From contig NZ_FNBT01000001.1 in NCBI RefSeq assembly GCF_900102425.1, forward strand, positions 186,001-250,000: a stretch of DNA of 64,000 nt. The letters run 5' to 3'. Positions 1 to 64,000 of the stretch are shown piece after piece (within the stretch, counting starts at the first letter, position 1; each line of letters opens with the position of its first letter). Under the pieces are notes generated by a model that was not told the origin of the DNA, searched no databases, and was given only the letters and a program-made list of their open reading frames with translations. Both the position numbers and the translations under genes were made by a program. Origin of the DNA: Blastococcus aurantiacus (GTDB lineage Bacteria > Actinomycetota > Actinomycetes > Mycobacteriales > Geodermatophilaceae).

Positions 1-379
1 GCTTGCGGGCGTCGTGGTGGAACGGCGGGTCGGACGAGATCGGGGGGACTCCGCCGACGGGGGCGAGGTCCAGCGGGGGCCGGTAGTTGCCCACGATGAC
101 GGCACGCGAGGTGAAGTGCTCGGTGTCGTAGGCGATCGCCTGGACGTCCTCGTACCGCGTCGGCAGCCAGGCGCCACCGAAGCGCTCGGTGTGCGCGACC
201 GGGCAGCGGCCACGCAGGTCGTCCCAGATCTCGTGGGCGTTCTCCGCGTACTGCTCGTCCATGTGCGAGAAGTCGGTGGCCCAGTCGGAGACCGGACCGT
301 CCATCACCTCGAACCGGGTGAGCTCGGCGGGATCGGCCTTCTGGAACGGCGAGTCGGTGAACCTGTCATCGACGGTCAT
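1..379 (-). CDS. Cytochrome P450, N-terminal part (runs off the left edge)
   Basis: The 126 visible residues read like the start of an actinobacterial cytochrome P450. The N-terminal block contains a segment with RCPVAHTERFGGAW followed by TRYEDVQAIAYD and, at the edge, PPISSDPPFHHDAR, which corresponds to the B-C helix region of bacterial P450s (known consensus PP..sDPP.H...R). The heme-binding cysteine would lie outside the window. ATG at 377-379 is preceded by GAGGAGG. The start overlaps the end of the ferredoxin gene by 14 bp, so the two are translationally coupled, and the ferredoxin is the likely electron donor. Substrate unknown; the neighbouring TetR gene and thioesterase suggest a hydrophobic acyl or terpenoid substrate, which is an inference. 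Confidence 0.85.
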   Translation of the reverse strand, partial: MTVDDRFTDSPFQKADPAELTRFEVMDGPVSDWATDFSHMDEQYAENAHEIWDDLRGRCPVAHTERFGGAWLPTRYEDVQAIAYDTEHFTSRAVIVGNYRPPLDLAPVGGVPPISSDPPFHHDARK

Positions 380-590
380 TCAGTGCCTCCTCATGGACGA
401 GAACAGCGGACTCGGGGCAGTTGGCTGCAGCGAGACGGATATCGCCCTCGCGGCCCTCGGGCACGTTGCCGTCGGCCGTGAGCGCGGTGAGCGTGGCGTA
501 GCCCTCGTCGTCCTCGCCGAAGAGGTCGGGGGCGAGGTCGTAGCAGCGGCCGTGCCCCTGGCACAGCTGCGAGTCGATCTGCACCTTCAT
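366..590 (-). CDS. 3Fe-4S type ferredoxin (P450 redox partner)
   Basis: A 74-residue acidic ferredoxin beginning MKVQIDSQLC. Cluster ligands are visible as C10, C16 and C58, with histidine H13 in the position where a 4Fe-4S ferredoxin would have its second cysteine (CQGHGRC, then NCPE). That pattern is typical of the 3Fe-4S ferredoxins that serve actinobacterial P450s. The gene overlaps the TetR gene upstream by ATGA (587-590) and the P450 downstream by 14 bp, giving a regulator-ferredoxin-P450 operon. An in-frame upstream start at 659 exists but would add a non-ferredoxin leader inside the TetR gene, so I chose the ATG at 590. Confidence 0.9.
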   Translation of the reverse strand: MKVQIDSQLCQGHGRCYDLAPDLFGEDDEGYATLTALTADGNVPEGREGDIRLAAANCPESAVLVHEEALNDRR

Positions 591-1198
591 GTGCGGGTTC
601 CTATCTGTTCCTCGGTACGGGCGATGCTCGTCACGACCCGGGACAGCAGCGCTGTCCATTCCTCGTCGCCGACGTCGTGCAGATCAGGGGTGAGCAGCGT
701 GCTGCCGATGGCCAGCGCCGTCGCCAGGTGCGCGATGGCGCGGGCGGAGACGGTGGCGTCGATCTCGCCGTGCAGCTGCGCCTGCTCGACCAGGTCGGTC
801 ATCCACTCGGCGCGCTCGCGGACGTAGCCGGTCATCGACGCGGCGACCTCCGGGTCGCGCCGCACGGCGATGAGCGCCTCGATGACCAGGTAGCGGTCGG
901 CGTCCGGCCGCTCGCGCAGGCCCACGCCGGTGCGCATGAGCATGTCGACGATCGAGCGCTGGGGGTCGGCGGCGACCATGTCCTCGAGGGGCCGGCGGCC
1001 GTGGGTGCGCAGGGCACCGACGAGGAGCTCGGCCTTCGAGGTGAAATAGGCGTACAGGGCGCTGTTGCTCAGCCCCGCCTCCGTCGCGATGTCGGCGACG
1101 CGCGTGCCGTCGTAGCCGCGGCGGGCGAACACGTCGGCGGCAGCACGCAGCAGCCGCTGCCGTGTCTGTGCGCCGGTTGCGCCTGCGATGCGTCCCAC
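587..1198 (-). CDS. TetR family transcriptional regulator
   Basis: About 203 residues with a typical N-terminal TetR DNA-binding domain (RQRLLRAAADVFARRGYDG, then VADIATEAGLSNSALYAYF) and a helical C-terminal ligand domain. I placed the start at the GTG at 1198, which gives the usual ~13 residues before helix 1; a longer GTG start at 1222 is possible but would put the palindrome at 1208-1221 inside the gene. It heads the operon with ferredoxin and P450 (ATGA overlap) and is divergent from the thioesterase gene, so it probably controls both directions through the intergenic dyad. Confidence 0.88.
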   Translation of the reverse strand: MGRIAGATGAQTRQRLLRAAADVFARRGYDGTRVADIATEAGLSNSALYAYFTSKAELLVGALRTHGRRPLEDMVAADPQRSIVDMLMRTGVGLRERPDADRYLVIEALIAVRRDPEVAASMTGYVRERAEWMTDLVEQAQLHGEIDATVSARAIAHLATALAIGSTLLTPDLHDVGDEEWTALLSRVVTSIARTEEQIGTRT

Positions 1199-1207
1199 GC
1201 CACGAAT

Positions 1208-1221
1208 TGAATAGTGATTCA
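1208..1221. promoter_or_regulatory. Dyad TGAAT-N4-ATTCA between TetR and thioesterase genes
   Basis: A perfect 5-bp inverted repeat with a 4-bp spacer, overlapping a second perfect 11-bp palindrome AGTGATTCACT (1213-1223). It is one of the few AT-rich stretches here and lies just upstream of the TetR gene, so it is a plausible operator for that repressor. No direct evidence of binding. Confidence 0.5.
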
Positions 1222-1279
1222 CTTAACAGGTCAAGAGGGGCTGGCCAGGAGGAGTCGGGTTTTCGTGCAGGCTGACGGC

Positions 1280-2197
1280 ATGCAGGCACCGGATGGGCAG
1301 GGGCGGGTGCTGGGTGGGGACGTAGCGGACGTCGTACGCGACGGCTGGGCCGGCGTGATGCTGGTCTCGCCGACCGGGGACGACGAGTTCCGCGCCGGGC
1401 CACGCCGCCGGTTGCCCGAGCGCTCGTTCGGCGGCGCGGTCGTCGCGCAGTCGCTGCTGGCCGCCGGGGCGACGGTCGACCCCGAGCGGGCCCCGCACTC
1501 CCTGCACGCCTACTTCCTCCGCGCCGGCGAGGCGTCGTCCCCGATCGACTTCCGCGTCTCCCGGGTGCGCGACGGCGGGTCGTACAGCACCCGGCGGGTC
1601 ACCGCCGAGCAGTCCGGCCGGGCGATCCTCGAGCTGACCGCCTCCTTCCAGGTGGCCGAGCCGGGCTTCACCCACCAGGTCCCTCGGCTGGAGGCACCCG
1701 AGCCGGAGTCGCTGCCCACCGCGCAGGAGGCCGCCGCCGACATCGAGAGCCCGCTGCGCGGGTGGTTCGAGCAGCTGACCCGGCGGCACCCCTTCGACAT
1801 CCGCTTCGACGGCGAGCTCCCCCGCGTCGCTGCCTCCCGGGGCGAGACGGCGCCGCCGCACCAGCGGTTCTGGATGCGCTCGCTGGAGCCGCTGCCGGAC
1901 CAGCCGCTGGTGCACGCGGCCGCCCTGGCCTACGCCTCGGACATGCTCATGCTGTCCACGTCGCTGGCACCGCACGCGCGCGCTGTGGGCGCCCCCGACG
2001 TGGCCGCGGCCAGCTTGGACCACGCCGTCTGGCTGCACTCCCCCGTGCGCGCGGACGAGTGGCTGTGCTTCGAGCAGGAGAGCACCTGGGCCGCCGGTGG
2101 CCGCTGCCACTGCTCGGGGCGGCTCTTCGACCGCGCCGGCCGGCTGGTCATGACCGTCGCGCAGGAGGGCATGGTGCGCCCGCTCGGCCCTCGCTGA
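1280..2197 (+). CDS. Acyl-CoA thioesterase (TesB-like, double hot-dog)
   Basis: A 305-residue protein resembling acyl-CoA thioesterase II. The first hot-dog domain has RRLPERSFGGAVVAQSLLAA and LHAYFLRAGEASSPIDFRVS, the second DHAVWLHSPVRADEWLCFEQ; these are family signature regions (central helix with Q, DH near the catalytic aspartate). It would hydrolyse acyl-CoA to free acid and CoA in the cytoplasm. Divergent from the TetR-ferredoxin-P450 operon and possibly co-regulated with it. The ATG at 1280 was chosen because the family begins close to this point; the frame is open to 1214. Convergent with the MFS gene that ends at 2219. Confidence 0.87.
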   Translation: MQAPDGQGRVLGGDVADVVRDGWAGVMLVSPTGDDEFRAGPRRRLPERSFGGAVVAQSLLAAGATVDPERAPHSLHAYFLRAGEASSPIDFRVSRVRDGGSYSTRRVTAEQSGRAILELTASFQVAEPGFTHQVPRLEAPEPESLPTAQEAAADIESPLRGWFEQLTRRHPFDIRFDGELPRVAASRGETAPPHQRFWMRSLEPLPDQPLVHAAALAYASDMLMLSTSLAPHARAVGAPDVAAASLDHAVWLHSPVRADEWLCFEQESTWAAGGRCHCSGRLFDRAGRLVMTVAQEGMVRPLGPR

Positions 2198-2218
2198 CGG
2201 CGGCGACGACCCCCGGTC

Positions 2219-3790
2219 TCAGTCCTGTCGGCTCAGCCGCTGCCCGGCCCGGCGAGCGCCGAAGGAACACGCCACCGCCCCGAGGCAGACCACCAGCAAC
2301 GTGATCGCCGTCCACCGGTAGCCGGTGACCAAGTCGGCCACCCCGGCGTCCGACACGTCCGAGATGGTTCCGGCGAAGACGTAGCGGCGGAGCTCGAACG
2401 GCAACGGCGTGGTCAGCACGGTCAGGATCACCGCGGTGCCCAGCACCGCGCCGGTGTTCTGCAGCATCAGCCGCATGCCGTTGGCGATGCCGAGGCGCTC
2501 GGAGGGCATCGTGGCCAGCAGCACCTGGGTGTTGGACGGCATGAACAACCCGGACCCGGCACCCACGAGGATCAGCGCAGCCATCACCGCGGCGTCGTTC
2601 ACCTCGGCGCCCGTGAACAGGAGCAGCACACCGAGACCGGCCGCCGTCGCCACGTTGCCGAGCACGGTGAGGGTGTGCGCCGCGATCCACCGCTGGAAGA
2701 AGCCGGACGCCGCGGAGAAGACCAGCGCCGACACGGCGAGTGGGAGCACCTTCCACCCCGCCGACAGCGCGTCCTCCCCGCCCACCGCCTGGAGGTACAG
2801 CGAGACCAGCAGGACGACGCCGAAGTTGCTGATGGCGTTGAGGAACGAGGCGCTCAGCCCCCAGGAGAAGCTGCGGTCCTCGAACAGGCGGGTGTCCATC
2901 AGCGGGTCCCGCACCCGGCCCTCGACCAGGAGGAAGACCGGCAGGATGACGGCGAACGCGATGAGCCCGCCCACGACCAGCGGGTGCGACCAGCCCAGCG
3001 CGGTGACCTGCGAGAGCGCGACGAGCCCGCAACCCAGGCCCAGGAAGGCGAGGAGGTTGCCCGGGACGTCCAGCGCCATCCGCTCACCGGAGCGGGGCAC
3101 CGGCGGCAGCGCCATGATGCCCCAGATCAGGCAGCCGATGCCGACCGGCACGTTGGACCAGAACAGCCACTGCACGCCGACGTGCTCGGCGAGGAAGCCG
3201 CCGAGGGTCGGCCCGACGAGCTGGGCGACGGAGAACGAGGCCAGGTAGATGCCCATGCCCTGCCCGAGGCGGTGCCTCGGGAAGGCGCCGGTGACCAGGG
3301 CCGCGCTGTTGGTCAGCAGCATCGCCGCACCCGCGGCCTGCAGCACCCGGCAGGCGACCAGCCACCACGCGTCCGGCGCGAACCCGGCCAGCAGGTTGCC
3401 CACGGTGAAGACCGCGAGGCCGGTGAGGTACATCGACCGGCGGCCGAAGAGGTCGGCCAGCCGGCCGAAGGACACCATGAGCAGCGTCTGGGTGAGCATG
3501 AACGACAGCAGGATCCAGCTCGACGCCGTCGCCGAGGCGTCGTACTCGCGCGCCACCGCGGGCAGCGCCACGTTCAGGGCGCTGTTCGACAGGCCGGAGA
3601 ACATGCTGGCCAGGCCGACGACGGACAGCACCCGCCAGGCCTCGCGCATGACCGCCGGGTCGTCGTCGGTGCGCGCCGGCTCCGGGTGCGGCACCGGCGG
3701 GAACGCCGGTTCGGGGCTGTCCGTCGCCCCCGAGGTGCCGACGACCGGTTGCTCGAGCCCGTCCGGCCGCGAGGCGGTCGACCAGGACAT
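2219..3790 (-). CDS. MFS drug/metabolite exporter, DHA2 (14-TM) family
   Basis: A 523-residue transporter with a ~45-residue Pro-rich cytoplasmic N-terminus, then multiple hydrophobic helices. The MFS loop 2-3 motif is visible as GRLADLFGRRSMY and the helix-5 antiporter motif as SVAQLVGPTLGGFLAEHVG. Length and helix count fit the 14-TM EmrB/QacA-type family, which exports hydrophobic compounds by proton antiport. It is divergent from the MaoC hydratase gene, with a 17-bp palindrome (3818-3834) between them that is shared with the nearby TetR gene, so it probably belongs to that acyl-CoA regulon. Confidence 0.9.
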   Translation of the reverse strand: MSWSTASRPDGLEQPVVGTSGATDSPEPAFPPVPHPEPARTDDDPAVMREAWRVLSVVGLASMFSGLSNSALNVALPAVAREYDASATASSWILLSFMLTQTLLMVSFGRLADLFGRRSMYLTGLAVFTVGNLLAGFAPDAWWLVACRVLQAAGAAMLLTNSAALVTGAFPRHRLGQGMGIYLASFSVAQLVGPTLGGFLAEHVGVQWLFWSNVPVGIGCLIWGIMALPPVPRSGERMALDVPGNLLAFLGLGCGLVALSQVTALGWSHPLVVGGLIAFAVILPVFLLVEGRVRDPLMDTRLFEDRSFSWGLSASFLNAISNFGVVLLVSLYLQAVGGEDALSAGWKVLPLAVSALVFSAASGFFQRWIAAHTLTVLGNVATAAGLGVLLLFTGAEVNDAAVMAALILVGAGSGLFMPSNTQVLLATMPSERLGIANGMRLMLQNTGAVLGTAVILTVLTTPLPFELRRYVFAGTISDVSDAGVADLVTGYRWTAITLLVVCLGAVACSFGARRAGQRLSRQD

Positions 3791-3817
3791 GCACCCTCCC
3801 CCACTGTCCGAGCAATC

Positions 3818-3834
3818 CTAGAACAAGGCTCTAG
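3818..3834. promoter_or_regulatory. Predicted TetR operator, copy 1
   Basis: CTAGAACAAGGCTCTAG matches the palindrome CTAGAAC-N3-GTTCTAG with one mismatch. It lies 28 bp upstream of the MFS start (3790) and 77 bp upstream of the MaoC start (3911), so it could control both. Copies 2 and 3 are at 5518 and 8049. Confidence 0.75.
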
Positions 3835-3910
3835 AGCTGAGGACGGCGGTGGGGCATGCTGGCCCGGCGGCGCAGTGCAGCGCCCCGAGTCGAGGAGAGG
3901 CGTACACCCC

Positions 3911-4771
3911 ATGCCACTGGACCCGTCGGCCATCGGTCGCGAAGGACCCGTCCACGAGCGGAGCTGGACGTCGAAGGACGCACTGCTCTACGCCGTCGGG
4001 GTCGGCGCCGGGCTGGGCGACCCCAGCCAGGAGCTGAGCTTCACCACCGAGAACAGCCACGGCGTGGAGCAGCAGGTGCTGCCCACGTTCGGCGTCCTCC
4101 TGGCCCAGGCCCGGGGCGTGAGCATCGGCGAGTTCAACCCCGCGATGCTCGTGCACGCCGAGCAGGAGATCCGGCTGCACCGGGTCCTGCCGGTCGAGGG
4201 CACGCTGCGCGCGCAGGCCCGCGTCGAGTCGATGGAGGGCAAGCGCAGCGGCGCCCTGGTCACGTCGTCGTCGACGGCGACCGACGCCGACGGCACGCCG
4301 CTGATCACCACGCGGAGCTCGATCTTCATCCGGGGCGAGCAGGTGGAGTCCGGCGCACCGGCCACGGCCGACGACTGGGCGCAGCCCGACCGCGAGCCTG
4401 ACTGGGAGGTCACGCTGGCCACCCGGCCGGAGCAGGCGCTGCTCTACCGCCTCAACGGTGACCGGAACCCGCTGCACTCCGACCCGGCGTTCGCGGCTCG
4501 GGCCGGGTTCGAGCGGCCGATCCTGCACGGGCTGTGCACCTACGGCATCACCGGCCGGGCGCTGCTGCAGTCGGCGATGGGCGGTGACCCGGGGCAGTTC
4601 CGCGCGATGTCCGGGCGGTTCAGCTCCCCGGTCCTGCCCGGTGACGAGCTCACCGTGCGCATCTGGCGCCACGAGGGCGGGGCCGACGGCGCCGTGCTGT
4701 TCCAGACCCTCCGCGGCGATGGCACGGTCGTCATCGACCGCGGCCGGGCTGAGGTCGGCGCCCCCGAGTGA
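3911..4771 (+). CDS. MaoC-like enoyl-CoA hydratase (hydratase 2 family)
   Basis: A 286-residue two-hot-dog protein. The C-terminal domain carries the hydratase-2 motif YRLNGDRNPLHSDPAFA, giving a catalytic Asp184-His189 pair, followed by FERPILHGLC. The N-terminal domain is the non-catalytic partner domain of the family. It would hydrate trans-2-enoyl-CoA to (R)-3-hydroxyacyl-CoA in beta-oxidation of fatty or sterol side chains. The ATG at 3911 follows a GAGGAGAGG run. Convergent with the TetR gene ending at 4779, and behind the palindrome at 3818-3834. Confidence 0.9.
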   Translation: MPLDPSAIGREGPVHERSWTSKDALLYAVGVGAGLGDPSQELSFTTENSHGVEQQVLPTFGVLLAQARGVSIGEFNPAMLVHAEQEIRLHRVLPVEGTLRAQARVESMEGKRSGALVTSSSTATDADGTPLITTRSSIFIRGEQVESGAPATADDWAQPDREPDWEVTLATRPEQALLYRLNGDRNPLHSDPAFAARAGFERPILHGLCTYGITGRALLQSAMGGDPGQFRAMSGRFSSPVLPGDELTVRIWRHEGGADGAVLFQTLRGDGTVVIDRGRAEVGAPE

Positions 4772-4778
4772 CCCTCGG

Positions 4779-5498
4779 TCAGGCGCCGGCGATCGCCGTG
4801 CCGGCGCCTGGCTGCGGCACCTCGTCGGTCCACGAGGAGTCGCCCTCCGCACCGGCCGGCGGGTCGGTCGCGTCGGCCTCCTCGGCCAGGACGCCGAGCC
4901 GCTCGATCATCGCGACCGCTGCGTCGACGATCGCTTCCGCCTCGCGGCGCGTGCGGCTGGCCATGACCTCGCGGCCGGCCTCCCCGATGACCGTCGTCAG
5001 CACCGAGACCGTGACCCGGCCGATGGCGTCGTCCGGCGCGCGGAGCAGCAGGGAGTTCTGCCTCAGCCACTCGTGACCGCGGGTGCGCCGCATGAGCTCG
5101 AAGCCGGGCGGGCCGTCCTTGTCGACGAACAGGCTGCCCAGGCTGCGGCCCTCCCACGAGCCGCGGAGGAAGCCGCGGGCGCCGGCGACGAACAGGGCGA
5201 GGGGGCGCTTCTCCCCCGCCCGGACGGCGGCCGTGACCGCCTCGGCCGCGCGCTTCTCCTGGCTGCCCTGCCAGTCCTCCCAGAGGGCCAGGAACAGCTC
5301 GCTCTTGCCCCCGAAGTGGTGGTACAGGCTCCCGACGCTGGACCCGGCGCGCTCGACGACGTCGGCGACGCTGGACTCCGCGAAGCCGCGTTCGGCGAAC
5401 ACCTCGCGGGCGGCGTCGAGCAGCACCCGGCGGGTCTCGCCGGTGCGGCTCCACTTCCACGCACTGCGTCCCGGGACGGGACCGGCGTCGCGCGGCAT
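4779..5498 (-). CDS. TetR family regulator of the local acyl-CoA regulon
   Basis: 239 residues. The N-terminal HTH reads RRVLLDAAREVFAERGF then VADVVERAGSSVGSLYHHF, classic TetR. A long C-terminal ligand domain follows, with an acidic tail. A perfect 17-bp palindrome sits 20 bp upstream of the ATG, and near-copies stand in front of the MFS/MaoC pair and the metallo-hydrolase-DUF35-thiolase operon, so this protein is the best candidate for a repressor of all three and of itself. The half-site TAGAAC resembles that of the mycobacterial cholesterol regulator KstR (known motif TAGAAC-N2-GTTCTA), but the spacer here is one base longer. An acyl-CoA inducer is inferred. Confidence 0.9.
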   Translation of the reverse strand: MPRDAGPVPGRSAWKWSRTGETRRVLLDAAREVFAERGFAESSVADVVERAGSSVGSLYHHFGGKSELFLALWEDWQGSQEKRAAEAVTAAVRAGEKRPLALFVAGARGFLRGSWEGRSLGSLFVDKDGPPGFELMRRTRGHEWLRQNSLLLRAPDDAIGRVTVSVLTTVIGEAGREVMASRTRREAEAIVDAAVAMIERLGVLAEEADATDPPAGAEGDSSWTDEVPQPGAGTAIAGA

Positions 5499-5517
5499 CG
5501 GGCCTCCCCTCGGCGAC

Positions 5518-5534
5518 CTAGAACGTAGTTCTAG
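5518..5534. promoter_or_regulatory. Predicted TetR operator, copy 2 (perfect)
   Basis: CTAGAACGTAGTTCTAG is a perfect 7-3-7 palindrome, starting 20 bp upstream of the TetR ATG. Best copy of the three, consistent with autoregulation. Confidence 0.8.
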
Positions 5535-5601
5535 AACAGCCTAGGGCACGGAGGTGCCCGACGACTCCCATCGGGCCGAGAGCTGCGCCACCGAGGCCGA
5601 C

Positions 5602-5634
5602 GCCGGCCGCCGCCCGGGGAAGGCGGCGGCCGGC
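5602..5634 (-). terminator. Strong hairpin after the thiolase-like gene
   Basis: A perfect 13-bp stem (GCCGGCCGCCGCC with its complement) and an 7-8 nt loop lies just beyond the stop of the thiolase-like gene (5642). No T-run, as usual for high-GC actinobacterial terminators. Confidence 0.7.
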
Positions 5635-5641
5635 TCCCGGA

Positions 5642-6796
5642 TCAGCGGGGCGACTTCCCCAGCACGAGGGTCGCGCCGGCCATGAACATGCCGCCGTTCC
5701 CCATGACGACGCTGCGCTCGACGCCCTCGACCTGCGCGGCCGCCTCGCCACGCACCTGGCGCACGGCCTCCTGGATGGCGAACATGCCGTACATACCGGT
5801 GTGCGTGTAGGACATGCCACCGCCGTTGGTGTTCATCGGCAGCTTCCCGCCCGGCGAGGTGTTGCCCTCGGCCACGAACGCGCCGGCCTCACCGCGGCCG
5901 ACGAAGCCGGCGTCCTCGAGCCCGTAGATCGGCACGTGGGCGAAGGCGTCGTAGATCATCAGGTGGTCGACGTCGGAGTGGGTGATGCCGGCCTCGGCGA
6001 ACGCCGCCGCGCTCGAGCGCTTGAAGGCGCCGAACGAGGTGAGGTCGGGCATCTGGCTGACCATCGGGGAGTCCGCGGCCTCGCCGGCACCGAGCAGGTG
6101 CACGAGCGGCTTGTCGTAGCCGCGGGCCTCCGCCTTCTCCCGCGTGGTGACCACGAGCGAGCCACCGCCGTCGGTGACCAGGCAGCACATGAGCAGGGTG
6201 AACGGCCAGGCGATCATCTTCGAGTTCAGGACGTCGTCGACGGTGACGAGGTCCTGCATGAGGGCGCGCGGGTTCTTGTTCGCCCAGCGGCGCTGGGCGA
6301 CCGCGACCTCCGCCAGCTGCTCGAGCGTCGTGCCGGTGTCCTTCATGTACCGCAGGGCGGTGAGCGTGAAGGCCGTCGGCGGGCCGAAGACGCCGTAGGG
6401 CGCCTCGAACTGGCCGTTCAGCGACTGCGGGCTGCGGCCCCAGCCGGGGGCGTCCACCCGCGAGCGGCCCGACTCACCGTGCGTGATGAGCACGGTCCCG
6501 GCCAGGCCGGCGCGGATGGCAGCGGCGGCGTGCCGGACGTGGAAGAGGAACGACGTCCCGCCCACACCGGTGCCGTCGAGCCACGTCGCCTCGACGCCGA
6601 GGGCATGGGCGATGCTCACCGGCCCGGGCGTCTGGACCGTGGCGATGCCGTCGATGTCGGCGGGCGTCATGCCGGCGTCGGCGAGCGCGTTGCGCGCACC
6701 CTCGAGGTGCAGGCTCAGCGTCGAGAGGTGAGGCAGCTTGCCCAGCTGGTCGGTCTCGGCAGCGCCGATGATGACGATGTCGTCCTTGGCGCTCAT
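5642..6796 (-). CDS. SCP2-type thiolase-like protein (thiolase or retro-aldolase) without the usual Cys
   Basis: 384 residues with the thiolase fold signature of the SCP2/Ltp branch: IVIIGAAETDQLG at the N-terminus and TSPGGKLPMNTNGG near the C-terminus. Where classical thiolases carry the nucleophilic cysteine, this protein reads TGVGGTSFLFHVRHAAA, with no cysteine, and the C-terminal GHP motif is replaced by THTG. The stop-start overlap (ATGA, 6793-6796) with a DUF35 gene matches known Ltp-DUF35 complexes that cleave beta-hydroxyacyl-CoA side chains as aldolases. I therefore favour acyl-CoA retro-aldolase over thiolase, as an inference. Last gene of the operon starting at 8036. Confidence 0.85.
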   Translation of the reverse strand: MSAKDDIVIIGAAETDQLGKLPHLSTLSLHLEGARNALADAGMTPADIDGIATVQTPGPVSIAHALGVEATWLDGTGVGGTSFLFHVRHAAAAIRAGLAGTVLITHGESGRSRVDAPGWGRSPQSLNGQFEAPYGVFGPPTAFTLTALRYMKDTGTTLEQLAEVAVAQRRWANKNPRALMQDLVTVDDVLNSKMIAWPFTLLMCCLVTDGGGSLVVTTREKAEARGYDKPLVHLLGAGEAADSPMVSQMPDLTSFGAFKRSSAAAFAEAGITHSDVDHLMIYDAFAHVPIYGLEDAGFVGRGEAGAFVAEGNTSPGGKLPMNTNGGGMSYTHTGMYGMFAIQEAVRQVRGEAAAQVEGVERSVVMGNGGMFMAGATLVLGKSPR

Positions 6797-7212
6797 GCGG
6801 CACTCCCGGCGGGTGCGAACAGCGGCAGGTGGACGTCGCCGCGCGGCTCGAAGACCACGCGGAGCGGCATGTCCAGCGGCAGCTGCTCGGGGTCGGCCTC
6901 GACCTGCACGAGGTTGGTCATCATGCGGACGCCCTCGGGGAGCTCCACGATCGCGATGACGTAGGGCACCTCCTCGGCGAACCCGGGCCCGGCCCGGTGG
7001 CTGATGACGTAGGAGTGCAGCGTGGCGGTGCCGTCGCTGACCACCCACTCGAGGTCGGTCGAGTAGCAGTGCGGGCACGCGGGCCGCGGGTAGAAGACGT
7101 GCTTCCCGCAGGACGTGCACCGCTGGATGCGCAGCTCACCGGCCGCGCAGCCCTCCCAGAAGGGAAGGGTCTCCGGGGTGGGTACGGGGGCGGGCTTGGT
7201 GGGTGGCGGCAC
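6793..7212 (-). CDS. DUF35 (zinc ribbon plus OB-fold) acyl-CoA-associated protein
   Basis: 139 residues. The N-terminal rubredoxin-like zinc ribbon has four ligands, C32, C35, C46 and C49 (RCTSCGKHVFYPRPACPHC), followed by an OB-fold with HSYVISHRAGPGFAEEVPYV. DUF35 proteins bind thiolase-like enzymes or hydratases and help position acyl-CoA. The gene overlaps the thiolase-like gene by ATGA, so the two proteins probably form a complex. It follows the metallo-hydrolase gene by 14 bp in the same operon. Confidence 0.9.
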   Translation of the reverse strand: MPPPTKPAPVPTPETLPFWEGCAAGELRIQRCTSCGKHVFYPRPACPHCYSTDLEWVVSDGTATLHSYVISHRAGPGFAEEVPYVIAIVELPEGVRMMTNLVQVEADPEQLPLDMPLRVVFEPRGDVHLPLFAPAGSAA

Positions 7213-7226
7213 CGGCGTGGATCTCC

Positions 7227-8036
7227 TCAGCTCGGAACGGGGTCGGGATCGGTCTGGACGTGGGCGAGCACGGCCTCCACCGAGATCCGCGCGGCGTCGC
7301 GCAGGTCGGGGTGCAGGTCTGGATAGAGGTGGTCCACCAGGTCCTCGGGGTCCTGGATCCCGTCGGCCATCGCGTCCACGACCTGGCCCACCCGGCGGAG
7401 TCGCGCCTTCCGCCGGCGCTCGATCTGGGCCAGCGGGTCGGGCAGGGCCGGTCCGTGGCCCGGGAGGATGACCGAGCCCGGGGCGGCGAGCGCCTCGCTG
7501 AGCCGGTCCAGGCTGTCGAAGAACTGGCCCAGCCGACCGGGCTTCACGATCGGCGAACCGCCGCCGAGGACCGTGTCCCCCGTCAGCACGCTGCCCTCGG
7601 CGGGCAGCAGGAAGCAGACCGAGTCCCCGGTGTGGCCCGGCGTGTAGAGGACGCGGACGGTCAGGGCACCGACCTGGATCTCGTCGTCGTCCTGCAGCGG
7701 CTCGCCGGTCAGCCGGGGGTGGGCCGCGCGCACGGCCGCGCCGGTGACCCGGGCCAGCCGGCGGGCCAGCTCGGCATGGTCGTGGTGGGCGTGCGTGACG
7801 AGGACCGCGACGATCCGGCGCTCCCCCGCGGCGGCCAGGATCGCGGCCAGGTGCTGGTCGTCGTCGGGGCCGGGATCGACCACGGCGCAGACGTCACTGC
7901 CCGGTTCGGCCAGCACCCAGGTGTTGGTGCCCTCGAACGTCCATGCGTTGGCGTTCGGCGCCAGCACCAGGGTGGCGCGCTCGGTCGCGGGCGACGGGAC
8001 GCCAGGGCGCGGGGGCGCGGTGTCCCGGGTCCACAC
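7227..8036 (-). CDS. MBL-fold metallo-hydrolase
   Basis: 269 residues of the metallo-beta-lactamase fold. The metal motif is THAHHDHAEL at residues 81-90 (H82, H84, D86, H87), with further ligands likely in PGHTGDS and the C-terminal PGHGPAL. Resembles glyoxalase II or LACTB2-like thioester hydrolases, so a hydrolase acting on CoA thioesters or a related ester is reasonable but not shown. First gene of a three-gene operon with DUF35 and the thiolase-like gene, behind the operator at 8049-8065, which begins 12 bp upstream of the start codon. Confidence 0.88.
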   Translation of the reverse strand: MWTRDTAPPRPGVPSPATERATLVLAPNANAWTFEGTNTWVLAEPGSDVCAVVDPGPDDDQHLAAILAAAGERRIVAVLVTHAHHDHAELARRLARVTGAAVRAAHPRLTGEPLQDDDEIQVGALTVRVLYTPGHTGDSVCFLLPAEGSVLTGDTVLGGGSPIVKPGRLGQFFDSLDRLSEALAAPGSVILPGHGPALPDPLAQIERRRKARLRRVGQVVDAMADGIQDPEDLVDHLYPDLHPDLRDAARISVEAVLAHVQTDPDPVPS

Positions 8037-8048
8037 GTCGAGCGCCTC

Positions 8049-8065
8049 CTAGATCGTGGTTCTAG
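8049..8065. promoter_or_regulatory. Predicted TetR operator, copy 3
   Basis: CTAGATCGTGGTTCTAG, one mismatch from the perfect palindrome at 5518. It sits immediately upstream of the metallo-hydrolase operon. Confidence 0.75.
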
Positions 8066-8080
8066 AATCCGCCTCGCACC

Positions 8081-9304
8081 CTAGACCATGCGTTCGGCCG
8101 CCTCGGGGCACCGCCCGGAGGCCCCGCTCGGGGTGCTCGGCGGTCGCCTCCGCCGCGATCCGGTGCCCGGCTCAGCCGCTCCGGCGGAGAGCACGAGCAG
8201 CCCGGCGGCGGCGTAGAAGGCCGCCGCCGCACTCCCTCCCCCGGCGACGGCCCCCAGCAGGACGGCTCCGAGCGCCTGACCGACGGTCAGCCCGATGAAG
8301 AGCACGCCGGCCGCGGCCGGGGCCGCCGCCGGGTCCCGGTCCGCCCCCCAGGCGAGCAGCACCCCGCTCAGGGCCACGAAGGCGGCGCCGAAGCATGCCA
8401 GCGCCACTGCGGCCAGCACCGTGCTGTCGGGTCCGGCGGCGAGCAGGGCCGTTCCCGCGCCGGCGACGGCGACCGAGCAGGTCCAGGCCGCCCGCAGCCC
8501 GGCGCGCGCGACCAGGACACCGCTGCCGCCGCCGAGCAGACCGGCGGCGCCGAGGACGCACCACAGCAGGCCGGTGACCCGGTCGGGCAGGCCGCCCTGG
8601 TCGGCCATGAGGTCCCGCCCGAACGTCCACACCCCGGCGCACCCGGCGCCCGCCAGCACGGCGGCGACCAGCGGCCGCCCCAGGCGGCGCAGCGGCCGGG
8701 CACCGGTGGACCCCCGGGAGGCCGGCGCCGCCGATCCCCACCGTGCGGTGCGGTCCGCCCACCAGGTGACGAGCACGCCCACGACGGCGAAGCCGACCCA
8801 CGACCAGCGCCAGCTCCCGGGCAGGGTGAGCACCAGCAGGCCCCCCGCGACGACGCCCGCGCCGGTGCCGCTGTTGACGACGCCCTGTGCCCGGGTCTCC
8901 GCCGCCGGGGGGACGGTCGCGGCGACGGCGGCGACCAGGGCCGGGGTGGCCGCTCCCGCGCCACTGCCCGCGACCAGGGCCCCGCCGGCCAGGACGGGCG
9001 CGGACCAGGCGACGGCGACCAGCAGGCACCCCAGCGCCGCGCTCCCGCCCGCGAGCCACAGCGTGGCGCGCGCGTGCCCGCCGCCCACCAGTCGGCCGGC
9101 CAGCAGCGCGGCGGCGCAGTACCCCGCGTAGCCGCCCGCCGCGACGGCGCCCGCGGTGCCCGCGGACAGGCCGAACGCCGTCCGGAACTCGGGTAGGTAG
9201 AGCCCGTAGCCGTACCGCGCCAGGCCGTAGGTGACGGCGATGACGGCGAGGCCGGCAGCGACGACCTGGGGCCCGGTAGCTCGTTGTAACGATCGTTTCG
9301 GCAT
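8081..9304 (-). CDS. MFS transporter
   Basis: A 407-residue membrane protein with about 12 hydrophobic helices, beginning MPKRSLQRATGPQVVAAGLA. The first half has VTYGLARYGYGLYLPEFR and the second half a conserved GLLWCVLGAAGLLGGG region, resembling YbfB/CynX-like 12-TM MFS carriers. A charged, low-complexity C-terminal tail (TGSRRRRPPSTPSGAS) follows the last helix. Divergent from a TetR gene; the ATG at 9304 lies between the two half-operators, so the repressor would block this promoter directly. Substrate unknown. Confidence 0.85.
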   Translation of the reverse strand: MPKRSLQRATGPQVVAAGLAVIAVTYGLARYGYGLYLPEFRTAFGLSAGTAGAVAAGGYAGYCAAALLAGRLVGGGHARATLWLAGGSAALGCLLVAVAWSAPVLAGGALVAGSGAGAATPALVAAVAATVPPAAETRAQGVVNSGTGAGVVAGGLLVLTLPGSWRWSWVGFAVVGVLVTWWADRTARWGSAAPASRGSTGARPLRRLGRPLVAAVLAGAGCAGVWTFGRDLMADQGGLPDRVTGLLWCVLGAAGLLGGGSGVLVARAGLRAAWTCSVAVAGAGTALLAAGPDSTVLAAVALACFGAAFVALSGVLLAWGADRDPAAAPAAAGVLFIGLTVGQALGAVLLGAVAGGGSAAAAFYAAAGLLVLSAGAAEPGTGSRRRRPPSTPSGASGRCPEAAERMV

Positions 9305-9317
9305 AACGGTCGTTACA
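9285..9317. promoter_or_regulatory. Double operator between MFS and TetR genes
   Basis: TGTAACGATCGTT (9285-9297) and AACGGTCGTTACA (9305-9317) form a 12-of-13 inverted repeat. Each arm also contains its own palindrome (AACGATCGTT perfect, AACGGTCGTT one mismatch) with centres 17 bp apart. This is the arrangement expected for two TetR dimers. It overlaps the MFS start codon and lies 9 bp upstream of the TetR start. Confidence 0.8.
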
Positions 9318-9325
9318 GTAGGCGC

Positions 9326-9925
9326 ATGACCCCCGTGCCGGCATCCCGGCCCGCGAGAGAACGGCTCCTCGACGCGGCCGGCGGGCTGTTCTACGAGTCC
9401 GGCATCGCCGCGACGGGCGTGGACGCGATCCTGGCCCGCGCCGGGGTCTCCCCCGCCACGATGTACGCGCACTTCGCCGGGAAGGACGGCCTGGTGGCCG
9501 CCTACCTCCAGCAGCGTCACGAGGCGTGGCAGCGGACCTGGGACGAGGTCCTCGCCGAGCGGGACGACCCGGTCGAGCGCCTGCTCTCGGTGTTCGACGC
9601 GGTGACACGGTTCCGGGAGCGCGGCGGCAACCGGCGCGGGTGCGGCTTCCTCGCCGCGGCCACCGAACTCCCGCCGGGCCACCCGGGGCGGCCCTGGCTG
9701 GACGCCGACTCCCAGCTGCTCACCGGCCGGCTGCGCGACCTCGCCGTGACGGCCGGAGCCGGCGACCCGGACGACCTCGCCGCCACCCTGCTGCTGCTGT
9801 ACGACGGCGCACTGAGCCGGTACGCCCGTGGCGCCACGACGCCCGGGCTCCCCGGCGGCGATCCGCTGGCGCGGGCCCGCCGGCTCGCCCGGGAGCAGGT
9901 GCTCGCCGCCCTCGGACAGAGCTGA
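9326..9925 (+). CDS. TetR family regulator (likely represses the adjacent MFS gene)
   Basis: 199 residues. The HTH reads RERLLDAAGGLFYESGI then VDAILARAGVSPATMYAHF, with the C-terminal domain holding NRRGCGFLAAATELPPGHP, as in regulators of small exporters. Divergently transcribed from the MFS gene and preceded by a double palindromic operator, the classic exporter-repressor layout. Convergent with the esterase gene, whose stop codon is 2 bp away. Confidence 0.9.
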   Translation: MTPVPASRPARERLLDAAGGLFYESGIAATGVDAILARAGVSPATMYAHFAGKDGLVAAYLQQRHEAWQRTWDEVLAERDDPVERLLSVFDAVTRFRERGGNRRGCGFLAAATELPPGHPGRPWLDADSQLLTGRLRDLAVTAGAGDPDDLAATLLLLYDGALSRYARGATTPGLPGGDPLARARRLAREQVLAALGQS

Positions 9926-9927
9926 GC

Positions 9928-10695
9928 TCAGACCAGCCGGTCCACCGCTTCCCGTGCGATCTCCGGCGGCACGACGTGCGGTCCGGCGAACTCGCGATAG
10001 GTCACGTCGTACCCGTCGTCGCGCAGCGCGGGCACGATCCGCCGGCTGGTGCGGTCGATCGGCAGCACGTCGTCGGCGTCCCCGTGGGAGACGAAGATGC
10101 GCGGCCTTCCCCGGCGCGGCGCCCCCGGCGGGACGAAGCCCGGGGAGAAGGCGAGGACGTCGCGGAACAGGCCCCCGTTGGCCAGCCCCAGTCCGAGCGC
10201 GTACGAGGCTCCGTCGGAGAAGCCGGCGACGGCCACGCGGTCCGGCGGCACCGCGAAGGCGGCGAAGACGAGCTCCAGTGCGCGGTCGACGAGTTCGGCG
10301 TCGGCCCCGTAGCTGCCGCCCACCGCGTCCCAGGTCGACCCGCGGGACGCGGGCGCCACCACCAGCAGGCCCCGCTCCTCGGCCAGCGGGCGCAGCAGCG
10401 CCAGCCCGGCTCCGGCGTCGCCGCCGGCCCCGTGCAGGCTCAGCACCAGCGGCGGGGATCCGCCCGCAGGCAGGGTCGACGGAACGTGCAGGAGCACGTC
10501 GCGCTCCGCCGCGAGACCGAGCGGGTGGGTGCCGGGCGCGAGAAGGGGGCCCGGGGACGGGGAGGCCGCCCCCGGACGCGCGGTCAGCACTCCGACGTCA
10601 CCGGACCCTCCCCCGTCCCGGACGGGGCCGCGCCGTGTGCTGCAGGCGGCGAGCAGCCCGGCACCCGCGACGAGCAGGCCCCGGCGGGTCAGCAC
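9928..10695 (-). CDS. Secreted alpha/beta-hydrolase esterase lipoprotein (PHB-depolymerase-like)
   Basis: 255 residues. The N-terminus MLTRRGLLVAGAGLLAACS carries a twin arginine (R4-R5) and a lipobox with the acylated cysteine at C18, so it is exported, probably by Tat, and anchored to the membrane. The mature part is an alpha/beta hydrolase: LSLHGAGGDAG gives the oxyanion region, GFSDGAS the nucleophile elbow, GDADDVLP the acid and GPHVVP the histidine. This layout resembles the LpqC/PHB depolymerase-like esterases. Convergent with the TetR gene. Substrate not predictable. Confidence 0.85.
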   Translation of the reverse strand: MLTRRGLLVAGAGLLAACSTRRGPVRDGGGSGDVGVLTARPGAASPSPGPLLAPGTHPLGLAAERDVLLHVPSTLPAGGSPPLVLSLHGAGGDAGAGLALLRPLAEERGLLVVAPASRGSTWDAVGGSYGADAELVDRALELVFAAFAVPPDRVAVAGFSDGASYALGLGLANGGLFRDVLAFSPGFVPPGAPRRGRPRIFVSHGDADDVLPIDRTSRRIVPALRDDGYDVTYREFAGPHVVPPEIAREAVDRLV

Positions 10696-10743
10696 GGAGT
10701 CCTCCTTCTCGCGACGACGGGCGGGACCGGTCCGCGGCGCCGG

Positions 10744-10926
10744 TCACGGCGCCTTGGGGATGAGCACCCACAGCACGATGTAGGCGAGCTCCCCGACGCC
10801 GAAGAGGCCGAACAGCACGAACGCCAGCCGCATCACGCCGCGGGAGAGCCCGAAGCGGTCGGCCAGTGCCGCGCAGACGCCCGCGAGGACCTTGCCGGAC
10901 CGGGGCCGCACGAGAGTCGATGCCAT
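10744..10926 (-). CDS. PspC domain membrane protein
   Basis: A 60-residue protein made almost entirely of a PspC domain: GKVLAGVCAALADRFGLSRG followed by a transmembrane segment LAFVLFGLFGVGELAYIVLW and the family-typical ending VLIPKAP. PspC proteins sit in the inner membrane and act in envelope stress responses. The ATG at 10926 is the only start that gives the domain; in-frame upstream sequence is the antisense of other features. Stands 48 bp upstream of the esterase start, so the two may be cotranscribed. Confidence 0.85.
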   Translation of the reverse strand: MASTLVRPRSGKVLAGVCAALADRFGLSRGVMRLAFVLFGLFGVGELAYIVLWVLIPKAP

Positions 10927-11048
10927 GCGGGGGCGGTTACCCCGGCAGCCGGGGTGCCGACACCCGCTGGGCACCGGCCTCTCCCGCTCGACTATCGGCC
11001 CTGGGCATGGCGCGCAGCGCGGCCGGGCACAGGGCTCGTGTGCGTGAG

Positions 11049-11183
11049 ATGAACCCGAAGGATCCCAGCACCCTGTACAGCGAGGGTCCGGTCGCCGACG
11101 AGCCCCCGGACGACGACGTGCCGGAGACCTCCCCGGTGCCGGACTCGGGCGGCGTCGGCCCCGGGCCCGACGACCTGGACTGA
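11049..11183 (+). CDS. Small acidic hypothetical protein
   Basis: A 44-residue, strongly acidic and proline-rich peptide beginning MNPKDPSTLYSEGPVADEPP and ending in GPDDLD. No signal peptide or membrane segment. I do not recognise a characterised family, but the composition and codon use look like real coding sequence rather than antisense noise. A longer in-frame start at 11007 would add 14 residues. It converges on the DAHP synthase gene (stop at 11223). Confidence 0.5.
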   Translation: MNPKDPSTLYSEGPVADEPPDDDVPETSPVPDSGGVGPGPDDLD

Positions 11184-11222
11184 CCCCCCGCCCTCCGCGG
11201 GCACGACTCGGCTGCCCGGCGG

Positions 11223-12464
11223 CTAGGCGGCCGTGCGGCGGGCCCGGACCGCGTCGGCGAGCTCGGCGAGCATCACCTCGGTCGTGGCGAGGTCGACGCA
11301 CGCATCGGTGACGCTGCACCCGTAGGTCAGCCGGTCGGGGTGCTGCTGGTCGAGGTCCTGCCGACCCTCGACCAGGTTGCTCTCCACCATCACGCCCCGG
11401 ATCGCACGCTCGCCGCCGGCGATCTGCCCTGCCAGGTCGCGGACGACGTCGATCTGGCGCCGGTGGTCCTTCTGGCTGTTGCCGTGCGAGGCGTCGACCA
11501 CGACCACCTCGGGCAGGCCACGGGCGGCGAGCTTCTCCCTGGTCGCGGCGATGTGTGCCGCGGAGTAGTTGGGCCCGGCCTTGTCCCCGCGGAGGATGAC
11601 GTGGCCGGTGTCGTTGCCCGTCGTCGACAGCTGGGCGCTCACGCCGTGGGCGTCGACGCCGAGGAACTCGTGCGGGGCGCGCGCGGCCACGACCGCCTGG
11701 ATCGCGGCGTCGATGCTGCCCTCGGGCGAGTTCTTGAAGCCGACGACCGAGGAGAAGCCGGAGACCCGCTCGCGCGCGGTCTGGTCGGTGACGTTGCGGG
11801 CGCCGACGCCGTTGTAGGTGACCAGTCCGTTGACGTACTGCGGGGTGAGTGCGTTGAGGGGTTCGGCGGCGACCGGCACCCCGAGTCCGGTGATGCCGCC
11901 CATGAGCATGCGGGTGGCCACCAGCCCCACGCTGATCCGGCTGGAACCGTCGAGGAAGGGGTCGTAGGCGAAGCCCTTCCAGTCCACCTCGGTCCGCGGC
12001 TTCTCGGTGTAGGTGCGCATCAGGATCTCGAGGTCGGCGCCGTGCCGCTCGCGCATGCGGGCGAGGAAACCCGCGTACTCCAGCGCCGCCGCGGGGTCGT
12101 GGATCGAGCACGGACCGGCAATGACGGTGAGCCGGTCGTCGGTACCCGCGAGGACGCCGGTCACCGCGCGGCGTGCGGCGCGGGTCGTGTCGACCGATGC
12201 CGCGGACAGGGGGACGACGGACGCCACGGCCGCCGGGGTGACGACGACGCTGAGGCCGGTGATCCTCGCGTTGACCAGGTCCCCAAGGTCGACCGGCGCG
12301 GCGTCCGCGGCGCCAAGCTCCTGCACGACGGCGGGGAGCAGCTCGGTCAGGGCTGCGTCGATCCGCGCGTTCACCCGGGTCTGGACGTCGACGAGCAGGT
12401 CGGCGATCCGCGTGGCCTCGGCCAGGACCTGGTCGCCCGGAACGGCGTGCTCCTCCGTCGTCAC
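11223..12464 (-). CDS. aroF: 3-deoxy-7-phosphoheptulonate synthase, class I
   Basis: 413 residues, DAHP synthase of the class I AroF/G/H family. The core matches closely: VIAGPCSIHDP, MRTYTEKPRTEVDWKG, AEPLNALTPQY, GFKNSPEGS, DASHGNSQKDH and VMVESNLVEG. It condenses phosphoenolpyruvate with erythrose 4-phosphate, the first step of the shikimate pathway. It is about 60 residues longer at the N-terminus than the E. coli enzymes, with a helical extension (ADLLVDVQTRVNARIDAALT). The GTG at 12464 was chosen for the GGAGGAACC ribosome binding site directly upstream. Erythrose 4-phosphate also links it to the phosphoketolase at 28352. Confidence 0.93.
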   Translation of the reverse strand: MTTEEHAVPGDQVLAEATRIADLLVDVQTRVNARIDAALTELLPAVVQELGAADAAPVDLGDLVNARITGLSVVVTPAAVASVVPLSAASVDTTRAARRAVTGVLAGTDDRLTVIAGPCSIHDPAAALEYAGFLARMRERHGADLEILMRTYTEKPRTEVDWKGFAYDPFLDGSSRISVGLVATRMLMGGITGLGVPVAAEPLNALTPQYVNGLVTYNGVGARNVTDQTARERVSGFSSVVGFKNSPEGSIDAAIQAVVAARAPHEFLGVDAHGVSAQLSTTGNDTGHVILRGDKAGPNYSAAHIAATREKLAARGLPEVVVVDASHGNSQKDHRRQIDVVRDLAGQIAGGERAIRGVMVESNLVEGRQDLDQQHPDRLTYGCSVTDACVDLATTEVMLAELADAVRARRTAA

Positions 12465-12557
12465 GGTTCCTCCAGCGCCTCGATGAACCGCCCGGAAGCG
12501 GCGGTCCGACCCACACAGCATCGTCCAGTCCCCCTCCGTTGCCGACGGCGGACCGCG

Positions 12558-13039
12558 TCAGCAGTCGCCGGGCTCCTCGCAGGCCCCCGGATCGCCGGCC
12601 ATCGTCACCGCGGTGATCGCGCGGGCCGCCTCTCCCAGCGCGGCGAGCTGTTCGGGCGTCAGGACGTCGACCACCAGCCGGCGGGCCTCCCGGACGTGAC
12701 CGGGGGCGGCGGCCTCCACCTTGGCCATCCCGGCGTCGGTGAGGCGTGCCTCGACCCGGCGCCCCTTGTCGTTGCAGGCTCGCCGCTCCACCCAGCCGGC
12801 ACGCTCCAGCCGGGTGATCGCGTGCGACAGCCGCGACAGGGACCCCTGCGCCTGCCAGGCGAGGTCGCTGAGCACCAGCGCACGGCCGGGCGCCATCGAG
12901 AGCCGGGCGAGCAGGTGGTACTCGAAGTTGTTCAGGCCGGCGTCGCGCGCTTGAGCTGCGCGTCCATCGCCGTCGGCAGCGTCATCACCAGGCGCACCAG
13001 AGCCGCCCAGTCCTGCTGCTGGTCCTCCGACAGCCATGG
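12558..13039 (-). pseudogene. MarR family regulator, frameshifted
   Basis: Two reading frames join to give one MarR protein. The N-terminal part (PWLSEDQQQDWAALVRLVM, ending MDAQLKR) is in a different frame from the rest (DAGLNNFEYHLLARLSMAPG, SLSRLSHAITRLERAGWVER). The break is in a GCGCGCG run at 12944-12950, consistent with a 2-base expansion. No clear start codon is seen: homology stops at about 13039 exactly where an azoreductase remnant begins on the other strand. Likely a dead gene, unless the run is a sequencing error. Confidence 0.75.
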
Positions 13040-13041
13040 GA

Positions 13042-13239
13042 CGGGGCTGGGACCACTGCACCGACTACCTGCGGCGGGTCCTCGTCGACGTCTGGGGGGC
13101 CGACCTGACCCTGGTCGAGCGCGAGTTCACGCTGGTCGGCGTCAACCCGGCCCTCGACGAGTTCACCGAGCTCGCCGAGCTGCTTCGCAAGAACGCCGAG
13201 GAGGCCGGGGAGTCGCTGGCCGCGCGTATCGCCGCCTGA
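13042..13239 (+). pseudogene. FMN-dependent NADH-azoreductase, C-terminal remnant
   Basis: About 65 residues that look like the C-terminus of an FMN-dependent azoreductase/NAD(P)H dehydrogenase: GWDHCTDYLRRVLVDVWGAD, EREFTLVGVNPALDEF and a helical tail. The catalytic flavodoxin-like N-terminal two thirds is missing. It abuts a broken MarR gene head to head; in intact genomes MarR and azoreductase genes are often divergent, so a deletion has probably removed their common promoter and the front of the azoreductase gene. Confidence 0.65.
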
Positions 13240-13259
13240 CCCAGCCGCCCCGGAAACGC

Positions 13260-13310
13260 GGACGACCGCCCGGACCGACTCCTCGAGGAGCCCGGCCCGA
13301 GCGGTCGTCC
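13260..13310 (-). terminator. Hairpin after the acyl-CoA ligase gene
   Basis: GGACGACCGC (13260-13269) pairs perfectly with GCGGTCGTCC (13301-13310), with further pairing inside (CTCCTCGAGGAG). It lies between the ligase stop at 13322 and the azoreductase remnant, so it can end transcripts from both sides. Confidence 0.65.
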
Positions 13311-13321
13311 GGCTGCGTGGA

Positions 13322-15001
13322 TCAGCCCTGCTGCGGCTCCAGCTCGCCCCGCAGCTCGCGCTTCAGGAACTTGCCCGCGGGGTTGCGCGGCAGCGGCGAG
13401 GTGCGGATGTCGATGACCGTCGGGATCTTGAACGACGCCAGCCGCTCCCCGAGGAAGCCGACCAGCTCGTCCTGGGTCAGCGAGGCGCCGTCGTTGAGCA
13501 CGATGACCGTGGCGACCTCCTCGCCCAGCCGCTCGTGCGGCACACCGAGCACGGCGGCCTCCATGACGGAGGGGTGCTCGTAGATCGCCGCCTCGACCTC
13601 GGCGCAGTACACGTTCTCGCCGCCGCGCAGGACCATGTCCTTGAGCCGGTCGTCGACGTACACGAGCCCTTCGTCGTCGAGGTGCCCGATGTCGCCGGTA
13701 CGCAGCCAGCCGTCGACGATGGTCTCGGCGGTGGCGTCGGGCCGGTTCCAGTAGCCGCGGATGAGGTTGACCCCGCGGAACCAGATCTCGCCGCGCTCGC
13801 CGACAGGCAGCACCTCGAAGGTGGAGGGGTCGCGGATCTCGGCCTGCATGGGCAGCGGCACGCGGCCGGCTGCCATCGGCTTGTCCAGCGCGTCCTGCCC
13901 GGCGAGGCTGGGGCCGAGCGCGTTGGTCTCGGTCATGCCGTACGAGAAGCCGGGGCTCGCGGCCTTGAACGAGTTGTCGATGTTGGCGATGAGCGCCGGC
14001 GGCGTGGGGGCACCGCCACCGCCCACCGACAGCAGGCTCGACGTGTCGTACTCGGCGAAGCGGGGGTGCTGGAGCATGTCGATGCTCTGCGTCGGCACCC
14101 CGACGAAGGCGCTGAGCTTCTCGCTCTGGATCAGCTCGAGGGCCGCCTCGGGGTCCCACTTGTACATGATCGCGAGCTTCCGGCCGGCGACCAGCGAGCC
14201 GAGCATGACGGCCACGCAGCCGGTGACGTGGAACAGCGGCACGGCGAGGATCGCGCCACCGGGCGGGGCGTCGGGGTCCTCCGGGGGCGTGACCAGCGCG
14301 GCGACCATGCCGCGGGCCAGGAAGCCCATGACGGTGTTCACCAGCGCGCGTTGCGTCGAGACCGCGCCCTTGGGGCGGCCCGTCGTGCCCGAGGTGTAGA
14401 GGATGGTCGCGTCGTCCTCCGACTCCACCGCCACGTCGGGCAGCGGCGTTCCGGGGACGACGACGTCCTCCCAGCGGTCGGCGCCCTCGATCGGGGCGGA
14501 GGACCGGACGACGACGATCCGTGCGCCCAGCCGCGCGGCGGAGGCGGCGGCGAGCTTCGCCCGCTGCTCGTCGGCGACGATCACGGTGGCGCCGGAGTCC
14601 TCGAGGGCGAAGTCCAGCTCGTCCTCGGTCCACCACGCGTTCATCGAGACGCTGATCGCGCCGATGGAGAGGATCGCGATGAAGGCCTCGACCCACTCCG
14701 GGAAGTTGCGCATGGCGATGGCGACGCGGTCGCCCTTCTGCACGCCGTAGCGCTCGACGAGGGCGGCGGCGAACGCGTCGGCCTCGGCGAAGGTCTCGGC
14801 GAACGTCCGCCGCTCGTCGCCGAAGACGAGGTACGGCGCGTCGCCGTGAGCGCGGCAGAGGGCGAAGATCTCGCGCATGCTCGGCGGGGCGTTCTTGAAG
14901 ATGTCGTAGGTCACGCCATCAGGCCGGGTCCACGGCACGAGCTCGAACATCTGCCCGGGGCTGGTGACTTGTGCCACGGCCTCCTGATGACTCAACGACA
15001 C
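13322..15001 (-). CDS. AMP-dependent acyl-CoA synthetase (fatty acid--CoA ligase)
   Basis: 559 residues of the ANL superfamily. The adenylation motif is ILYTSGTTGRPKGAV, followed by YGMTETNALGPS, WLRTGDIGHLDDEGLVYV and the C-terminal lysine loop PRNPAGKFLKREL. It activates a carboxylic acid to acyl-AMP and then acyl-CoA. The N-terminus (TRPDGVTYDIFKNAPPSMRE) resembles long- and medium-chain ligases of actinobacterial lipid or sterol catabolism; substrate not certain. The GTG start at 15001 has AGGAGGCG upstream. A weak CTAGAC/GTTCTAC dyad at 15015-15029 hints at the same type of lipid regulator as the 2-8 kb region but has different spacing. Confidence 0.92.
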   Translation of the reverse strand: MSLSHQEAVAQVTSPGQMFELVPWTRPDGVTYDIFKNAPPSMREIFALCRAHGDAPYLVFGDERRTFAETFAEADAFAAALVERYGVQKGDRVAIAMRNFPEWVEAFIAILSIGAISVSMNAWWTEDELDFALEDSGATVIVADEQRAKLAAASAARLGARIVVVRSSAPIEGADRWEDVVVPGTPLPDVAVESEDDATILYTSGTTGRPKGAVSTQRALVNTVMGFLARGMVAALVTPPEDPDAPPGGAILAVPLFHVTGCVAVMLGSLVAGRKLAIMYKWDPEAALELIQSEKLSAFVGVPTQSIDMLQHPRFAEYDTSSLLSVGGGGAPTPPALIANIDNSFKAASPGFSYGMTETNALGPSLAGQDALDKPMAAGRVPLPMQAEIRDPSTFEVLPVGERGEIWFRGVNLIRGYWNRPDATAETIVDGWLRTGDIGHLDDEGLVYVDDRLKDMVLRGGENVYCAEVEAAIYEHPSVMEAAVLGVPHERLGEEVATVIVLNDGASLTQDELVGFLGERLASFKIPTVIDIRTSPLPRNPAGKFLKRELRGELEPQQG

Positions 15002-15310
15002 GGGACGACGCCTCCTAGACGGGTTCTACGACGAGCACCCGGGGAGTGACCCCGGCTACACCTCGGACACTTTCATGGTCGAAGCATTCTGGGCAACAGT
15101 CGTCCCGGACTGCGAACGGGCGTGGCGCGCAGACTCGGTGGTCCCGGGAGGGAGCGCACGGTCAACATGTGCCGAAGCGGACCGGTCCGTCTCGTCCCGT
15201 CTGTCCCTCGCGGACTCCTGCGGCACCCCCTTACTGTCGGTAGCAGCACGGGCGCACAACGTCGCCGATGCGCTGCCTCCGCCACCGCGGACCACACCGA
15301 GGAGTACGAC

Positions 15311-15682
15311 GTGTCCCTTCCCCAGCGTTCCGCCGCCCCCGCTCTCGCCCGGCCGGCCGGCTACGGCCAGCGCCCCGTCCACCGCTCCGCCGTCCCCGGT
15401 GCACGCCCGGCGGTCCAGCACCCCATGGCCGCCCGCCCCCTCGGCATGCGCCCCGAGGCCCACGCCCCGATGGCCCCGGTCGCACAGCGCCCGGCCCCGC
15501 GTCCCGCGGTCTCCTTCCTGACCGTCACCGAGGTGGCGGCGATCATGCGGGTGTCCAAGATGACCGTCTACCGCCTGGTCCACGGCGGCGAGCTCTCCGC
15601 CGTCCGCGTCGGCCGCTCCTTCCGGGTTCCGGAGCCCGCCGTCCGCGAGTACCTCGCCGGCGCCCGCACCGACGTCGCCTGA
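15311..15682 (+). CDS. Helix-turn-helix protein, BldC/excisionase-like
   Basis: 123 residues. The first ~70 are low-complexity, rich in Pro, Ala and Arg. The C-terminal ~55 form a MerR/excisionase-type winged helix: FLTVTEVAAIMRVSKMTVYR, then VRVGRSFRVPEPAVREYL. BldC-like proteins of actinobacteria have this domain and control development. The GTG at 15311 has GAGGAG seven bases upstream. The 310-bp gap to the divergent ligase gene holds a possible -10 (TACTGT, 15232) and otherwise nothing I can name. Ends in a strong terminator. Single gene, no operon partner. Confidence 0.85.
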   Translation: MSLPQRSAAPALARPAGYGQRPVHRSAVPGARPAVQHPMAARPLGMRPEAHAPMAPVAQRPAPRPAVSFLTVTEVAAIMRVSKMTVYRLVHGGELSAVRVGRSFRVPEPAVREYLAGARTDVA

Positions 15683-15725
15683 CACCTGCGCCGTCCGCAC
15701 GGGACGGCATCACCCACGGGGCTGA

Positions 15726-15751
15726 CCGGACGGCGGCGAGCCGCCGTCCGG
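15726..15751 (+). terminator. Hairpin after the BldC-like gene
   Basis: A perfect 11-bp stem CCGGACGGCGG / CCGCCGTCCGG with a CGAG tetraloop, 43 bp after the stop. It also faces the alcohol dehydrogenase remnant on the other strand, so it may work in both directions. Confidence 0.8.
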
Positions 15752-15760
15752 CGCCCGAGG

Positions 15761-16085
15761 TCACCGCAGGGTGGCCGTGTCGATGACGAACCGGTAGCGG
15801 ACGTCGGGGGCCAGCACGCGCTCGTAGGCCTCGTCGACCCGGTCGGCGGCGATGACCCCAACCTCGGCCCCGATGCCGTGCTCGGCGCAGAAGTCGAGCA
15901 TCTCCTGGGTCTCGGCGATGCCGCCGATCATGACCCGGCGTACGACCGGCGGCCGCCGATGAGCGCCATCACGTGCAGGCTCAGCGGCTCGCCCGGGGCG
16001 CCGACGTTGACCAGCGCACCGTCGACGGCGAGCAGCGACAGGTAGGCGTCCACGTCGATGGGCGCTCACCGTGTTGAGGACCAGG
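15761..16085 (-). pseudogene. Zinc-type NAD(P)-dependent alcohol dehydrogenase, C-terminal remnant
   Basis: Three reading-frame pieces together read as the end of a YahK/CAD-like alcohol dehydrogenase: DLVLNTVSA, then [20 protein letters not shown] with [18 protein letters not shown], then [20 protein letters not shown] and [20 protein letters not shown]. Frames change near 16050-16056 and near 15932-15936. The zinc-binding N-terminal half is absent. Homology stops at about 16085, where a truncated regulator begins on the opposite strand. A dead gene. Confidence 0.75.
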
Positions 16086-16573
16086 TCGCGGCCAACACCC
16101 TCGGGCAGGCGCTGCACGCTCCGATGTTCGACGACCCGCAGCGGCCGCCGAACTTCGCCCGGTTCCAGTTCCTCGACCCGCGGTCCCACGACTTCTACGA
16201 GAACTGGGAGAGCGCGGCCACCATCACCGCCGCGCTCCTGCGCGCCGAGGCCGGCCGCCGCCCGCACGGCACCCGGCTGCGGGAGCTCGTCGGGGAGCTG
16301 TCCACGGTCAGCGAGGAGTTCCGCACCCCCTGGGCCGCGCACGACCTCCGCATCCACCACGACGGCAGCAGGACGTTCCACCACCCCGTCGTCGGCACCC
16401 TGGACCTGGGCAACTGCACGCTGGACCTGCCGTCGGCCGACCGCTCCGACCTGCGGCTGACCATCTACACCGCCGTGCCCGGCTCGGCGTCGGAGGACGG
16501 CCTCGAGCTGCTGGCGAGCTGGGCGACCCCGCCCGCCGACGAGCAGCCGGCGCCCGCCGTCGAGCAGCCCTGA
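16079..16573 (+). pseudogene. MmyB/XRE-type regulator, C-terminal remnant lacking the HTH
   Basis: About 164 residues corresponding to the ligand-binding domain of MmyB-type HTH regulators: [69 protein letters not shown] and [20 protein letters not shown]. The same blocks occur in the intact proteins at 43587 and 49211. The whole N-terminal HTH is missing, so the fragment cannot bind DNA in the usual way. Read with the adjoining alcohol dehydrogenase remnant, it is half of a divergent regulator/oxidoreductase pair that lost its middle. Confidence 0.75.
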
Positions 16574-16583
16574 CCCGGAGCGC

Positions 16584-17024
16584 TCACTCCGGCCGGCGGC
16601 CTGCCACGGCCGTGGTCAGCCGGAACAGCTCCTGGTCCGTGGGCAGCGCGCCGAGCTCGCGCAGCTCGGCGTCGACCGCCGCGACCGCCTCCTGTCCCGC
16701 CGCCAGCAGCCGGTGGCCGCGCGGGGTGACCTCCAGCAACGCCCGCCGGCCCCGGCCGGTGCCGGCGGGAGCGACGGCGCCGGCGTCGATGAGGCTCGCG
16801 ACGGTGGCGTGCATGCTCTGCGGCGTCACCCGCGCGCGGCTCGCCAGCTCCGTGTAGGAGAGGCCCGGCTGCCGGGCGAGGTGACCCAGCGCCCCCATCA
16901 GCCGCAGCGACAGGCCTGCCGTCTCCAGCGCCCGGTTGAGCCGCGTCTCGACCTGGCGGCCGAGCGCCACCAGCAGGACGGCGGGGCTCGTCGCCGGAGG
17001 GCCGGGCGGAGCCGGATCCGTCAC
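16584..17024 (-). CDS. MarR family regulator
   Basis: 146 residues with a full MarR winged helix: [60 protein letters not shown]. Start is a GTG at 17024. Divergent from the two small membrane protein genes, with the dyad CGGTTTCAG-N5-CTGATACCG between them as a probable operator. Its 3' end nearly touches the MmyB remnant. Confidence 0.88.
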
Positions 17025-17085
17025 GTCGTCGTCCTCTCCTCAGCGGGCGGCCCCATCCTCGCAGGCCCGCCGCACGATGCACCGA

Positions 17086-17108
17086 CGGTTTCAGTCCGGC
17101 TGATACCG
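17086..17108. promoter_or_regulatory. Predicted MarR operator
   Basis: CGGTTTCAG and CTGATACCG are inverted copies matching at 8 of 9 positions with a 5-bp spacer. It lies midway between the MarR gene (start 17024) and the membrane protein gene (start 17135). Confidence 0.6.
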
Positions 17109-17134
17109 TGGGGTGACCAAGAGGGAGGGAAGTC

Positions 17135-17647
17135 ATGGCAGCGTTCCTGCTCAGCGTGCACGTGGTGGCAGCGGTGATCTTCGTTGGATCGGTGACCGTC
17201 GCCGTCAGTCTCTTCCCCCGCTACGCCCGGCTCGCCCTGGACGAGACGACGGCGGCCACCGCCGTCCCCGGTGTGCAACTGCTGCACCGCGTCACCCGCG
17301 CCTACGCCGCGCTGGCGCTCGCCGTGCCGGTCTTCGGCGTGGCGGTCGCGGCGCAGCTCGACGTGCTCGGCGACGCCTGGGTGCAGATCTCGATGGCGCT
17401 CACCCTGCTCGCCGGCGTGCTGCTGGCCGGCGTGGTGCTGCCCGGTCAGCGCCGCCTGCTCGACACGGTGACTGCCGCTCCTGAAGGCTCCGCCGACGAT
17501 GGGGCGACCGTGGCCGCCCCCGCGCGGATCGCCGAGGCGGCCGCGCTCGTGCGCCGGCTGGCCATGGTCTCCGGCGTCTTCAACCTGGTCTGGGTGACCG
17601 TGGTGGTGCTGATGATCGTGCGGCCCGGCTCCACGACCGGGGTCTGA
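17135..17647 (+). CDS. Integral membrane protein, four helices (DUF2269-like)
   Basis: 170 residues with four predicted transmembrane segments: FLLSVHVVAAVIFVGSVTVA at the N-terminus, AYAALALAVPVFGVAVAA, MALTLLAGVLLAGVVLP and VSGVFNLVWVTVVVLMIV at the end. The early histidine in the first helix is usual in this type of small membrane protein. An AGGGAGGG ribosome binding site precedes the ATG. Followed by one base by a DUF3817 gene, so the two form an operon, probably under the adjacent MarR regulator. Function unknown. Confidence 0.75.
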   Translation: MAAFLLSVHVVAAVIFVGSVTVAVSLFPRYARLALDETTAATAVPGVQLLHRVTRAYAALALAVPVFGVAVAAQLDVLGDAWVQISMALTLLAGVLLAGVVLPGQRRLLDTVTAAPEGSADDGATVAAPARIAEAAALVRRLAMVSGVFNLVWVTVVVLMIVRPGSTTGV

Positions 17648-17648
17648 G

Positions 17649-17912
17649 GTGCTCCACCGCCGGCTGGGGACTGCCGCCGCCGTCGAGACCTTGTCCCTGG
17701 CGGCACTTCTGACCAACCTCGCGACGGCGCACCTGCCGTGGATCGCGTCCGCGCTCGGGCCCGTGCACGGCTTCTGCTACCTCGTCGTGATCGCACTCGC
17801 CTGGCAGCCGCCCGCGCCCTCCCGCGTGCGCGCGCTGTCGCTCGTGCCGGCCGTCGGCGGTCTGCTCGTGCTGCGCGCGCAGCGTCGGCGCGCGGCCGCG
17901 GTTCCCGCGTAG
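17649..17912 (+). CDS. DUF3817-like small membrane protein
   Basis: 87 residues from a GTG start immediately after the stop of the preceding gene. It has three hydrophobic stretches and the family core ALGPVHGFCYLVVIALAW (known DUF3817 pattern: GPVHG followed by a helix). Inner membrane protein of unknown role, cotranscribed with the four-helix protein. Confidence 0.75.
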   Translation: MLHRRLGTAAAVETLSLAALLTNLATAHLPWIASALGPVHGFCYLVVIALAWQPPAPSRVRALSLVPAVGGLLVLRAQRRRAAAVPA

Positions 17913-18110
17913 CCCGACCGACCGAGGCCATGCGATCCCCGCCGCCCCCCTGGCGGGAGGCGGCGACGAGTGTCCTCGCTCACGTCCTCCGTCGGGCAGG
18001 ATGGTTGTGCGCAACGGGTCACGTTCGGGAGAATGGCCGCAGGCCACGCCCAGCAGAGGTGCTCCGGTCGTCCCTGCCACCCGCCGGTCCCGCCGGTCAG
18101 AGAGGCTGCT

Positions 18111-20237
18111 GTGAGCGACCCCGTGGACCCCGCGGTCATCGACGACCGCGAGGCCGACCGGCTCCGTGGTGAGCTGGCCATCGCGGCCGCCGGGATCGGG
18201 ACCTTCGACTGGGACCTGGTCACCGGCCGGCTGGACTGGGACGCCCGCCTGGTCGAGATCTTCGGCTACGACGCCGACACCTTCGACAGCACCATCGACG
18301 GCTTCAACGACCGCCTGCACCCTGACGATCTGGACCGGGTCACCCTGGCGCTGCGGACGGCGATCGACACCGGCGGGGAGTTCGCCGCCACCTACCGCGT
18401 GTGCCTGCCGGCCGGTGAGACCCGCTGGGTCTCCGCCCGCGGCAGGACGCTGCGCGCGAGCGACGGCACTCCGGCTCGCCTGCTGGGGGCGGCCTACGAC
18501 GTCACCGACCAGCGGGACGCCGAGCTGCGGGTGACCCGCGTGCTGGAGGCCATGCCGGCCGGCTTCTACTCGCTGGACCGGGACTGGCGGTTCACGCACG
18601 TGAACGCGGCCGCCGAGAAGCTCCTCTTCCGCAACCGCGAGGAGCTGCTCGGGCGGGTCATCTGGGACGAGTTCCCCGCCGCCCGCGACTCGGTCGTCGA
18701 GGAGGGGTACCGGCGGGCCGTGGCCACCGGCGAACAGGTGTCCTTCCCCGCCTACTACCCACCGCCGCTGGACGGCTGGTACGAGATCCGGGCCTGGCCC
18801 AGCCCCGACGGGCTGTCGGTGTACTTCCTCGACATCACCGCCCGGCACCGCGAGGAGCAGCGGGCCAGGCAGACCGCCGCCCGCCTCGCCCTCCTGGCGG
18901 AGGTGACCGAGCAGCTGACCGGCACGATGCAGGCCCACCGGGCGGTGGCGATGCTCGCCCAGCTCGTCGCCCCGTCGCTGGCCGACTGGGCGATCGTGAC
19001 CCTCGTCGACGACGTGCATCCCGGCGTCGGCCGCGGCGTCCGGGACGCCGGCTGGTGGCACTCCGACGAGAAGGTGCGGGAGATCGTCGAGCGGTACTGC
19101 CAGGTCCGACTGCCGGCGCTGCAGGAGAACGCATTCGTCTACCGGGCGCTGAGCAGTGGCGAGCCGGTCATCGTGGAGCACGACGCCACCACCGCCATCC
19201 GGGAGGTCCTCCAGCCGGGCGAGGCCCAGGACCTGATCTCCGAGCTGGCACCCGAGTCCATAGCGGTGCTGCCGCTGCACGGCCGGGGCCGCACCGTGGG
19301 TCTGCTGTCGCTGTTCAACGGCCCTGGACGCGGCGCCATCTCCCCCGCGGACCTGCAGACCGCCACCGAGGTCGCCGGCAGGGCGGGGATGGCGCTGGAC
19401 AACGCGCGCCTCTACAGCCAGCAGCGCGCCTTGGCCGAGCAGCTGCAGCGCAGCTTCCTCACCGCTCCGCCGGAACCGGACCACGCCGAGATCGTCGTCC
19501 GGTACCTGCCGGCGGCCGCGGCCGCCGCCGTCGGCGGGGACTGGTACGACGCCTTCCTGCAACCGGACGGGGCCACGATGCTCGTCATCGGCGACGTCGC
19601 CGGGCACGACACCGCCGCCGCCGCGACGATGGGCCAGCTCCGCAGCCTGCTGCGCGGGATCGCGACCTCCCACGACGAGTCCGGACCCGCCGCCGTGCTC
19701 GCGAAGCTGGACGCCTCGATGGCGCTGCTGCAGGTCGACACCCTCGCCACCGCCGCGGTCGCCCGCTTCGAGCAGGACATGGACCAGCGCGAGCGCGGGG
19801 TCACCCGCATGCGCTGGTCCAGCGCCGGGCACCTGCCGCCGGTCACCGTCCACCCCGACGGCACGGTCGCCGCCCTGGGCACCTTCGGTCGCGCGGAGAT
19901 GCTGCTGGGCGTCGACCCGGACACCCGGCGCACCGAGACCGTCGTGACCCTGGACCGCGGCGTGACGGTGCTGCTGTACACCGACGGGCTGATCGAGCGC
20001 CGGGACTCCGACATCGACGACGGCATGGAGCGGCTGCTGGCCGTGCTCGCCGATCTCGCCGACCTGCCCCTGCAGGAGCTCTGCGACCGGGTCATCGAGC
20101 GCATGGTCGAGGGGCATCCCGACGACGACGTGGCGCTCGTGGCCGTCCGTCTCCACCCGCAGGACCGCCCGCGTCCGGCGGAGGCCGGCCCCCGGATCCT
20201 GCCGGGACCCGTCCCGCCCGAGCCCGGCACGTGGTGA
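18111..20237 (+). CDS. PAS-PAS-GAF-SpoIIE (PP2C) serine phosphatase
   Basis: 708 residues. First PAS ~15-135 (GIGTFDWDLVTGRLDWDARL, RLHPDDLDRV), second PAS ~145-245 (RFTHVNAAAEKLLFRNREEL), GAF ~255-420 and a C-terminal PP2C phosphatase domain ~450-670 with VGGDWYDAFLQPDG, VIGDVAGHDTAAAATMGQLR, SSAGHLPPV, LYTDGLIERRDSDIDDG and DDDVALVAVRL. The metal-binding aspartates are present. Such proteins dephosphorylate anti-anti-sigma factors in partner-switching stress responses. The GTG at 18111 has AGAGG upstream. An RsbW-like ATPase is encoded nearby at 20917, but no anti-anti-sigma gene is in view. A paralog with one PAS is at 54071. Confidence 0.92.
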   Translation: MSDPVDPAVIDDREADRLRGELAIAAAGIGTFDWDLVTGRLDWDARLVEIFGYDADTFDSTIDGFNDRLHPDDLDRVTLALRTAIDTGGEFAATYRVCLPAGETRWVSARGRTLRASDGTPARLLGAAYDVTDQRDAELRVTRVLEAMPAGFYSLDRDWRFTHVNAAAEKLLFRNREELLGRVIWDEFPAARDSVVEEGYRRAVATGEQVSFPAYYPPPLDGWYEIRAWPSPDGLSVYFLDITARHREEQRARQTAARLALLAEVTEQLTGTMQAHRAVAMLAQLVAPSLADWAIVTLVDDVHPGVGRGVRDAGWWHSDEKVREIVERYCQVRLPALQENAFVYRALSSGEPVIVEHDATTAIREVLQPGEAQDLISELAPESIAVLPLHGRGRTVGLLSLFNGPGRGAISPADLQTATEVAGRAGMALDNARLYSQQRALAEQLQRSFLTAPPEPDHAEIVVRYLPAAAAAAVGGDWYDAFLQPDGATMLVIGDVAGHDTAAAATMGQLRSLLRGIATSHDESGPAAVLAKLDASMALLQVDTLATAAVARFEQDMDQRERGVTRMRWSSAGHLPPVTVHPDGTVAALGTFGRAEMLLGVDPDTRRTETVVTLDRGVTVLLYTDGLIERRDSDIDDGMERLLAVLADLADLPLQELCDRVIERMVEGHPDDDVALVAVRLHPQDRPRPAEAGPRILPGPVPPEPGTW

Positions 20238-20324
20238 CCGACCGCGACACCGGGAGGCTCCGTCGGGAAGCGGCGGGCGTGGCACGGTGTTCACCGGACG
20301 TGCTCGACACGAAGGAGGCACGAC

Positions 20325-20837
20325 GTGACCACTGAGACCGCGATCCTCGCCGGCGGATGTTTCTGGGGTGCGCAGGACCTGCTGCGCAAGCGCCCCGGGG
20401 TCATCTCCAGCCGGGTCGGCTACTCGGGCGGCGACACCCCGAACGCCACGTACCGCAACCACGGTGACCACGCCGAGGCGGTCGAGATCGTCTTCGACCC
20501 CGACGTGATCTCGTTCCGCGAGCTGCTCGAGTTCTTCTTCCAGATCCACGACCCGTCGACGAAGAACCGGCAGGGCAACGACATCGGCCGCAGCTACCGG
20601 TCGGCGATCTTCTACACCAGCGACGAGCAGCGACAGGTCGCCCTCGACACCATCGCGGACGTCGACGCCTCGGGTCTGTGGCCCGGCAAGGTCGTCACCG
20701 AGGTGGAGCCGGCCGGCCCGTTCTGGCAGGCGGAGGAGGAGCACCAGGACTACCTGCAGAAGATTCCCTTCGGCTACACGTGCCACTACGTGCGGCCCGA
20801 CTGGGTGCTACCGCGGCGCGAGCAGCAGACCGCCTAG
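20325..20837 (+). CDS. msrA: Peptide-methionine (S)-S-oxide reductase
   Basis: 170 residues. The catalytic motif GCFWG places the nucleophilic cysteine at C12. Other family blocks are [21 protein letters not shown] (partly quoted), [30 protein letters not shown] and YRSAIFYTS. It reduces methionine-S-sulfoxide in proteins, repairing oxidative damage. GTG start at 20325 with GAAGGAGG upstream. Single gene ended by a strong hairpin. Confidence 0.95.
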
Positions 20838-20870
20838 GGAACAGCGGGCGGGCGCACTGCGCCCGCGACG

Positions 20871-20912
20871 GCAGGAGGGGCGGGTGGCCCGATGGTCACC
20901 CGCCCCTCCTGC
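20871..20912. terminator. Bidirectional hairpin between msrA and the ATPase gene
   Basis: A perfect 16-bp stem (GCAGGAGGGGCGGGTG and its complement) with a 10-nt loop, between two convergent stops (20837 and 20917). One of the longest perfect hairpins in the window. Confidence 0.85.
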
Positions 20913-20916
20913 GCGT

Positions 20917-21408
20917 TCAGCCGGGCTTGAGCAGGCAGGCCCAGACGAGCTTGCGCTCGGGCTCGTAGTGCACGCCGTGCTCGGCGGTGAGGTCGGCGAT
21001 CACGTAGAGGCCGTAGCCGCCCTGACCGGCCGGCCGCTCCCGGGCCGGGGTGGGCGCGCGGCCCGGTGCGCCGTCGGTCACGATGACGATCCACCGCCCC
21101 TCGTCGTCCCCGATGTGCAGGCTCGACGGGGGCGAGCCGTGGCGCAGCGCGTTCGAGGTCAGCTCGTCGATCACCAGGACGGCCTGCGAGACGACGTCCT
21201 CGATCTGCGCCGGTACGTCGTCCTCGCGCCCGATGCCGAGCGAGGAGAGCAGGAACTGCTCCACCTGCCGCCGCACGGCGCTCAGGCCGCGCAGCGACTC
21301 CAGCTGGAGCGACAGCCGGGTCGTGGTGGCCGCGGGAACGGGGCTGTCGCTGCGCCAGGACGCGTACGCCGCGGCGTAGTCCGCCGGGGTCCGGGCAGAG
21401 CCACTCAC
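20917..21408 (-). CDS. RsbW-like ATP-binding protein (HATPase, anti-sigma kinase type)
   Basis: 163 residues of the GHKL fold used by anti-sigma serine kinases. Motifs: VLVIDELTSNALRHGSP (N box), VTDGAPGRAP (G1) and GGYGLYVIADLTAEHG (G2). No receptor or membrane domain, so it is a free cytoplasmic kinase. It may act with SpoIIE-type phosphatases such as that at 18111 in partner switching, which is inference. The GTG at 21408 was chosen because the frame upstream is low-quality Arg/Pro-rich sequence. The 223 bp upstream to the EamA gene hold nothing I can name. Confidence 0.85.
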   Translation of the reverse strand: MSGSARTPADYAAAYASWRSDSPVPAATTTRLSLQLESLRGLSAVRRQVEQFLLSSLGIGREDDVPAQIEDVVSQAVLVIDELTSNALRHGSPPSSLHIGDDEGRWIVIVTDGAPGRAPTPARERPAGQGGYGLYVIADLTAEHGVHYEPERKLVWACLLKPG

Positions 21409-21631
21409 GCCCGCGCACCTTCGCGCCGGACGTGGGCGGAGATCCCTGCGAGGTGGGCAGCCGTGATGCGGCCATCCGCACGCGCGGTTCCCCCCACGAG
21501 GGTGCCACCTCCGGAGCGACGTGCCACGGAAGGTGGCGCACGACAGGACGGCCCCATCATGGAGCATGCCGGCGCCTCACGCTGGCGACCGCTCCCCCGT
21601 GCCCCGTGTCGTGCGGCTGGAGACGCCACGG

Positions 21632-22639
21632 TCACGGCTCCGTCGGCGACGTCCCGTGGTCCCGGCTCCGGTCCGGCCCGCCACCGACCGCGACCGGATC
21701 GGGGACCACCTCGCCGGCCGGCTCCCCGGCCGGTCGCTCGCCCAGCCGGACGAGCACGATCCCGGCCAGGACGACGATGCCGCCGACGAGCTGCACCCTC
21801 CCCGGTTGCTGGTCGAGCGCCAGCCACGCAGCCCCCACCGCGAAGAGCACCTCACCGAGCCCCACGAAGGAGCTCAGCCGCGAGCCCAGGAGGCGGACGG
21901 CGGCGATGCCCGTGGCGTAGGCGAACGCCGCCGCGAGCAGCGACAGGCCCAGGACCGGGACCAGCCAGCTGGTCTCCCGCCCGGCGAACTCGACGTCGGA
22001 CGTCGTCGACCGCCACGGCACGGCGCCGACCAGCGCGGCTCCGCCGAGCAGCAGCGCGCCGACGACCAGTCCCGCCCATGCGCTGACCAGCGGCGGGAGG
22101 GCACCCTCGGTCCGGGCGGAGAGGACGAAATAGGCCGCCAGCCCGAGCGCGGCCACCAGACCCCAGACGATGCCGACCGGGTCGAGCCGGGCGCCGCTGG
22201 CGACGTCGAGCACCAGCACCAGCCCGGCGAGTGCGACGGCCACCCCGGCGCTGGTGACCGCGGAGGGCCGCTGGCCGAGCCGCGCCCACGTCCACAGCAC
22301 CACCAGCAGGACGGCGGAGTACTCCAGCAGCAGCGCCACCCCGACCGACAGCCGGGCGACCGCGGAGAAGTAGGCCAGCTGCGGCAGCGCGACGGCGAGC
22401 GCACCGAACGCCAGGACGGCGCCGGCGTTGGCCCGCAGCAACGGCCACCGCCCCCGCAGCTGGAGGACGGCGGGGACGGTCAGCGCGAGAGCCGCCAGGC
22501 CCATGCGCACGATCACGGCGGACCCGGCGCTCCAGCCGGCCTCCAGCAGGCCGGCGGCGAAGACCCCGGCCGTGCCGAAGGCGGCCGCGGAGAGCACCGC
22601 CAGGAGCAGTCCGAGCAGTCCGGTCCGACGGTCGCCCAC
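21632..22639 (-). CDS. EamA/DMT family transporter
   Basis: 335 residues with ten hydrophobic helices in two repeats, the second resembling the first (FGTAGVFAAGLLEAGWSAGS early, AYATGIAAVRLLGSRLSSFV late), as in the RhaT/EamA drug/metabolite family. The C-terminal ~35 residues are hydrophilic. 25 bp downstream of the crotonase gene on the same strand, so probably cotranscribed. Substrate not predictable. Confidence 0.88.
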   Translation of the reverse strand: MGDRRTGLLGLLLAVLSAAAFGTAGVFAAGLLEAGWSAGSAVIVRMGLAALALTVPAVLQLRGRWPLLRANAGAVLAFGALAVALPQLAYFSAVARLSVGVALLLEYSAVLLVVLWTWARLGQRPSAVTSAGVAVALAGLVLVLDVASGARLDPVGIVWGLVAALGLAAYFVLSARTEGALPPLVSAWAGLVVGALLLGGAALVGAVPWRSTTSDVEFAGRETSWLVPVLGLSLLAAAFAYATGIAAVRLLGSRLSSFVGLGEVLFAVGAAWLALDQQPGRVQLVGGIVVLAGIVLVRLGERPAGEPAGEVVPDPVAVGGGPDRSRDHGTSPTEP

Positions 22640-22664
22640 GTCGGGCGACCCTAGGAGGGAGCGG

Positions 22665-23435
22665 TCAGCGGTTCTTCCACTGGGGCGCGCGCTTCTCCGC
22701 GAAGGCGGTCGACCCCTCGCGGGCGTCCTCGCTGGCGAAGACCGGGGCGATCACCTTCGCCTGCTCCTCCCAGCCCTGCTCGAACGTCCAGTCGGGGGCC
22801 GATCGCACGATGTGCTTGGTGGCGGCCACGGCGAGCGGTCCGTTCGCGGCGACGACGGCGGCCAGGGCGAGTGCTCCGTCGAGGGCCTCGCCCGGTGCCG
22901 TCACGCGGTTGACCAGGCCGATCTCGGCGGCGCGGGGAGCGCTGATCGGGTCGCCGGTGAGCAGCAGCTCCAGGGCGATCGACTGCGGGATGCGCCGGGG
23001 CAGCGCGAGGGCGGCGCCACCGGCGGCCACCAGCGAGCGCTTCACCTCGGGCACGCCGAACCGAGAGTCCTCCGCGGCGACGATGAGGTCGCAGGCGAGC
23101 AGCAGCTCGAAGCCACCGGCCAGCGCCCAGCCCTCGACGGCGCCGATGAGCGGCTTGCGCGGCGGCGTCTCGGTGATCCCGCACAGCCCGCGACCCGGGA
23201 TGCTCGGGGTCTCGCCGCGGATGAAGGCCTTGAGGTCCATCCCGGAGGAGAACGTGCCACCCGCGCCGGTCAGCACGCCGACGCGCAGGTCGTCGGACGA
23301 GTCGAGCTCGTCGGCGGCTGCCGCGACGGCGTCGGCCACCGCCTTGTTCAGCGCGTTGCGCGCCTCCGGCCGGTTGATGGTGATGATCAGGACGCCGTCC
23401 CGGCGGTCCAGGAGTACCTCGTCGGACACAGCCAT
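22665..23435 (-). CDS. Enoyl-CoA hydratase/isomerase (crotonase family)
   Basis: 256 residues. Family landmarks are INRPEARNALNKAV, GAGGTFSSGMDLKAF (oxyanion hole), AVEGWALAGGFELLLACDL with a second oxyanion Gly, and FGVPEVKRSLVAAGGA holding a candidate catalytic glutamate. It acts on acyl-CoA in the cytoplasm, hydration or isomerisation of a double bond. Preceded on the same strand by an SDR with a strong hairpin between them, so coupling is partial. Confidence 0.9.
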   Translation of the reverse strand: MAVSDEVLLDRRDGVLIITINRPEARNALNKAVADAVAAAADELDSSDDLRVGVLTGAGGTFSSGMDLKAFIRGETPSIPGRGLCGITETPPRKPLIGAVEGWALAGGFELLLACDLIVAAEDSRFGVPEVKRSLVAAGGAALALPRRIPQSIALELLLTGDPISAPRAAEIGLVNRVTAPGEALDGALALAAVVAANGPLAVAATKHIVRSAPDWTFEQGWEEQAKVIAPVFASEDAREGSTAFAEKRAPQWKNR

Positions 23436-23505
23436 CTCCTTCGGTCGGTGGGTCGGTCACGCGTCGTCGCGGATGTCGTGCGGTCGTACGGGTCGTGCGG
23501 TGCCG

Positions 23506-23534
23506 GCCGGGGGCGCAGTCGCTGCGCCCCCGGC
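23506..23534 (-). terminator. Hairpin after the SDR gene
   Basis: A perfect 11-bp stem GCCGGGGGCGC / GCGCCCCCGGC with a 7-nt loop just past the SDR stop at 23542. It would end or attenuate transcription before the crotonase gene. Confidence 0.7.
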
Positions 23535-23541
23535 ACGGGCA

Positions 23542-24315
23542 TCACTTGGGCTGCAGGCGGGCCCCACCGTCGAGGCGGATGAGCTCGGCGTTCATGTAGC
23601 TGTTGGCCAGCACCTCGACGGCGAGGGTGGCGAACTCCTCGGAGTAGCCCAGGCGCTTGGGGAAGAGCACGTCGCGCTTGAGCTTGTCCTTGAACGCCTC
23701 GGAGGCCTCGCCCGAGCCGTAGATCGGGGTGTCGATGAGGCCGGGGGCGATGGTGTTCACGCGCACGCCGATGGCGGAGAGGTCGCGGGCGATCGGCAGC
23801 GTCATGGAGACGACGGCGCCCTTGGAGGCCGAGTAGGCGGCCTGCCCGATCTGGCCGTCGAGCGCGGCGACGGAGGCGGTGTTGAGGATGGAACCCCGCT
23901 CGCCGTCCTCCAGCGGCTCTTCCTGCGCCATGGCCGTACCGACGATGCGGATGCAGTCGAAGGTGCCGATGGTGTTGATCTCGAGGACCCGGCGGAAGGT
24001 GTTCAGGTCGAACGCCGTCTCGTAGCCGCCGCGGCCGACGGTCCGGCTGGCCGAGCCGATGCCGGCGCAGTTCACGAGCACCCGCAGCGGGCCGATCGTC
24101 TTGGCCAGCTCCGTGGCGGCGATGATGTCGTCGGTCTTGGTGACGTCGACGTGGGCGAACGCGCCGTCGATCTCGGTGGCGAGGGCGTTGCCCTTGTCGT
24201 CGGCGATGTCGGCGACGACGACCTTGGCGCCCCGGGCGGCGAGGGCACGAGCGGTGGCCGCCCCCAGGCCGGACGCGCCTCCGGTGACGATCGCGGACAC
24301 ATTCTCGAGCTGCAC
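23542..24315 (-). CDS. SDR dehydrogenase, 3-hydroxyacyl-CoA dehydrogenase type II-like
   Basis: 257 residues. Cofactor loop TGGASGLG at ~10-17, VNCAGIGSA, and the catalytic Ser-Tyr-Lys set in LNTASVAALDGQIGQAAYSA followed by SKGAV. The closest known type is the HSD17B10-like 3-hydroxyacyl-CoA dehydrogenase, which makes 3-ketoacyl-CoA with NAD. The GTG at 24315 has GGGGAG upstream. Divergent from a TetR gene, with a dyad between them; the neighbouring crotonase fits a beta-oxidation role. Confidence 0.9.
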   Translation of the reverse strand: MQLENVSAIVTGGASGLGAATARALAARGAKVVVADIADDKGNALATEIDGAFAHVDVTKTDDIIAATELAKTIGPLRVLVNCAGIGSASRTVGRGGYETAFDLNTFRRVLEINTIGTFDCIRIVGTAMAQEEPLEDGERGSILNTASVAALDGQIGQAAYSASKGAVVSMTLPIARDLSAIGVRVNTIAPGLIDTPIYGSGEASEAFKDKLKRDVLFPKRLGYSEEFATLAVEVLANSYMNAELIRLDGGARLQPK

Positions 24316-24416
24316 GGGTACTCCCCTGGTTCGGACGACGACTCTGGCGGCGGTGCCGGGGCTCGTAGGTCGCCGGCACTCGCGCACCGTGAAGCTAGCC
24401 AGCGCGGGTCATTTCT

Positions 24417-24433
24417 TGCAACGTTGTGTCGCA
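24417..24433. promoter_or_regulatory. Dyad TGCAAC-N5-GTCGCA between SDR and TetR genes
   Basis: A 17-bp inverted repeat with one mismatch per arm, set in an unusually AT-rich island (TTTCT ... AGAAA around it). Candidate operator for the TetR protein at 24476. Confidence 0.5.
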
Positions 24434-24475
24434 GAAAATATTGGGCGACGCCGTCCCCCGTGCGACGCTGCCCGG

Positions 24476-25075
24476 GTGACCGAGACGACGAGCCGCGGAC
24501 GGCCCCGTGGGCTGAGCGAGCGCGTCCGCCAGGAGGTCCACGCCGCCGTCCGCCGTCTCCTCGTCGCCGAGGGGTACGCCGCGCTGCGTCTCGACGACGT
24601 CGCCGCGGCTGCCGGCGTCCACAAGTCCACGCTCTACCGGCAGTGGGCGACCAAGGCGCAGCTGGTCCAGGACGTGCTGGTCACCGGCGAGCTCGAGCAC
24701 TACCCGCGGGTCGACGAGGGCAGCCTGGCCGCCGACATCGAGGCGCTGGTCCGCGGGCTGGTCCGGCTGTTCCGGGACCCGACGACCGTCGCGTTCGTGC
24801 AGACGCGCGCCGCGGCCGACGACCCGGGGCTGCGCTCCGGGCTGCACGAGCTGGCCCGGCAGGACACGGAGTTCGTCGTCCTGCCGTTCGAGCGGGCGAT
24901 CGCCCGGGGCGAGCTGCCCCCGGATGCCGACGTCGGCATGCTGGTCGAGCTGCTCGTCGCCCCGCTGCTGGCGCGGGTCGCCGTCACGGGGCAACCGATC
25001 GACGACGAGTTCGGCCAGCGGCTGACCGCCACGTTCCTGGCGCTCGCCGCGCCCCCCGCGGTTCCCCGCCTCTGA
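24476..25075 (+). CDS. TetR family regulator
   Basis: 199 residues. HTH: VRRLLVAEGYAALRLDDVA, then AGVHKSTLYRQWATKAQLVQ, followed by a TetR_C-type ligand domain. GTG start at 24476. Divergent from the SDR/crotonase genes and likely controls them through the dyad at 24417. Convergent with the VanZ-RDD gene. Confidence 0.88.
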   Translation: MTETTSRGRPRGLSERVRQEVHAAVRRLLVAEGYAALRLDDVAAAAGVHKSTLYRQWATKAQLVQDVLVTGELEHYPRVDEGSLAADIEALVRGLVRLFRDPTTVAFVQTRAAADDPGLRSGLHELARQDTEFVVLPFERAIARGELPPDADVGMLVELLVAPLLARVAVTGQPIDDEFGQRLTATFLALAAPPAVPRL

Positions 25076-25128
25076 TCGCTCGTCCGGCAGCTGCCCCTCA
25101 CGGTGGTCCCGGCAGGCACCTCGCCGGT

Positions 25129-26202
25129 TCACGTCGACCCGCTACCGGCCCTCCTCGCTCGGACGCCGGTCCGCTCCCTGACATGGAGCTCGGTCCCGGT
25201 GAGCACGTCCTGGGGTGCTCGGTTGTCGCGTCGGACGGTCGCGGTGCCGATGACCGCGGCCACGAGGCCGGCCTGCACGACCAGCGGTGCGACGACGACG
25301 AGCCCGGGCAGTTCTGCGGCTCGGTCTCCGGACCACTGCGCGAACACGGCGACCAGGAACCACGGACCCGAGATGAGCACCCCGCGCAGCGCCAGGGCAC
25401 GACGTCCGGCGGGACGGCCGTCCGGCTGCACCACCGCCGCGCGGACGAGGTGCTGCCCGGGCGTGGCGCCACCCGCCAGGACCGGGACGGCGACGAAGAC
25501 GAGCAGGAGGCAGGCCCCCACGAGGAGCGGGTCGCTGCCGCCGACGATGCTCACGAGCAGGAGGTCGACCGACGCAGCGGTCGCCCGGCGCAGGGGACCG
25601 GATCGACCCGTGCGCCCGGCCACATGGCCCGGGCGCGGCACCAGGACGACCGCCGGCGCCAGCAGGGCGCCGATCAGTGCACCGGAGACGTTGGTGAGGA
25701 CGTCGTCGACGTCGAGGACGCGGTAGGCGCAGTCGTACAAGCCGAGGATGCCGCTGCCCTGGACCGCCTCGATGGCCGCGGAGGCCAGCAGTGCGGCCAC
25801 GAGGACGCGGGGCAGCGACCAGCCGAAAGAGCGCCTGAGCAGCACACCCCCCGGGACGAACATCACGACGTTGTAGAGCAGCTGGAACAGCGCGGGGCTG
25901 GACAGCAGTGAACGCCCGTCGGCCAGGTCGTCCCGTACGGCGCCGACGAACGCGAGCGGGTCCAGATTCCGCCCGACGCAGACGACGTCGTCGGGCGACG
26001 GCAGGGGAAGCAGCGTCAGCGCGACGACGAAGGCGGCGTAGGCGGCGAAGAGGTAGGCACCGGCGGCGCGCCCCCGGTCGACCACTCCGAACCGTCGGTA
26101 CTGCACGACCAGGACCGGGACGGTCACCGCGGCCAGCGCGAACAGCGCGAGGACCGCCCCCAGCCCCAGCTGGCCCACGAAGGCGTCGAGCACGGTCAGC
26201 AC
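25129..26202 (-). CDS. VanZ-like membrane protein fused to an RDD domain
   Basis: 357 residues. Residues ~40-190 form a VanZ-type domain (LTLLPLPSPDDVVCVGRNLD, LLYNVVMFVPGGVLLRR, AIEAVQGSGILGLYD, DVDDVLTNVSGALIGA). From ~205 a second membrane unit looks like RDD (LRRATAASVDLLLVSIVGG, GGATPGQHLVRAAVVQPDGR). VanZ domains modify sensitivity to lipoglycopeptides and lipids in known cases; here function is unknown. It follows the YdcF-like gene by 34 bp in the same operon. Confidence 0.85.
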   Translation of the reverse strand: MLTVLDAFVGQLGLGAVLALFALAAVTVPVLVVQYRRFGVVDRGRAAGAYLFAAYAAFVVALTLLPLPSPDDVVCVGRNLDPLAFVGAVRDDLADGRSLLSSPALFQLLYNVVMFVPGGVLLRRSFGWSLPRVLVAALLASAAIEAVQGSGILGLYDCAYRVLDVDDVLTNVSGALIGALLAPAVVLVPRPGHVAGRTGRSGPLRRATAASVDLLLVSIVGGSDPLLVGACLLLVFVAVPVLAGGATPGQHLVRAAVVQPDGRPAGRRALALRGVLISGPWFLVAVFAQWSGDRAAELPGLVVVAPLVVQAGLVAAVIGTATVRRDNRAPQDVLTGTELHVRERTGVRARRAGSGST

Positions 26203-26236
26203 ATCGGTCCTCTCGTCGCAGGCACGCGGTCTGCGG

Positions 26237-27286
26237 TCATGCCGCGGTCAGGGACAGCCAGACGAGCCCCGTCATCCCCGTCACCGTCAGACCGGAGAGC
26301 ACGAGCAGCACGCGCTGCTCGACCATCACCGCCACGAACTCGCGGAGATACGCGCTCGGCCAGTAGTAGAGCGCGGTCGGGCAACCGACCGCCTGGGCGT
26401 CGATGCCCAGACTCCGCGCGAGCATCGCCGCACGAGGGGCGTGGTAGTCGTTCGTCACGATCAGGTAGGGCTCCGGCACGCCACGGGAGTGCAGCAGTCG
26501 CGTGCTGAACCGCAGGTTCTCCCGCGTCGTGCGTGCCCGGTCCTCCACGAGGACGTCCTCGGGAGCGACTCCCTCCCGCCGGAGCCACTCGGCCATGGCC
26601 ACTCCTTCCGCGCGCGGCTCGTCGGGGCCCTCGCCGCCACTGGGGACGATCGGGACCCGCGCGGCGGGCGCGCTCCGCTCCTCGGCGGCGGCGACGGCCA
26701 GGCGCAGGCGCGCGGCGAGCAACGGCGGGACCTGCCCCGCCACCAGTCCGGCCCCCAGCACGATCACCGCGCGCGCATCGGCCCGCCGGGCGATCCGGGC
26801 GTAGAGGACGGTGTGCGCCGCGAAGAACAGGAACAGCAGGCCGGCGCAGACCTGCGCGGTCAGGAGGCCCGCCGCCAGGGCGCCGGTCACCGGGTTCTCG
26901 TGCCGGATCAGCACGACGAGGACGACGGGGAGGCCGATCATCGACAGCCCCGCCAGCAGGGACAGCGCGTTGCCCAGCGATCGACTCTCCCGGCGCAGCA
27001 TCAGGACGCCGTCGAGGACCAGAAGCAGCGGCAGCAGGGCGAGACCGAGCGCGACCGGGATGCCGATCACCAGGAACACCACGTCGGTGACCGTCTCCAG
27101 CACGCGCGACCGCGAGGCCACCACGGCGACCAGACCCAGCAGGTAGTGGACCGCCAGGACCACCAGGACGCCGTTGCGGAGCGCCCGTGGGTCGCTCCGC
27201 AGCGACCACACCAGTGCTCCAGCGACGGCGAGGACGCCGAGGACGGCGGGGAGGACCTGGCCGGGGACAGCGGCTCCCTGGCTCAC
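26237..27286 (-). CDS. YdcF/SanA-like (DUF218) membrane protein
   Basis: 349 residues. Several N-terminal transmembrane helices (residues ~1-175) precede a cytoplasmic or periplasmic DUF218 domain with AVIVLGAGLVAGQVPPLLAA, SGGEGPDEPRAEGVAMAEWL, ARTTRENLRFSTRLL and LIVTNDYHAPRAAMLARSLG. A final helix closes the protein. This is the ElyC/SanA/YdcF type, linked in other bacteria to envelope carrier-lipid metabolism and vancomycin sensitivity. Neighbouring VanZ supports an envelope role. GTG start at 27286. Confidence 0.87.
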   Translation of the reverse strand: MSQGAAVPGQVLPAVLGVLAVAGALVWSLRSDPRALRNGVLVVLAVHYLLGLVAVVASRSRVLETVTDVVFLVIGIPVALGLALLPLLLVLDGVLMLRRESRSLGNALSLLAGLSMIGLPVVLVVLIRHENPVTGALAAGLLTAQVCAGLLFLFFAAHTVLYARIARRADARAVIVLGAGLVAGQVPPLLAARLRLAVAAAEERSAPAARVPIVPSGGEGPDEPRAEGVAMAEWLRREGVAPEDVLVEDRARTTRENLRFSTRLLHSRGVPEPYLIVTNDYHAPRAAMLARSLGIDAQAVGCPTALYYWPSAYLREFVAVMVEQRVLLVLSGLTVTGMTGLVWLSLTAA

Positions 27287-27446
27287 GCGCTCGATACAAC
27301 CATTGCAGGCCCTGCTCGCGGACGGCGCGCAGGCAGCGCCCGGCCGGACGGTCGGTGAACCGGTCGCCGCGGTGAGCGGGCTCGACACAGTCGGGGGCAT
27401 CCCGGAGAGACAGGCCCACCCGGCCCCTCGGTGCGAGGCTCCCTCC

Positions 27447-28220
27447 ATGGCGCTCACCGTGGTCTCCCTCGGCAGCTCGTTCGCAGCAGGTCCCTTCATC
27501 CCGCCGGTCGTCGACGCGGACGCCGGACGGTCGGGTCGCAACTACCCCCACCTGACGGCGGCGCGACTCGGAGCCGAGCTCGTCGACCTCACGGTCTCGG
27601 GCGCCACGACCGCCACGATCCTCGACCAGTCCCAGACGACGATGACCGGGAAGGTGTACGAGCCGCAGATCGAGGGCGTGCCGCGGAACGCCGACGTCGT
27701 AACGATCACCGCGGGCGGCAACGACCTGCACTACACGGGCTCCATGCTGTTCGCCGCTTTCGCCAAACAGCCCGCCCACCCGGCGAACCGGATGCTTGCG
27801 CCGAGGTTCCCCGACGGGCTGCAGGAACCCTCGGACGAGATGGTCGAGACCGCGGAGTCCGGGCTGGTCCGCATCGTCGAGGAGGTATCGGGCCGCACGG
27901 AGAGCGCTCGCATCGTGCTCGTGGACTACCTGACGGTGATCGGCGCGGGAACGAGCGGCGGAGCGTGCTTCGACGAAGCGGAGCGCGACCTGTTCCTCCG
28001 GATGAGGACGGCACTGGAGGAAGCGTACGAGCGGGCTGCCGAGGAGTCGGGTGCCGAACTCGTCCGGGTGTCCGAACTCAGCCGCGATCACGGCCTGGAC
28101 TCCGCTGAACCCTGGGTCAGGGGACTGCTCACGGATCCCGCGTCCAGCGCTGGGTCCTTCCACCCGAACGCCCTCGGCATGGAACGGGTGGCCGAGGAGC
28201 TGGTCCGTCTGCTCGCCTGA
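27447..28220 (+). CDS. SGNH/GDSL hydrolase
   Basis: 257 residues. Block I VVSLGSSFAAGP (nucleophile Ser in place of GDS as GSS), block III TITAGGNDLHYTG with the oxyanion Asn, and block V GSFHPNALGMERVAE with the catalytic His, preceded by an Asp two residues outside the SFHPN motif region. No signal peptide, so probably cytoplasmic. It would hydrolyse an ester of unknown identity. Monocistronic; divergent from the YdcF-like gene. Confidence 0.87.
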   Translation: MALTVVSLGSSFAAGPFIPPVVDADAGRSGRNYPHLTAARLGAELVDLTVSGATTATILDQSQTTMTGKVYEPQIEGVPRNADVVTITAGGNDLHYTGSMLFAAFAKQPAHPANRMLAPRFPDGLQEPSDEMVETAESGLVRIVEEVSGRTESARIVLVDYLTVIGAGTSGGACFDEAERDLFLRMRTALEEAYERAAEESGAELVRVSELSRDHGLDSAEPWVRGLLTDPASSAGSFHPNALGMERVAEELVRLLA

Positions 28221-28351
28221 TCAGGAGCGGCGACCATCACCGACGAGTCGACCCGAGGACGCGGCCGGCATGACGGCCGGGGCGGTCGAGATGACCCCGT
28301 CCTGCTCCGGCGAGTCACGCGCCGTTCACCCGGATGCGGCAAGGTCGGTCC

Positions 28352-30766
28352 ATGGCGATGCAGGAGGAAACGGCCCAGCCCACGCAGTCATCGACGCCCT
28401 ACTCCGAGGAGGATCTCGAGCTGGACCTGCGGTGGTGGGCGGCGGCCAACTACCTGACGGTCGGACAGATCTACCTGCGGGACAACGCGCTGCTGCGACG
28501 GCCCCTGACGCACGGCGACGTCAAGCCCCGGCTCCTCGGTCACTGGGGCACCAGCCCCGGGTTGTCGGCGCTGTACGTGCAGCTGAACCGGCTGATCAAG
28601 CGCACCGGGACGCCGTGCGTCTACATCGCCGGCCCCGGGCACGGCGGGCCGGCGCTGGTGGCCGGCACCTACCTGGAGGGCACGTACAGCGAGATCTACC
28701 CGAAGGTCAGTGCGGACGCCGACGGGGTGCTGCGGCTCTTCCGGCAGTTCTCCAGCCCCGGCGGCATCCCCAGCCACGTCAGCGTGCAGACCCCGGGCAG
28801 CATCCACGAGGGCGGTGAGCTCGGGTACGCGCTGGTGCACGCCGCCGGCGCGGCGTTCGACAGCCCCGACCTGCTGGTGGCCTGCGTCGTCGGTGACGGC
28901 GAGGCGGAGACCGGGCCGCTGTCCGGCTCGTGGAAGATCCCGGCGTTCCTCGACGCGCGACGCGACGGTGCCGTCCTCCCCGTGCTGCACCTGAACGGCT
29001 ACAAGATCAGCAGCCCGACGGTCTGGGGCCGGTCCAGCGACGACGAGGTGGCGGGATACCTGACCAGCCAGGGTTGGGCACCGGTCTTCGTCTCCGGCGA
29101 CGACCCCCGGCAGGTGTTCCGCGACCTCGAGGCCGCCCTGCGGACGGCCCACGACCGGATCCGGGAGATCCAGACCGCTGCCCGCAACGGCGGCGAGGAC
29201 CTCCGGCCGGGCTGGCCGGCGATCGTGCTGCGCACACCGAAGGGCTGGACGGGCCCGCACGAGGTGGACGGCACCCAGATCGAGGACACCTTCCGCGCCC
29301 ACCAGGTGCCGCTGTCCGGCGTCCAGACCGACGACGCGCACCTGGCCCTGCTGGAGGAGTGGATGCGCTCCTACTCCCCGGAGACGCTGTTCACCGCCGA
29401 TGGTGCACTGGTACCCGAGCTGGCGGCGCTGGCCCCCGACGGCGACCTGAGGATGGGGGCGACGCCGTACGCCAACGGTGGGCGGCGGCGCACCCCGTTG
29501 GACCTGCCCCCGCTGGAGACCTACGCCGTCGACGTCCCCTCCCCGGGCACGACGTTCCACCAGACGACGCATCCACTCGGCGAGCTGCTGCGTGACATCT
29601 ACGCGCGCACCACCACCGCGGACGGCGGCGGCAGCTTCCGGCTGTTCTGTCCCGACGAGACGGCCAGCAATCGGCTGCACTCGGTCTTCGAGGTCACCGA
29701 CCGATGCCTGCAGGCGGAGGTGCTGCCGACCGACGACCACCTCTCCCCGCACGGGCGGGTGATGGAGGTGTTGTCCGAGCACCTGTGCCAGGGCTGGCTG
29801 GAGGGCTACCTGCTGTCGGGCCGGCATGGCATGTTCGCCACCTACGAGGCCTTCGCCATGGTCAGCGCCTCGATGGTGATCCAGCACGTCAAGTGGCTGC
29901 AGCACGCGGCCGGGCTGCCCTGGCGGGCACCGGTGTCCTCCCTGACGATCCTGCTGACCAGCACCTGCTGGCGCAACGACCACAACGGGTTCAGCCACCA
30001 GGGCCCGGGCCTGCTGGACACGGTGATCCCGCTGTCGCCGGAGGTCGTGCGGGTGTGGCTGCCGCCGGACGCGAACAGCCTCCTGTCGGTCGCCGACCAC
30101 TGCCTGCGCAGCACCGACCACGTCAACCTGCTGATCGCCGACAAGCAGCCGCACCTGCAGTACCTCACCCTGGAGCAGGCCGACGCGCACGCCGCCGCCG
30201 GGGCGTCCGTGTGGTCGTGGGCCGGAACGGAACCCGACGGCACAGGGGACCAGCCGGACATCGTGCTCGCCTCGGCCGGCGACGTCCCGACCATGGAGAC
30301 CCTGGCCGCCGCCGAGCTGCTCCGGCAGTGGGTGCCCTACCTGCGGGTCCGGGTGGTCAACGTGATCGACCTGATGGCCCTCCTCCCCCAGGACGACCAC
30401 CCGCACGGCTTCTCCGAGGACCGGTTCCTCGAGCTGTTCACCCGCGACACCGACGTCGTGTTCGCCTTCCACGGCTATCCGCGGGCGGTGCACCAGCTCC
30501 TGCACGGACGCACCGAGCCCGGCCGCTTCCACGTGCGCGGCTTCGAGGAGCAGGGGACGACGACCACGCCGTTCGACATGGTGGTGCTGAACCGGATGAG
30601 CCGGTACCACCTGGTGCTGGAGGCGCTGCGCCGGTCCCGCCGGGTCCCCGAGCGCGGCGAGGAGCTGGCCCGGTTCTGCCGCGACCAGCTGACCAAGCAC
30701 GTCGGCTACGTCCGCGAGCACCTGGAGGACATGCCGGAGGTCCGGGACTGGACATGGGCGGGGTGA
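28352..30766 (+). CDS. xfp: Phosphoketolase (xylulose-5-P/fructose-6-P)
   Basis: 804 residues, the usual size. Clear landmarks: GHWGTSPGLSALYVQLNRLI, YIAGPGHGGPALVAGTYLEG, the TPP/Mg motif GDGEAETGPLSGSWK, HLNGYKISSPTVWGR and ENDHNGFSHQGPG-type DHNGFSHQGPGLLDTVIP. It cleaves xylulose 5-phosphate or fructose 6-phosphate with phosphate to acetyl phosphate plus a triose- or erythrose-phosphate. The acetate kinase gene overlaps its 3' end, giving a complete acetyl-P to acetate plus ATP route. The ATG at 28352 was chosen; starts at 28334 and 28358 are also in frame. Confidence 0.95.
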   Translation: MAMQEETAQPTQSSTPYSEEDLELDLRWWAAANYLTVGQIYLRDNALLRRPLTHGDVKPRLLGHWGTSPGLSALYVQLNRLIKRTGTPCVYIAGPGHGGPALVAGTYLEGTYSEIYPKVSADADGVLRLFRQFSSPGGIPSHVSVQTPGSIHEGGELGYALVHAAGAAFDSPDLLVACVVGDGEAETGPLSGSWKIPAFLDARRDGAVLPVLHLNGYKISSPTVWGRSSDDEVAGYLTSQGWAPVFVSGDDPRQVFRDLEAALRTAHDRIREIQTAARNGGEDLRPGWPAIVLRTPKGWTGPHEVDGTQIEDTFRAHQVPLSGVQTDDAHLALLEEWMRSYSPETLFTADGALVPELAALAPDGDLRMGATPYANGGRRRTPLDLPPLETYAVDVPSPGTTFHQTTHPLGELLRDIYARTTTADGGGSFRLFCPDETASNRLHSVFEVTDRCLQAEVLPTDDHLSPHGRVMEVLSEHLCQGWLEGYLLSGRHGMFATYEAFAMVSASMVIQHVKWLQHAAGLPWRAPVSSLTILLTSTCWRNDHNGFSHQGPGLLDTVIPLSPEVVRVWLPPDANSLLSVADHCLRSTDHVNLLIADKQPHLQYLTLEQADAHAAAGASVWSWAGTEPDGTGDQPDIVLASAGDVPTMETLAAAELLRQWVPYLRVRVVNVIDLMALLPQDDHPHGFSEDRFLELFTRDTDVVFAFHGYPRAVHQLLHGRTEPGRFHVRGFEEQGTTTTPFDMVVLNRMSRYHLVLEALRRSRRVPERGEELARFCRDQLTKHVGYVREHLEDMPEVRDWTWAG

Positions 30767-31839
30767 TCGGCGGCGCCGTCCTGGCCATCAACCCGGGCTC
30801 CCGCTCGCTGAAGGCCGCCGTCCACGACACGGGCGGCACCCGGCTGCTGGACCTGCACGTGGCCAGACCGGTGGACGAGTTCGCGGCCGCCGTGCACGAA
30901 CTGGCCGACCGGGTGCGCAGCCAGGACATCGAGCTCGTCGCCGTGGTGCACCGCGTGGTGCACGGCGGCCCGGAACACACCCGGCCCGAACTGGTGGACG
31001 ACGACCTGGTGGCGTCCCTGCGCGCCCTGGTCCCCTTCGCCCCCCTGCACCTTCCTGGGGACATCGACGCGATCGTCGCGGCTCGGGGGCAGTGGCCGGA
31101 GTTACGGCACGTGGCGTGCTTCGACACTGCCTTCCACGCCACCCTGCCGGACGCCGCCCGCCGGCTGCCGCTGCCCGACGACGTGGCCGCTCTCGGCGTG
31201 CAGCGGTACGGCTTCCACGGCCTGAACCTGCAGCACGTCGTCGAGTCGGTGCCGTCGCTCGGCCGTGCCGTCGTCGCTCACCTGGGCGGTGGGTGCAGCG
31301 TGACCGCCATCGCCGACGGTCGCTCCGTGGCCACCTCGATGAGCTTCTCCCCCACCGGCGGTATCCCGTCGGCCACCCGGACCGGCGACCTCGACCCCGA
31401 TGCGCTGTTGTTCCTCGCCGATCGCGGATGGAGCACGGCCGAGCTCCGCGACCTGGTCAACCGGCGGTCCGGACTGGCCGGGATCAGCGGCGGGCTCGCC
31501 GACGTCCAGGAGATCACCACCCGAGCCGATGCCGGAGACCGGGCGTGCCGGCTGGCGCTGGAGGTCTTCACCCTCGCCATCGCCACCGAGGTCGCCGGCT
31601 CCACAGCAGCGCTCGGCGGCCTGGACACCCTGGTGTTCACCGGCGGGGTCGGCGAGCACTCCTCGACGGTCCGGTCAGCCGTCACCGGCCGGCTGGCCCA
31701 CCTCGGTGTCGCCATCGACCCGGCAGCCCGCGCGCCCGGCGACGTGTCCGCGGGCGCCGCGCCGGTACGCACCCTCGTCGTGCCCGCGGACGAGGAGATC
31801 GTGATGGACGGGCAGACCCGGCGGCTGCTCGCCCGCTGA
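30754..31839 (+). CDS. ackA: Acetate/propionate kinase
   Basis: 361 residues, about 40 shorter than E. coli AckA. Landmarks: LAINPGSRSLKAA, VVHRVVHGGPEH, ACFDTAFHATLP, VQRYGFHGLNLQHV, VAHLGGGCSVTAI and LVFTGGVGEHSS. The family normally has GTSH after YGFHG; here it is GLNLQH. It phosphorylates acetate or runs in reverse from acetyl-P to give ATP. The gene overlaps the phosphoketolase end by 13 bp from the ATG at 30754; a GTG at 30763, overlapping the stop as GTGA, is an equal candidate start. Translationally coupled to xfp. Confidence 0.9.
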   Translation: MGGVIGGAVLAINPGSRSLKAAVHDTGGTRLLDLHVARPVDEFAAAVHELADRVRSQDIELVAVVHRVVHGGPEHTRPELVDDDLVASLRALVPFAPLHLPGDIDAIVAARGQWPELRHVACFDTAFHATLPDAARRLPLPDDVAALGVQRYGFHGLNLQHVVESVPSLGRAVVAHLGGGCSVTAIADGRSVATSMSFSPTGGIPSATRTGDLDPDALLFLADRGWSTAELRDLVNRRSGLAGISGGLADVQEITTRADAGDRACRLALEVFTLAIATEVAGSTAALGGLDTLVFTGGVGEHSSTVRSAVTGRLAHLGVAIDPAARAPGDVSAGAAPVRTLVVPADEEIVMDGQTRRLLAR

Positions 31840-31851
31840 GGTGGCCTGGGT

Positions 31852-34251
31852 TCACATGGTGCGTTCAGCGGTCCGGGCCGACGACGGCACACGCCGGTGG
31901 ACGAGCTCGACGAGGACGACCCCGACCACACCGATCACCGCGGCGAGCGCGAGGGACTGAACAGTGACCTCCAGCAGGACGATCGACCCCGCGATGTCCG
32001 GGACCGCGACGACCAGGCACGCCAGCCCGACCATGCCGGCCACGAGCGCCGCCTTCCACGCGGTGAGCGGACGGGCCAGGATCGCCAGCGTCCAGAATGC
32101 GACCAGCAGGACGACGAGGGTCGCCGTCGTCCTGGCTCCAGCGATGCCCTCCTCGGGCACGAGCCAGCGTGCTGCGGCGTACCCCGCGTAGGCGGCAGCA
32201 CCGACGATGACGCCGGTGGGCACGGAGAAGCCGAGCACCCGGCGCAGGAAGCCCGGCAGATAGCGCCGCCGGTTCGGGGCCAGGGCGAGGAAGAATCCGG
32301 GTACGCCGATGGTCAGCACGGAGATGAGCGTGAGCTGGATCGGCGCCAGCGGGTAGGCGCCCAGTGTCACCACCGTGATCACGGCCAGCACGAGTGAGTA
32401 GATGTTCTTGACCAGGAAGAGGCTGGCCGCGCGCTCGACGTTCGCGATGACCCGCCGGCCCTCGGCGACGGCCTCCGGGAGATGCGCGAAACGACCGTCG
32501 AGCAGCACCAGCTGGGCGACGGCTCGGGTCGCCGGCGACCCGTTGCCCATCGCCACCCCGATGTCGGCGTCCTTGAGCGCCAGCGCATCGTTCACGCCGT
32601 CGCCGGTCATCGCCACGACGTGGCCGCGCGCCTGGAGCGCAGCGACCATCGCGCGCTTCTGGTGCGGGGTCACCCGGCCGAAGACGCTGTGCGTCTCCAG
32701 GGCCTCCGCGAGCGCATCGGCGTCGGCCGGCAGAGCGCGTGCGTCGACGGCGTCGGCCGCACCGCGCACGCCGGGTACTCCGACCGCGGCTGCGACGGCA
32801 CCGACCGTCCGCGGGTTGTCCCCTGAGATGACCTTGAGGGCCACTCCCTGGTCGGTGAAGTAGCGCAGCACGTCCGCGGCGTCCTCCCGCAGGCGTTCGG
32901 CGAGAACCACGAGGGCCACCGGCTCCAGGTGCGGGGGCAGGAGCGCGTCGTCGTCGGCCGCGGTCCAGTGGGCGGTCGACCGGGCCAGCAGCAGGACCCG
33001 ACGGCCCTGGGCCGCGAGCTCGTCCGCCCGCGCCCGGGCGACCTCCTGGTCGGCACCCACCGGTGAGGGCAGCACCATCTCCGGGGCGCCCAGCGCCCAG
33101 GTCCACCCGTCGGTCGTGCGGATCGCCGACCACTTGCGTGCGGAGGAGAACGGCACCACCGCGGCAGCACGCGACTCAGCGGCGGGGAACGCCGCGGCCA
33201 GTGCGGAGGCCGTCGCGTTCGCCGGGTCGGCAGCCGCCAGCGCTCCCAGCGCCGTCGGCGCCTCGTCGCCGGCAGCCGGACCCAGCGGGACCAGTTCGTC
33301 GAACCGGACGTCGCCGTGGGTCAGCGTCCCGGTCTTGTCCAGGCACACGACGTCCACGCGCGCGAGGCCTTCCACGGCCGGCAGCTCCTGCACCAGCGTC
33401 TGCCGTCGGGCCAGCGTGACCGTGGCGACCAGGAAGGCCAGGGTGGTGAGCAGGACGAGCCCCTCGGGGATCATGCCGACGAGCGCGGCGACGGTTCCGG
33501 TGACCGTCTCCTGCCAGGTGCTGTTCTCTGTGGTGCGGAACTGGCTCCACAGCACGGCCGGCCCGACGACGAGCAACATGAGCGAGATCCAGCGGAGCAG
33601 CCGGTTCGTGGCGGCGACGAGCTCCGAGTGCGTGGTGGTGAAGCGGCGCGCCTCGGTGGCCAGGCGGGCGGCGTAGGAGTCGTCCCCGACGGCTGTGGTC
33701 TGTGCCAGCCCCCGGCCGGCGACGACGATCGACCCCGACCGCACCTGGTCCCCAGCCTGCTTGACCACCGGCTCGGATTCCCCGGTGAGCAACGACTCGT
33801 CGACCGTCAGGCCCTGGCAGTCCGAGACGACGCCATCGGCCGGTACCTGGTCACCGGCGCCGAGGCACAACAGGTCGTCGATGACCACCTCGGCCACGGC
33901 GACGTCCTGCTCCCCGCCGGCGCGACGCACCCGTGCGCGCGGCGCGTTGAGGACCGCCAGCCGGTCGAGCGTCCGCTTGGCCCGCAGCTCCTGGACGATG
34001 CCGACCGCGGAGTTCACCACCACGACCCCGCCGAAGAGCCCGTTCTGCCACTGACCGGTTGCGGCGACGAGGACGAACAGCACCGCGAGCAAGCCGTTGA
34101 AGAAGGTGAAGACGTTGCCGCGAACTATCTGCCCGATGGTCCGGCTCGTGCGGACGGATGTGGCGTTGGTCTGCCCGGCGGCCACCCGTGCGGCGACCTC
34201 GTCAGGACCGAGGCCGGACGACGCCGTGACCGGCCGGGTGTCCGCCTGCAT
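31852..34251 (-). CDS. P-type cation ATPase, CtpE-like
   Basis: 799 residues. All P-type landmarks are present: LTGESEPV in the actuator domain, GMIPEGLVLLTTLAF in M4, the phosphorylation site CLDKTGTLTHG, and TGDGVNDALALKDADIG. No N-terminal heavy-metal domain. Length and the PEGLVLL segment resemble mycobacterial CtpE, a calcium transporter, so Ca2+ or a similar cation is likely but not proved. Ten transmembrane segments. Convergent with ackA with only 12 bp between stops. Confidence 0.9.
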   Translation of the reverse strand: MQADTRPVTASSGLGPDEVAARVAAGQTNATSVRTSRTIGQIVRGNVFTFFNGLLAVLFVLVAATGQWQNGLFGGVVVVNSAVGIVQELRAKRTLDRLAVLNAPRARVRRAGGEQDVAVAEVVIDDLLCLGAGDQVPADGVVSDCQGLTVDESLLTGESEPVVKQAGDQVRSGSIVVAGRGLAQTTAVGDDSYAARLATEARRFTTTHSELVAATNRLLRWISLMLLVVGPAVLWSQFRTTENSTWQETVTGTVAALVGMIPEGLVLLTTLAFLVATVTLARRQTLVQELPAVEGLARVDVVCLDKTGTLTHGDVRFDELVPLGPAAGDEAPTALGALAAADPANATASALAAAFPAAESRAAAVVPFSSARKWSAIRTTDGWTWALGAPEMVLPSPVGADQEVARARADELAAQGRRVLLLARSTAHWTAADDDALLPPHLEPVALVVLAERLREDAADVLRYFTDQGVALKVISGDNPRTVGAVAAAVGVPGVRGAADAVDARALPADADALAEALETHSVFGRVTPHQKRAMVAALQARGHVVAMTGDGVNDALALKDADIGVAMGNGSPATRAVAQLVLLDGRFAHLPEAVAEGRRVIANVERAASLFLVKNIYSLVLAVITVVTLGAYPLAPIQLTLISVLTIGVPGFFLALAPNRRRYLPGFLRRVLGFSVPTGVIVGAAAYAGYAAARWLVPEEGIAGARTTATLVVLLVAFWTLAILARPLTAWKAALVAGMVGLACLVVAVPDIAGSIVLLEVTVQSLALAAVIGVVGVVLVELVHRRVPSSARTAERTM

Positions 34252-34478
34252 GGCCCTCTTCCTCGAACCGTGCCCGACAGCGGTACGGGCGGGTGCTCTC
34301 GTCGGGTGACTGCACCGCTCGCCGGTGATCCCGACGCACGGCGGCACGCGGACATCGGTGTCCCAACTGGAGCATGGGCCCTCGCGCTCCCGTCGACAAG
34401 CGCCGGCGATCTCGACGCCCGTCGTCCGGTTGCCTCCGACGGCTGTTCAGCCGGTGCTCGGGTCACTACGTTCCGAAC

Positions 34479-36281
34479 ATGTCGACCGCGACGCCGTACC
34501 GCCGCTTGAGCCACCGGGTCCGGGCGCTGCCGGGTCTCCTCGCCCGGGCGCCGTGGTGGGTGCTCGTGGCCATCGGCACGGCCACCACGGCGCTCGGACT
34601 GCTGCTCGCGGTGCGCCCCCTCAGCTCGCTGACCGTCCTGGGCATCTACACCGGTGTCAGCTGCGTCGTCTCCGGCCTCGGTGACCTGATCGCCCGCCGT
34701 GCCGATCGCGGGAGGTTGTCGCTCCTCACCGGGATCGGCTGGGTCCTCGCCGGCGTGGCCGTCCTCGCCTGGCTCGGCCGGAGCCTTCAGTTGCTGGGGC
34801 CCTTCGTGGCCGGCCTGCTCGTCGTCAGCGGGGTCGTCCGGCTGCTCGACCTGCGCCGCGGCCCCACCAGCGAACGGCTGCTCGCGGGCGCGTTCGGGCT
34901 GTCGGAGATCGCGTTCGGCGCCGTCGCGTGGCTGTGGCCGGACGCCACCCTGCTGGTCATCGCCATCCTCTTCGGGGTCCGCACCGCCGGCTTCGGCCTG
35001 TCACTGGTCTGGCGCGGGATCCGGGCCGCGCGTCGACCTTCCCCGGCCCCGACCGACGCGACGGCCCGGCGTCCGGGATCGCCGCTCCTGCGCTGGGCGG
35101 CCGCGGGCGCGGTCCTGCTGGTGGCGGGCGCGACGCTGGCGGTCAGCGAACAGTTCCGCCAGGGGGTCCCGGTGCTCGACGGCTTCTACGACGCACCCGA
35201 CGACGTCCCCGACGAGCCGGGGCAGCTGCTCCGGGCGGAGCCCTACGACGGCGTCCTGCCGGAGGGGCTGGTGGCGTACCGCATCTTCTACACGACCACG
35301 GCCGACGACGGCGTCCCCGGCCTGGCCAGCGGCGTGGTCGCCGTCCCGGAGGCCGCGGAGGGGCCGGTCCCGCTGATCGCCTGGGCCCACGGCACGGTGG
35401 GCGTCGCGCGCGCCTGCGCGCCCAGCCTGGGGCGCTACGCCATCACCCCCGAGGGCATGCCGGCGATGGACGCCCTGGCCCGCAACGGCTGGGGCATGGT
35501 CGCGACGGACTACATCGGACAGGGGACCGAGGGCGACTTCCCCTACCTGATCGGGCAGGGCGAGGGACGCTCGGTCCTGGACTCGGTCCGGGCCGCACAC
35601 CAGCTGGAGGACCTCGACCTCGCTCCGGAGACGGTGATCTGGGGCCACTCCCAAGGAGGGCACGCCGCCCTCTGGGCCGGGCAGCTCGCCCCGACCTACG
35701 CGCCGGACGTCGACGTCGTCGGGACAGCCGCGCTGTCGGCGGCGAGCGACCCGCTGGCCCTGGCCGAGCTCGTCACCGACCACCCCGGTGCCCTCGGGGC
35801 CAGCCTCGGCATCTCCTTCGTGCTCGCCGCGTACAGCTGGACCTACCCGGACATCTCGATGGACGACGTCCACCCGGCGGCGCGGACGCTGGTGGAGGAG
35901 GCAGCCGCCCGGTGCACCGGCGATCCGGGCACGCTCTTCACCGTCCTGACCGGCGTAGCCGTCTCCCAGGACACGCCCATCCTCCGAGCGGACCCGTCGA
36001 CGGGGGCGGTCGGGCGACGGCTGCGGGAGAACGTGCCCCTGGGCCCCTGGCCGGCACCCTTGTTCATCGGCCAGGGCACCGACGACGAGGTCATCGTCGC
36101 CCGGCTGCAGGACGACTACGTGGCCCGGCTGTGCGCCGCCGGCCGACCCCTGCAGTACACGACGTACGCAGGGAGGAACCACATGGGCGTGCTGGAGCCG
36201 GGTTCGCCGCTGAACGCCGACCTCGAGCAGTGGACACAGGACCGGCTCGCCGGACTCCCTCAGCAGAGCACCTGTCCCTGA
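34479..36281 (+). CDS. DUF308-type membrane domain fused to a secretory-lipase-like hydrolase
   Basis: 600 residues. The first ~200 contain six hydrophobic helices resembling HdeD/DUF308 (TATTALGLLLAVRPLSSLTV). A further helix (AAAGAVLLVAGATLAVS) leads to an extracellular alpha/beta hydrolase of the secretory lipase type: WAHGTVGVARACAPS, VATDYIGQGTEGDFPYLIGQ, nucleophile GHSQGGHAALW, GTDDEV and the final histidine in AGRNHMGVL. It is therefore a membrane-tethered esterase or lipase. Divergent from the ATPase gene; the 227-bp gap holds no obvious motif. Confidence 0.85.
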   Translation: MSTATPYRRLSHRVRALPGLLARAPWWVLVAIGTATTALGLLLAVRPLSSLTVLGIYTGVSCVVSGLGDLIARRADRGRLSLLTGIGWVLAGVAVLAWLGRSLQLLGPFVAGLLVVSGVVRLLDLRRGPTSERLLAGAFGLSEIAFGAVAWLWPDATLLVIAILFGVRTAGFGLSLVWRGIRAARRPSPAPTDATARRPGSPLLRWAAAGAVLLVAGATLAVSEQFRQGVPVLDGFYDAPDDVPDEPGQLLRAEPYDGVLPEGLVAYRIFYTTTADDGVPGLASGVVAVPEAAEGPVPLIAWAHGTVGVARACAPSLGRYAITPEGMPAMDALARNGWGMVATDYIGQGTEGDFPYLIGQGEGRSVLDSVRAAHQLEDLDLAPETVIWGHSQGGHAALWAGQLAPTYAPDVDVVGTAALSAASDPLALAELVTDHPGALGASLGISFVLAAYSWTYPDISMDDVHPAARTLVEEAAARCTGDPGTLFTVLTGVAVSQDTPILRADPSTGAVGRRLRENVPLGPWPAPLFIGQGTDDEVIVARLQDDYVARLCAAGRPLQYTTYAGRNHMGVLEPGSPLNADLEQWTQDRLAGLPQQSTCP

Positions 36282-36287
36282 GCACTC

Positions 36288-36440
36288 GGATCGGTCCAGC
36301 TGATGAACTGCCAGGCCGGCCAGCGTGCTCAGGCCGTTGACCGCCGCATGCAGCAGCGCCGGCGCGAGCAAGCTGCCCGAACGCAACCGCTGCCGGACGA
36401 ACACGACCCCGGCCGCAGTGCGCACGTCGTTCGCGCCCCG
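36288..36440 (-). pseudogene. CPBP-family intramembrane protease, C-terminal remnant
   Basis: About 50 residues on the minus strand (VRTAAGVVFVRQRLRSGSLL, APALLHAAVNGLSTLAGLAV) match the last conserved block of CPBP/Abi membrane proteases. No start, no upstream domains and no stop at the expected place: the frame runs on into antisense of the lipase gene. A 5'-truncated relic between two intact genes. Confidence 0.5.
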
Positions 36441-36518
36441 GCAACCGACCCGCGCGGGCAGGGCGCCGGGCGGCGCCACCGGACCGACGTCGCATCCGAC
36501 GAGAACCTTCCCGGTGAG

Positions 36519-37487
36519 CTACTCCGCCGCGACCTGCCCGAAGTGGCGTCGGTGGTCCCCCGGGGTGGTGTTCAGCCGGCGCCGGAACGCGCGGTTCATC
36601 GTCTCGGGCGCCCCGAACCCGCAGGTGCGCGAGATGCGGTCGACGGCGTGGCTGGTCGTCTCGAGGAGCCGGCAGGCTGCCTCCACCCGCAGCCGCTCCA
36701 CGTGCTCGCTGGGCGTCACGTCCACCTCGGCCTTGAACACCCGGCTGAACTGCCGCTCGGACAGGTGGACGTGCCGTGCCAACGCGGGCACCGACAGGTC
36801 GTCGGTGAGGTGGTCGGGCAGCCACGCCAGCAGCTCGCGCACCGGCTCGCTCTCCGCTGCCTGGGCGGCCAGCATCGTGGAGAACTGCGTCTGCCCGCCG
36901 GACCGCCGCAGGTAGACCACCAGGTGCCGCGCGACCGCCGCCGCCGCCCGGGCGCCGTGGTCGTCGGCGACCATCGCCAGGGCCAGGTCGATGCCCGCGG
37001 TCACGCCCGCGGAGGTCCAGACGTCGCCGTCGCGCACGTAGATGGCGTCGTCGTCGACCGACACCTGTGGGTACTCGGCGGCCAGCTGCCGGCACTCTGC
37101 CCAGTGCGTGGTGGCCCGCCGACCGTCGAGCAGTCCTCCGGCGGCCAGGACGAAGGCGCCGGAGCAGACGGAGGTGATCCGCCGGGCGCCGCCGGCCAGT
37201 CGCCGGACCTGGTCCAGCAGTTCCTCGTCCGCGCAGGCCTCGTCCATGTCGCGGCCGCCGGCGACCACGAGCGTGTCCACCGGCTCGGCGACGTCGCGCA
37301 GTGCGGTCGTGCCGAACGACAGCCCGGAGCTCGCCAGCACCTGCCCACCCGTACTGCTCACCACCTGGGTCCGGTACTCCGCCCCCGGCACCAGGCGGCT
37401 GGCGCTGGAGAACACCTCGAGCGGGCCGGTCACGTCCAGGATCTGCGCCGACGGGAAGGTCACCACCGCGACATCGAGACCGGACAC
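36519..37487 (-). CDS. GlxA-type transcriptional regulator (DJ-1/PfpI plus AraC HTH)
   Basis: About 322 residues. The N-terminal DJ-1/PfpI-like domain starts LDVAVVTFPSAQILDVTGPL and contains ITSVCSGAFVLAAGGLLDGR with the nucleophile-elbow Cys and TAGIDLALAMV. The C-terminal AraC HTH has LSVPALARHVHLSERQFSRV and CGFGAPETMNRAFRRRLNTT. GlxA-type regulators respond to small metabolites. The start may be GTG 37487 or an in-frame one at 37550. Divergent from the hydrolase gene at 37571, which it may control. Confidence 0.9.
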   Translation of the reverse strand: MSGLDVAVVTFPSAQILDVTGPLEVFSSASRLVPGAEYRTQVVSSTGGQVLASSGLSFGTTALRDVAEPVDTLVVAGGRDMDEACADEELLDQVRRLAGGARRITSVCSGAFVLAAGGLLDGRRATTHWAECRQLAAEYPQVSVDDDAIYVRDGDVWTSAGVTAGIDLALAMVADDHGARAAAAVARHLVVYLRRSGGQTQFSTMLAAQAAESEPVRELLAWLPDHLTDDLSVPALARHVHLSERQFSRVFKAEVDVTPSEHVERLRVEAACRLLETTSHAVDRISRTCGFGAPETMNRAFRRRLNTTPGDHRRHFGQVAAE

Positions 37488-37570
37488 GGCGACACGGTAC
37501 GGGGCGGCATGGCCGGATTCGTCAATTCTTCGTCCTGGCGCCCCCGGCACCGGTGGCTCAGTGTCGGACC

Positions 37571-38962
37571 GTGCCCGCGACCGCTGCCCCGCCCGCCACG
37601 ACGGGATCCGACCGCGATGCGGTCCGGAGCGGCGGCGGTCGCGCCCTCGGCCGTCGCCTGGCCTGGGTGGTGGCCGGCTCGGTGCTGCTCGGCCCGCTCG
37701 CCGTCGCCGTGCTCGTGCTGGGCGTCGTCGCCGGCGCGCCCGAGCACGTGCTGATCGGGTGCGGACTGCTCGGTCTGGCGCTGGGGTGGGCGGTGCTCTT
37801 CCTGGCGTCCTCGACGCTGACCGACCGGCCGCAGCGCTGGGCCGCGGTGCCTGCTGCCGCGCTCGGCGCCGGCGGAGCGGCGGTGATGGTCCTCGCGCCG
37901 GGCGACCGCGCGCTGAGCGCCGCCGGCTGGGTCTGGCCGCCCCTCCTCCTGGCGCTCACGGCGTGGACCGCCGCCCGTGCGGCGCGCTCGCTGCACCTCC
38001 GTGTCCCGTTCTGGCTGCTCTCCCCCGCCCTCGTGCTGCTCCTGCTCGCCTCACTCGGCGGCGGCTCGGCGACCCTGCGGACCACGCTCGCCGATGATCC
38101 GCCGTCGATGCCCGGGGAGCTGGTCGACGTCGGGAACCACCGGCTGCACCTGTCGTGCACCGGCTCCGGCAGCCCGACCGTCCTGCTGCTGGGCGGGATG
38201 GGTGAGACCTCCGCCGCCTGGGGGCTCGTGCAGCCCGCCGTCGCCGGCACGACGCGGGTCTGCTCCTACGACCGCGCCGGTCAGGCGTGGAGCGACGGCG
38301 CCACGGGACCGAAGGACGGCCGGCAGGTCGCTGCTGACCTGCACGCCCTGCTGGACCGCGCGGGCGAACCTGGCCCCTACGTGCTCGCCGGGCACTCCGT
38401 GGGCGGTCCTTACGCGATGGTCTACGCGGCGGAGCACCCCGACGACGTCGCCGGCCTGGTCCTGCTGGACTCCGCGAGCCCCTTCCAGTTCACCGCGCTG
38501 CCCGACTATCCCGGCGCCTACTCGTTCATGCGGCGGGCCACGGCGCTCCTGCCGGTCCTGCAGCGCCTCGGTGCCGGTCCGCTGCTGACCTCCGACGTCC
38601 CGGCGGACCTACCGCCCGCGGCCAGGTCGCAGGTGCGAGCGTTCGACGCGAGCCCGCGCGAGCTGCGCGGCCTGCGGGACGAGGTGGCGGCCTACCCCGC
38701 GCTCTTCGAGCAGGCCCAGGCCCTGACCGGGATCGGCAGCACCCCGCTCGTCGTCGTCACCGCGACCGCCGGCGACCGGCAGGCTGGCTGGGCGGACGCG
38801 CAGGCCGCCCTGGCCGAGCTCTCCCCCACCAGCAGTCATCGACTCGTGCCGGCGACGCACACGTCACTGTTGCTGGATGCCGCCGACTCCGACCACACCG
38901 TCGCCGCCATCGCGGACGTGGTGCAGGCGGCGCGGACCGGCTCAGCGGCGGCGGAACCGTGA
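37571..38962 (+). CDS. Membrane-anchored alpha/beta hydrolase
   Basis: 463 residues. An N-terminal unit of five hydrophobic helices (residues ~30-175) is followed by an alpha/beta hydrolase: LLLGGMGETSAAW, nucleophile elbow LAGHSVGGPYAMVYA, the lid region after ASPFQFTAL and the final histidine in VPATHTSLL. The catalytic domain would face outside. GTG start at 37571. Overlaps the next gene by GTGA (38959-38962), so an operon. Substrate unknown. Confidence 0.85.
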   Translation: MPATAAPPATTGSDRDAVRSGGGRALGRRLAWVVAGSVLLGPLAVAVLVLGVVAGAPEHVLIGCGLLGLALGWAVLFLASSTLTDRPQRWAAVPAAALGAGGAAVMVLAPGDRALSAAGWVWPPLLLALTAWTAARAARSLHLRVPFWLLSPALVLLLLASLGGGSATLRTTLADDPPSMPGELVDVGNHRLHLSCTGSGSPTVLLLGGMGETSAAWGLVQPAVAGTTRVCSYDRAGQAWSDGATGPKDGRQVAADLHALLDRAGEPGPYVLAGHSVGGPYAMVYAAEHPDDVAGLVLLDSASPFQFTALPDYPGAYSFMRRATALLPVLQRLGAGPLLTSDVPADLPPAARSQVRAFDASPRELRGLRDEVAAYPALFEQAQALTGIGSTPLVVVTATAGDRQAGWADAQAALAELSPTSSHRLVPATHTSLLLDAADSDHTVAAIADVVQAARTGSAAAEP

Positions 38963-39402
38963 CCGGATCCGCCCCACGGGCGACCATGCCGGCTGGCCTG
39001 ATACGTGCCCCGGCTGCGTGGGGCGTGGTGTTCGGAGGCCTGCAGGCGGCGTCGCCGTTGGGCTTCCCCTGGCTGACCCCAGCCACCGTCTACGCGTTGG
39101 GGCTCACGCTCATCGCGGCTGTGTACGTGGGGTTCAGCGTCGCGGATGGGCGGCCGACGGTCATCGCCGTCGAGATCGGCGTCGCTTCAGCTTTCGTCGT
39201 CGTCGCCGCGGTCGCGGTGACCGGACCGGCCTGGCTGATCGTCGGCGGACTGGCAGGCCACGGCCTCAAGGACCTCTGGCAGCACCGGACCGGCTTCGTG
39301 GCCAACACCCGGTGGTGGCCGGTGTTCTGCGCCGTCGTCGACCTCGTCGCTGCGATTGCCATCGCGCTGATGACGTTGACCCACCGCGGCCTCCCACTGT
39401 GA
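38959..39402 (+). CDS. Small integral membrane protein
   Basis: 147 residues, four hydrophobic segments, starting from a GTG that overlaps the hydrolase stop. Distinct stretches are VYALGLTLIAAVYVGFSVAD, VVVAAVAVTGPAWLIVGGLA, GHGLKDLWQHRTGFVANTRW and VVDLVAAIAIALM. I do not recognise a named family. Notable because about 85 bp of its central coding region (39092-39176) recurs, decayed, at 41130-41213. Confidence 0.75.
   Translation: MTGSAPRATMPAGLIRAPAAWGVVFGGLQAASPLGFPWLTPATVYALGLTLIAAVYVGFSVADGRPTVIAVEIGVASAFVVVAAVAVTGPAWLIVGGLAGHGLKDLWQHRTGFVANTRWWPVFCAVVDLVAAIAIALMTLTHRGLPL
39092..39176 (+). repeat. Source copy of an ~85-bp repeat inside the small membrane protein gene
   Basis: The segment from TACGCGTTGGGGCTCACGCT to CATCGCCGTCGAGAT aligns with 41130-41213 with about ten differences. 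Here it is coding; there it is not. Confidence 0.75.
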
Positions 39403-39491
39403 GGCGGGGACTCTGATCGGCACGCGGCTGGTACCAGCTGGCGAGCCTGCGCGGCTCACCGCAGCTCCCGGTCCCCCGGTGGGGGGACCGC

Positions 39492-40005
39492 GTGACCACT
39501 CCCCCGGCCCCGAGAGCGGCACGCAGTGTCCGACGCGAGTGGGCACTGCTCTCGAGCAGCGATCAGCCACCGGAGCTGTTCGATCCCGCGATGGTCACCG
39601 ACCTGCCGATGGCGGCCCGCCGCTGGCTCGTTCACGCGATCGCCCCCGAGACGCCGCTGTGGCCGTCAGTCATCCTCACGATGCGCGGTGAGATCCGCCT
39701 GGGCGCCTGGCGATTCTTCACCGCCACCCAGGTTCTCGCCCCGCCGCGGGGTTCATCTGGGCCGCCCGCGCGCGTTTCGCCGGCATACCGGTCACCGGCT
39801 TCGACCGATACAGCGCCGGCTCGGGACAGATGGACTGGCGACTCGGTGGTCTGCTCCCCGTCATGACCGCGACCGGGCCCGACGTCACGCGCAGCGCCCT
39901 CGGACGGCTGGCGGGTGAGATGGCACTGGCTCCCACCACCTTCCGCGGGGCCACATGGAACGCCTCGCCGGCCCGCACTGCGTTTCATCCGACGTCCGTC
40001 CACGT
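39492..40005 (+). pseudogene. DUF6544-like protein, frameshifted and degraded
   Basis: The first frame reads REWALLSSSDQPPELFDPAM, AARRWLVHAIAPETPLWPSV, MRGEIRLGAWRFFTATQVLA; then a one-base loss near 39745 (GCCCCGCCGCGGGG) shifts to FIWAARARFAGIPVTGFDRY, MDWRLGGLLPVMTATGPDVT and LGRLAGEMALAPTTF. That order is that of DUF6544/DUF6920 proteins of unknown function. The C-terminal part decays after about 39970. Between here and the SMP-30 gene (40195) I see only remnants. Confidence 0.65.
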
Positions 40006-40194
40006 CCATCGGCTCGTTCGTCCCGGGGGGCGGGTCCATGCAGTGCACCTTCCCGGGTGCCCTGCGCGATCCGTGGACGGGCATAGATCCCCGTCCTGCC
40101 GGTCGCCTGGAGTCGGCAGGAGGCGTCAGGGCTCTCGGGCATACCGCAGGCGCGTGGCGAAGGAAGGGGCTGCCTCGCGCCGTACCTGGCGGCG

Positions 40195-41034
40195 TCAGCC
40201 CATGCCCGCCCCCGGGACGTCGACCGGGGCCACTTCGATCCGGCCGACACGCGGGCCCTCGGCCCAGCTCGGCGCGGTGCAGACGAACAGCGTCCGACCG
40301 TCGTCCCCGCCGAGCGCGCAGGCGTAGGACAGCGACCCCGAGGCGATGGCGACCCTGCCGGTGATCGCGCCGCCCTCGCGCACCCGTACCACCTCCGGCG
40401 TACGCGCCGTGGCCACCCACACGTCGCCGCCGGCGTCCAGGCAGATTCCGTCGGGCGCGATGCCCGGCGTCTCGGCGAAGACCCGCCGCCCCGACAGGGA
40501 GCCGTCGGCGGCGACGTCGAAGGCGGTGAGTCGTGCACCGTACGTCTCGGCGACCACCAGCGTCCGACCGTCCGGCGTCAGCACCATCCCGTTGGGGAAG
40601 ACGACGTCCTCGGCGACGACCGTGACACTGCCGTCGGGGTCGGCGCGCACCAACACCGTCGGCTCCACAGAGGCCCCGCGGACCAGGTCGAAGCCGAAGC
40701 TGCTGACGTAGGCGCGGCCCGCCGCGTCGACGACCATGTCGTTGGCCCGGAATCGGGTGTGTGCCGAGAGATCTGCCCGCGTAGTCGTATCGCCGCCGGC
40801 GACCTCCAGCAGCAGCCGGCGCTGCATCGAGACCACGAGCAGGGTCCCCTCGGGCGTCCAGCCCAGCCCGGACGGCGAGTCGTCGAGGTCCAGCACCGGA
40901 GTCAGGTCGCCGTCTGGCGTCAGCGTGCGCACCCGGCGGTCGTGGAAGTCGGAGAACCAGAGCCGGCCGCCGTGCCAGCGCGGTCCCTCCGGGAATCCCA
41001 GGCCTTCGGCCAGTGTCGTCGTCTCGGCAGTCAC
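40195..41034 (-). CDS. SMP-30/gluconolactonase family hydrolase
   Basis: 279 residues forming the six-bladed propeller of SMP-30/regucalcin. Landmarks: LGFPEGPRWHGGRLWFSDFH with the metal-binding Glu, RANDMVVDAAGRAYVSSFGF, VFPNGMVLTPDGRTLVVAET and APDGICLDAGGDVWVA with metal-ligand Asn and Asp. It hydrolyses a lactone, often a sugar lactone. The GTG at 41034 is six bases after a -10 TATCCT, so the mRNA looks leaderless, with a perfect palindrome just upstream. On its other side the gene runs into remnant DNA. Confidence 0.9.
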   Translation of the reverse strand: MTAETTTLAEGLGFPEGPRWHGGRLWFSDFHDRRVRTLTPDGDLTPVLDLDDSPSGLGWTPEGTLLVVSMQRRLLLEVAGGDTTTRADLSAHTRFRANDMVVDAAGRAYVSSFGFDLVRGASVEPTVLVRADPDGSVTVVAEDVVFPNGMVLTPDGRTLVVAETYGARLTAFDVAADGSLSGRRVFAETPGIAPDGICLDAGGDVWVATARTPEVVRVREGGAITGRVAIASGSLSYACALGGDDGRTLFVCTAPSWAEGPRVGRIEVAPVDVPGAGMG

Positions 41035-41040
41035 CCGCGC

Positions 41041-41046
41041 AGGATA
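41041..41046 (-). promoter_or_regulatory. Leaderless -10 element of the SMP-30 gene
   Basis: TATCCT on the minus strand followed by six bases and the GTG start. The spacing fits actinobacterial leaderless promoters, in which transcription begins at the start codon. Confidence 0.6.
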
Positions 41047-41069
41047 GGTCGGCCTCCGGCAGGCCGACC
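41047..41069. promoter_or_regulatory. Palindrome over the -35 region of the SMP-30 gene
   Basis: GGTCGGCCT and AGGCCGACC form a perfect 9-bp inverted repeat with a 5-nt loop, directly abutting the -10. Its place suggests an operator for an unknown repressor rather than a terminator. Confidence 0.5.
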
Positions 41070-41129
41070 GGGCGTGCGTTCGCGCCCCACAGGGGTCAGC
41101 GAAGTCGACGTCGCAGCCCTGCGCGCTCC

Positions 41130-41213
41130 ACGCGTTGAGGCTCACGCTCACCGCGGCCGTGCAGGTAGGACCCAGCGTCGCGGATGGGCGGCGGACGGGC
41201 ATCGCCGTCGAGA
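41130..41213 (+). repeat. Decayed copy of part of the small membrane protein gene
   Basis: Aligns with 39092-39176 (ACGCGTTG-GGCTCACGCTC, then CAGCGTCGCGGATGGGCGG and CATCGCCGTCGAGA). It has lost its reading frame and stops 11 bp before the -10 of the quinone oxidoreductase fragment at 41225, so two unrelated gene fragments are joined here. Confidence 0.7.
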
Positions 41214-41224
41214 CCGTCGTTCCG

Positions 41225-41387
41225 TAGCGTCCCCTGCATGCGCGCAGTCCAGATCACCGAGATCGGTGGCCCCGAGGTCCTGACCGTCGTCGACGTCCCG
41301 GAGCCCGAGGCGGGGCCTGGCCGGAGCCTGCACGACGTCTCCGCGGCCGGCATCAACTTCGCCGACACCCACCACCAGCTGTCGTGA
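41225..41387 (+). repeat. Quinone oxidoreductase 5' fragment, copy 1 (promoter plus 49 codons)
   Basis: TAGCGT at 41225 with a 7-nt gap, then ATG at 41238 and a 49-codon reading frame MRAVQITEIGGPEVLTVVDV ... INFADTHHQLS that ends in TGA at 41387. It matches the start of the intact gene at 52619 and copies at 43045 and 46894. The catalytic and cofactor domains are absent. Could be a dead gene end or a translated short peptide. Confidence 0.8.
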
Positions 41388-41611
41388 GACCTACCTGAGG
41401 TTGCTCGCCGCAGGGAGTGGTCCGGTCATGCGGGCCAGCGACTCCGGATAAGGCTCGACTATTGCCTCGACCTGGTCACGTCCCTCGCCGACCCGCCGGG
41501 ACTGAGCGCGGTGCGCGCCCCAGTCAGCCGCAGATCCAAGACGTCCTGACCGATCAGCCGCCTACCCACGATCATTGGTTGCCGTCCGCGTCCCCAGGAG
41601 AGTCGGCAACC

Positions 41612-41860
41612 ATGGAGGCCGCCGTCGGCCGTCACACCGCCGTCGACCGCCATCCGACCCTGCACGTCCGCGTTCCAGGTGACGACGACGTCGGTGCGCT
41701 CGACGAGCACCAGGTGATCAGCGCGTTCTGCGTGTTCCGGACCACCAACCGGCACACGTGCCTGGTCGTCGCCCACCTCACCACGCGGTCACTCATGGCC
41801 GGTGGAACGCTCATGGAGACAGGTGCGCCCGACCTGGCCACTCCCCGCCGGGTCACGTGA
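41612..41860 (+). CDS. Hypothetical protein, 82 aa
   Basis: ATG at 41612 has CCAGGAGAG upstream. The sequence (MEAAVGRHTAVDRHPTLHVR, then DEHQVISAFCVFRTTNRHTC, LVVAHLTTRSLMAGG) has a mixed composition but no motif I recognise. It lies just before the PRISE reductase gene on the same strand. May be a gene relic. The 224 bp before it (41388-41611) show nothing clear. Confidence 0.35.
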   Translation: MEAAVGRHTAVDRHPTLHVRVPGDDDVGALDEHQVISAFCVFRTTNRHTCLVVAHLTTRSLMAGGTLMETGAPDLATPRRVT

Positions 41861-41894
41861 GTTTCGTGCACGACTGACAGGAGACCCCAGACAG

Positions 41895-42974
41895 ATGACT
41901 GCACCAGCCCACCCGCGACAGGCCCTCGTCGTGGGTGCCACCGGGATCGTCGGCCAGAACCTGGCGGAACGGCTCACGGCCCAGGGCTGGGACGTGCACG
42001 GGCTCTCCCGCAGCGGGCGGGTCGCCGGCCCGGGGGTGCACCCCGTCAAGGCCGACCTGGCGGACGCCGCAGGACTAGCCGCGGCCGTGGCCGGGCTGTC
42101 ACCCGAGCTGGTCGCGATCACGGCATGGACCCGGCAGGCCACCGAGGCGGAGAACATCGCGGTGAACGGGGCCGCCGTCCGCAACGTGCTCGAGGCGCTG
42201 GAGCCGGCCCGATCTGAGCGGCACGTGGCCCTGATGACAGGGTTGAAGCACTACCTCGGCCCATTCGAGGCCTACGCGCAGGGCGAGATGCCCGACACGC
42301 CCTTCCACGAGGACGAGCCGCGGTTGGACGCTCCGAACTTCTACTACGCGCAGGAGGACGAGCTCTTCGCCGCCGCCGCCCGCGCGGGGTTCACCTGGAG
42401 CGTCCACCGGTCGCACACGGTGTTCGGCTTCGCCGTGGGCAACGCGATGAACATGGTGCTGACGCTGTCGGCGTACGCCGCGATCTGCAAGGAGCTCGGC
42501 AGGCCCTTCGTCTTTCCCGGGTCGAGCACCCAGTGGAACAGCGTGACCGACGTGACCGACGCCGATCTGCTGGCCGACCAGATCATCTGGGCCGCCGGCG
42601 CCGAGGCGGGCCACGACCAGGCGTTCAACACCGCCAACGGCGACGTCTTCCGCTGGCGCTGGCTGTGGCCGCAGATCGCGGCCCACTTCGGCGTGGAGTG
42701 GGAGGGGTACGAGGGACGGATCCGGCCGCTCACCGAGAGCATGGCGGGGGCCGAGGACGTCTGGGCCGGGATCGCCGCGGACCACGGCCTGGTCGAGCCC
42801 GACCTCGGCCGGATCGCCTCCTGGTGGCACACCGACAGTGACCTCGGGCGGGAGATCGAGGTGCTGACCGACATGAACAAGAGCCGCAAGGCCGGGTTCA
42901 CCCAGAGCCGGGACAGCCGCGACAGCTTCTTCCGCTACGTCGAGCGGTACCGCGCGGCGCGCATCATCCCCTGA
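41895..42974 (+). CDS. PRISE-type NAD(P)-dependent reductase/epimerase (SDR)
   Basis: 359 residues. Cofactor motif LVVGATGIVGQNLAERL at the N-terminus, then VALMTGLKHYLGPFEAY and FYYAQEDELFAAAARAGFTW with the Tyr of the catalytic pair. The TGLKHY block is typical of progesterone 5beta-reductase/iridoid synthase-like enzymes, which reduce alpha,beta-unsaturated carbonyls with NADPH. Complete and with normal codon use. It forms a one-gene cassette between quinone oxidoreductase fragments 1 and 2. Confidence 0.88.
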   Translation: MTAPAHPRQALVVGATGIVGQNLAERLTAQGWDVHGLSRSGRVAGPGVHPVKADLADAAGLAAAVAGLSPELVAITAWTRQATEAENIAVNGAAVRNVLEALEPARSERHVALMTGLKHYLGPFEAYAQGEMPDTPFHEDEPRLDAPNFYYAQEDELFAAAARAGFTWSVHRSHTVFGFAVGNAMNMVLTLSAYAAICKELGRPFVFPGSSTQWNSVTDVTDADLLADQIIWAAGAEAGHDQAFNTANGDVFRWRWLWPQIAAHFGVEWEGYEGRIRPLTESMAGAEDVWAGIAADHGLVEPDLGRIASWWHTDSDLGREIEVLTDMNKSRKAGFTQSRDSRDSFFRYVERYRAARIIP

Positions 42975-43044
42975 CGGCCGCCTGCCCGGAGGTCCATCTG
43001 CACCGCTGGGACTCCGGATCAACGGGAACCCCCACCCTCCGGCC

Positions 43045-43200
43045 ATGTGTGCCGTGCAGATCACCCGCTTCGGCGGCCCGAAGGTCATGAGTGTCGTCGA
43101 CGTCCGCGAGTCGGAGGCGGGTCCCGGCCAGCAGCTCTACGAGGGGAGCTCCGCAGGAGTCAACTTCGCCGACACCCACCACTGCCTGTCGGTCAACTGA
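43045..43200 (+). repeat. Quinone oxidoreductase 5' fragment, copy 2
   Basis: 51 codons, MCAVQITRFGGPKVMSVVDV ... VNFADTHHCLSVN, ended by TGA at 43200. It diverges more than the other copies (the -10 is lost: CACCCT) but keeps the same end point after HHxLS. Sits 70 bp after the PRISE gene. Confidence 0.8.
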
Positions 43201-43227
43201 CCTGACGGGAAGTGGACGGGCACAAGG

Positions 43228-43590
43228 TCAGGACGGAGGCGTCGGTTGGTCGGCCGAGGGCACGAGTCCGTGTTCGATCCGGTTCATGGTGTCCGCGAAG
43301 GCAACGGAGATGTCGATCCCGAGGCGCTCGGCGATGACGATCACCCACCACAACGACTCGGACAGCTTGTGTGCGAGCTGCGCATCGACGTCGCCGTCGA
43401 TCTCCCAGGTCCCCTCATGGGCCAGGATCAGTCGCCCGACGGTGCCGACGTCGTTGCCGAAGCCCAACATGAGCTCCTGGAGCGTCCACTCCTGGCCGTT
43501 GAGTCGTCGTTCGATGGCCTCGTAGAGGGCCCGAACCTCCATCGCCCGCCGGCGTGCGGACTCGAGATCGACCTGTCCCGGCTGGCTCAC
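43228..43590 (-). CDS. MazG-like nucleotide pyrophosphohydrolase family protein
   Basis: 120 residues, all-alpha. The stretch AHKLSESLWWVIVIAERLGI followed by VAFADTMNRIEHGL resembles the MazG/HisE-like metal-binding helices (known pattern E..D.LW....LA..LGI...). The preceding LMLGFGNDVGTVGRLILAHE is also compatible. It would hydrolyse a nucleotide to monophosphate plus PPi. GTG start overlaps the stop of the MmyB gene (GTGA at 43587-43590), so it is translationally coupled to that regulator. Confidence 0.7.
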   Translation of the reverse strand: MSQPGQVDLESARRRAMEVRALYEAIERRLNGQEWTLQELMLGFGNDVGTVGRLILAHEGTWEIDGDVDAQLAHKLSESLWWVIVIAERLGIDISVAFADTMNRIEHGLVPSADQPTPPS

Positions 43591-44486
43591 GTCGACTCCT
43601 GGGTGCGTGTGACCTGCGGAGAGGGCCCGACTGTCGGAAACCCGTAGCCCCCGCGCTCGGTCGCCTCGATCGTGCCGAGAAGGGCCAGAGCGTCCTCACT
43701 GGGACTGCCTGGCGCTGCGCTGGCCACGGTCAACTGCAGTCCCGGCGACTCGCGTACGTCGAAGGTCTGGTAGGACAGCTCGAGGTCACCGACGGCGGGG
43801 TGTCGGATGTGCATGTGCACGGTCGTGAGACCGGCGACCTCATGGGCGTCCCAGATGGCAGCGAACGCCGGGCTGCGGACGTAGAGGCGGCGCACCAGGG
43901 CGGCAACCTCGGGGTGGGGCGGCGAGAAGCCCGCGGAGAGGCGTATGCCGCGGACCGAGGCGTGAGCGACGTCGTCCCAGTGCACGAAGTACGTCGGCGC
44001 GGTCGGATCGAGGAACAGGTACTCCAGCACCTTGCCGTCGTGGTGGGCGGGAGCGATCAGCCCGGCCGCGATCTCGTTGGCCGCGATCACCCGGAAGGCG
44101 GGGTTCACCACGTAGGCCGCGGCCTTCGAGAACGAGTTCAGCAGTTGCCGCAGGTGTGGGCTCAGCTGCTCTTCGGTGGCTCGGGTCGTCGGGGCGAGCC
44201 GCGCCAGCCGGAAGGCATGGTCACGAGCGTCGGCGCCCAGTTGCAAGGCGCGAGCGACCGCCTCCATGAGCTGTGGCGACGGGGCGCGCTCGCGCCCTTG
44301 CTCCAGGCGGGCGTAGTAGTCGGAGCTCACGCCGGCCAACACGGCGACCTCTTCGCGCCGCAGGCCGGTCACGCGTCGGCTGCCGACGCTGCGCAGCCCG
44401 GCCGCCTCGGGTGTGATCCGGGCGCGCTGGGCTCGGAGGAAGTCGCCGAGCTCGTTGTCTCTCGCGCGGGTGTGCGCTCCGGACAT
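43587..44486 (-). CDS. MmyB/XRE family regulator
   Basis: 299 residues. N-terminal [63 protein letters not shown]-terminal MmyB ligand domain: VVNPAFRVIAANEIAAGL, LEYLFLDPTAPTYFVHWDDV, HIRHPAVGDLELSYQTFDV, VASAAPGSPSEDALALLG. ATG at 44486, two bases after the stop of the NTF2-like gene. Regulators of this type usually control adjacent oxidoreductase genes; here the partner genes are a MazG-like and an NTF2-like gene. Confidence 0.9.
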   Translation of the reverse strand: MSGAHTRARDNELGDFLRAQRARITPEAAGLRSVGSRRVTGLRREEVAVLAGVSSDYYARLEQGRERAPSPQLMEAVARALQLGADARDHAFRLARLAPTTRATEEQLSPHLRQLLNSFSKAAAYVVNPAFRVIAANEIAAGLIAPAHHDGKVLEYLFLDPTAPTYFVHWDDVAHASVRGIRLSAGFSPPHPEVAALVRRLYVRSPAFAAIWDAHEVAGLTTVHMHIRHPAVGDLELSYQTFDVRESPGLQLTVASAAPGSPSEDALALLGTIEATERGGYGFPTVGPSPQVTRTQEST

Positions 44487-44488
44487 GG

Positions 44489-44881
44489 TCAGCTCCGTTC
44501 GGTGTTCACCATCACGAACCGGCTGCACCGGCCGGATTCCTCGAAGGTCACGGTCCAGCGGTTGTCGAAGTCGCCGAGCTTCGCGTACCGCCCGATCCCG
44601 GTGATGACGACGTCCCACCCGTCGATCGCGGCGATGGACCACTCGAACTCCCATCCGCCACTCTGCCAGTCCCACCGGCTGCGCCAGCCCTCGATGATCG
44701 CCTCTCGACCGATCCAGTCGGTGTCGTAGGGCGATTCGTGGTACTCGGCGTCGTCGGTGAAGAGGGACTCGATGTCGGCGCGGGCGTTGCTCTTCCAGGC
44801 CTTCACGTAGTCCTCGACCCACCGGGTGACCGAGGCGGTCGTCGGGCCCGGGGGGACCGCATCGGCGGTGGCTGGCGTCAT
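44489..44881 (-). CDS. NTF2/SnoaL-like domain protein
   Basis: 130 residues of the NTF2-like cone fold: VEDYVKAWKSNARADIESLF, DDAEYHESPYDTDWIGREAI, WEFEWSIAAIDGWDVVITGI, DNRWTVTFEESGRCSRFVMV. Such small proteins are cyclases, isomerases or ligand binders. First gene of the three-gene operon with the MmyB regulator and MazG-like gene. Divergent from the hydrolase at 45037. Confidence 0.85.
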   Translation of the reverse strand: MTPATADAVPPGPTTASVTRWVEDYVKAWKSNARADIESLFTDDAEYHESPYDTDWIGREAIIEGWRSRWDWQSGGWEFEWSIAAIDGWDVVITGIGRYAKLGDFDNRWTVTFEESGRCSRFVMVNTERS

Positions 44882-44937
44882 GGGTCCGAGCCTGCCCGCG
44901 GGTGGAGACGCCAGACAGGGTGCATTGCTCCTAGGGT

Positions 44938-44964
44938 GTCGCGCCCTTCACCGGCGAGCGCGAC
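44938..44964. promoter_or_regulatory. Dyad GTCGCGC-N13-GCGCGAC
   Basis: A perfect 7-bp inverted repeat in the 155-bp divergent gap between the NTF2-like and hydrolase genes. Candidate operator for the MmyB regulator; GC-rich arms make chance occurrence fairly likely. Confidence 0.35.
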
Positions 44965-45036
44965 GCCGGGAGTCTCGGGAGCGGAGAACGTCTCCGATGG
45001 TCCCTCTCGCTCGCTCCCTGAAAGGTGCACCCAGCC

Positions 45037-45768
45037 ATGACCGATCCGGCCCCCACGCCCACCGTGGTCATCGTCCACGGCGCGTGGACCGACGCGAGCT
45101 CCTTCGCGGGAGTCCAGCGCCTCCTCTCCCAGGAGGGCTACACAGTCCTCGAGTTCGCCAATCCGCTCCGCTCGCTCGCCGGCGACGCGGACTACCTCGC
45201 CACGTTCCTCCAGACGCGTACGAGCGGCCCCGTCGTCCTGGTGGGCCACTCCTACGGCGGCGCCGTCATCGGCGCCGCGGGCCTCGCCGCGACCGACGTG
45301 CGCGCCCTGGTGTACGTCAACGCGTTCGTGCCGGCTCAGGGCGAGAGTCTGCTCGACCTGCTCAACAGCGTCGGACCTGTCGACCCCACTCAGCTCTTCG
45401 ACATGGCGCCCTACCCCGGCGCCCCTGAGGGCGACGTTGACCTGTACATCCAGCGCGGGCCGTTCGAGCCGGCGTTCGCGACCGGCCTCTCCGAAGAGGT
45501 CCAGACGGAGTTCTACGCCAAGCAGCGCCCCATCACGTTCGCAGCGGTGGGAGCGCCGGCGGCCCCGGGCCAGGCCTGGGAGCAGCTCCCCTCCTGGTAC
45601 GTAGCGGGACGCGTCGACGGGAGCATCCCGCTGGACCTGCAATTGCGGATGGCCGAGCGCGCAGGAGCCGCCGTCACCGAGGTCCAGGCCGGGCACCTGT
45701 CCATGGTCAGCCACCCCCGGGAGGTGGCGGATGTGATCAAGGCAGCCGCACGCGGCACTGACCAGTAG
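45037..45768 (+). CDS. Alpha/beta hydrolase
   Basis: 243 residues, cytoplasmic. VVIVHGAWTDASSFAGVQRL (oxyanion loop), VVLVGHSYGGAVIGAAGL (nucleophile elbow), and AGHLSMVSHPREVADVI with the catalytic histidine. This is the esterase/salicylate-esterase-like subgroup common in actinobacteria. ATG at 45037 with GAAAGGTG upstream. Divergent from the NTF2-like operon. Confidence 0.87.
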   Translation: MTDPAPTPTVVIVHGAWTDASSFAGVQRLLSQEGYTVLEFANPLRSLAGDADYLATFLQTRTSGPVVLVGHSYGGAVIGAAGLAATDVRALVYVNAFVPAQGESLLDLLNSVGPVDPTQLFDMAPYPGAPEGDVDLYIQRGPFEPAFATGLSEEVQTEFYAKQRPITFAAVGAPAAPGQAWEQLPSWYVAGRVDGSIPLDLQLRMAERAGAAVTEVQAGHLSMVSHPREVADVIKAAARGTDQ

Positions 45769-45965
45769 GCGCCAGCCAGGGACGCGTCCGCCCCGGCGCA
45801 CGAGATCGGTCGGCGCATCGAGTGCGCGGCCGGGGGCTGATGGGTTGCCTCAGGAACGCCGGGCCGATCCGGCCTCCCGACGGACGAACACGCATCTCTC
45901 AACTGCGCCCACACCACCGAGTCCGAACGCAACCGACCTCTTGCAGCAGTCCAGAAGGAGCACCC

Positions 45966-46553
45966 ATGTCCAGCACGCGGTCCACCGAGCACCTGCGCGC
46001 CACCGACGACCCCGAATACGTGCGAACGCCTCCGGTGACCTACGTCGCCGTGCTGGGTGACGGGTCACCCGGGACCGACGAGTTCTACCGCAAGAAAGCC
46101 CTGGTCGCCGACGTCGCCGACGAACTGACCCAGGCTGGGTCCGCGCCGGTCGTGGAGATCCAGTACTGGTACCCGGAGGGATCCACGCCCGTCGAGATCG
46201 CCGACTTCTACAGCGTGAACCCGGTTCCCTCCCTGCTCTACCGCGTCCTCTGCCAGATCCCCGCAGGTACCACCCAGACGGCCGTCGAGGACGCCCGGGC
46301 CCGCGCAGCAAGCACCGCGGACACGACGTCCGACGACGTGGCTGTGTTCTCCATGCCTGAGCAGGACGTCGTCCAGGTCATGCACCACGGCCCGTTCGCA
46401 GAGGAGCTCGCCACGCTCGGGCTGCTCGGCGAGTTCGCCCGGCAGCAGGGCCTGCGTCGCCGCGGGCCGCACCACGAGATCCACCTCGACGGCTTCACGC
46501 GCAGCACACCGCAGGACACCCTCCGCACGATCTTGCGAGACCCCGTCGGGTGA
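45966..46553 (+). CDS. GyrI-like small-molecule binding domain protein
   Basis: 195 residues. VRTPPVTYVAVLGDGSPG, a central LLYRVLCQIPAGTTQTAVED and FSMPEQDVVQVMHHGPFAEE followed by GLRRRGPHHEIHL are laid out like the GyrI-like/SOUL-type effector-binding fold. No HTH. AGAAGGAG stands before the ATG. Role unknown; in other bacteria these proteins bind or hydrolyse small toxic compounds. Confidence 0.75.
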   Translation: MSSTRSTEHLRATDDPEYVRTPPVTYVAVLGDGSPGTDEFYRKKALVADVADELTQAGSAPVVEIQYWYPEGSTPVEIADFYSVNPVPSLLYRVLCQIPAGTTQTAVEDARARAASTADTTSDDVAVFSMPEQDVVQVMHHGPFAEELATLGLLGEFARQQGLRRRGPHHEIHLDGFTRSTPQDTLRTILRDPVG

Positions 46554-46641
46554 CCAGCTGTCCCGAACACCGGCATGTGACGCGGCATGACAGGAGGACG
46601 CACCCTCGCTGGCACAGTGGATCGCGGACAGCGTCGTTGAC

Positions 46642-46767
46642 ATGGCGAGAGCGGGTGGCCCCCTTGGCGAATTCGTCCGCGCCCAACGTGCCCGCGTCAC
46701 GGCCGCGGAACGGCCGAGGGCGTCCTGGCTCCGGCGCAGGGGCGGGCCCTCTCCAACCAGACCATGA
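46642..46767 (+). pseudogene. MmyB/XRE regulator, N-terminal fragment
   Basis: ATG at 46642 starts MARAGGPLGEFVRAQRARVT, the first ~20 residues of an MmyB-type regulator (compare LGDFLRAQRARITPEAAGL at 43587), then loses similarity and stops at 46767. The HTH is cut off. It faces the same way as quinone oxidoreductase fragment 3, 127 bp downstream. The rest of 46768-46880 shows nothing recognisable. Confidence 0.55.
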
Positions 46768-46880
46768 TCACTGGGCGCAGTTCCTCGCGGGTCCGCCACC
46801 GCTGCCTGTTGAGGAGGTTCCCCACTCAGTGCTGCTGCGGCGAGCACCCCGCCCGTCACGTCCAGCGCGGGGAAAGGCCA

Positions 46881-47103
46881 TAGCCTCTCCGGCATGCGAG
46901 CCGTGCAGATCACCAAGTTAGGTGGTCCCGAGGTTCTGGATGTCGTCGACGTCCCCGAGCCGGAGGCGGGTCCCGGCCAGCAGCTCTACGACGTCTCCAC
47001 TGCGGGGATCAACTTCGCCGACACCCACCACCGGCTGTCTCGCCACGGACGTCACCCGCACGTGCAGGAGATGAGCATGGGAGTTGCGGCCGGCTTCGCT
47101 TGA
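46881..47103 (+). repeat. Quinone oxidoreductase 5' fragment, copy 3
   Basis: TAGCCT at 46881, 7 nt, then ATG at 46894 and MRAVQITKLGGPEVLDVVDV ... INFADTHHRLS, identical in layout to the intact gene at 52606-52619. Similarity ends at codon 49 (about 47040); the frame continues for 21 unrelated codons to TGA at 47103. The following 168 bp (47104-47271) hold nothing clear. Confidence 0.8.
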
Positions 47104-47271
47104 TTCCGCGCAGGCACCAGAGGGCTGGACGCCGGCCGGGCCGGATGCCCCCATCGGGCGCCCAGCACGGCACTGTCGAACCACCGGCGCGCGGGGAGAC
47201 GGAGACTCCCGACACCCGTCTTTGGAGGCGGTGATCGACGAAGGCGGATCTCGTCGGGCGCAACGCCGGCG

Positions 47272-47910
47272 TCAGGCGGATGAACCGGTGAGGAGGACCG
47301 CGCGGAGCCGCACCTGACGGCGAACCAGCAGCCAGGCGGCCATGACCAACGTCAGTACGACGCCGGCGACCGTGAGCAGATCGTCGATCAGTGGCAGAGC
47401 AGCGCCGGCGACAGCGCCCGCGGCGACCAGTGCACTGGACCACAGGAGGGACGCGGGGGCGGTGCCGCGGAGCATGATCGCGAGCGGAACGCCGGCGGAC
47501 GCGGCCAGGCGCGGGGCCAGCGTGCGCGCGCCGACGACGAACTGGGCCGTCGCCGCCGCCCGCACCGGCCGGCGTCGGATCGTCTCGCGCCACGGCGTGA
47601 TGAGCCGGTCGACCAGACGGATGACCTGCGCCGGCGCGCGACGGCGGACTGCGTCACCTGCCGGCGAGGTGCCGCCCGACCTGCGCCTGACCACCTGGTG
47701 CCCGAGTGCCGCACCGAGCACGGTGCCGGTGGCGGCACTGAGCGCAGCCAGTGGCAGCGACACCACGCCGATGCCGCCGAGCACGCCCAGCCCGAGGACC
47801 AGTGATCCGGCCGGCAGGACGATGCCGATCAGCAGACCTGCCTCGAGCACCAGCACGAGCGCGACCGCCACCAACGACGCTGGTGCACTCATCTGGAGCA
47901 GGGCGTCCAC
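47272..47910 (-). CDS. DedA-like membrane protein
   Basis: About 212 residues with five or six hydrophobic segments. The DedA signature is recognisable in VLVLEAGLLIGIVLPAGSLV and in VVGARTLAPRLAASAGVPLA (family: a re-entrant helix with Arg and Pro, F.GR..P..R...G). DedA proteins are lipid-carrier transporters or affect membrane potential. Start is uncertain: GTG 47910 was chosen because GAGGGAG is well placed; GTG 47922 and ATG 47889 are also in frame. Confidence 0.75.
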   Translation of the reverse strand: MDALLQMSAPASLVAVALVLVLEAGLLIGIVLPAGSLVLGLGVLGGIGVVSLPLAALSAATGTVLGAALGHQVVRRRSGGTSPAGDAVRRRAPAQVIRLVDRLITPWRETIRRRPVRAAATAQFVVGARTLAPRLAASAGVPLAIMLRGTAPASLLWSSALVAAGAVAGAALPLIDDLLTVAGVVLTLVMAAWLLVRRQVRLRAVLLTGSSA

Positions 47911-48002
47911 AGGAACGAGCACTCCCTCGAGGTGGTCGAGCTGGACATGGACGCGGCGAGACCGGACCCGGTCGGCCGTCACCGCTGGGGAGACCGGCCT
48001 CG

Positions 48003-49007
48003 TCAGGCCGGACGAGGACTTTCGCGGAGCAGGCCGAGAGCGGGCTCGTCGGTTCCGCCGTCCGCACGACCATCCGGGAATGACACGTCGGTCAGCTGCT
48101 CCGACAGCTGCCACATGCGCTGCGCGTCCCCCGTGCGCCGCAGCCGCCCGTAGGGCTTCTGCTCGGCCGGCGGTCCGCTGATGTGCCCGAACCTGCGCGG
48201 CCCGTAGAAGCGGCCACCGGCGGCCTCCGACGAGGTCGCGCCGAACAAGGCGGGGAGGGCGGCCGTCTCGGGGGTGCCCGCGATGCCCATCGCGGACAAC
48301 CTCCTGATCATGCGGATCTCGCGGGACTCCTCGGAGCGGCCGATGCCCGGCTGCGCGGCGAGCAGGTTCGTCGGGGCCACGCCGGGGTGCGAGAGATTGC
48401 TCGTGATCCCCCAGCCACGTGCCGTGCTGCGCCGGTCCAGCTCGAGGCCGAACAGCCCGAACGCGATCTTGGAGTGGCTGTAGGCGCGCATCGGGTGGTA
48501 GGCGCTCTCCCACTGCGGGTCGTCCCAGTTGATCGCGTACCGGTTGGCCGCGATGCTCACCTGCGAGGTGACGCGCGCGCGGCCGGCGCGCAGCAGCGGC
48601 AGCAACTGCGCCACGAGCGCGAAGTGGCCGAGGTGGTTGGTCCCGAACTGCAGCTCGTGCCCGTCGACCGTCGTCCGCCGCTCCGGCGGGGTCATGACGC
48701 CCGCGTTGTTGATCAGGACGTCGATCGGCCGTCCCTCCTCGAGGAGCGCACTGCTGAAGGCGGCGACCGACTCGAGCGACGCCAGGTCGAGCGGGTGCAG
48801 GGTGATCGTCGCCCCGGGTACCCGCGCGCGGATCTCCGCGACCGCGGCCTGGCCCTTGCCACGGTTGCGGACCGGGAGGACGAGGTCGGCGCCCGCCGCA
48901 GCCAGCCGGCGGGCGATGACCAGGCCGATGCCGTCGCTGCCTCCGGTGAGCACCGCTCGCTTGCCGGACAGGTCGGGGACGAGCATGTCGATCGTTCTGC
49001 GGGCCAT
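48003..49007 (-). CDS. SDR family oxidoreductase (retinol dehydrogenase-like)
   Basis: 334 residues. Cofactor loop [57 protein letters not shown] and the catalytic YSHSK. The layout is that of retinol/protochlorophyllide-reductase-like SDRs, NADPH dependent. Divergent from the MmyB regulator at 49211 with a perfect 12-bp dyad between them; such regulator/SDR pairs are common in actinobacteria. Confidence 0.9.
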
Positions 49008-49087
49008 CAGCGGGCTCCTGTCTGGTCGATGCGCTGGGTGCGCCGTGACACCACAGTCCCCCGCGCTGCCGTCGGGAGGCAGGACCT

Positions 49088-49126
49088 GTCGATCCCCCCC
49101 AATGCCGACCGCAAGGGGGGATCGAC
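49088..49126. promoter_or_regulatory. Predicted MmyB-regulator operator
   Basis: GTCGATCCCCCC (49088-49099) and GGGGGGATCGAC (49115-49126) are perfect inverted copies with a 15-bp spacer, in the 203-bp divergent region between SDR and MmyB-type regulator genes. The length and lack of mismatches make it unlikely to be chance. Confidence 0.75.
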
Positions 49127-49210
49127 GGACCGTGGTTGTGCCGGTGCCGCGCCGGTAGACATGGCCCCGCCGTCCCGACCGGGCCGGCGCACTACGCACC
49201 AGGAGGACAT

Positions 49211-50098
49211 GTGGCCATCGATCGAGCCGGCCTGGCGGAATTCCTCCGGCACCGCCGGGAGTCGCTGCAGCCCGAGGACGTCGGCATGCCCCGCGGGCAG
49301 CGGCGCCGGACCACCGGCCTCCGACGGGAGGAGGTCGCTGCCCTCTGCCACATGTCGACCGACTACTACGCGCGCCTCGAGCAGGAGCGCGGCCCCCAGC
49401 CCTCGCAGCAGATGATCGCCTCGATCGCCCAGGGGCTGCACCTGTCCCTCGACGAGCGCGATCACCTGCACCGGCTGGCGGGGCAGCAGCCGCCTCCCCG
49501 CGGTGCGGACAGCGAGCACGTCAGCCCCGGCCTGCTTCGGATCCTCGACCGCCTCACCGACACCCCCGCCGAGATCGTCACCGAGCTGGGCGAGACCCTG
49601 CGCCAGACGCCCGTCGGGATCGCCCTCACCGGCGACACGACCCGGTTCACCGGGCCGGCGCGCAGCAAGGGGTACCGGTGGTTCACCGATCCGTCCTCGC
49701 GGGCGCTGCATGCCGCCGAGGACCACGCCTTCCTCTCCCGCATGTACGCCTCCGGGCTGCGCGCCATCCTGGCGATGCGAGGGCCCGGTTCGCGCGCGGC
49801 TCACCTGACCGACCTCCTGCTGGAGCAGAGCGAGGAGTTCTGCGACTTGTGGGAGGTCCACGAGGTGGGCATCCATCCTCAGGAGGTCAAGCGCTACCAG
49901 CACCCGGAGGTCGGGCGGCTCGAGCTCAACTGCCAGACGCTCGTGGACCCGCACCAGGCGCACCGGCTGATGGTCTACACCGCCGTTCCGGGCACCGAGA
50001 GCTACGACAAGCTCCAGATGCTCACCGTGATCGGGGCCCAGTCCCTGGCCGTCCCCGAGGCCACCACCGCCGGCATGCAGCCCGAGGACCTGCGATGA
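49211..50098 (+). CDS. MmyB/XRE family regulator
   Basis: 295 residues. HTH domain: [59 protein letters not shown]. MmyB domain: [59 protein letters not shown]. The GTG at 49211 directly follows AGGAGGACAT. Overlaps the MMPL transporter by ATGA (50095-50098), so one operon of regulator and exporter, divergent from an SDR. It probably controls both through the dyad at 49088. Confidence 0.9.
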
Positions 50099-52281
50099 GC
50101 CGCTTCCTGCATCGCCTCGGCAGATCGACGGCCGCCCATCCCTGGCGCGCGCTCGCGGCGTGGGTGCTCATCGCCGTCGTGGCCGTCACCACCGCCGGTG
50201 CGTTCGGTGGCACGCCCCAGGACAATTTCGACGTCGAGGGCGCCCCTGCGCTCGCCGGCATCGAGTCGCTGCGTGAGAACTTCCCCGGCTCGGGCGCGGC
50301 CGGCAGTTCCGCCCAGGTCGTCGTCCACGACCCCGACGGCGGCGAGGTGGGCGACGCGCAGCTCTCCGATCTGATCGCTGGGCTCGCCGACGTCGAGCAC
50401 GTGACGTCGATCGCGCCGCCGCGCTGGTCCGACGACCGCGACACCGCCCTGCTGCACGTCGTCTTCGACGTGCCGGTCACCCACCCCGACCTCGCGAGCG
50501 GCCTCGGTGTCGAGGCGCTCCAGGACGCGGTGAGCACGGCCGACGACGGTCTGCAGGTCGAGCTCGGCGGCGAGCTGCCCAACACGTCCGCCGAAGCGGT
50601 GCAGGGCACCGGCGAGATCGCCGGCGTCCTCCTGGCGCTCGTGCTGATGGTGTTCGTCCTGGGCACTGTCGTGGCCGCCGGCCTCCCCCTGCTGGTGGCC
50701 CTGGCCGGTCTCGGGATCTCGGTCGCGGGCGTCACGCTCCTGGCCGCGGTGACGGACGTCAGCACCACCGCCCCGACCGTCGCGATGATGGTGGGCCTCG
50801 GCGTCGGTATCGACTACGCGCTGCTGCTGATCACCCGCCACCTCGAGTACGTGCGCGCCGGCGTCCCGATTCCCGAGGCCGCGGGGAGGGCGACCGCCAC
50901 CGCGGGCCGCTCGGTGGTGTTCGCCGCAGCGATCGTGCTGGTCTCGCTGATGGGGCTCCCGCTCGCTGGTCTGCCCACCTACTCCTCCTTCGGGTTCGCG
51001 ACGGGTATCGCCGTGGTGTCCGTCGCGGCGGCCACCCTCACGCTCGTGCCGGCCTTCTGCGGCCTCCTCGGTCGCCGACTGCTGCCGCGGAGAGAACGCA
51101 GAGGTCTGCCGCCCCGACGTTCCCGACCGGTCCGGGAGCCGTTGTCCGCGCGCTGGGCGGCGGCGGTCACCCGCCGACCGGTGCCCTGGGCCCTGGCCGC
51201 GCTGCTCCTGATGGCGACGCTGGCCCTGCCGGCCCTGGACATGCGCACGTTCCCGCGGGACGTGTCGAACAACGCCAACGACAGCACGACCCGGCAGGCC
51301 TTCGACATCGTCACCGCCGAGTTCGGCGCCGGGGCGAACGGGCCGATCACCGTGGTGGTCGATCGCGCGGCCGTCGGCGACGCCGGTGTCGCCGCGGCCG
51401 CCGCACGGCTGAGCGACGTGCACGACGTCGTCGCGGTCACCGGCCCGGTCGTCTCGCCCGACGGACAGGTCGCCGTGCTGACGGCGGAACCGGCCTTCGG
51501 CCCGGCCGACGAGCGCACGCCCGAGCTGCTCGAACGGTTGCGCGCCCAGGTGGACGGCGCCGAGATCACCGGCAACACCGCCATGCTCTCCGACATCTCC
51601 GTGATGCTGTCGGAAAGGATGTGGCTGGTCGTCGGCTTCGTCGTCGCGGTGTCGATGCTGCTGCTCGCCGCGATGTTCCGCTCGGCCGTCGTGCCGCTGA
51701 AGGCGGCCGCCCTCAACCTGCTGTCGATCGGGGCTGCCTACGGGGTCGTCACCGCGGTCTTCCAGTGGGGCTGGGCCACCGACCTGGTGGGCCTGGACCA
51801 CGCGATGCCCGTGTCGAGCTGGCTGCCCATCCTGATGTTCGCCATCCTCTTCGGCCTCTCGATGGACTACGAGGTGTTCCTGCTCTCGCGGATTCGCGAG
51901 CACTGGCTGCGGAGCGGGGACGCCCGCGCCAGCGTCGTGCGGGGCGTCGCCGGGACGGGACGCGTCATCTCGACCGCCGCGGCCGTCATGGTGGTCGTCT
52001 TTCTCGGCTTCGCCACGGAGTCCGACCTCGTCGTCCGGCAGCTGGGTCTCGGCATGGCCGTCGCGGTGCTCTTGGACGCCACCGTCGTCCGGATGATCCT
52101 CGTGCCCGCCACGATGACCCTCCTGGGACGAGGCAGCTGGTGGCTGCCCGCCTGGCTCGACCGACTGCTGCCCACGATCGAGGCGGAGGTCACCGACGAA
52201 ATTCGGGGCGACGGGCCGGGGTCCAGGGCGTCTGCCGCCGGTCGACGTCGCGACGAGGAGCTGGAGGGCGTGGTCGGCTGA
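50095..52281 (+). CDS. MMPL family RND-type transporter
   Basis: 728 residues with two RND repeats: a helix, a periplasmic domain, then five helices, twice. Landmarks are MMVGLGVGIDYALLLITRHL and ILFGLSMDYEVFLLSRIREH, the GxGxDY and GLSMDYE motifs of the proton relay helices. Such MMPL proteins export lipids or drugs across the inner membrane. Charged C-terminal tail. Translationally coupled to the MmyB-type regulator. Confidence 0.92.
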   Translation: MSRFLHRLGRSTAAHPWRALAAWVLIAVVAVTTAGAFGGTPQDNFDVEGAPALAGIESLRENFPGSGAAGSSAQVVVHDPDGGEVGDAQLSDLIAGLADVEHVTSIAPPRWSDDRDTALLHVVFDVPVTHPDLASGLGVEALQDAVSTADDGLQVELGGELPNTSAEAVQGTGEIAGVLLALVLMVFVLGTVVAAGLPLLVALAGLGISVAGVTLLAAVTDVSTTAPTVAMMVGLGVGIDYALLLITRHLEYVRAGVPIPEAAGRATATAGRSVVFAAAIVLVSLMGLPLAGLPTYSSFGFATGIAVVSVAAATLTLVPAFCGLLGRRLLPRRERRGLPPRRSRPVREPLSARWAAAVTRRPVPWALAALLLMATLALPALDMRTFPRDVSNNANDSTTRQAFDIVTAEFGAGANGPITVVVDRAAVGDAGVAAAAARLSDVHDVVAVTGPVVSPDGQVAVLTAEPAFGPADERTPELLERLRAQVDGAEITGNTAMLSDISVMLSERMWLVVGFVVAVSMLLLAAMFRSAVVPLKAAALNLLSIGAAYGVVTAVFQWGWATDLVGLDHAMPVSSWLPILMFAILFGLSMDYEVFLLSRIREHWLRSGDARASVVRGVAGTGRVISTAAAVMVVVFLGFATESDLVVRQLGLGMAVAVLLDATVVRMILVPATMTLLGRGSWWLPAWLDRLLPTIEAEVTDEIRGDGPGSRASAAGRRRDEELEGVVG

Positions 52282-52365
52282 GCCCACCGCCGCCACGGCC
52301 GGCGCCGATCTCGACCTCCGCGGGACCGGCGCCGGTCTCGGCCCTCAACTCGGCCGACGAGCGCC

Positions 52366-52429
52366 GGCCGAACCCTGCACGACGTCTCAGCCGCCGGAGT
52401 CACCTACGCCGACACCCACCTCCGGCAGG
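52366..52429 (+). repeat. Quinone oxidoreductase fragment, copy 4 (3' part only)
   Basis: GGCCGAACCCTGCACGACGT and then a run encoding VSAAGVTYADTHLRQ match codons ~29-49 of the other copies. The promoter and first ~28 codons are missing. It ends at the same place as copies 1-3 and lies just upstream of the intact gene. Confidence 0.65.
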
Positions 52430-52605
52430 TGGCCGCCGTCGTAACGGATGCGTTCGCGCTCCACTGATCCAACTCGCCCAACAGGCGGCCTTCGTGGCAG
52501 TAAGCGGCCAAGGCTAGTTGGTCCTCGTCGTGGACGGCGTGGAGCAGGTACTGACCGTTGGCGGCGGGGGCGGGCTGACCGTCCGCCGCCCGAAGGGGCA
52601 GGCCC

Positions 52606-52611
52606 TAGCCT
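52606..52611 (+). promoter_or_regulatory. Leaderless -10 element of the quinone oxidoreductase gene
   Basis: TAGCCT, then GACCTGC, then ATG. The same element and spacing stand before fragments 1 (TAGCGT) and 3 (TAGCCT), which argues that it is a functional and conserved promoter. Confidence 0.65.
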
Positions 52612-52618
52612 GACCTGC

Positions 52619-53590
52619 ATGCGTGCTGTGCAGATCACCCGCTTCGGCGGCCCGGAAGTCCTCGACGTCGTCGACCTTCCCGACCCCACTCCAGGACCAG
52701 GTCAGACGCTGTACGAGGTGAGTGCCGCAGGAGTCAACTTCGCCGACACCCACCAGATCGAGAACTCCTACCTGGCCGCCCAGCAGCTGCCGCTCATCCC
52801 TGGCGCGGAGTTCGTCGGCACCCCGGTCGGCGGCGGCCAGCGGGTGGTCGGCCTGCTCGACGGCGGCGGCTACGCCGAGCGGGTGGCCGCGAACGACCGG
52901 CTCACCTGGGCCGTGCCGGACGGCGTCACCGACGAGCAGGCGCTGTCGCTGGTCCTCCAGGGGACCACCGCCTGGCACCTGCTGCGCACCTGCGCGCACC
53001 TGGCCGAGGGCGAGTCCGTCGTCGTCATCGCCGGTGCCGGTGGCGTCGGCTCGCTGGCCGTGCAGCTGGCCCGCCGCTGGGGCGCCGGCCGCGTCATCGC
53101 CACCGCGTCCAGCCTCGAGAAGCGCTCACTCACCGAGGAGCTCGGCGCCCACGCTACCGTCGACCCGGCGCTGGCGGACGACGACCCGAAGCAGTTCGCC
53201 GCCGCCCTCCGCGAGGCCAACGACGGCAAACCCGTCGACATCGTGCTCGAGATGACCGGCGGCAACGTCTTCTCCGGTTCGCTCTCGGCGCTGGCCCCCT
53301 TCGGCCGGCTGGTCACCTACGGCATGGCCGCCCGCCAGGAGACGCCGTCGGTGCCCCCGGGCGCGCTCATGCAGAAGAGCCGCGCGGTCATCGGGTTCTG
53401 GCTGGCGCACTGCATGGCCCGTCCCGACATGCTCGACGCCGCCATGACCGACCTGCTCGCCATGACCGCGGACGGCTCGCTCAAGCCCGTCGCAGGTGGG
53501 CGCTACCCGCTGTCCAACGTGCGCGACGCACACCAGGACCTGCTCGCCCGCCGCACCACCGGCAAGCTCGTCCTCGACCCCACTCGCTGA
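52619..53590 (+). CDS. NADPH:quinone oxidoreductase (zinc-less MDR family), intact
   Basis: 323 residues of the quinone reductase branch of the medium-chain dehydrogenases. N-terminal GroES-like domain (MRAVQITRFGGPEVLDVVDL, GVNFADTHQIENSYL, LIPGAEFVGTPVGGGQRVVG), Rossmann motif VIAGAGGVGSLAVQLARRWG and the C-terminal LSNVRDAHQDLLARRTTGKL. No structural zinc cysteines. It reduces quinones with NADPH. Convergent with the ArsR gene. The first 49 codons have three diverged partner copies and one partial copy in the preceding 11 kb. Confidence 0.93.
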   Translation: MRAVQITRFGGPEVLDVVDLPDPTPGPGQTLYEVSAAGVNFADTHQIENSYLAAQQLPLIPGAEFVGTPVGGGQRVVGLLDGGGYAERVAANDRLTWAVPDGVTDEQALSLVLQGTTAWHLLRTCAHLAEGESVVVIAGAGGVGSLAVQLARRWGAGRVIATASSLEKRSLTEELGAHATVDPALADDDPKQFAAALREANDGKPVDIVLEMTGGNVFSGSLSALAPFGRLVTYGMAARQETPSVPPGALMQKSRAVIGFWLAHCMARPDMLDAAMTDLLAMTADGSLKPVAGGRYPLSNVRDAHQDLLARRTTGKLVLDPTR

Positions 53591-53603
53591 GGGAGCGGGG
53601 GGG

Positions 53604-53984
53604 TCAGCCCTTCGCGCGGGCGGCGTCGGCGAGGGCGACCGCGTCCTCGGCGCCGTCGAGCGCGTCGAGCAGCGCCTGACCCTGCCGCAGGTTGGCCGTC
53701 AGCATCCGGCGAGCCACCGCCAGCAGCTCGGCCGTCTGCGGGTCGCACAGCGAGCAGATGACGTTGTTCCGCACTCGCCGGCTCCCGACGATGCCCGCAC
53801 GGCGCAGCACGCTGACCTGCTGCGACAGGTGCGAGAGCTCCAGCCCCGTGCCCTCGGCCAGCTCGCCGATCGTGCGCTCCCCCTCGGCCAGGAGCTCGAG
53901 CACCCGGATGCGCGCCGGGTGCGCCAGAGCCTTGAAGAGGTCCGCCTTGGCCTCGGCCAGGGGGCGGCCGGGTGTGAACGGCAT
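53604..53984 (-). CDS. ArsR/SmtB family regulator
   Basis: 126 residues with a winged helix: ADLFKALAHPARIRVLELLA, RTIGELAEGTGLELSHLSQQ, VSVLRRAGIVGSRRVRNNVI. The only cysteine is in CSLCDPQ late in the wing, so metal sensing by the classic ArsR site is not obvious. Divergent from the phosphatase gene at 54071 with a 41-bp dyad between them. Convergent with the quinone oxidoreductase gene, with only 13 bp between stops. Confidence 0.88.
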   Translation of the reverse strand: MPFTPGRPLAEAKADLFKALAHPARIRVLELLAEGERTIGELAEGTGLELSHLSQQVSVLRRAGIVGSRRVRNNVICSLCDPQTAELLAVARRMLTANLRQGQALLDALDGAEDAVALADAARAKG

Positions 53985-54009
53985 ACCGCCAGCATACGAA
54001 CCAGCGGCC

Positions 54010-54050
54010 TTCTGTAGTGCTTGATAAGTTCGTCAAGTCACTCGACAGAA
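54010..54050. promoter_or_regulatory. Predicted ArsR operator, extended imperfect dyad
   Basis: TTCTGT ... ACAGAA at the ends, AGTG-CTTGA and TCAAG-T-CACT inside, with an 8-bp centre (TAAGTTCG). Total 41 bp with one bulged base. It begins 26 bp upstream of the ArsR start and 20 bp upstream of the phosphatase start. Confidence 0.65.
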
Positions 54051-54070
54051 GTTCCCGGTGAAGAGGTGCG

Positions 54071-55783
54071 ATGTCCCGCTGGTGGCGGACGGACGGCGTG
54101 GACGACGGCGTGGACGACGCCGACGCCCAGACCCTGGAGAGCATGCCGATCGGTCTGCTCGAGCTGGACACCGACTGGACGGTCCGCTACATCAACGCGG
54201 CCGGTGAGCAGATGGTCGGGCACGTCCGGGCCGACCTGCTGGGCCGGTCCTACTGGGATGCGTTCCCGGCCAGCACGGGCAACGACTTCGGCCGCGCGTA
54301 CCGCGAGGCCGTCGCCACCCGCCGGCCGCAGACCTTCGAGGCCTTCTACCCCGAGCCGCTGAACCAGTGGTACGAGGTTCACGCAGTGCCCGCCCTGCAC
54401 GGCCTCTGGGTGTACTTCACGGAGGTGACCGCACGCCGCCAGGCCGTCGAGCGGCTGGCGCTGCTCGCCCGGGTCAGCGAGGACCTCGTCGGCACCCTGA
54501 ACGCCCCTGCGGCGGTGGGGCGGATCCCCCGGGTGATCGTGCCCGCGCTCGCCAACTGGGCGACGGTCGCCGTGCTGGCCGAGGACGGCACGCTGCTGGA
54601 CGCCGGGGCCTGGCACGTCGACCCGGCAAAGGTGCCGCTGGTGCGCCGGTTCGCCGCCGCGGCGCAGGCGTCCTTCCCCACGACGTCGCCGAGCCTGCGC
54701 GCGGTGACCACCGGCACCCCGGTGACCGTGCCCGCCACCGGGCTGACCGGCCGCGCGCTCGGGCTGGTCGCCACCGGTGAGGCGCGCCGACTCCTCCGGG
54801 TGCTCGACCCCGGCACCATGACCGTGCTGCCGATCCGAGGGCCGGACCGGGTGCTCGGCGTCCTGACCCTGGTGCACGACCGGCACCGGGCGGTCGACCC
54901 CGCTGATCTGGCCACCGCCACCGAGGTCGCGCAGCGAGCGGGTCTGGCCCTGGACAACGCGCGGCTGTACGAGCAGCAGCGGCGCCTCGCCGAGGAGCTG
55001 CAGCGCAGCATGCTGACCGCGGCGCCCCAGCCCGACCACGCGCAGATCGTGGTGCGCTACCTGCCCGCCGGCGAGGCCGCCCGCGTGGGCGGCGACTGGT
55101 ACGACGCCTTCGTCCAGCCCGACGGCGCGACCGTCCTGGTCATCGGCGACGTCGTCGGCCACGACACCTCCGCTGCGGCGTCGATGGGCCAGCTGCGCAG
55201 CATGCTCCGCGGCATCGCCGTCACCGGTGACGTGGGCCCGGCCGGGCTGCTCGCCCAGCTCGACGCGGCGATGACCCAGCTGCAGCTGCACACCTACGCG
55301 ACCGCGGCCCTGGCCCGCTTCGAGCAGAGCCCCGAGGACCTGGAGCGGGGCATCACCCGGATGCGCTTTGCGAACGCCGGCCACCCGCCGCCGCTGATCA
55401 TCCACCCGGACGGCACCATCGCCGAGCTGGCCAGCTGGCGCGGCGACCTCATGCTCGGGGTCGACTCCGACACGCGGCGCAGCGAGTCGGTGGTCAGCCT
55501 GGACCGCCGGACCACCGTGCTGCTCTACACCGACGGACTGATCGAGCGCCGGGACTCCGTGCTCGACGACGGCATGGACCGCCTACGGGCAGCGGCGGCC
55601 GAGTTCGCCGGGCTCCCGCTCGACGAGCTGTGCGACCGGCTCATCGAGCGGCTGGTGGACTCCCGCCCGGAGGACGACGTCGCCCTGGTGGCCATCCGCC
55701 TGCACCGCCAGGACCGCCCCCGCCCCGACGTCGCCGGGCCGCGGGACGTTCCCCCGACGGTGCCGCCCGACCCTGCGGGCTAG
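54071..55783 (+). CDS. PAS-GAF-SpoIIE (PP2C) serine phosphatase
   Basis: 570 residues. PAS ~22-120 (DTDWTVRYINAAGEQMVGHV), GAF ~130-290, PP2C ~320-545 with VGGDWYDAFVQPDGATVLVI, DVVGHDTSAAASMGQLRSML, LYTDGLIERRDSVLDDGMDR and EDDVALVAIRL. A close paralog of the protein at 18111 but with one PAS instead of two. ATG at 54071 with GAAGAGG upstream. The end overlaps the VWA gene on the other strand by 4 bp. Confidence 0.92.
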   Translation: MSRWWRTDGVDDGVDDADAQTLESMPIGLLELDTDWTVRYINAAGEQMVGHVRADLLGRSYWDAFPASTGNDFGRAYREAVATRRPQTFEAFYPEPLNQWYEVHAVPALHGLWVYFTEVTARRQAVERLALLARVSEDLVGTLNAPAAVGRIPRVIVPALANWATVAVLAEDGTLLDAGAWHVDPAKVPLVRRFAAAAQASFPTTSPSLRAVTTGTPVTVPATGLTGRALGLVATGEARRLLRVLDPGTMTVLPIRGPDRVLGVLTLVHDRHRAVDPADLATATEVAQRAGLALDNARLYEQQRRLAEELQRSMLTAAPQPDHAQIVVRYLPAGEAARVGGDWYDAFVQPDGATVLVIGDVVGHDTSAAASMGQLRSMLRGIAVTGDVGPAGLLAQLDAAMTQLQLHTYATAALARFEQSPEDLERGITRMRFANAGHPPPLIIHPDGTIAELASWRGDLMLGVDSDTRRSESVVSLDRRTTVLLYTDGLIERRDSVLDDGMDRLRAAAAEFAGLPLDELCDRLIERLVDSRPEDDVALVAIRLHRQDRPRPDVAGPRDVPPTVPPDPAG

Positions 55784-56736
55784 ACCAGGCGGTTGGTCCA
55801 GAGCAGGCTGAGGGCGGCGCCTATGAGCAGCACCAGGACGCCGACCCGCACGAACCGCGGGCTGATGTCCTGCGGCTCGGTCGTGTAGCCGATCTGGCTG
55901 CCCAGGTCGGCGTACACCTCCTCGAGCTCCTCGGCGCTGGCCGCCTCGCTGTAGCTGCCGCCGGTCTCGTCCGCGATCCGCTCCAGCGTGGCCCGGTCCA
56001 CGGGCACCGGCACGGTGTCACCGTCCAGGTCGAGCGTGCCGTAGTCGGTACCGAAGGCGATCGTCGACACCGGGATGGAGACGTCCTGGGCGGCGTCGAT
56101 CGCCTGGGTCTCGTCGCGGCCCACGGTCGGGTAGCCGTCGGAGAGCAGCACGACCCGCGCCGGCGGGGCCTCCTCGCCCGTCTCCTCGAGCGTCGCCTGG
56201 AAGTTCTGGATCGCGGTCAGCGAGGTGAAGATCGCCTCGCCGATCGCCGTCGACTCCGCCAGCTCCAGGTTGTCGATCGCGCCCCGTACCTGCTCGCGGT
56301 CGGTGGTCGGCGGCACCAGCGTCGTCGCCGTCCCCGCGAAGGTCACCAGCCCGAGGTTGATGCGCTCCGGCAGGACGTCGACGAACTCCTTCGCCGCCTT
56401 CTGCATCGCCCGGAAGCGGCTCGGCTCGACGTCCCGGGCCTCCATCGACAGCGAGACGTCGACGGCCATGATCACCGTCGCCCGCTCCCGCGGCACCCGC
56501 ACCTCGGTGCTCGGCTTCGCCAGCGACACCACCAGCGTGGCGATCCCGAGCGCGACCAGCCCGAAGGCCACGTGCCGGCGCCATCCCGGCCGCTTGGGCA
56601 CCAGCGAGCCGAGCAGGGCCACGTTCGTGAAGCGGGCGGCATACGCCTTGCGGCGCAGCTGCAGGACGACGTAGTACGCCACCAGCGCCGCGACCACGAG
56701 CAGGCCGAGCAGCCACAGGGGGGCCTGGAAGGTCAT
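55780..56736 (-). CDS. VWA-domain membrane protein (BatA-like)
   Basis: 318 residues. Two N-terminal helices (LWLLGLLVVAALVAYYVVL, VAFGLVALGIATLVVSLAK), a von Willebrand A domain with the MIDAS motif AVDVSLSMEA, then TFAGTATTLVPPTTDR and VLLSDGYPTVGRDE, and a final helix. This is the BatA type found with MoxR ATPases. Overlaps the DUF58 gene by ATGA. Third gene of the MoxR operon; role in envelope or metallo-chaperone assembly is inferred. Confidence 0.9.
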   Translation of the reverse strand: MTFQAPLWLLGLLVVAALVAYYVVLQLRRKAYAARFTNVALLGSLVPKRPGWRRHVAFGLVALGIATLVVSLAKPSTEVRVPRERATVIMAVDVSLSMEARDVEPSRFRAMQKAAKEFVDVLPERINLGLVTFAGTATTLVPPTTDREQVRGAIDNLELAESTAIGEAIFTSLTAIQNFQATLEETGEEAPPARVVLLSDGYPTVGRDETQAIDAAQDVSIPVSTIAFGTDYGTLDLDGDTVPVPVDRATLERIADETGGSYSEAASAEELEEVYADLGSQIGYTTEPQDISPRFVRVGVLVLLIGAALSLLWTNRLV

Positions 56737-57749
56737 CGGGACGCTCCTCCGCTCCCGGCCCGGCGGCGCTCGCCGACGAACCGGACGACGTCCATGAGCC
56801 AGTCGCGGTCGGTCCGCAGCTGCAGGTGACCGGCACCGGCCCGGCGCAGCGCCCTCGCGATCCGGGCCCGCTCCTCGGCCGCCCCCTGCGCGAAGCGTGC
56901 GCGGAACTCGGCGTCGCCCGTGGGCACCTCGAGGGTCTGCCCGCTCTCCGGGTCGACGACGGTCAGCAGCCCCACGTCGGGCAGCTCCAGCTCCCGCGGG
57001 TCGACCACCTCGATGGCCAGCAGCTCGTGCCGGGTGCCCAGCGCTCGCAGCGGCCGCTCCCAGTCGCTGTCGCCGAGGAAGTCCGAGATCACGACCACCA
57101 GGCCGCGGCGGCGCTCCGGCCGGCGCAGCGTCTCCAGGGCGGCGGCGAGGTCGCCCCGGCGGCCGCCGGCGGCACGCGGGGTGGCGACGACGGAGCGCAG
57201 CAGCCGCTCGGCGGCGACCCGGCCCGGCAGTGCCGGGTGGCGGTCCACGCGCTCCCCCGTCGTCACGACCGCGCCCAGCCGGTTGCCTCCGTGCACCGTC
57301 AGGTGCCCGACCGCGGCCAGGCCGGCGATCGCGAGGTCGCGCTTGAGGCACTTGGCGGTGCCGAAGTCCAGGCTGGCCGAGAGGTCGACGACCGCCCACG
57401 TCTCCAGCTCGCGGTCGGCGATCGTCTCGCGCACGTGCGGGACCTGGGTGCGGGCGGTGACCGGCCAGTCCATGCGGCGGACGTCGTCGCCCGGGTGGTA
57501 CGTGCGGGAGTCACCGGCCTCGGACCCGGAGCCCGGGACCAGACCCAGGTGGTCGCCCTGGAGCAGCCCGTCCAGCCGGCGCCGCACGGTCAGCTCCAGC
57601 CGGCGCAGCAGGACGTCGGCCGGGCCGTCGGTGAAGCGCGGGGGCGCGCCGTCGTCCCCGCCGGGGCTGTCCCCGGCGTCGTGCAGCAGGAGGCCGGGGT
57701 GCGCGGAGACCGCCGGGGACGGGCCGGCGCTGCGGCGACGCCGGATCAC
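56733..57749 (-). CDS. DUF58 protein
   Basis: 338 residues. Core DUF58: GDHLGLVPGSGSEAGDSRTY, HPGDDVRRMDWPVTARTQVP, ETWAVVDLSASLDFGTAKCL, GLVVVISDFLGDSDWERPLR. A VWA-like fold without the full MIDAS. GTG start overlaps the MoxR stop (GTGA). Middle gene of the MoxR-DUF58-VWA operon, a widely conserved AAA+ chaperone system. Confidence 0.9.
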   Translation of the reverse strand: MIRRRRSAGPSPAVSAHPGLLLHDAGDSPGGDDGAPPRFTDGPADVLLRRLELTVRRRLDGLLQGDHLGLVPGSGSEAGDSRTYHPGDDVRRMDWPVTARTQVPHVRETIADRELETWAVVDLSASLDFGTAKCLKRDLAIAGLAAVGHLTVHGGNRLGAVVTTGERVDRHPALPGRVAAERLLRSVVATPRAAGGRRGDLAAALETLRRPERRRGLVVVISDFLGDSDWERPLRALGTRHELLAIEVVDPRELELPDVGLLTVVDPESGQTLEVPTGDAEFRARFAQGAAEERARIARALRRAGAGHLQLRTDRDWLMDVVRFVGERRRAGSGGASR

Positions 57750-58987
57750 GCCGGGTGCGGCCCGTGACCGTTGGAGCCCTGACCGCCCTGGGCGGGCGGT
57801 GCGGCGTGCATGCCCTGGCCCGGCGCGCCGTAGGCGGTCGCACCCTGGCCCGGCCCGCCCTGGCCCTGCCCGTTCGACACCGGCATGCCCTGCGGCGGGC
57901 CGTACTGCGGCACCTGCGGTCCGCCGCCGGCACCGGGACCGAAGCCGCCGGCGTTCTGGCGGGGGGCCACCTGCGGCAGCGGCACCGTCTGCACGATGCG
58001 CTTCACGATGTGGTCGGCGGGGACGCCGTCGGCGAGGGCGTCGTAGGAGAGCACCAGCCGGTGGCGCAGCACGTCGGCGGTGATGTCGAGGACGTCCTGG
58101 GGCAGCACGTAGTCACGGCCGCGCACCAGCGCCAGCGCCCGGCTGGCGGCGATCAGGCCGAGGGAGGCGCGCGGGCTGGCGCCGTAGGACACCCACGTCG
58201 CGACGTCCTCCATGCCGTGCTCGCGCGGCGTGCGCGTGGCGACCACGAGGCGGACGACGTAGTCGACCAGCGCGTGGTGCACGAAGACCCGGGAGGCGGT
58301 CTTCTGCAGCCGGCGCAGCTCGTCGGGACCCAGCACGGTCTGGGCCACCGGCGGCTCGGAGCCCATGCGGTAGATGATCTCCCGCTCCTCGTCCGGGCTC
58401 GGGTAGTCGACGAGCACCTTCATGAGGAAGCGGTCGCGCTGCGCCTCGGGCAGCGGGTAGACGCCCTCGGACTCGATCGGGTTCTGGGTGGCCAGCACGA
58501 GGAACGGGTCGGGCAGCGGGTGGGTGACCCCGCCGATGCTGACCTGCCGCTCGGCCATGACCTCCAGCAGCGCCGACTGCACCTTGGCCGGAGCGCGGTT
58601 GATCTCGTCGGTGAGGACGAAGTTGGCGAACACCGGGCCGAGCTCGGTGTCGAAGGCGTCCTGCCCCGACTTGTAGATGCGCGTGCCGATGATGTCGGCC
58701 GGCACCAGGTCCGGGGTGAACTGCAGGCGGGCGAACTTCCCGCCGACGGCGGTGGCCAGGGTCTCGACGGCGAGGGTCTTCGCGACGCCGGGGACGCCCT
58801 CGAGCAGCACGTGCCCGCGGGCGAGGAGCGCCACGAGCATCCGCTCGACGAGGCGGTCCTGGCCGACGATGACCCGCTTGATCTCGAACAGCACCCGCTC
58901 GAGCCGGGCGGCATCGGTGGCCGGCGGTACCGGGGCGCCCGCCTGCGCGGTCGGGTTCTCGGTCGGCGTGCTGGCAGCGCTCGTCAC
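57746..58987 (-). CDS. MoxR family AAA+ ATPase
   Basis: 413 residues. Walker A GVPGVAKTLAVETLA, Walker B NFVLTDEINRAPAKVQSALL, sensor 1 FLVLATQNPIESEGVYPLPE and a C-terminal lid VSYGASPRASLGLIAASRAL. The last ~75 residues are a Gly/Pro/Gln-rich disordered tail, an addition not in most MoxR proteins. GTG start at 58987 with AGGGAG upstream. First gene of the operon. The 288-bp upstream gap contains a terminator (59194-59227) and the promoter region. Confidence 0.93.
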   Translation of the reverse strand: MTSAASTPTENPTAQAGAPVPPATDAARLERVLFEIKRVIVGQDRLVERMLVALLARGHVLLEGVPGVAKTLAVETLATAVGGKFARLQFTPDLVPADIIGTRIYKSGQDAFDTELGPVFANFVLTDEINRAPAKVQSALLEVMAERQVSIGGVTHPLPDPFLVLATQNPIESEGVYPLPEAQRDRFLMKVLVDYPSPDEEREIIYRMGSEPPVAQTVLGPDELRRLQKTASRVFVHHALVDYVVRLVVATRTPREHGMEDVATWVSYGASPRASLGLIAASRALALVRGRDYVLPQDVLDITADVLRHRLVLSYDALADGVPADHIVKRIVQTVPLPQVAPRQNAGGFGPGAGGGPQVPQYGPPQGMPVSNGQGQGGPGQGATAYGAPGQGMHAAPPAQGGQGSNGHGPHPA

Positions 58988-59193
58988 GGGGCTCCCTGGT
59001 CGTGCCTGGCCGCGGTCACCGGAACAAGAGTGGCCGTCGACGGGGCGGCACAGCCGTCCCCGGGAACCAGTGTCCTACACCTTCCTGGGCGACAGCTGGA
59101 TGCCGCCGGAAGGCCTCCCCGCGGTGCCGACGCCTGCGATCGATCTCTGCGGGACGGCTGCTCTCAGGCGTGCCGGCTGCTAGCCTCAGAGGT

Positions 59194-59227
59194 GCGTCGG
59201 GCAGCTCCCCCCGTGGCTGCCCGACGC
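59194..59227 (-). terminator. Hairpin after the NlpC/P60 gene
   Basis: A perfect 12-bp stem GCGTCGGGCAGC / GCTGCCCGACGC with a 10-nt loop, 49-82 bp past the stop of the NlpC/P60 gene at 59276. Confidence 0.75.
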
Positions 59228-59275
59228 CTCATCTCCAGGCGCCCGCGGAACGCCCGCCCGGCCGGCCGGCCCCGC

Positions 59276-60640
<1,365 letters not shown>

Positions 60641-60728
60641 GTCGCGACCTCTTCCGACTTCTCGACGATGGGCACCCGGAGGGGTGCCGTCGGGAAGGGG
60701 ATCGGTCAGCCGGGCGACGTCGTTGAGG

Positions 60729-60756
60729 GGCGTCTCACCCCAAGGGGTGGGACGCC
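60729..60756. terminator. Hairpin between the acyl-CoA ligase and NlpC/P60 genes
   Basis: GGCGTC-T-CACCCC and GGGGTG-G-GACGCC pair with one internal mismatch around an AA loop. It is downstream of the ligase stop (60888) and upstream of the NlpC/P60 start (60640), so it may act as a terminator or a leader structure. I looked for a c-di-AMP (ydaO) riboswitch, often found before NlpC/P60 genes, and could not recognise its core. Confidence 0.5.
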
Positions 60757-60887
60757 ACGCGCGGGTGACGTGCTGGAACGGCCGCCCTTCAGGGGCCGGC
60801 GCCGAGCGTGCGAGGCGTGGGGGGAAGGCCGAAGGACCCCGTCCGCCCCATCCCTCGCAGGCTCGCGGCGGGTCCCGGGACGGGGCC

Positions 60888-62423
60888 TCAGTTCACCCGG
60901 CGCTCGGAGCCCTCCCAGAAGGACTCGCGCAGCTTGAACTTCTGGATCTTGCCGGTGGCCGTGCGCGCCAGCTCGTCCCGGAACTCGACCCGCTTGGGGA
61001 TCTTGTAGCCGGCGATCTTGCCGCGGCAGTGGGCGACGATGTCGGCCTCGGTGACCTGCTGGCCCTCGGCGACCACCACGATCGCGGTCACCATCTCGCC
61101 CCACTTGTCGTCCGGGACGCCGATGACGGCGACCTCCGCGACCGCCGGGTGGCTGAAGACGGCGTCCTCGACCTCGATCGACGACACGTTCTCGCCGCCG
61201 GTGATGATCACGTCCTTCTTGCGGTCGGAGATCGTCACGTAGCCGCCGTCGTCGATCGTGCCGCCGTCGCCGGTGTGGAACCAGCCGCCCTCCAGCGCCT
61301 CGGCCGAGGCGTCGGGGTTCTCCCAGTACCCGGCGAGCACCGTGTTCCCGTGCGCGAGCACCTCGCCGGACTCGCTCACCGACAGGCGGGTGCCCAGCGC
61401 GGGCACGCCCGCCCGGGACAGCCGCTTGGCCCGTTCCTCCGGCGACAGGTCGTCGTACTCGGCGCGGGGCCGGTTGATGGTGAGCAGCGGAGCGGTCTCG
61501 GTGAGGCCGTAGATCTGGTTGAACTCCCAGCCGAGCTCGGCCTCGACGCGGGCGATGGTCTTCGACGGCGGGGGCGCGCCGGCGACGACGATGCGCACCT
61601 TGTCGCGGCCCGGGATCGGGCCGTCCCAGTCGGCCGCCGCCTCGAGCACGGCGTTCCACACCGCCGGCGCCCCAGCCATGATCGTGACGCCGTGCTGCTC
61701 GACGCGGCGGAGGATCTCGGCGCCGTCGACCTTGCGCAGCACGATCTGCCGCGCCCCGAGGCCGGCCATCGTGTACGGCAGCCCCCAGCCGTTGCAGTGG
61801 AACATCGGGAGCGTGTGGAGGTAGACGTCGCGGTCGCTGACCTGCATGTGCATGCCGAAGGTGACCGCGTTGACCCACAGGTTGCGGTGCGTCATCTGCA
61901 CGCCCTTGGGGCGGGCCGTCGTGCCGGACGTGTAGTTGATGGTGGCCGTCGCGTCCTCGTCCGGCTGCGCCCAGGCCCGCGGCTCGACGTCGTATCGGAG
62001 CAGCTGCTCGTACTCCTCCCCCGTGCCGAACCGGTGCTCCGCCGTCACGCCCTTGAGCGTCGGCTCCAGCTCGGGGTCGACGAAGAGCACGCGCGCGCCG
62101 CAGTGCCCGACGATGTACTCGACCTCCTCCGGGGAGAGCCGGAAGTTGATCGGCACCGCCACCCGCCCCGACGAGGGGACGGCGAGCAGCACCTCGAGCA
62201 GCCGGGCGGCGTTGTGGCTGACGATCGCCACCCGCTCGCCCTCGCCGATGCCCAGCTCGTCCAGCGCGGCCTGCAGCGCCCGGCCGCGGCGGGCGACGTC
62301 CCGGTAGCTGACCTCGCCCAGGGACGGCGCCGACTGGTTCGGCTCGTCCACGATGCCGACGCGGTCGCCGTAGACGAGCTCGGCCCGCTCGAGGAAGTCA
62401 CGGGTGGTCAAGGGCACGCGCAT
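60888..62423 (-). CDS. Long-chain fatty-acid--CoA ligase
   Basis: 511 residues of the ANL family. Adenylation motif INYTSGTTARPKGVQMTHRN, FHCNGWGLPYTMAGLGA, QIYGLTETAPLLTINRP, GWFHTGDGGTIDDGGYVTIS and C-terminal TATGKIQKFKLRE with the acyl-transfer lysine. Substrate is probably a medium or long chain acid. ATG at 62423 has CAGGGAG upstream; a TATTAG element on the minus strand near 62485 is a candidate -10. Distinct from the ligase at 13322 and shorter in the N-terminal domain. Confidence 0.93.
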   Translation of the reverse strand: MRVPLTTRDFLERAELVYGDRVGIVDEPNQSAPSLGEVSYRDVARRGRALQAALDELGIGEGERVAIVSHNAARLLEVLLAVPSSGRVAVPINFRLSPEEVEYIVGHCGARVLFVDPELEPTLKGVTAEHRFGTGEEYEQLLRYDVEPRAWAQPDEDATATINYTSGTTARPKGVQMTHRNLWVNAVTFGMHMQVSDRDVYLHTLPMFHCNGWGLPYTMAGLGARQIVLRKVDGAEILRRVEQHGVTIMAGAPAVWNAVLEAAADWDGPIPGRDKVRIVVAGAPPPSKTIARVEAELGWEFNQIYGLTETAPLLTINRPRAEYDDLSPEERAKRLSRAGVPALGTRLSVSESGEVLAHGNTVLAGYWENPDASAEALEGGWFHTGDGGTIDDGGYVTISDRKKDVIITGGENVSSIEVEDAVFSHPAVAEVAVIGVPDDKWGEMVTAIVVVAEGQQVTEADIVAHCRGKIAGYKIPKRVEFRDELARTATGKIQKFKLRESFWEGSERRVN

Positions 62424-62517
62424 GCCGGCTCCCTGGGGTGCGCGGCCGGCTCGGCACCGGCCGCTCGACGTGGTGGCCGTCACGCTAATAGGCCGCGCCG
62501 ACGCTCACGAGGCCGGA

Positions 62518-63452
62518 CTACAGCAGCGACAGCCCCAGCCGTTCGCTGAGCATGTGCAGCGCGGCGCGGCCGGCGCGGGAGTTGCCGGCCCTGTCCAGCG
62601 GCGGGGACCACGCGCACACCCCGAACCTGTTCGGCACGTTCCCCATCACCGCGCCGGCCACCCCGCTCGTGCAGGGGAAGCCGACGTCGTAGGCGAACTG
62701 ACCGGCGGCGTCGTAGGTGCCGCAGGTCATCATCACCGCGTTCACCCGGCGGGCCAGCGGCTCGGTCAGGACCCGTTCACCGGTGCCCGGGTCCACCCCG
62801 TCGTTGGCCAGGAACCGGGCGGCACGGGCCAGCCGACGGGCCGTCACCGTCAGGGTGCACAGCTGCGCGTAGGCGTCCACCACCTCGTCCACCGGGTGGG
62901 TGAAGTTGTCGAACGAGCGCATCAGCCAGGCCATCGCGGTGTTCAGGTCGGCCCCCGCGCGCTCCTCCTCGACCACCTCGGAGTCGGGTTCGAGCCGCTC
63001 GCCCACGAGGTCCGACAGCAGGTTGGTGACGGCCGCCCTCGCCGCGTCCGCCGACCCGGTGGCGCCCACCAGCAAAGTCGCACACGACGAGGGCGCCGGC
63101 GTTGATGAACGGGTTGCGGGGGATCCCGCGCTCGTGCTCCGACTGGATGAGGGAGTCGAAGGGGTCACCCGATGGCTCCCTGCCCACCCGCCGGAAGACG
63201 TTCTCGCCGACGTGCTGGAGAGCGGCGGTCAGCGCGAAGACCTCGACGACGCTCTGGACGGGGAAGCCGGCATCGGCGTCGCCGGCGACGTGCTCGGTGC
63301 CGTCCATCTCGCACAGCGCGAGCGCGAAGCGTTCGGGCCCCTCGCCCGGCTGGGCGACCTCGTCGTCCTCGGCCAGCGGGCGCGCCTCGGCGGCCACCTC
63401 TCTCGAGGATCCCGGTGAGGTCGTCGGGCAGGTCGTCGGGAGTCGGAGGCAC
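62518..63452 (-). pseudogene. glsA: Glutaminase with two frameshifts
   Basis: Three frames combine to a glutaminase: PPTPDDLPDDLTGILE; then EVAAEARPLAEDDEVAQPGE, DADAGFPVQSVVEVFALTAA, FRRVGREPSGDPFDSL, GIPRNPFINAGALVVCD; then VGATGSADAARAAV, WLMRSFDNFTHPVDEVVDAY, LTVTARRLARAARFLANDGV, GQFAYDVGFPCTSGVAGAVM. Each break is explained by one extra base: an A (T in the coding strand run TTT) at 63074-63076 and a T/A in the CTCTCT/GAGAGAG run near 63400. The SxxK catalytic serine region reads VQSVVEVF rather than QSISKPF, so the catalytic lysine is also lost. GTG at 63452. Confidence 0.8.
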
Positions 63453-63496
63453 CTCTGCACGTTGCCGCGGCGCGGCCGACCGGGCCGGTCGAACGG

Positions 63497-63922
63497 TCAG
63501 GCGAGCAGGAGCGCCCATGCCGCGGCGGCCGTGCCGGCGGTGGCGGCGGCCACCCGCAGCCCGTCGACGCGCAGCAGCCGCCGGTGCGCCGCGAGATCCC
63601 AGCCGCCGTCGAGGCGGCGGTGCAGCGGGACGGCCAGGAACGCCGTGACCCCCAGCACGACGGCAAGGCAGGCCGCCCCGGCCAGCACTGGGGGCAGCGG
63701 CACCTCCGCCGGCCGGACCGCGAGCAGGAGCAGCGTCGTGACGCCCTGCCCGGCGAAGAGCGGACCGACCACCCGGCTGACCAGCCGCTGGTGGCTGCGC
63801 TCGTAGCCGGCGAAGGCCTCGGCCGGCACCTGCGCGAACTGCGGGTAGACCAGGAACCGCACCGTCCACTGGAACCCGGCGTAGGCCGCGGTCAGCGCCA
63901 GGTGGACGACGAGCAGAGTCAC
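63497..63922 (-). CDS. Small integral membrane protein
   Basis: 141 residues with four hydrophobic segments, starting MTLLVVHLALTAAYAGFQWT and containing VRFLVYPQFAQVPAEAFAGY, ERSHQRLVSRVVGPLFAGQG and WDLAAHRRLLRVDGLRVAAA. The Tyr-Pro-X-Phe after the first helix and the conserved His/Arg pairs resemble DUF1772-like membrane proteins. GTG start overlaps the stop of the upstream gene (GTGA), so they form an operon. Confidence 0.75.
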   Translation of the reverse strand: MTLLVVHLALTAAYAGFQWTVRFLVYPQFAQVPAEAFAGYERSHQRLVSRVVGPLFAGQGVTTLLLLAVRPAEVPLPPVLAGAACLAVVLGVTAFLAVPLHRRLDGGWDLAAHRRLLRVDGLRVAAATAGTAAAAWALLLA

Positions 63923-64000
63923 GCCGCTCGCTCCGGCCGCTTACCGCGCCAGCGCAGGCTCTGCGCGTCCAGCTCGCGCAGCAGCGGGTCGCCCTCGGCG
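63919..64000 (-). CDS. Partial CDS, C-terminal end only (runs off the right edge)
   Basis: The last 26 codons read EGDPLLRELDAQSLRWRGKR before PERAA and TGA. Too little to assign a family. Its stop overlaps the start of the downstream membrane protein gene, which shows the frame is coding. Confidence 0.6.
   Translation of the reverse strand, partial: AEGDPLLRELDAQSLRWRGKRPERAA

Follow-up and report, generated by a model that had tools for sequence, protein, structure and literature searches.

How did a single enzyme gene come to leave a row of its own 5' ends along a chromosome, each separated from the next by a cassette of other genes? The question is raised by the window analysed here, a 64-kb stretch of the Blastococcus aurantiacus genome, in which four fragments of a quinone oxidoreductase (QOR) gene are followed by the intact QOR gene, all on the + strand.

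Layout of the array in the window

A preliminary description had placed copies of the gene at 41238, 43045 and 46894, a part at 52366 and the full gene at 52619, and BLAST confirmed all of them on the + strand. With 41225-41387 as the query, matches were obtained at 41225-41387, 43044-43191, 46881-47039, 52366-52426 and 52606-52755 (E-values from 1e-80 to 8e-12), along with one further match in the genome, on the same contig (C9:25721-25796; 76 bp, 75%). Identity to copy 1 was 74% for copy 2, 82% for copy 3, 84% for the partial copy 4 and 73% for the full gene, close to the 15-25% divergence estimated earlier. The -10 element reported for copies 1 and 3 is present in both (41225-41230 and 46881-46886) and also precedes the full gene (52606-52611); copy 2 does not have it. 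The features of the array, all given for the + strand, are:

41222..41374, +, fragment 1: -10 TAGCGT at 41225-41230, ATG at 41238, QOR codons 1-46
41361-41374, +, core of fragment 1, GCCGACACCCACCA
41375..41397, +, element arm of fragment 1, CCAGCTGTCGTGAGACCTACCTG, an attL-like right half (E 2.5e-20)
41375..43181, +, cassette A: PRISE-like reductase/epimerase gene (ORF 41802-42974), with fragment 2 at its end
43028..43181, +, fragment 2: ATG at 43045, no -10; core 43168-43181, arm 43182-43205
43182..47030, +, cassette B: 120-aa gene (-), MmyB-type regulator (-), alpha/beta hydrolase (+), GyrI-like gene (+)
46876..47030, +, fragment 3: -10 TAGCCT at 46881-46886, ATG at 46894; core 47017-47030, arm 47031-47053
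47031..52421, +, cassette C: SDR gene (-, in ORF 48003-49199), MmyB-type regulator (+, 49136-50098), MMPL protein (+, in ORF 49678-52281) and others, with the partial fragment 4 at its end
52363..52421, +, fragment 4, 5'-truncated: core 52408-52421 with one mismatch, degenerate arm
52422..52618, +, short interval before the full gene, ending in -10 TAGCCT at 52606-52611
52619..53590, +, intact QOR gene, the last copy: 323 aa, zinc-binding dehydrogenase/quinone oxidoreductase, chimeric at the core
52739..52766, +, proposed attachment site with Xer geometry, TTCGCCGACAC-CCACCA-GATCGAGAACT; the shared sequence ends at 52755

The common end point of the copies described earlier stands; its placement at codon 49 does not, as similarity to the full gene stops at base 2 of codon 46 (CACCA). 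Past CACCA, copies 1-3 have an arm of ~25 bp in common, which the full gene lacks and of which copy 4 retains a degenerate form only.

End point, arm and intact gene across the Geodermatophilaceae

The array is genuine and not confined to the window: its layout recurs across this family of soil bacteria, and fragments with the arm occur in at least 44 of 112 family genomes. In the set used for counting (39 regions from 38 genomes), 85 fragments extend to one and the same base in codon 46. A C directly follows CACCA in 75 of these, and 60 match at least four of the five bases of CTGTC at positions +4 to +8, part of an arm that is absent from the gene; 25 have no clear arm. The full genes (n = 33) continue with G[AG][TC]CGAG after CACCA, the continuation by which they were themselves picked. 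The 3' part of the QOR gene was found by BLAST at exactly these 33 genes and nowhere else in the 39 regions, once per region and after the last copy; six regions have no 3' part. Fragment matches lie on the same strand in 131 cases and on the opposite strand in two (G013 and G091), and apart from these 2 of 133 matches a recurrent site bounds the cassettes in one orientation. Chance is excluded, since the end point and the arm are found again in other genera. A scan of 397 genomes belonging to the order gave, outside the family, only scattered matches; by eye these resembled the reversed-pattern control, and those listed formed no cluster.

The preliminary description had argued that a common end point in diverged copies is hard to reconcile with independent decay of tandem paralogs. 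Such decay could claim that fragments do deteriorate, and that 13 further + strand matches stop before the core at differing points, which we read as later deletions. It is contradicted by the single end point of the 85 fragments, the non-coding arm common to most of them, the single 3' part per region and an intact gene that comes last in 33 of 33 cases. Full-length genes at the fragment positions, with differing truncations, were looked for as its signature, and the 3' part was present at none of the 85 fragments (39 regions). We have rejected decayed paralogs, whose probability is close to nil.

The intact gene itself is a chimera. Across the window's genus, with 23 full genes compared, the correlation of the 5' 117 bp with the relatedness of the rest of the gene was 0.03, versus 0.38-0.59 for four other gene bins. 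Third-position identity in the 5' 117 bp was 0.634 over all 253 pairs, against 0.76-0.82 in the other bins, and the DNA upstream of the full gene gave 0.31 in the comparison of the 23 genes. Judging from these alignments, QOR codons 1-46 evolve independently of the remaining gene. No excess of synonymous conservation was seen at the core of the full gene, the top windows lying elsewhere.

The fragments have the appearance of remnants. The -10 is kept in 39 of 74 complete fragments compared with 32 of 33 full genes, and an open frame from start to core in 56 of 74 compared with 33 of 33. Compared with full genes, the fragments (53 ungapped) show more amino-acid differences (0.211 against 0.143), with third-position differences going from 0.244 to 0.257. 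The dispersed repeat of a truncated gene with its promoter, proposed earlier as one of two explanations, is not needed, because the fragments lose the -10 and the frame as remnants would. The frames and -10-like hexamers that do survive might suggest that the promoter-plus-46-codon fragments are functional units, encoding a short peptide or driving cassette genes; we regard this as very improbable, given that both are lost far more often than in full genes, that amino-acid changes accumulate as above, and that cassette genes lie on both strands (192 on -, 182 on +, with a crude gene caller). On the latter ground, a general role as promoters of cassette genes was rejected. The core of the fragments is no better kept than the remainder (2.7% versus 3.5% change at positions invariant in full genes, p 0.39), and decay does not rise with distance from the gene (p 0.15, 14 arrays), which gives no support to a polarity of array growth.

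Shared cassettes and a proposed integration mechanism

Intervals between array copies range from 0.3 to 39 kb, with a median of 3.4 kb. Over the 39 regions the crude caller predicted 374 array genes, of which 225 have no relative in the set; in the sets scanned, the cassette products belong to diverse metabolic and regulatory families, with a few defence proteins among them. To judge by their sequences, whole cassettes are common to different species and genera. A DUF429/RelA cassette is 93% identical between G007 and G020, with the identity extending into the fragment and ending at both cores; it abuts an internal fragment in one of these genomes and the intact gene in the other, is also last in G005, G001 and G016, and differs over its left ~300 bp in G020 and G009. 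Cassette B of the window is shared with G024, a genome of another genus (94% identity over 2.7 kb, 88% over 1.1 kb), although the left edge of the cassette is not sharp (0.75-0.82 before the core, 0.80-0.82 just past it). G084 and G086 have one 5.9-kb cassette (96%) in common between cores, at the same rank counted from the gene and with different neighbours. An alignment between fragments that ends at the core is expected for any pair, as similarity runs that far in all; since all fragments are alike up to the core, only linkage with cassette DNA is informative, and this evidence rests on 24 and 2 pairs.

We consider it probable that the array arose by serial site-specific integration at one point in the QOR coding sequence, in codon 46. 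The other explanation offered earlier, an insertion hot spot with the 5' end of the gene re-formed at every event, gains support from the crossover point, the arm, the chimeric gene and the shared cassettes, and further from the intact gene always being last. Integration would take place after base 2 of codon 46 (...GCCGACACCCACCA|G). The mobile unit would start with the arm (CCnGCTGTC..) and stop at the following CACCA, and its right end would supply a leaderless promoter of its own together with a start codon and codons 1-46. Its entry, presumably as a circular intermediate and by means of a recombinase acting in trans, would cut the resident gene at the core. The original promoter and 5' end would remain as a truncated fragment abutting the arm, while the 3' part would acquire the promoter and 5' end of the newcomer, such that the enzyme is still encoded. 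Repeated integration would yield [fragment-cassette]n-intact gene, with the array growing in an inferred direction.

The same layout of fragment, cassette and intact gene would also be produced by homologous (Campbell-type) recombination, in which circles bearing the 5' end of QOR recombine at any point along the ~150-bp repeat with no site-specific recombinase, and some pairs (with G001, G019 and G020) do lose linkage before the core. This seems unlikely to us. It leaves unexplained the common end base of the 5' piece and the usual arm in several genera, cassette identity often continues through the fragment up to the core, and the window copies, at 16-27% difference from copy 1, are a poor substrate.

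Candidate recombinase and comparison with known systems

Integrons are rare in Actinobacteria. The arrays described here resemble them in being an ordered series of diverse accessory-gene cassettes at one chromosomal locus with a recurrent site in one orientation. Unlike in integrons, the cassette genes lie on both strands with widely varying intervals, the receiving site lies within a core enzyme gene that gains a new 5' end, and no integrase gene was found: among the matches listed, which in one of the scans went down to about 1e-7, no PF00589 or PF00239 match above cut-off fell inside the known array extents (12 + 15 genomes). A large serine recombinase within the arrays was rejected on the PF00239 result. 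Tycheposons, which target tRNA genes, likewise acquire cargo serially at one site and restore their target; here, the target is a protein gene, it is the 5' rather than the 3' end that is renewed, and no integrase is seen. No report of such an array was found in our literature search, from which subscription papers were mostly absent.

According to PMC8409611, SXT in prfC and the dusA-specific islands integrate in the 5' coding part of their targets and supply a new promoter and N-terminus, a trait matched here by the new promoter and 5' coding end of the last copy. The dusA elements carry their own integrase and excision factor (PMC8409611), whereas in the 27 genomes many short cassettes pile up in one array with no integrase beside the att site among the matches listed. 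The same integration could have been the work of helper elements (phage or ICE) with a dedicated integrase, tyrosine or serine, that is encoded elsewhere in the genome or has since been lost, the cassettes being satellites. We take this to be a real, if not the favoured, possibility: 5'-end-replacing elements with their own integrases are known, and most array genomes examined hold further tyrosine recombinases (6 PF00589 matches in G000, 12 in G007). Against it, besides the lack of integrases inside the arrays, G024, with seven cores, and G091 each carry a single XerD-like and a single XerC-like gene, and within the limits applied PF00589 matched nothing else in them. Furthermore, one exact junction pattern had no match in IMG/VR and fragment 3 none in phages or plasmids, and a phage or plasmid origin visible in the sequence was rejected on these grounds.

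The likeliest candidate recombinase, put forward tentatively, is the host's XerC/XerD acting in trans; both genes are present in G000, G024 and G091. The integrative mobile elements TLCphi and GGI depend on host Xer, and their site has the XerC box and central region of dif with a divergent XerD box (PMC5357621), which is the pattern proposed here, where Xer use is a candidate. Those elements, as that source describes them, use dif, whereas the array site lies in coding sequence and, in G006, G008 and G021 (one-contig genomes), 0.37-0.62 Mb away from dif. The dif modules of Acinetobacter are short, carry adaptive genes and have 28-bp XerC/D and XerD/C sites on either side; several are found per replicon, on plasmids and also chromosomes (PMC6449649). 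Here, the sites are direct repeats within a ~150-bp gene fragment at one chromosomal locus.

The arrays may be a Geodermatophilaceae-wide, integrase-free counterpart of the integron, in which host XerC/XerD capture short cassettes at a dif-like site in the QOR coding sequence and each capture re-promotes the gene. If so, this would be a system in Actinobacteria that captures cassettes without a dedicated integrase, with a working enzyme gene as the docking site, and QOR expression would be rewritten at each acquisition. The array offers a convenient way to ask if host recombinases can assemble arrays of accessory genes away from dif, and the core and arm together provide a sequence tag for cassette traffic across genomes.

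The candidate site was compared with the genome's own dif after the likeness had been noticed, and agrees at 13 of 22 box positions in Xer geometry. This score was reached at 21 of 127,944 window positions; it is the best in the gene, where the next best, 12, occurs twice. Agreement is 8/11 on the XerC side, with the XerD box weak on its own (5/11, p 0.09). The left box of the candidate site is also the coding sequence for FADTH.

A cassette array docked inside a core gene

The quinone oxidoreductase (QOR) array belongs to a real, family-wide system of cassette arrays with a docking site inside a core gene. The repeated 5' fragments and full gene of the preliminary description, all on the + strand, were recovered as four fragments and one intact gene.

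QOR copies in the window
41222, + strand: QOR fragment 1, by sequence similarity
43028, + strand: QOR fragment 2, by sequence similarity
46876, + strand: QOR fragment 3, by sequence similarity
52363, + strand: QOR fragment 4, cut at its 5' end, by sequence similarity
52619-53590, + strand: intact QOR gene, 323 aa, by Pfam ADH_zinc_N and ADH_N

The intact product is a zinc-binding dehydrogenase of the quinone-oxidoreductase kind (Pfam ADH_zinc_N and ADH_N); its top NCBIfam match, quinone_pig3, scores below that model's cut-off. Searching the rest of the genome with the fragment confined the copies to this locus, bar one 76-bp match at position 25721 of the same contig (C9:25721).

In 39 oriented regions from 38 genomes, with copies placed by profile searches, 118 copies carry the core (CACCA, the end point at codon 46): 33 intact genes and 85 fragments. 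At least two such copies occur in 28 regions and a single one in 11. Intact genes were selected by the continuation CACCAG[AG][TC]CGAG[GA]A. BLAST with the QOR 3' part, independent of this selection, returned the same 33 regions with one match each, at the intact copy, and none at the 85 fragments; the full-length genes at fragment positions that would have marked the array as decayed paralogs were thus not seen. The reading frame has 323 codons in 32 of the 33 genes, and that of G086 has no stop inside the stretch used. The 3' part is absent from six regions (G015b, L041, G027, G103, G026 and G091), and for G091 the copy-3 search placed a gene-type start outside the collected region. The intact gene is the last copy in all 33 regions having one. 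Core-to-core intervals (n = 79) span 0.3-39 kb, with a median of 3.4 kb.

The repeat begins at a -10 hexamer about 7 nt 5' of the start codon, with no conservation upstream of it. Beyond the core, most fragments share an arm that the gene lacks, in two flavours, CTGTCgnCAACTGACCTGA and CTGTCGTGAGAnnTACCTGAG: the base after CACCA is C in 75/85 fragments, CTGTC at +4 to +8 is matched at four or more of five bases in 60/85, and sequence past about +22 is random (41 fragments). A further 13 + strand matches end short of the core, and two matches, the only copies opposite in strand to their array, lie at 6083-6212 (G013 region) and 9381-9461 (G091 region). A nearly empty cassette was seen at L065:12741-13256 (G021), where QOR starts are only about 360 bp apart and the first belongs to a decayed fragment.

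Copy-3 DNA was matched in 23/23 genomes of the window's genus and 106/112 of the family, the latter count including intact genes. A sequence-only junction model was built from 56 of the 85 fragment junctions, those passing a filter for the core plus CTGTC. Among the matches listed, which end near 1e-11, it extends into the arm in at least 44 of the 112 family genomes, as read by eye; intact genes in that listing match about model positions 1-45. The exact junction pattern occurs in five stretches of named records, four from Modestobacter and one from Goekera deserti, both Geodermatophilaceae. Across 397 genomes of the order, a search with the junction pattern allowing three mismatches gave only scattered matches beyond the family.

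A chimeric gene and its remnants

Sequence comparison indicates that the QOR gene is a chimera whose promoter and codons 1-46 have been repeatedly replaced, because 5' identity is uncoupled from that of the rest and upstream DNA is dissimilar. For 23 genes from the window's genus, the correlation between pairwise identities of the first 117 bp and those of the rest is 0.03; four equal bins of the rest give 0.38-0.59 against the others. At third positions, all 253 pairs together show an identity of 0.634 for the 5' part versus 0.76-0.82 for five later bins. The 29 pairs selected for having 3' parts above 92% share 31% identity in upstream DNA and 0.77-0.89 in the 5' part, core excluded. Replacement of a target gene's 5' end is already known from dusA islands and SXT, which the QOR arrays resemble in this respect (PMC8409611, available portion); no report of the integrase-free array form was found in the literature searched.

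The fragments, by their sequence, are best described as remnants: a -10-like hexamer is kept in 32/33 full genes versus 39/74 fragments with a near-complete 5' part, and the frame stays open between start and core in 33/33 versus 56/74. Fragments show no added conservation of their core, and no synonymous constraint was detected in the QOR gene. The fragments showed no decay polarity along arrays, which leaves room for units that may enter at internal fragments as well.

Candidate recombinase

Profile searches covered PF00589 (12 genomes at an E limit of 10 and 15 others at 0.001), PF00239 (all 27 of these) and PF07508 (23), with array overlap judged on coordinates by eye. Among the matches listed, one list ending near 1e-7, none above cut-off lay inside the known array extents. 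A sub-cut-off PF00239 match (E 0.06) falls inside the G028 array, and the array contig of G027 carries a serine recombinase 45 kb away from the closest copy. Two PF00589 genes are present in each of G024 and G091, with XerD-like and XerC-like best scores, three of the four below equivalog cut-offs; for PF00239, G024 shows nothing above cut-off and G091 one partial match, away from the array.

Host Xer is a possible recombinase of the arrays, to which we give somewhat less than an even chance because the resemblance to dif (the Xer site) was noticed before the test was made and the left box lies within coding sequence. A single dif is present in each of 23/23 genomes. The candidate site was divided as 11-6-11, the shared hexamer CCACCA ending where homology ends; in the window's genome its boxes match the genome's own dif at 8/11 and 5/11 positions. 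This score of 13 is attained at 21 of 127,944 window positions and by 0.035% of shuffled boxes; the site is the best-scoring place in the QOR gene, where two others score 12. The TLCphi and GGI sites have a comparable half-match to dif (PMC5357621, available portion).

Cassettes as units and their cargo

Shared stretches between arrays indicate that cassettes move as units. Twelve regions of the set contain one that encodes a DUF429 and RelA/SpoT protein (90-96% identity to the G017 or G016 protein). Between G007 and G020 its DNA is 93% identical, extending into the fragment and ending at the core in both; at the right end, one genome has an internal fragment, the other the intact gene. The cassette is also last in the array in G005, G001 and G016. 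On its left side, G007 and G101 are 0.90-0.95 identical for 240 bp rightward of the core versus 0.62-0.90, then about 0.5, leftward; the left ~300 bp differ in G020 and G009. Window cassette B (43182-47030) is present in another genus (G024), where 2.7 kb match at 94% and 1.1 kb at 88%; its left edge is less sharp. G084 and G086 have in common one 5.9-kb cassette between two cores (96%; right half about 99%), at identical rank from the gene and with unlike neighbours; over 800 bp, the QOR 3' parts of the two have an identity of 0.93-0.96. In pairs sharing a right end, the middle of the 5' fragment is 0.79 identical versus a baseline of 0.67-0.70 (24/26 pairs usable); in left-end-sharing pairs, a weak comparison with 2/4 usable, it is not above baseline.

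Beside the window's array, the 94 bp at 41127-41220, abutting the -10 hexamer of fragment 1, are an 85% copy of 39089-39182, part of an ORF 2 kb upstream (38959-39402) that by appearance encodes a small membrane protein; no further copies were found in the 39 regions. At 53604-55783, QOR and the DUF58-MoxR genes are separated by an ArsR-type regulator and a PAS/GAF/SpoIIE protein; in most relatives this position is taken by a BatA-like VWA gene, not found among hits in the window's genome. The GC content of cassettes A and B (41375-47030) is 0.70 and 0.69 versus 0.73-0.74 in the flanks.

Called cassette genes number 192 and 182 by strand. Their cargo is diverse: the two sets scanned contain 111 Pfam families among 116 proteins and 150 among 145, and a third set, of 103, was aligned. 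PADLOC matched 23 models, mostly RmrA, in the one cassette-protein set scanned, A3 (L096-L113), which has RmrA/RmrT and MADS-type defence proteins by these models. At L060:12439-14175, on the most widespread cassette, DUF429 is fused to a RelA/SpoT-like synthetase domain.
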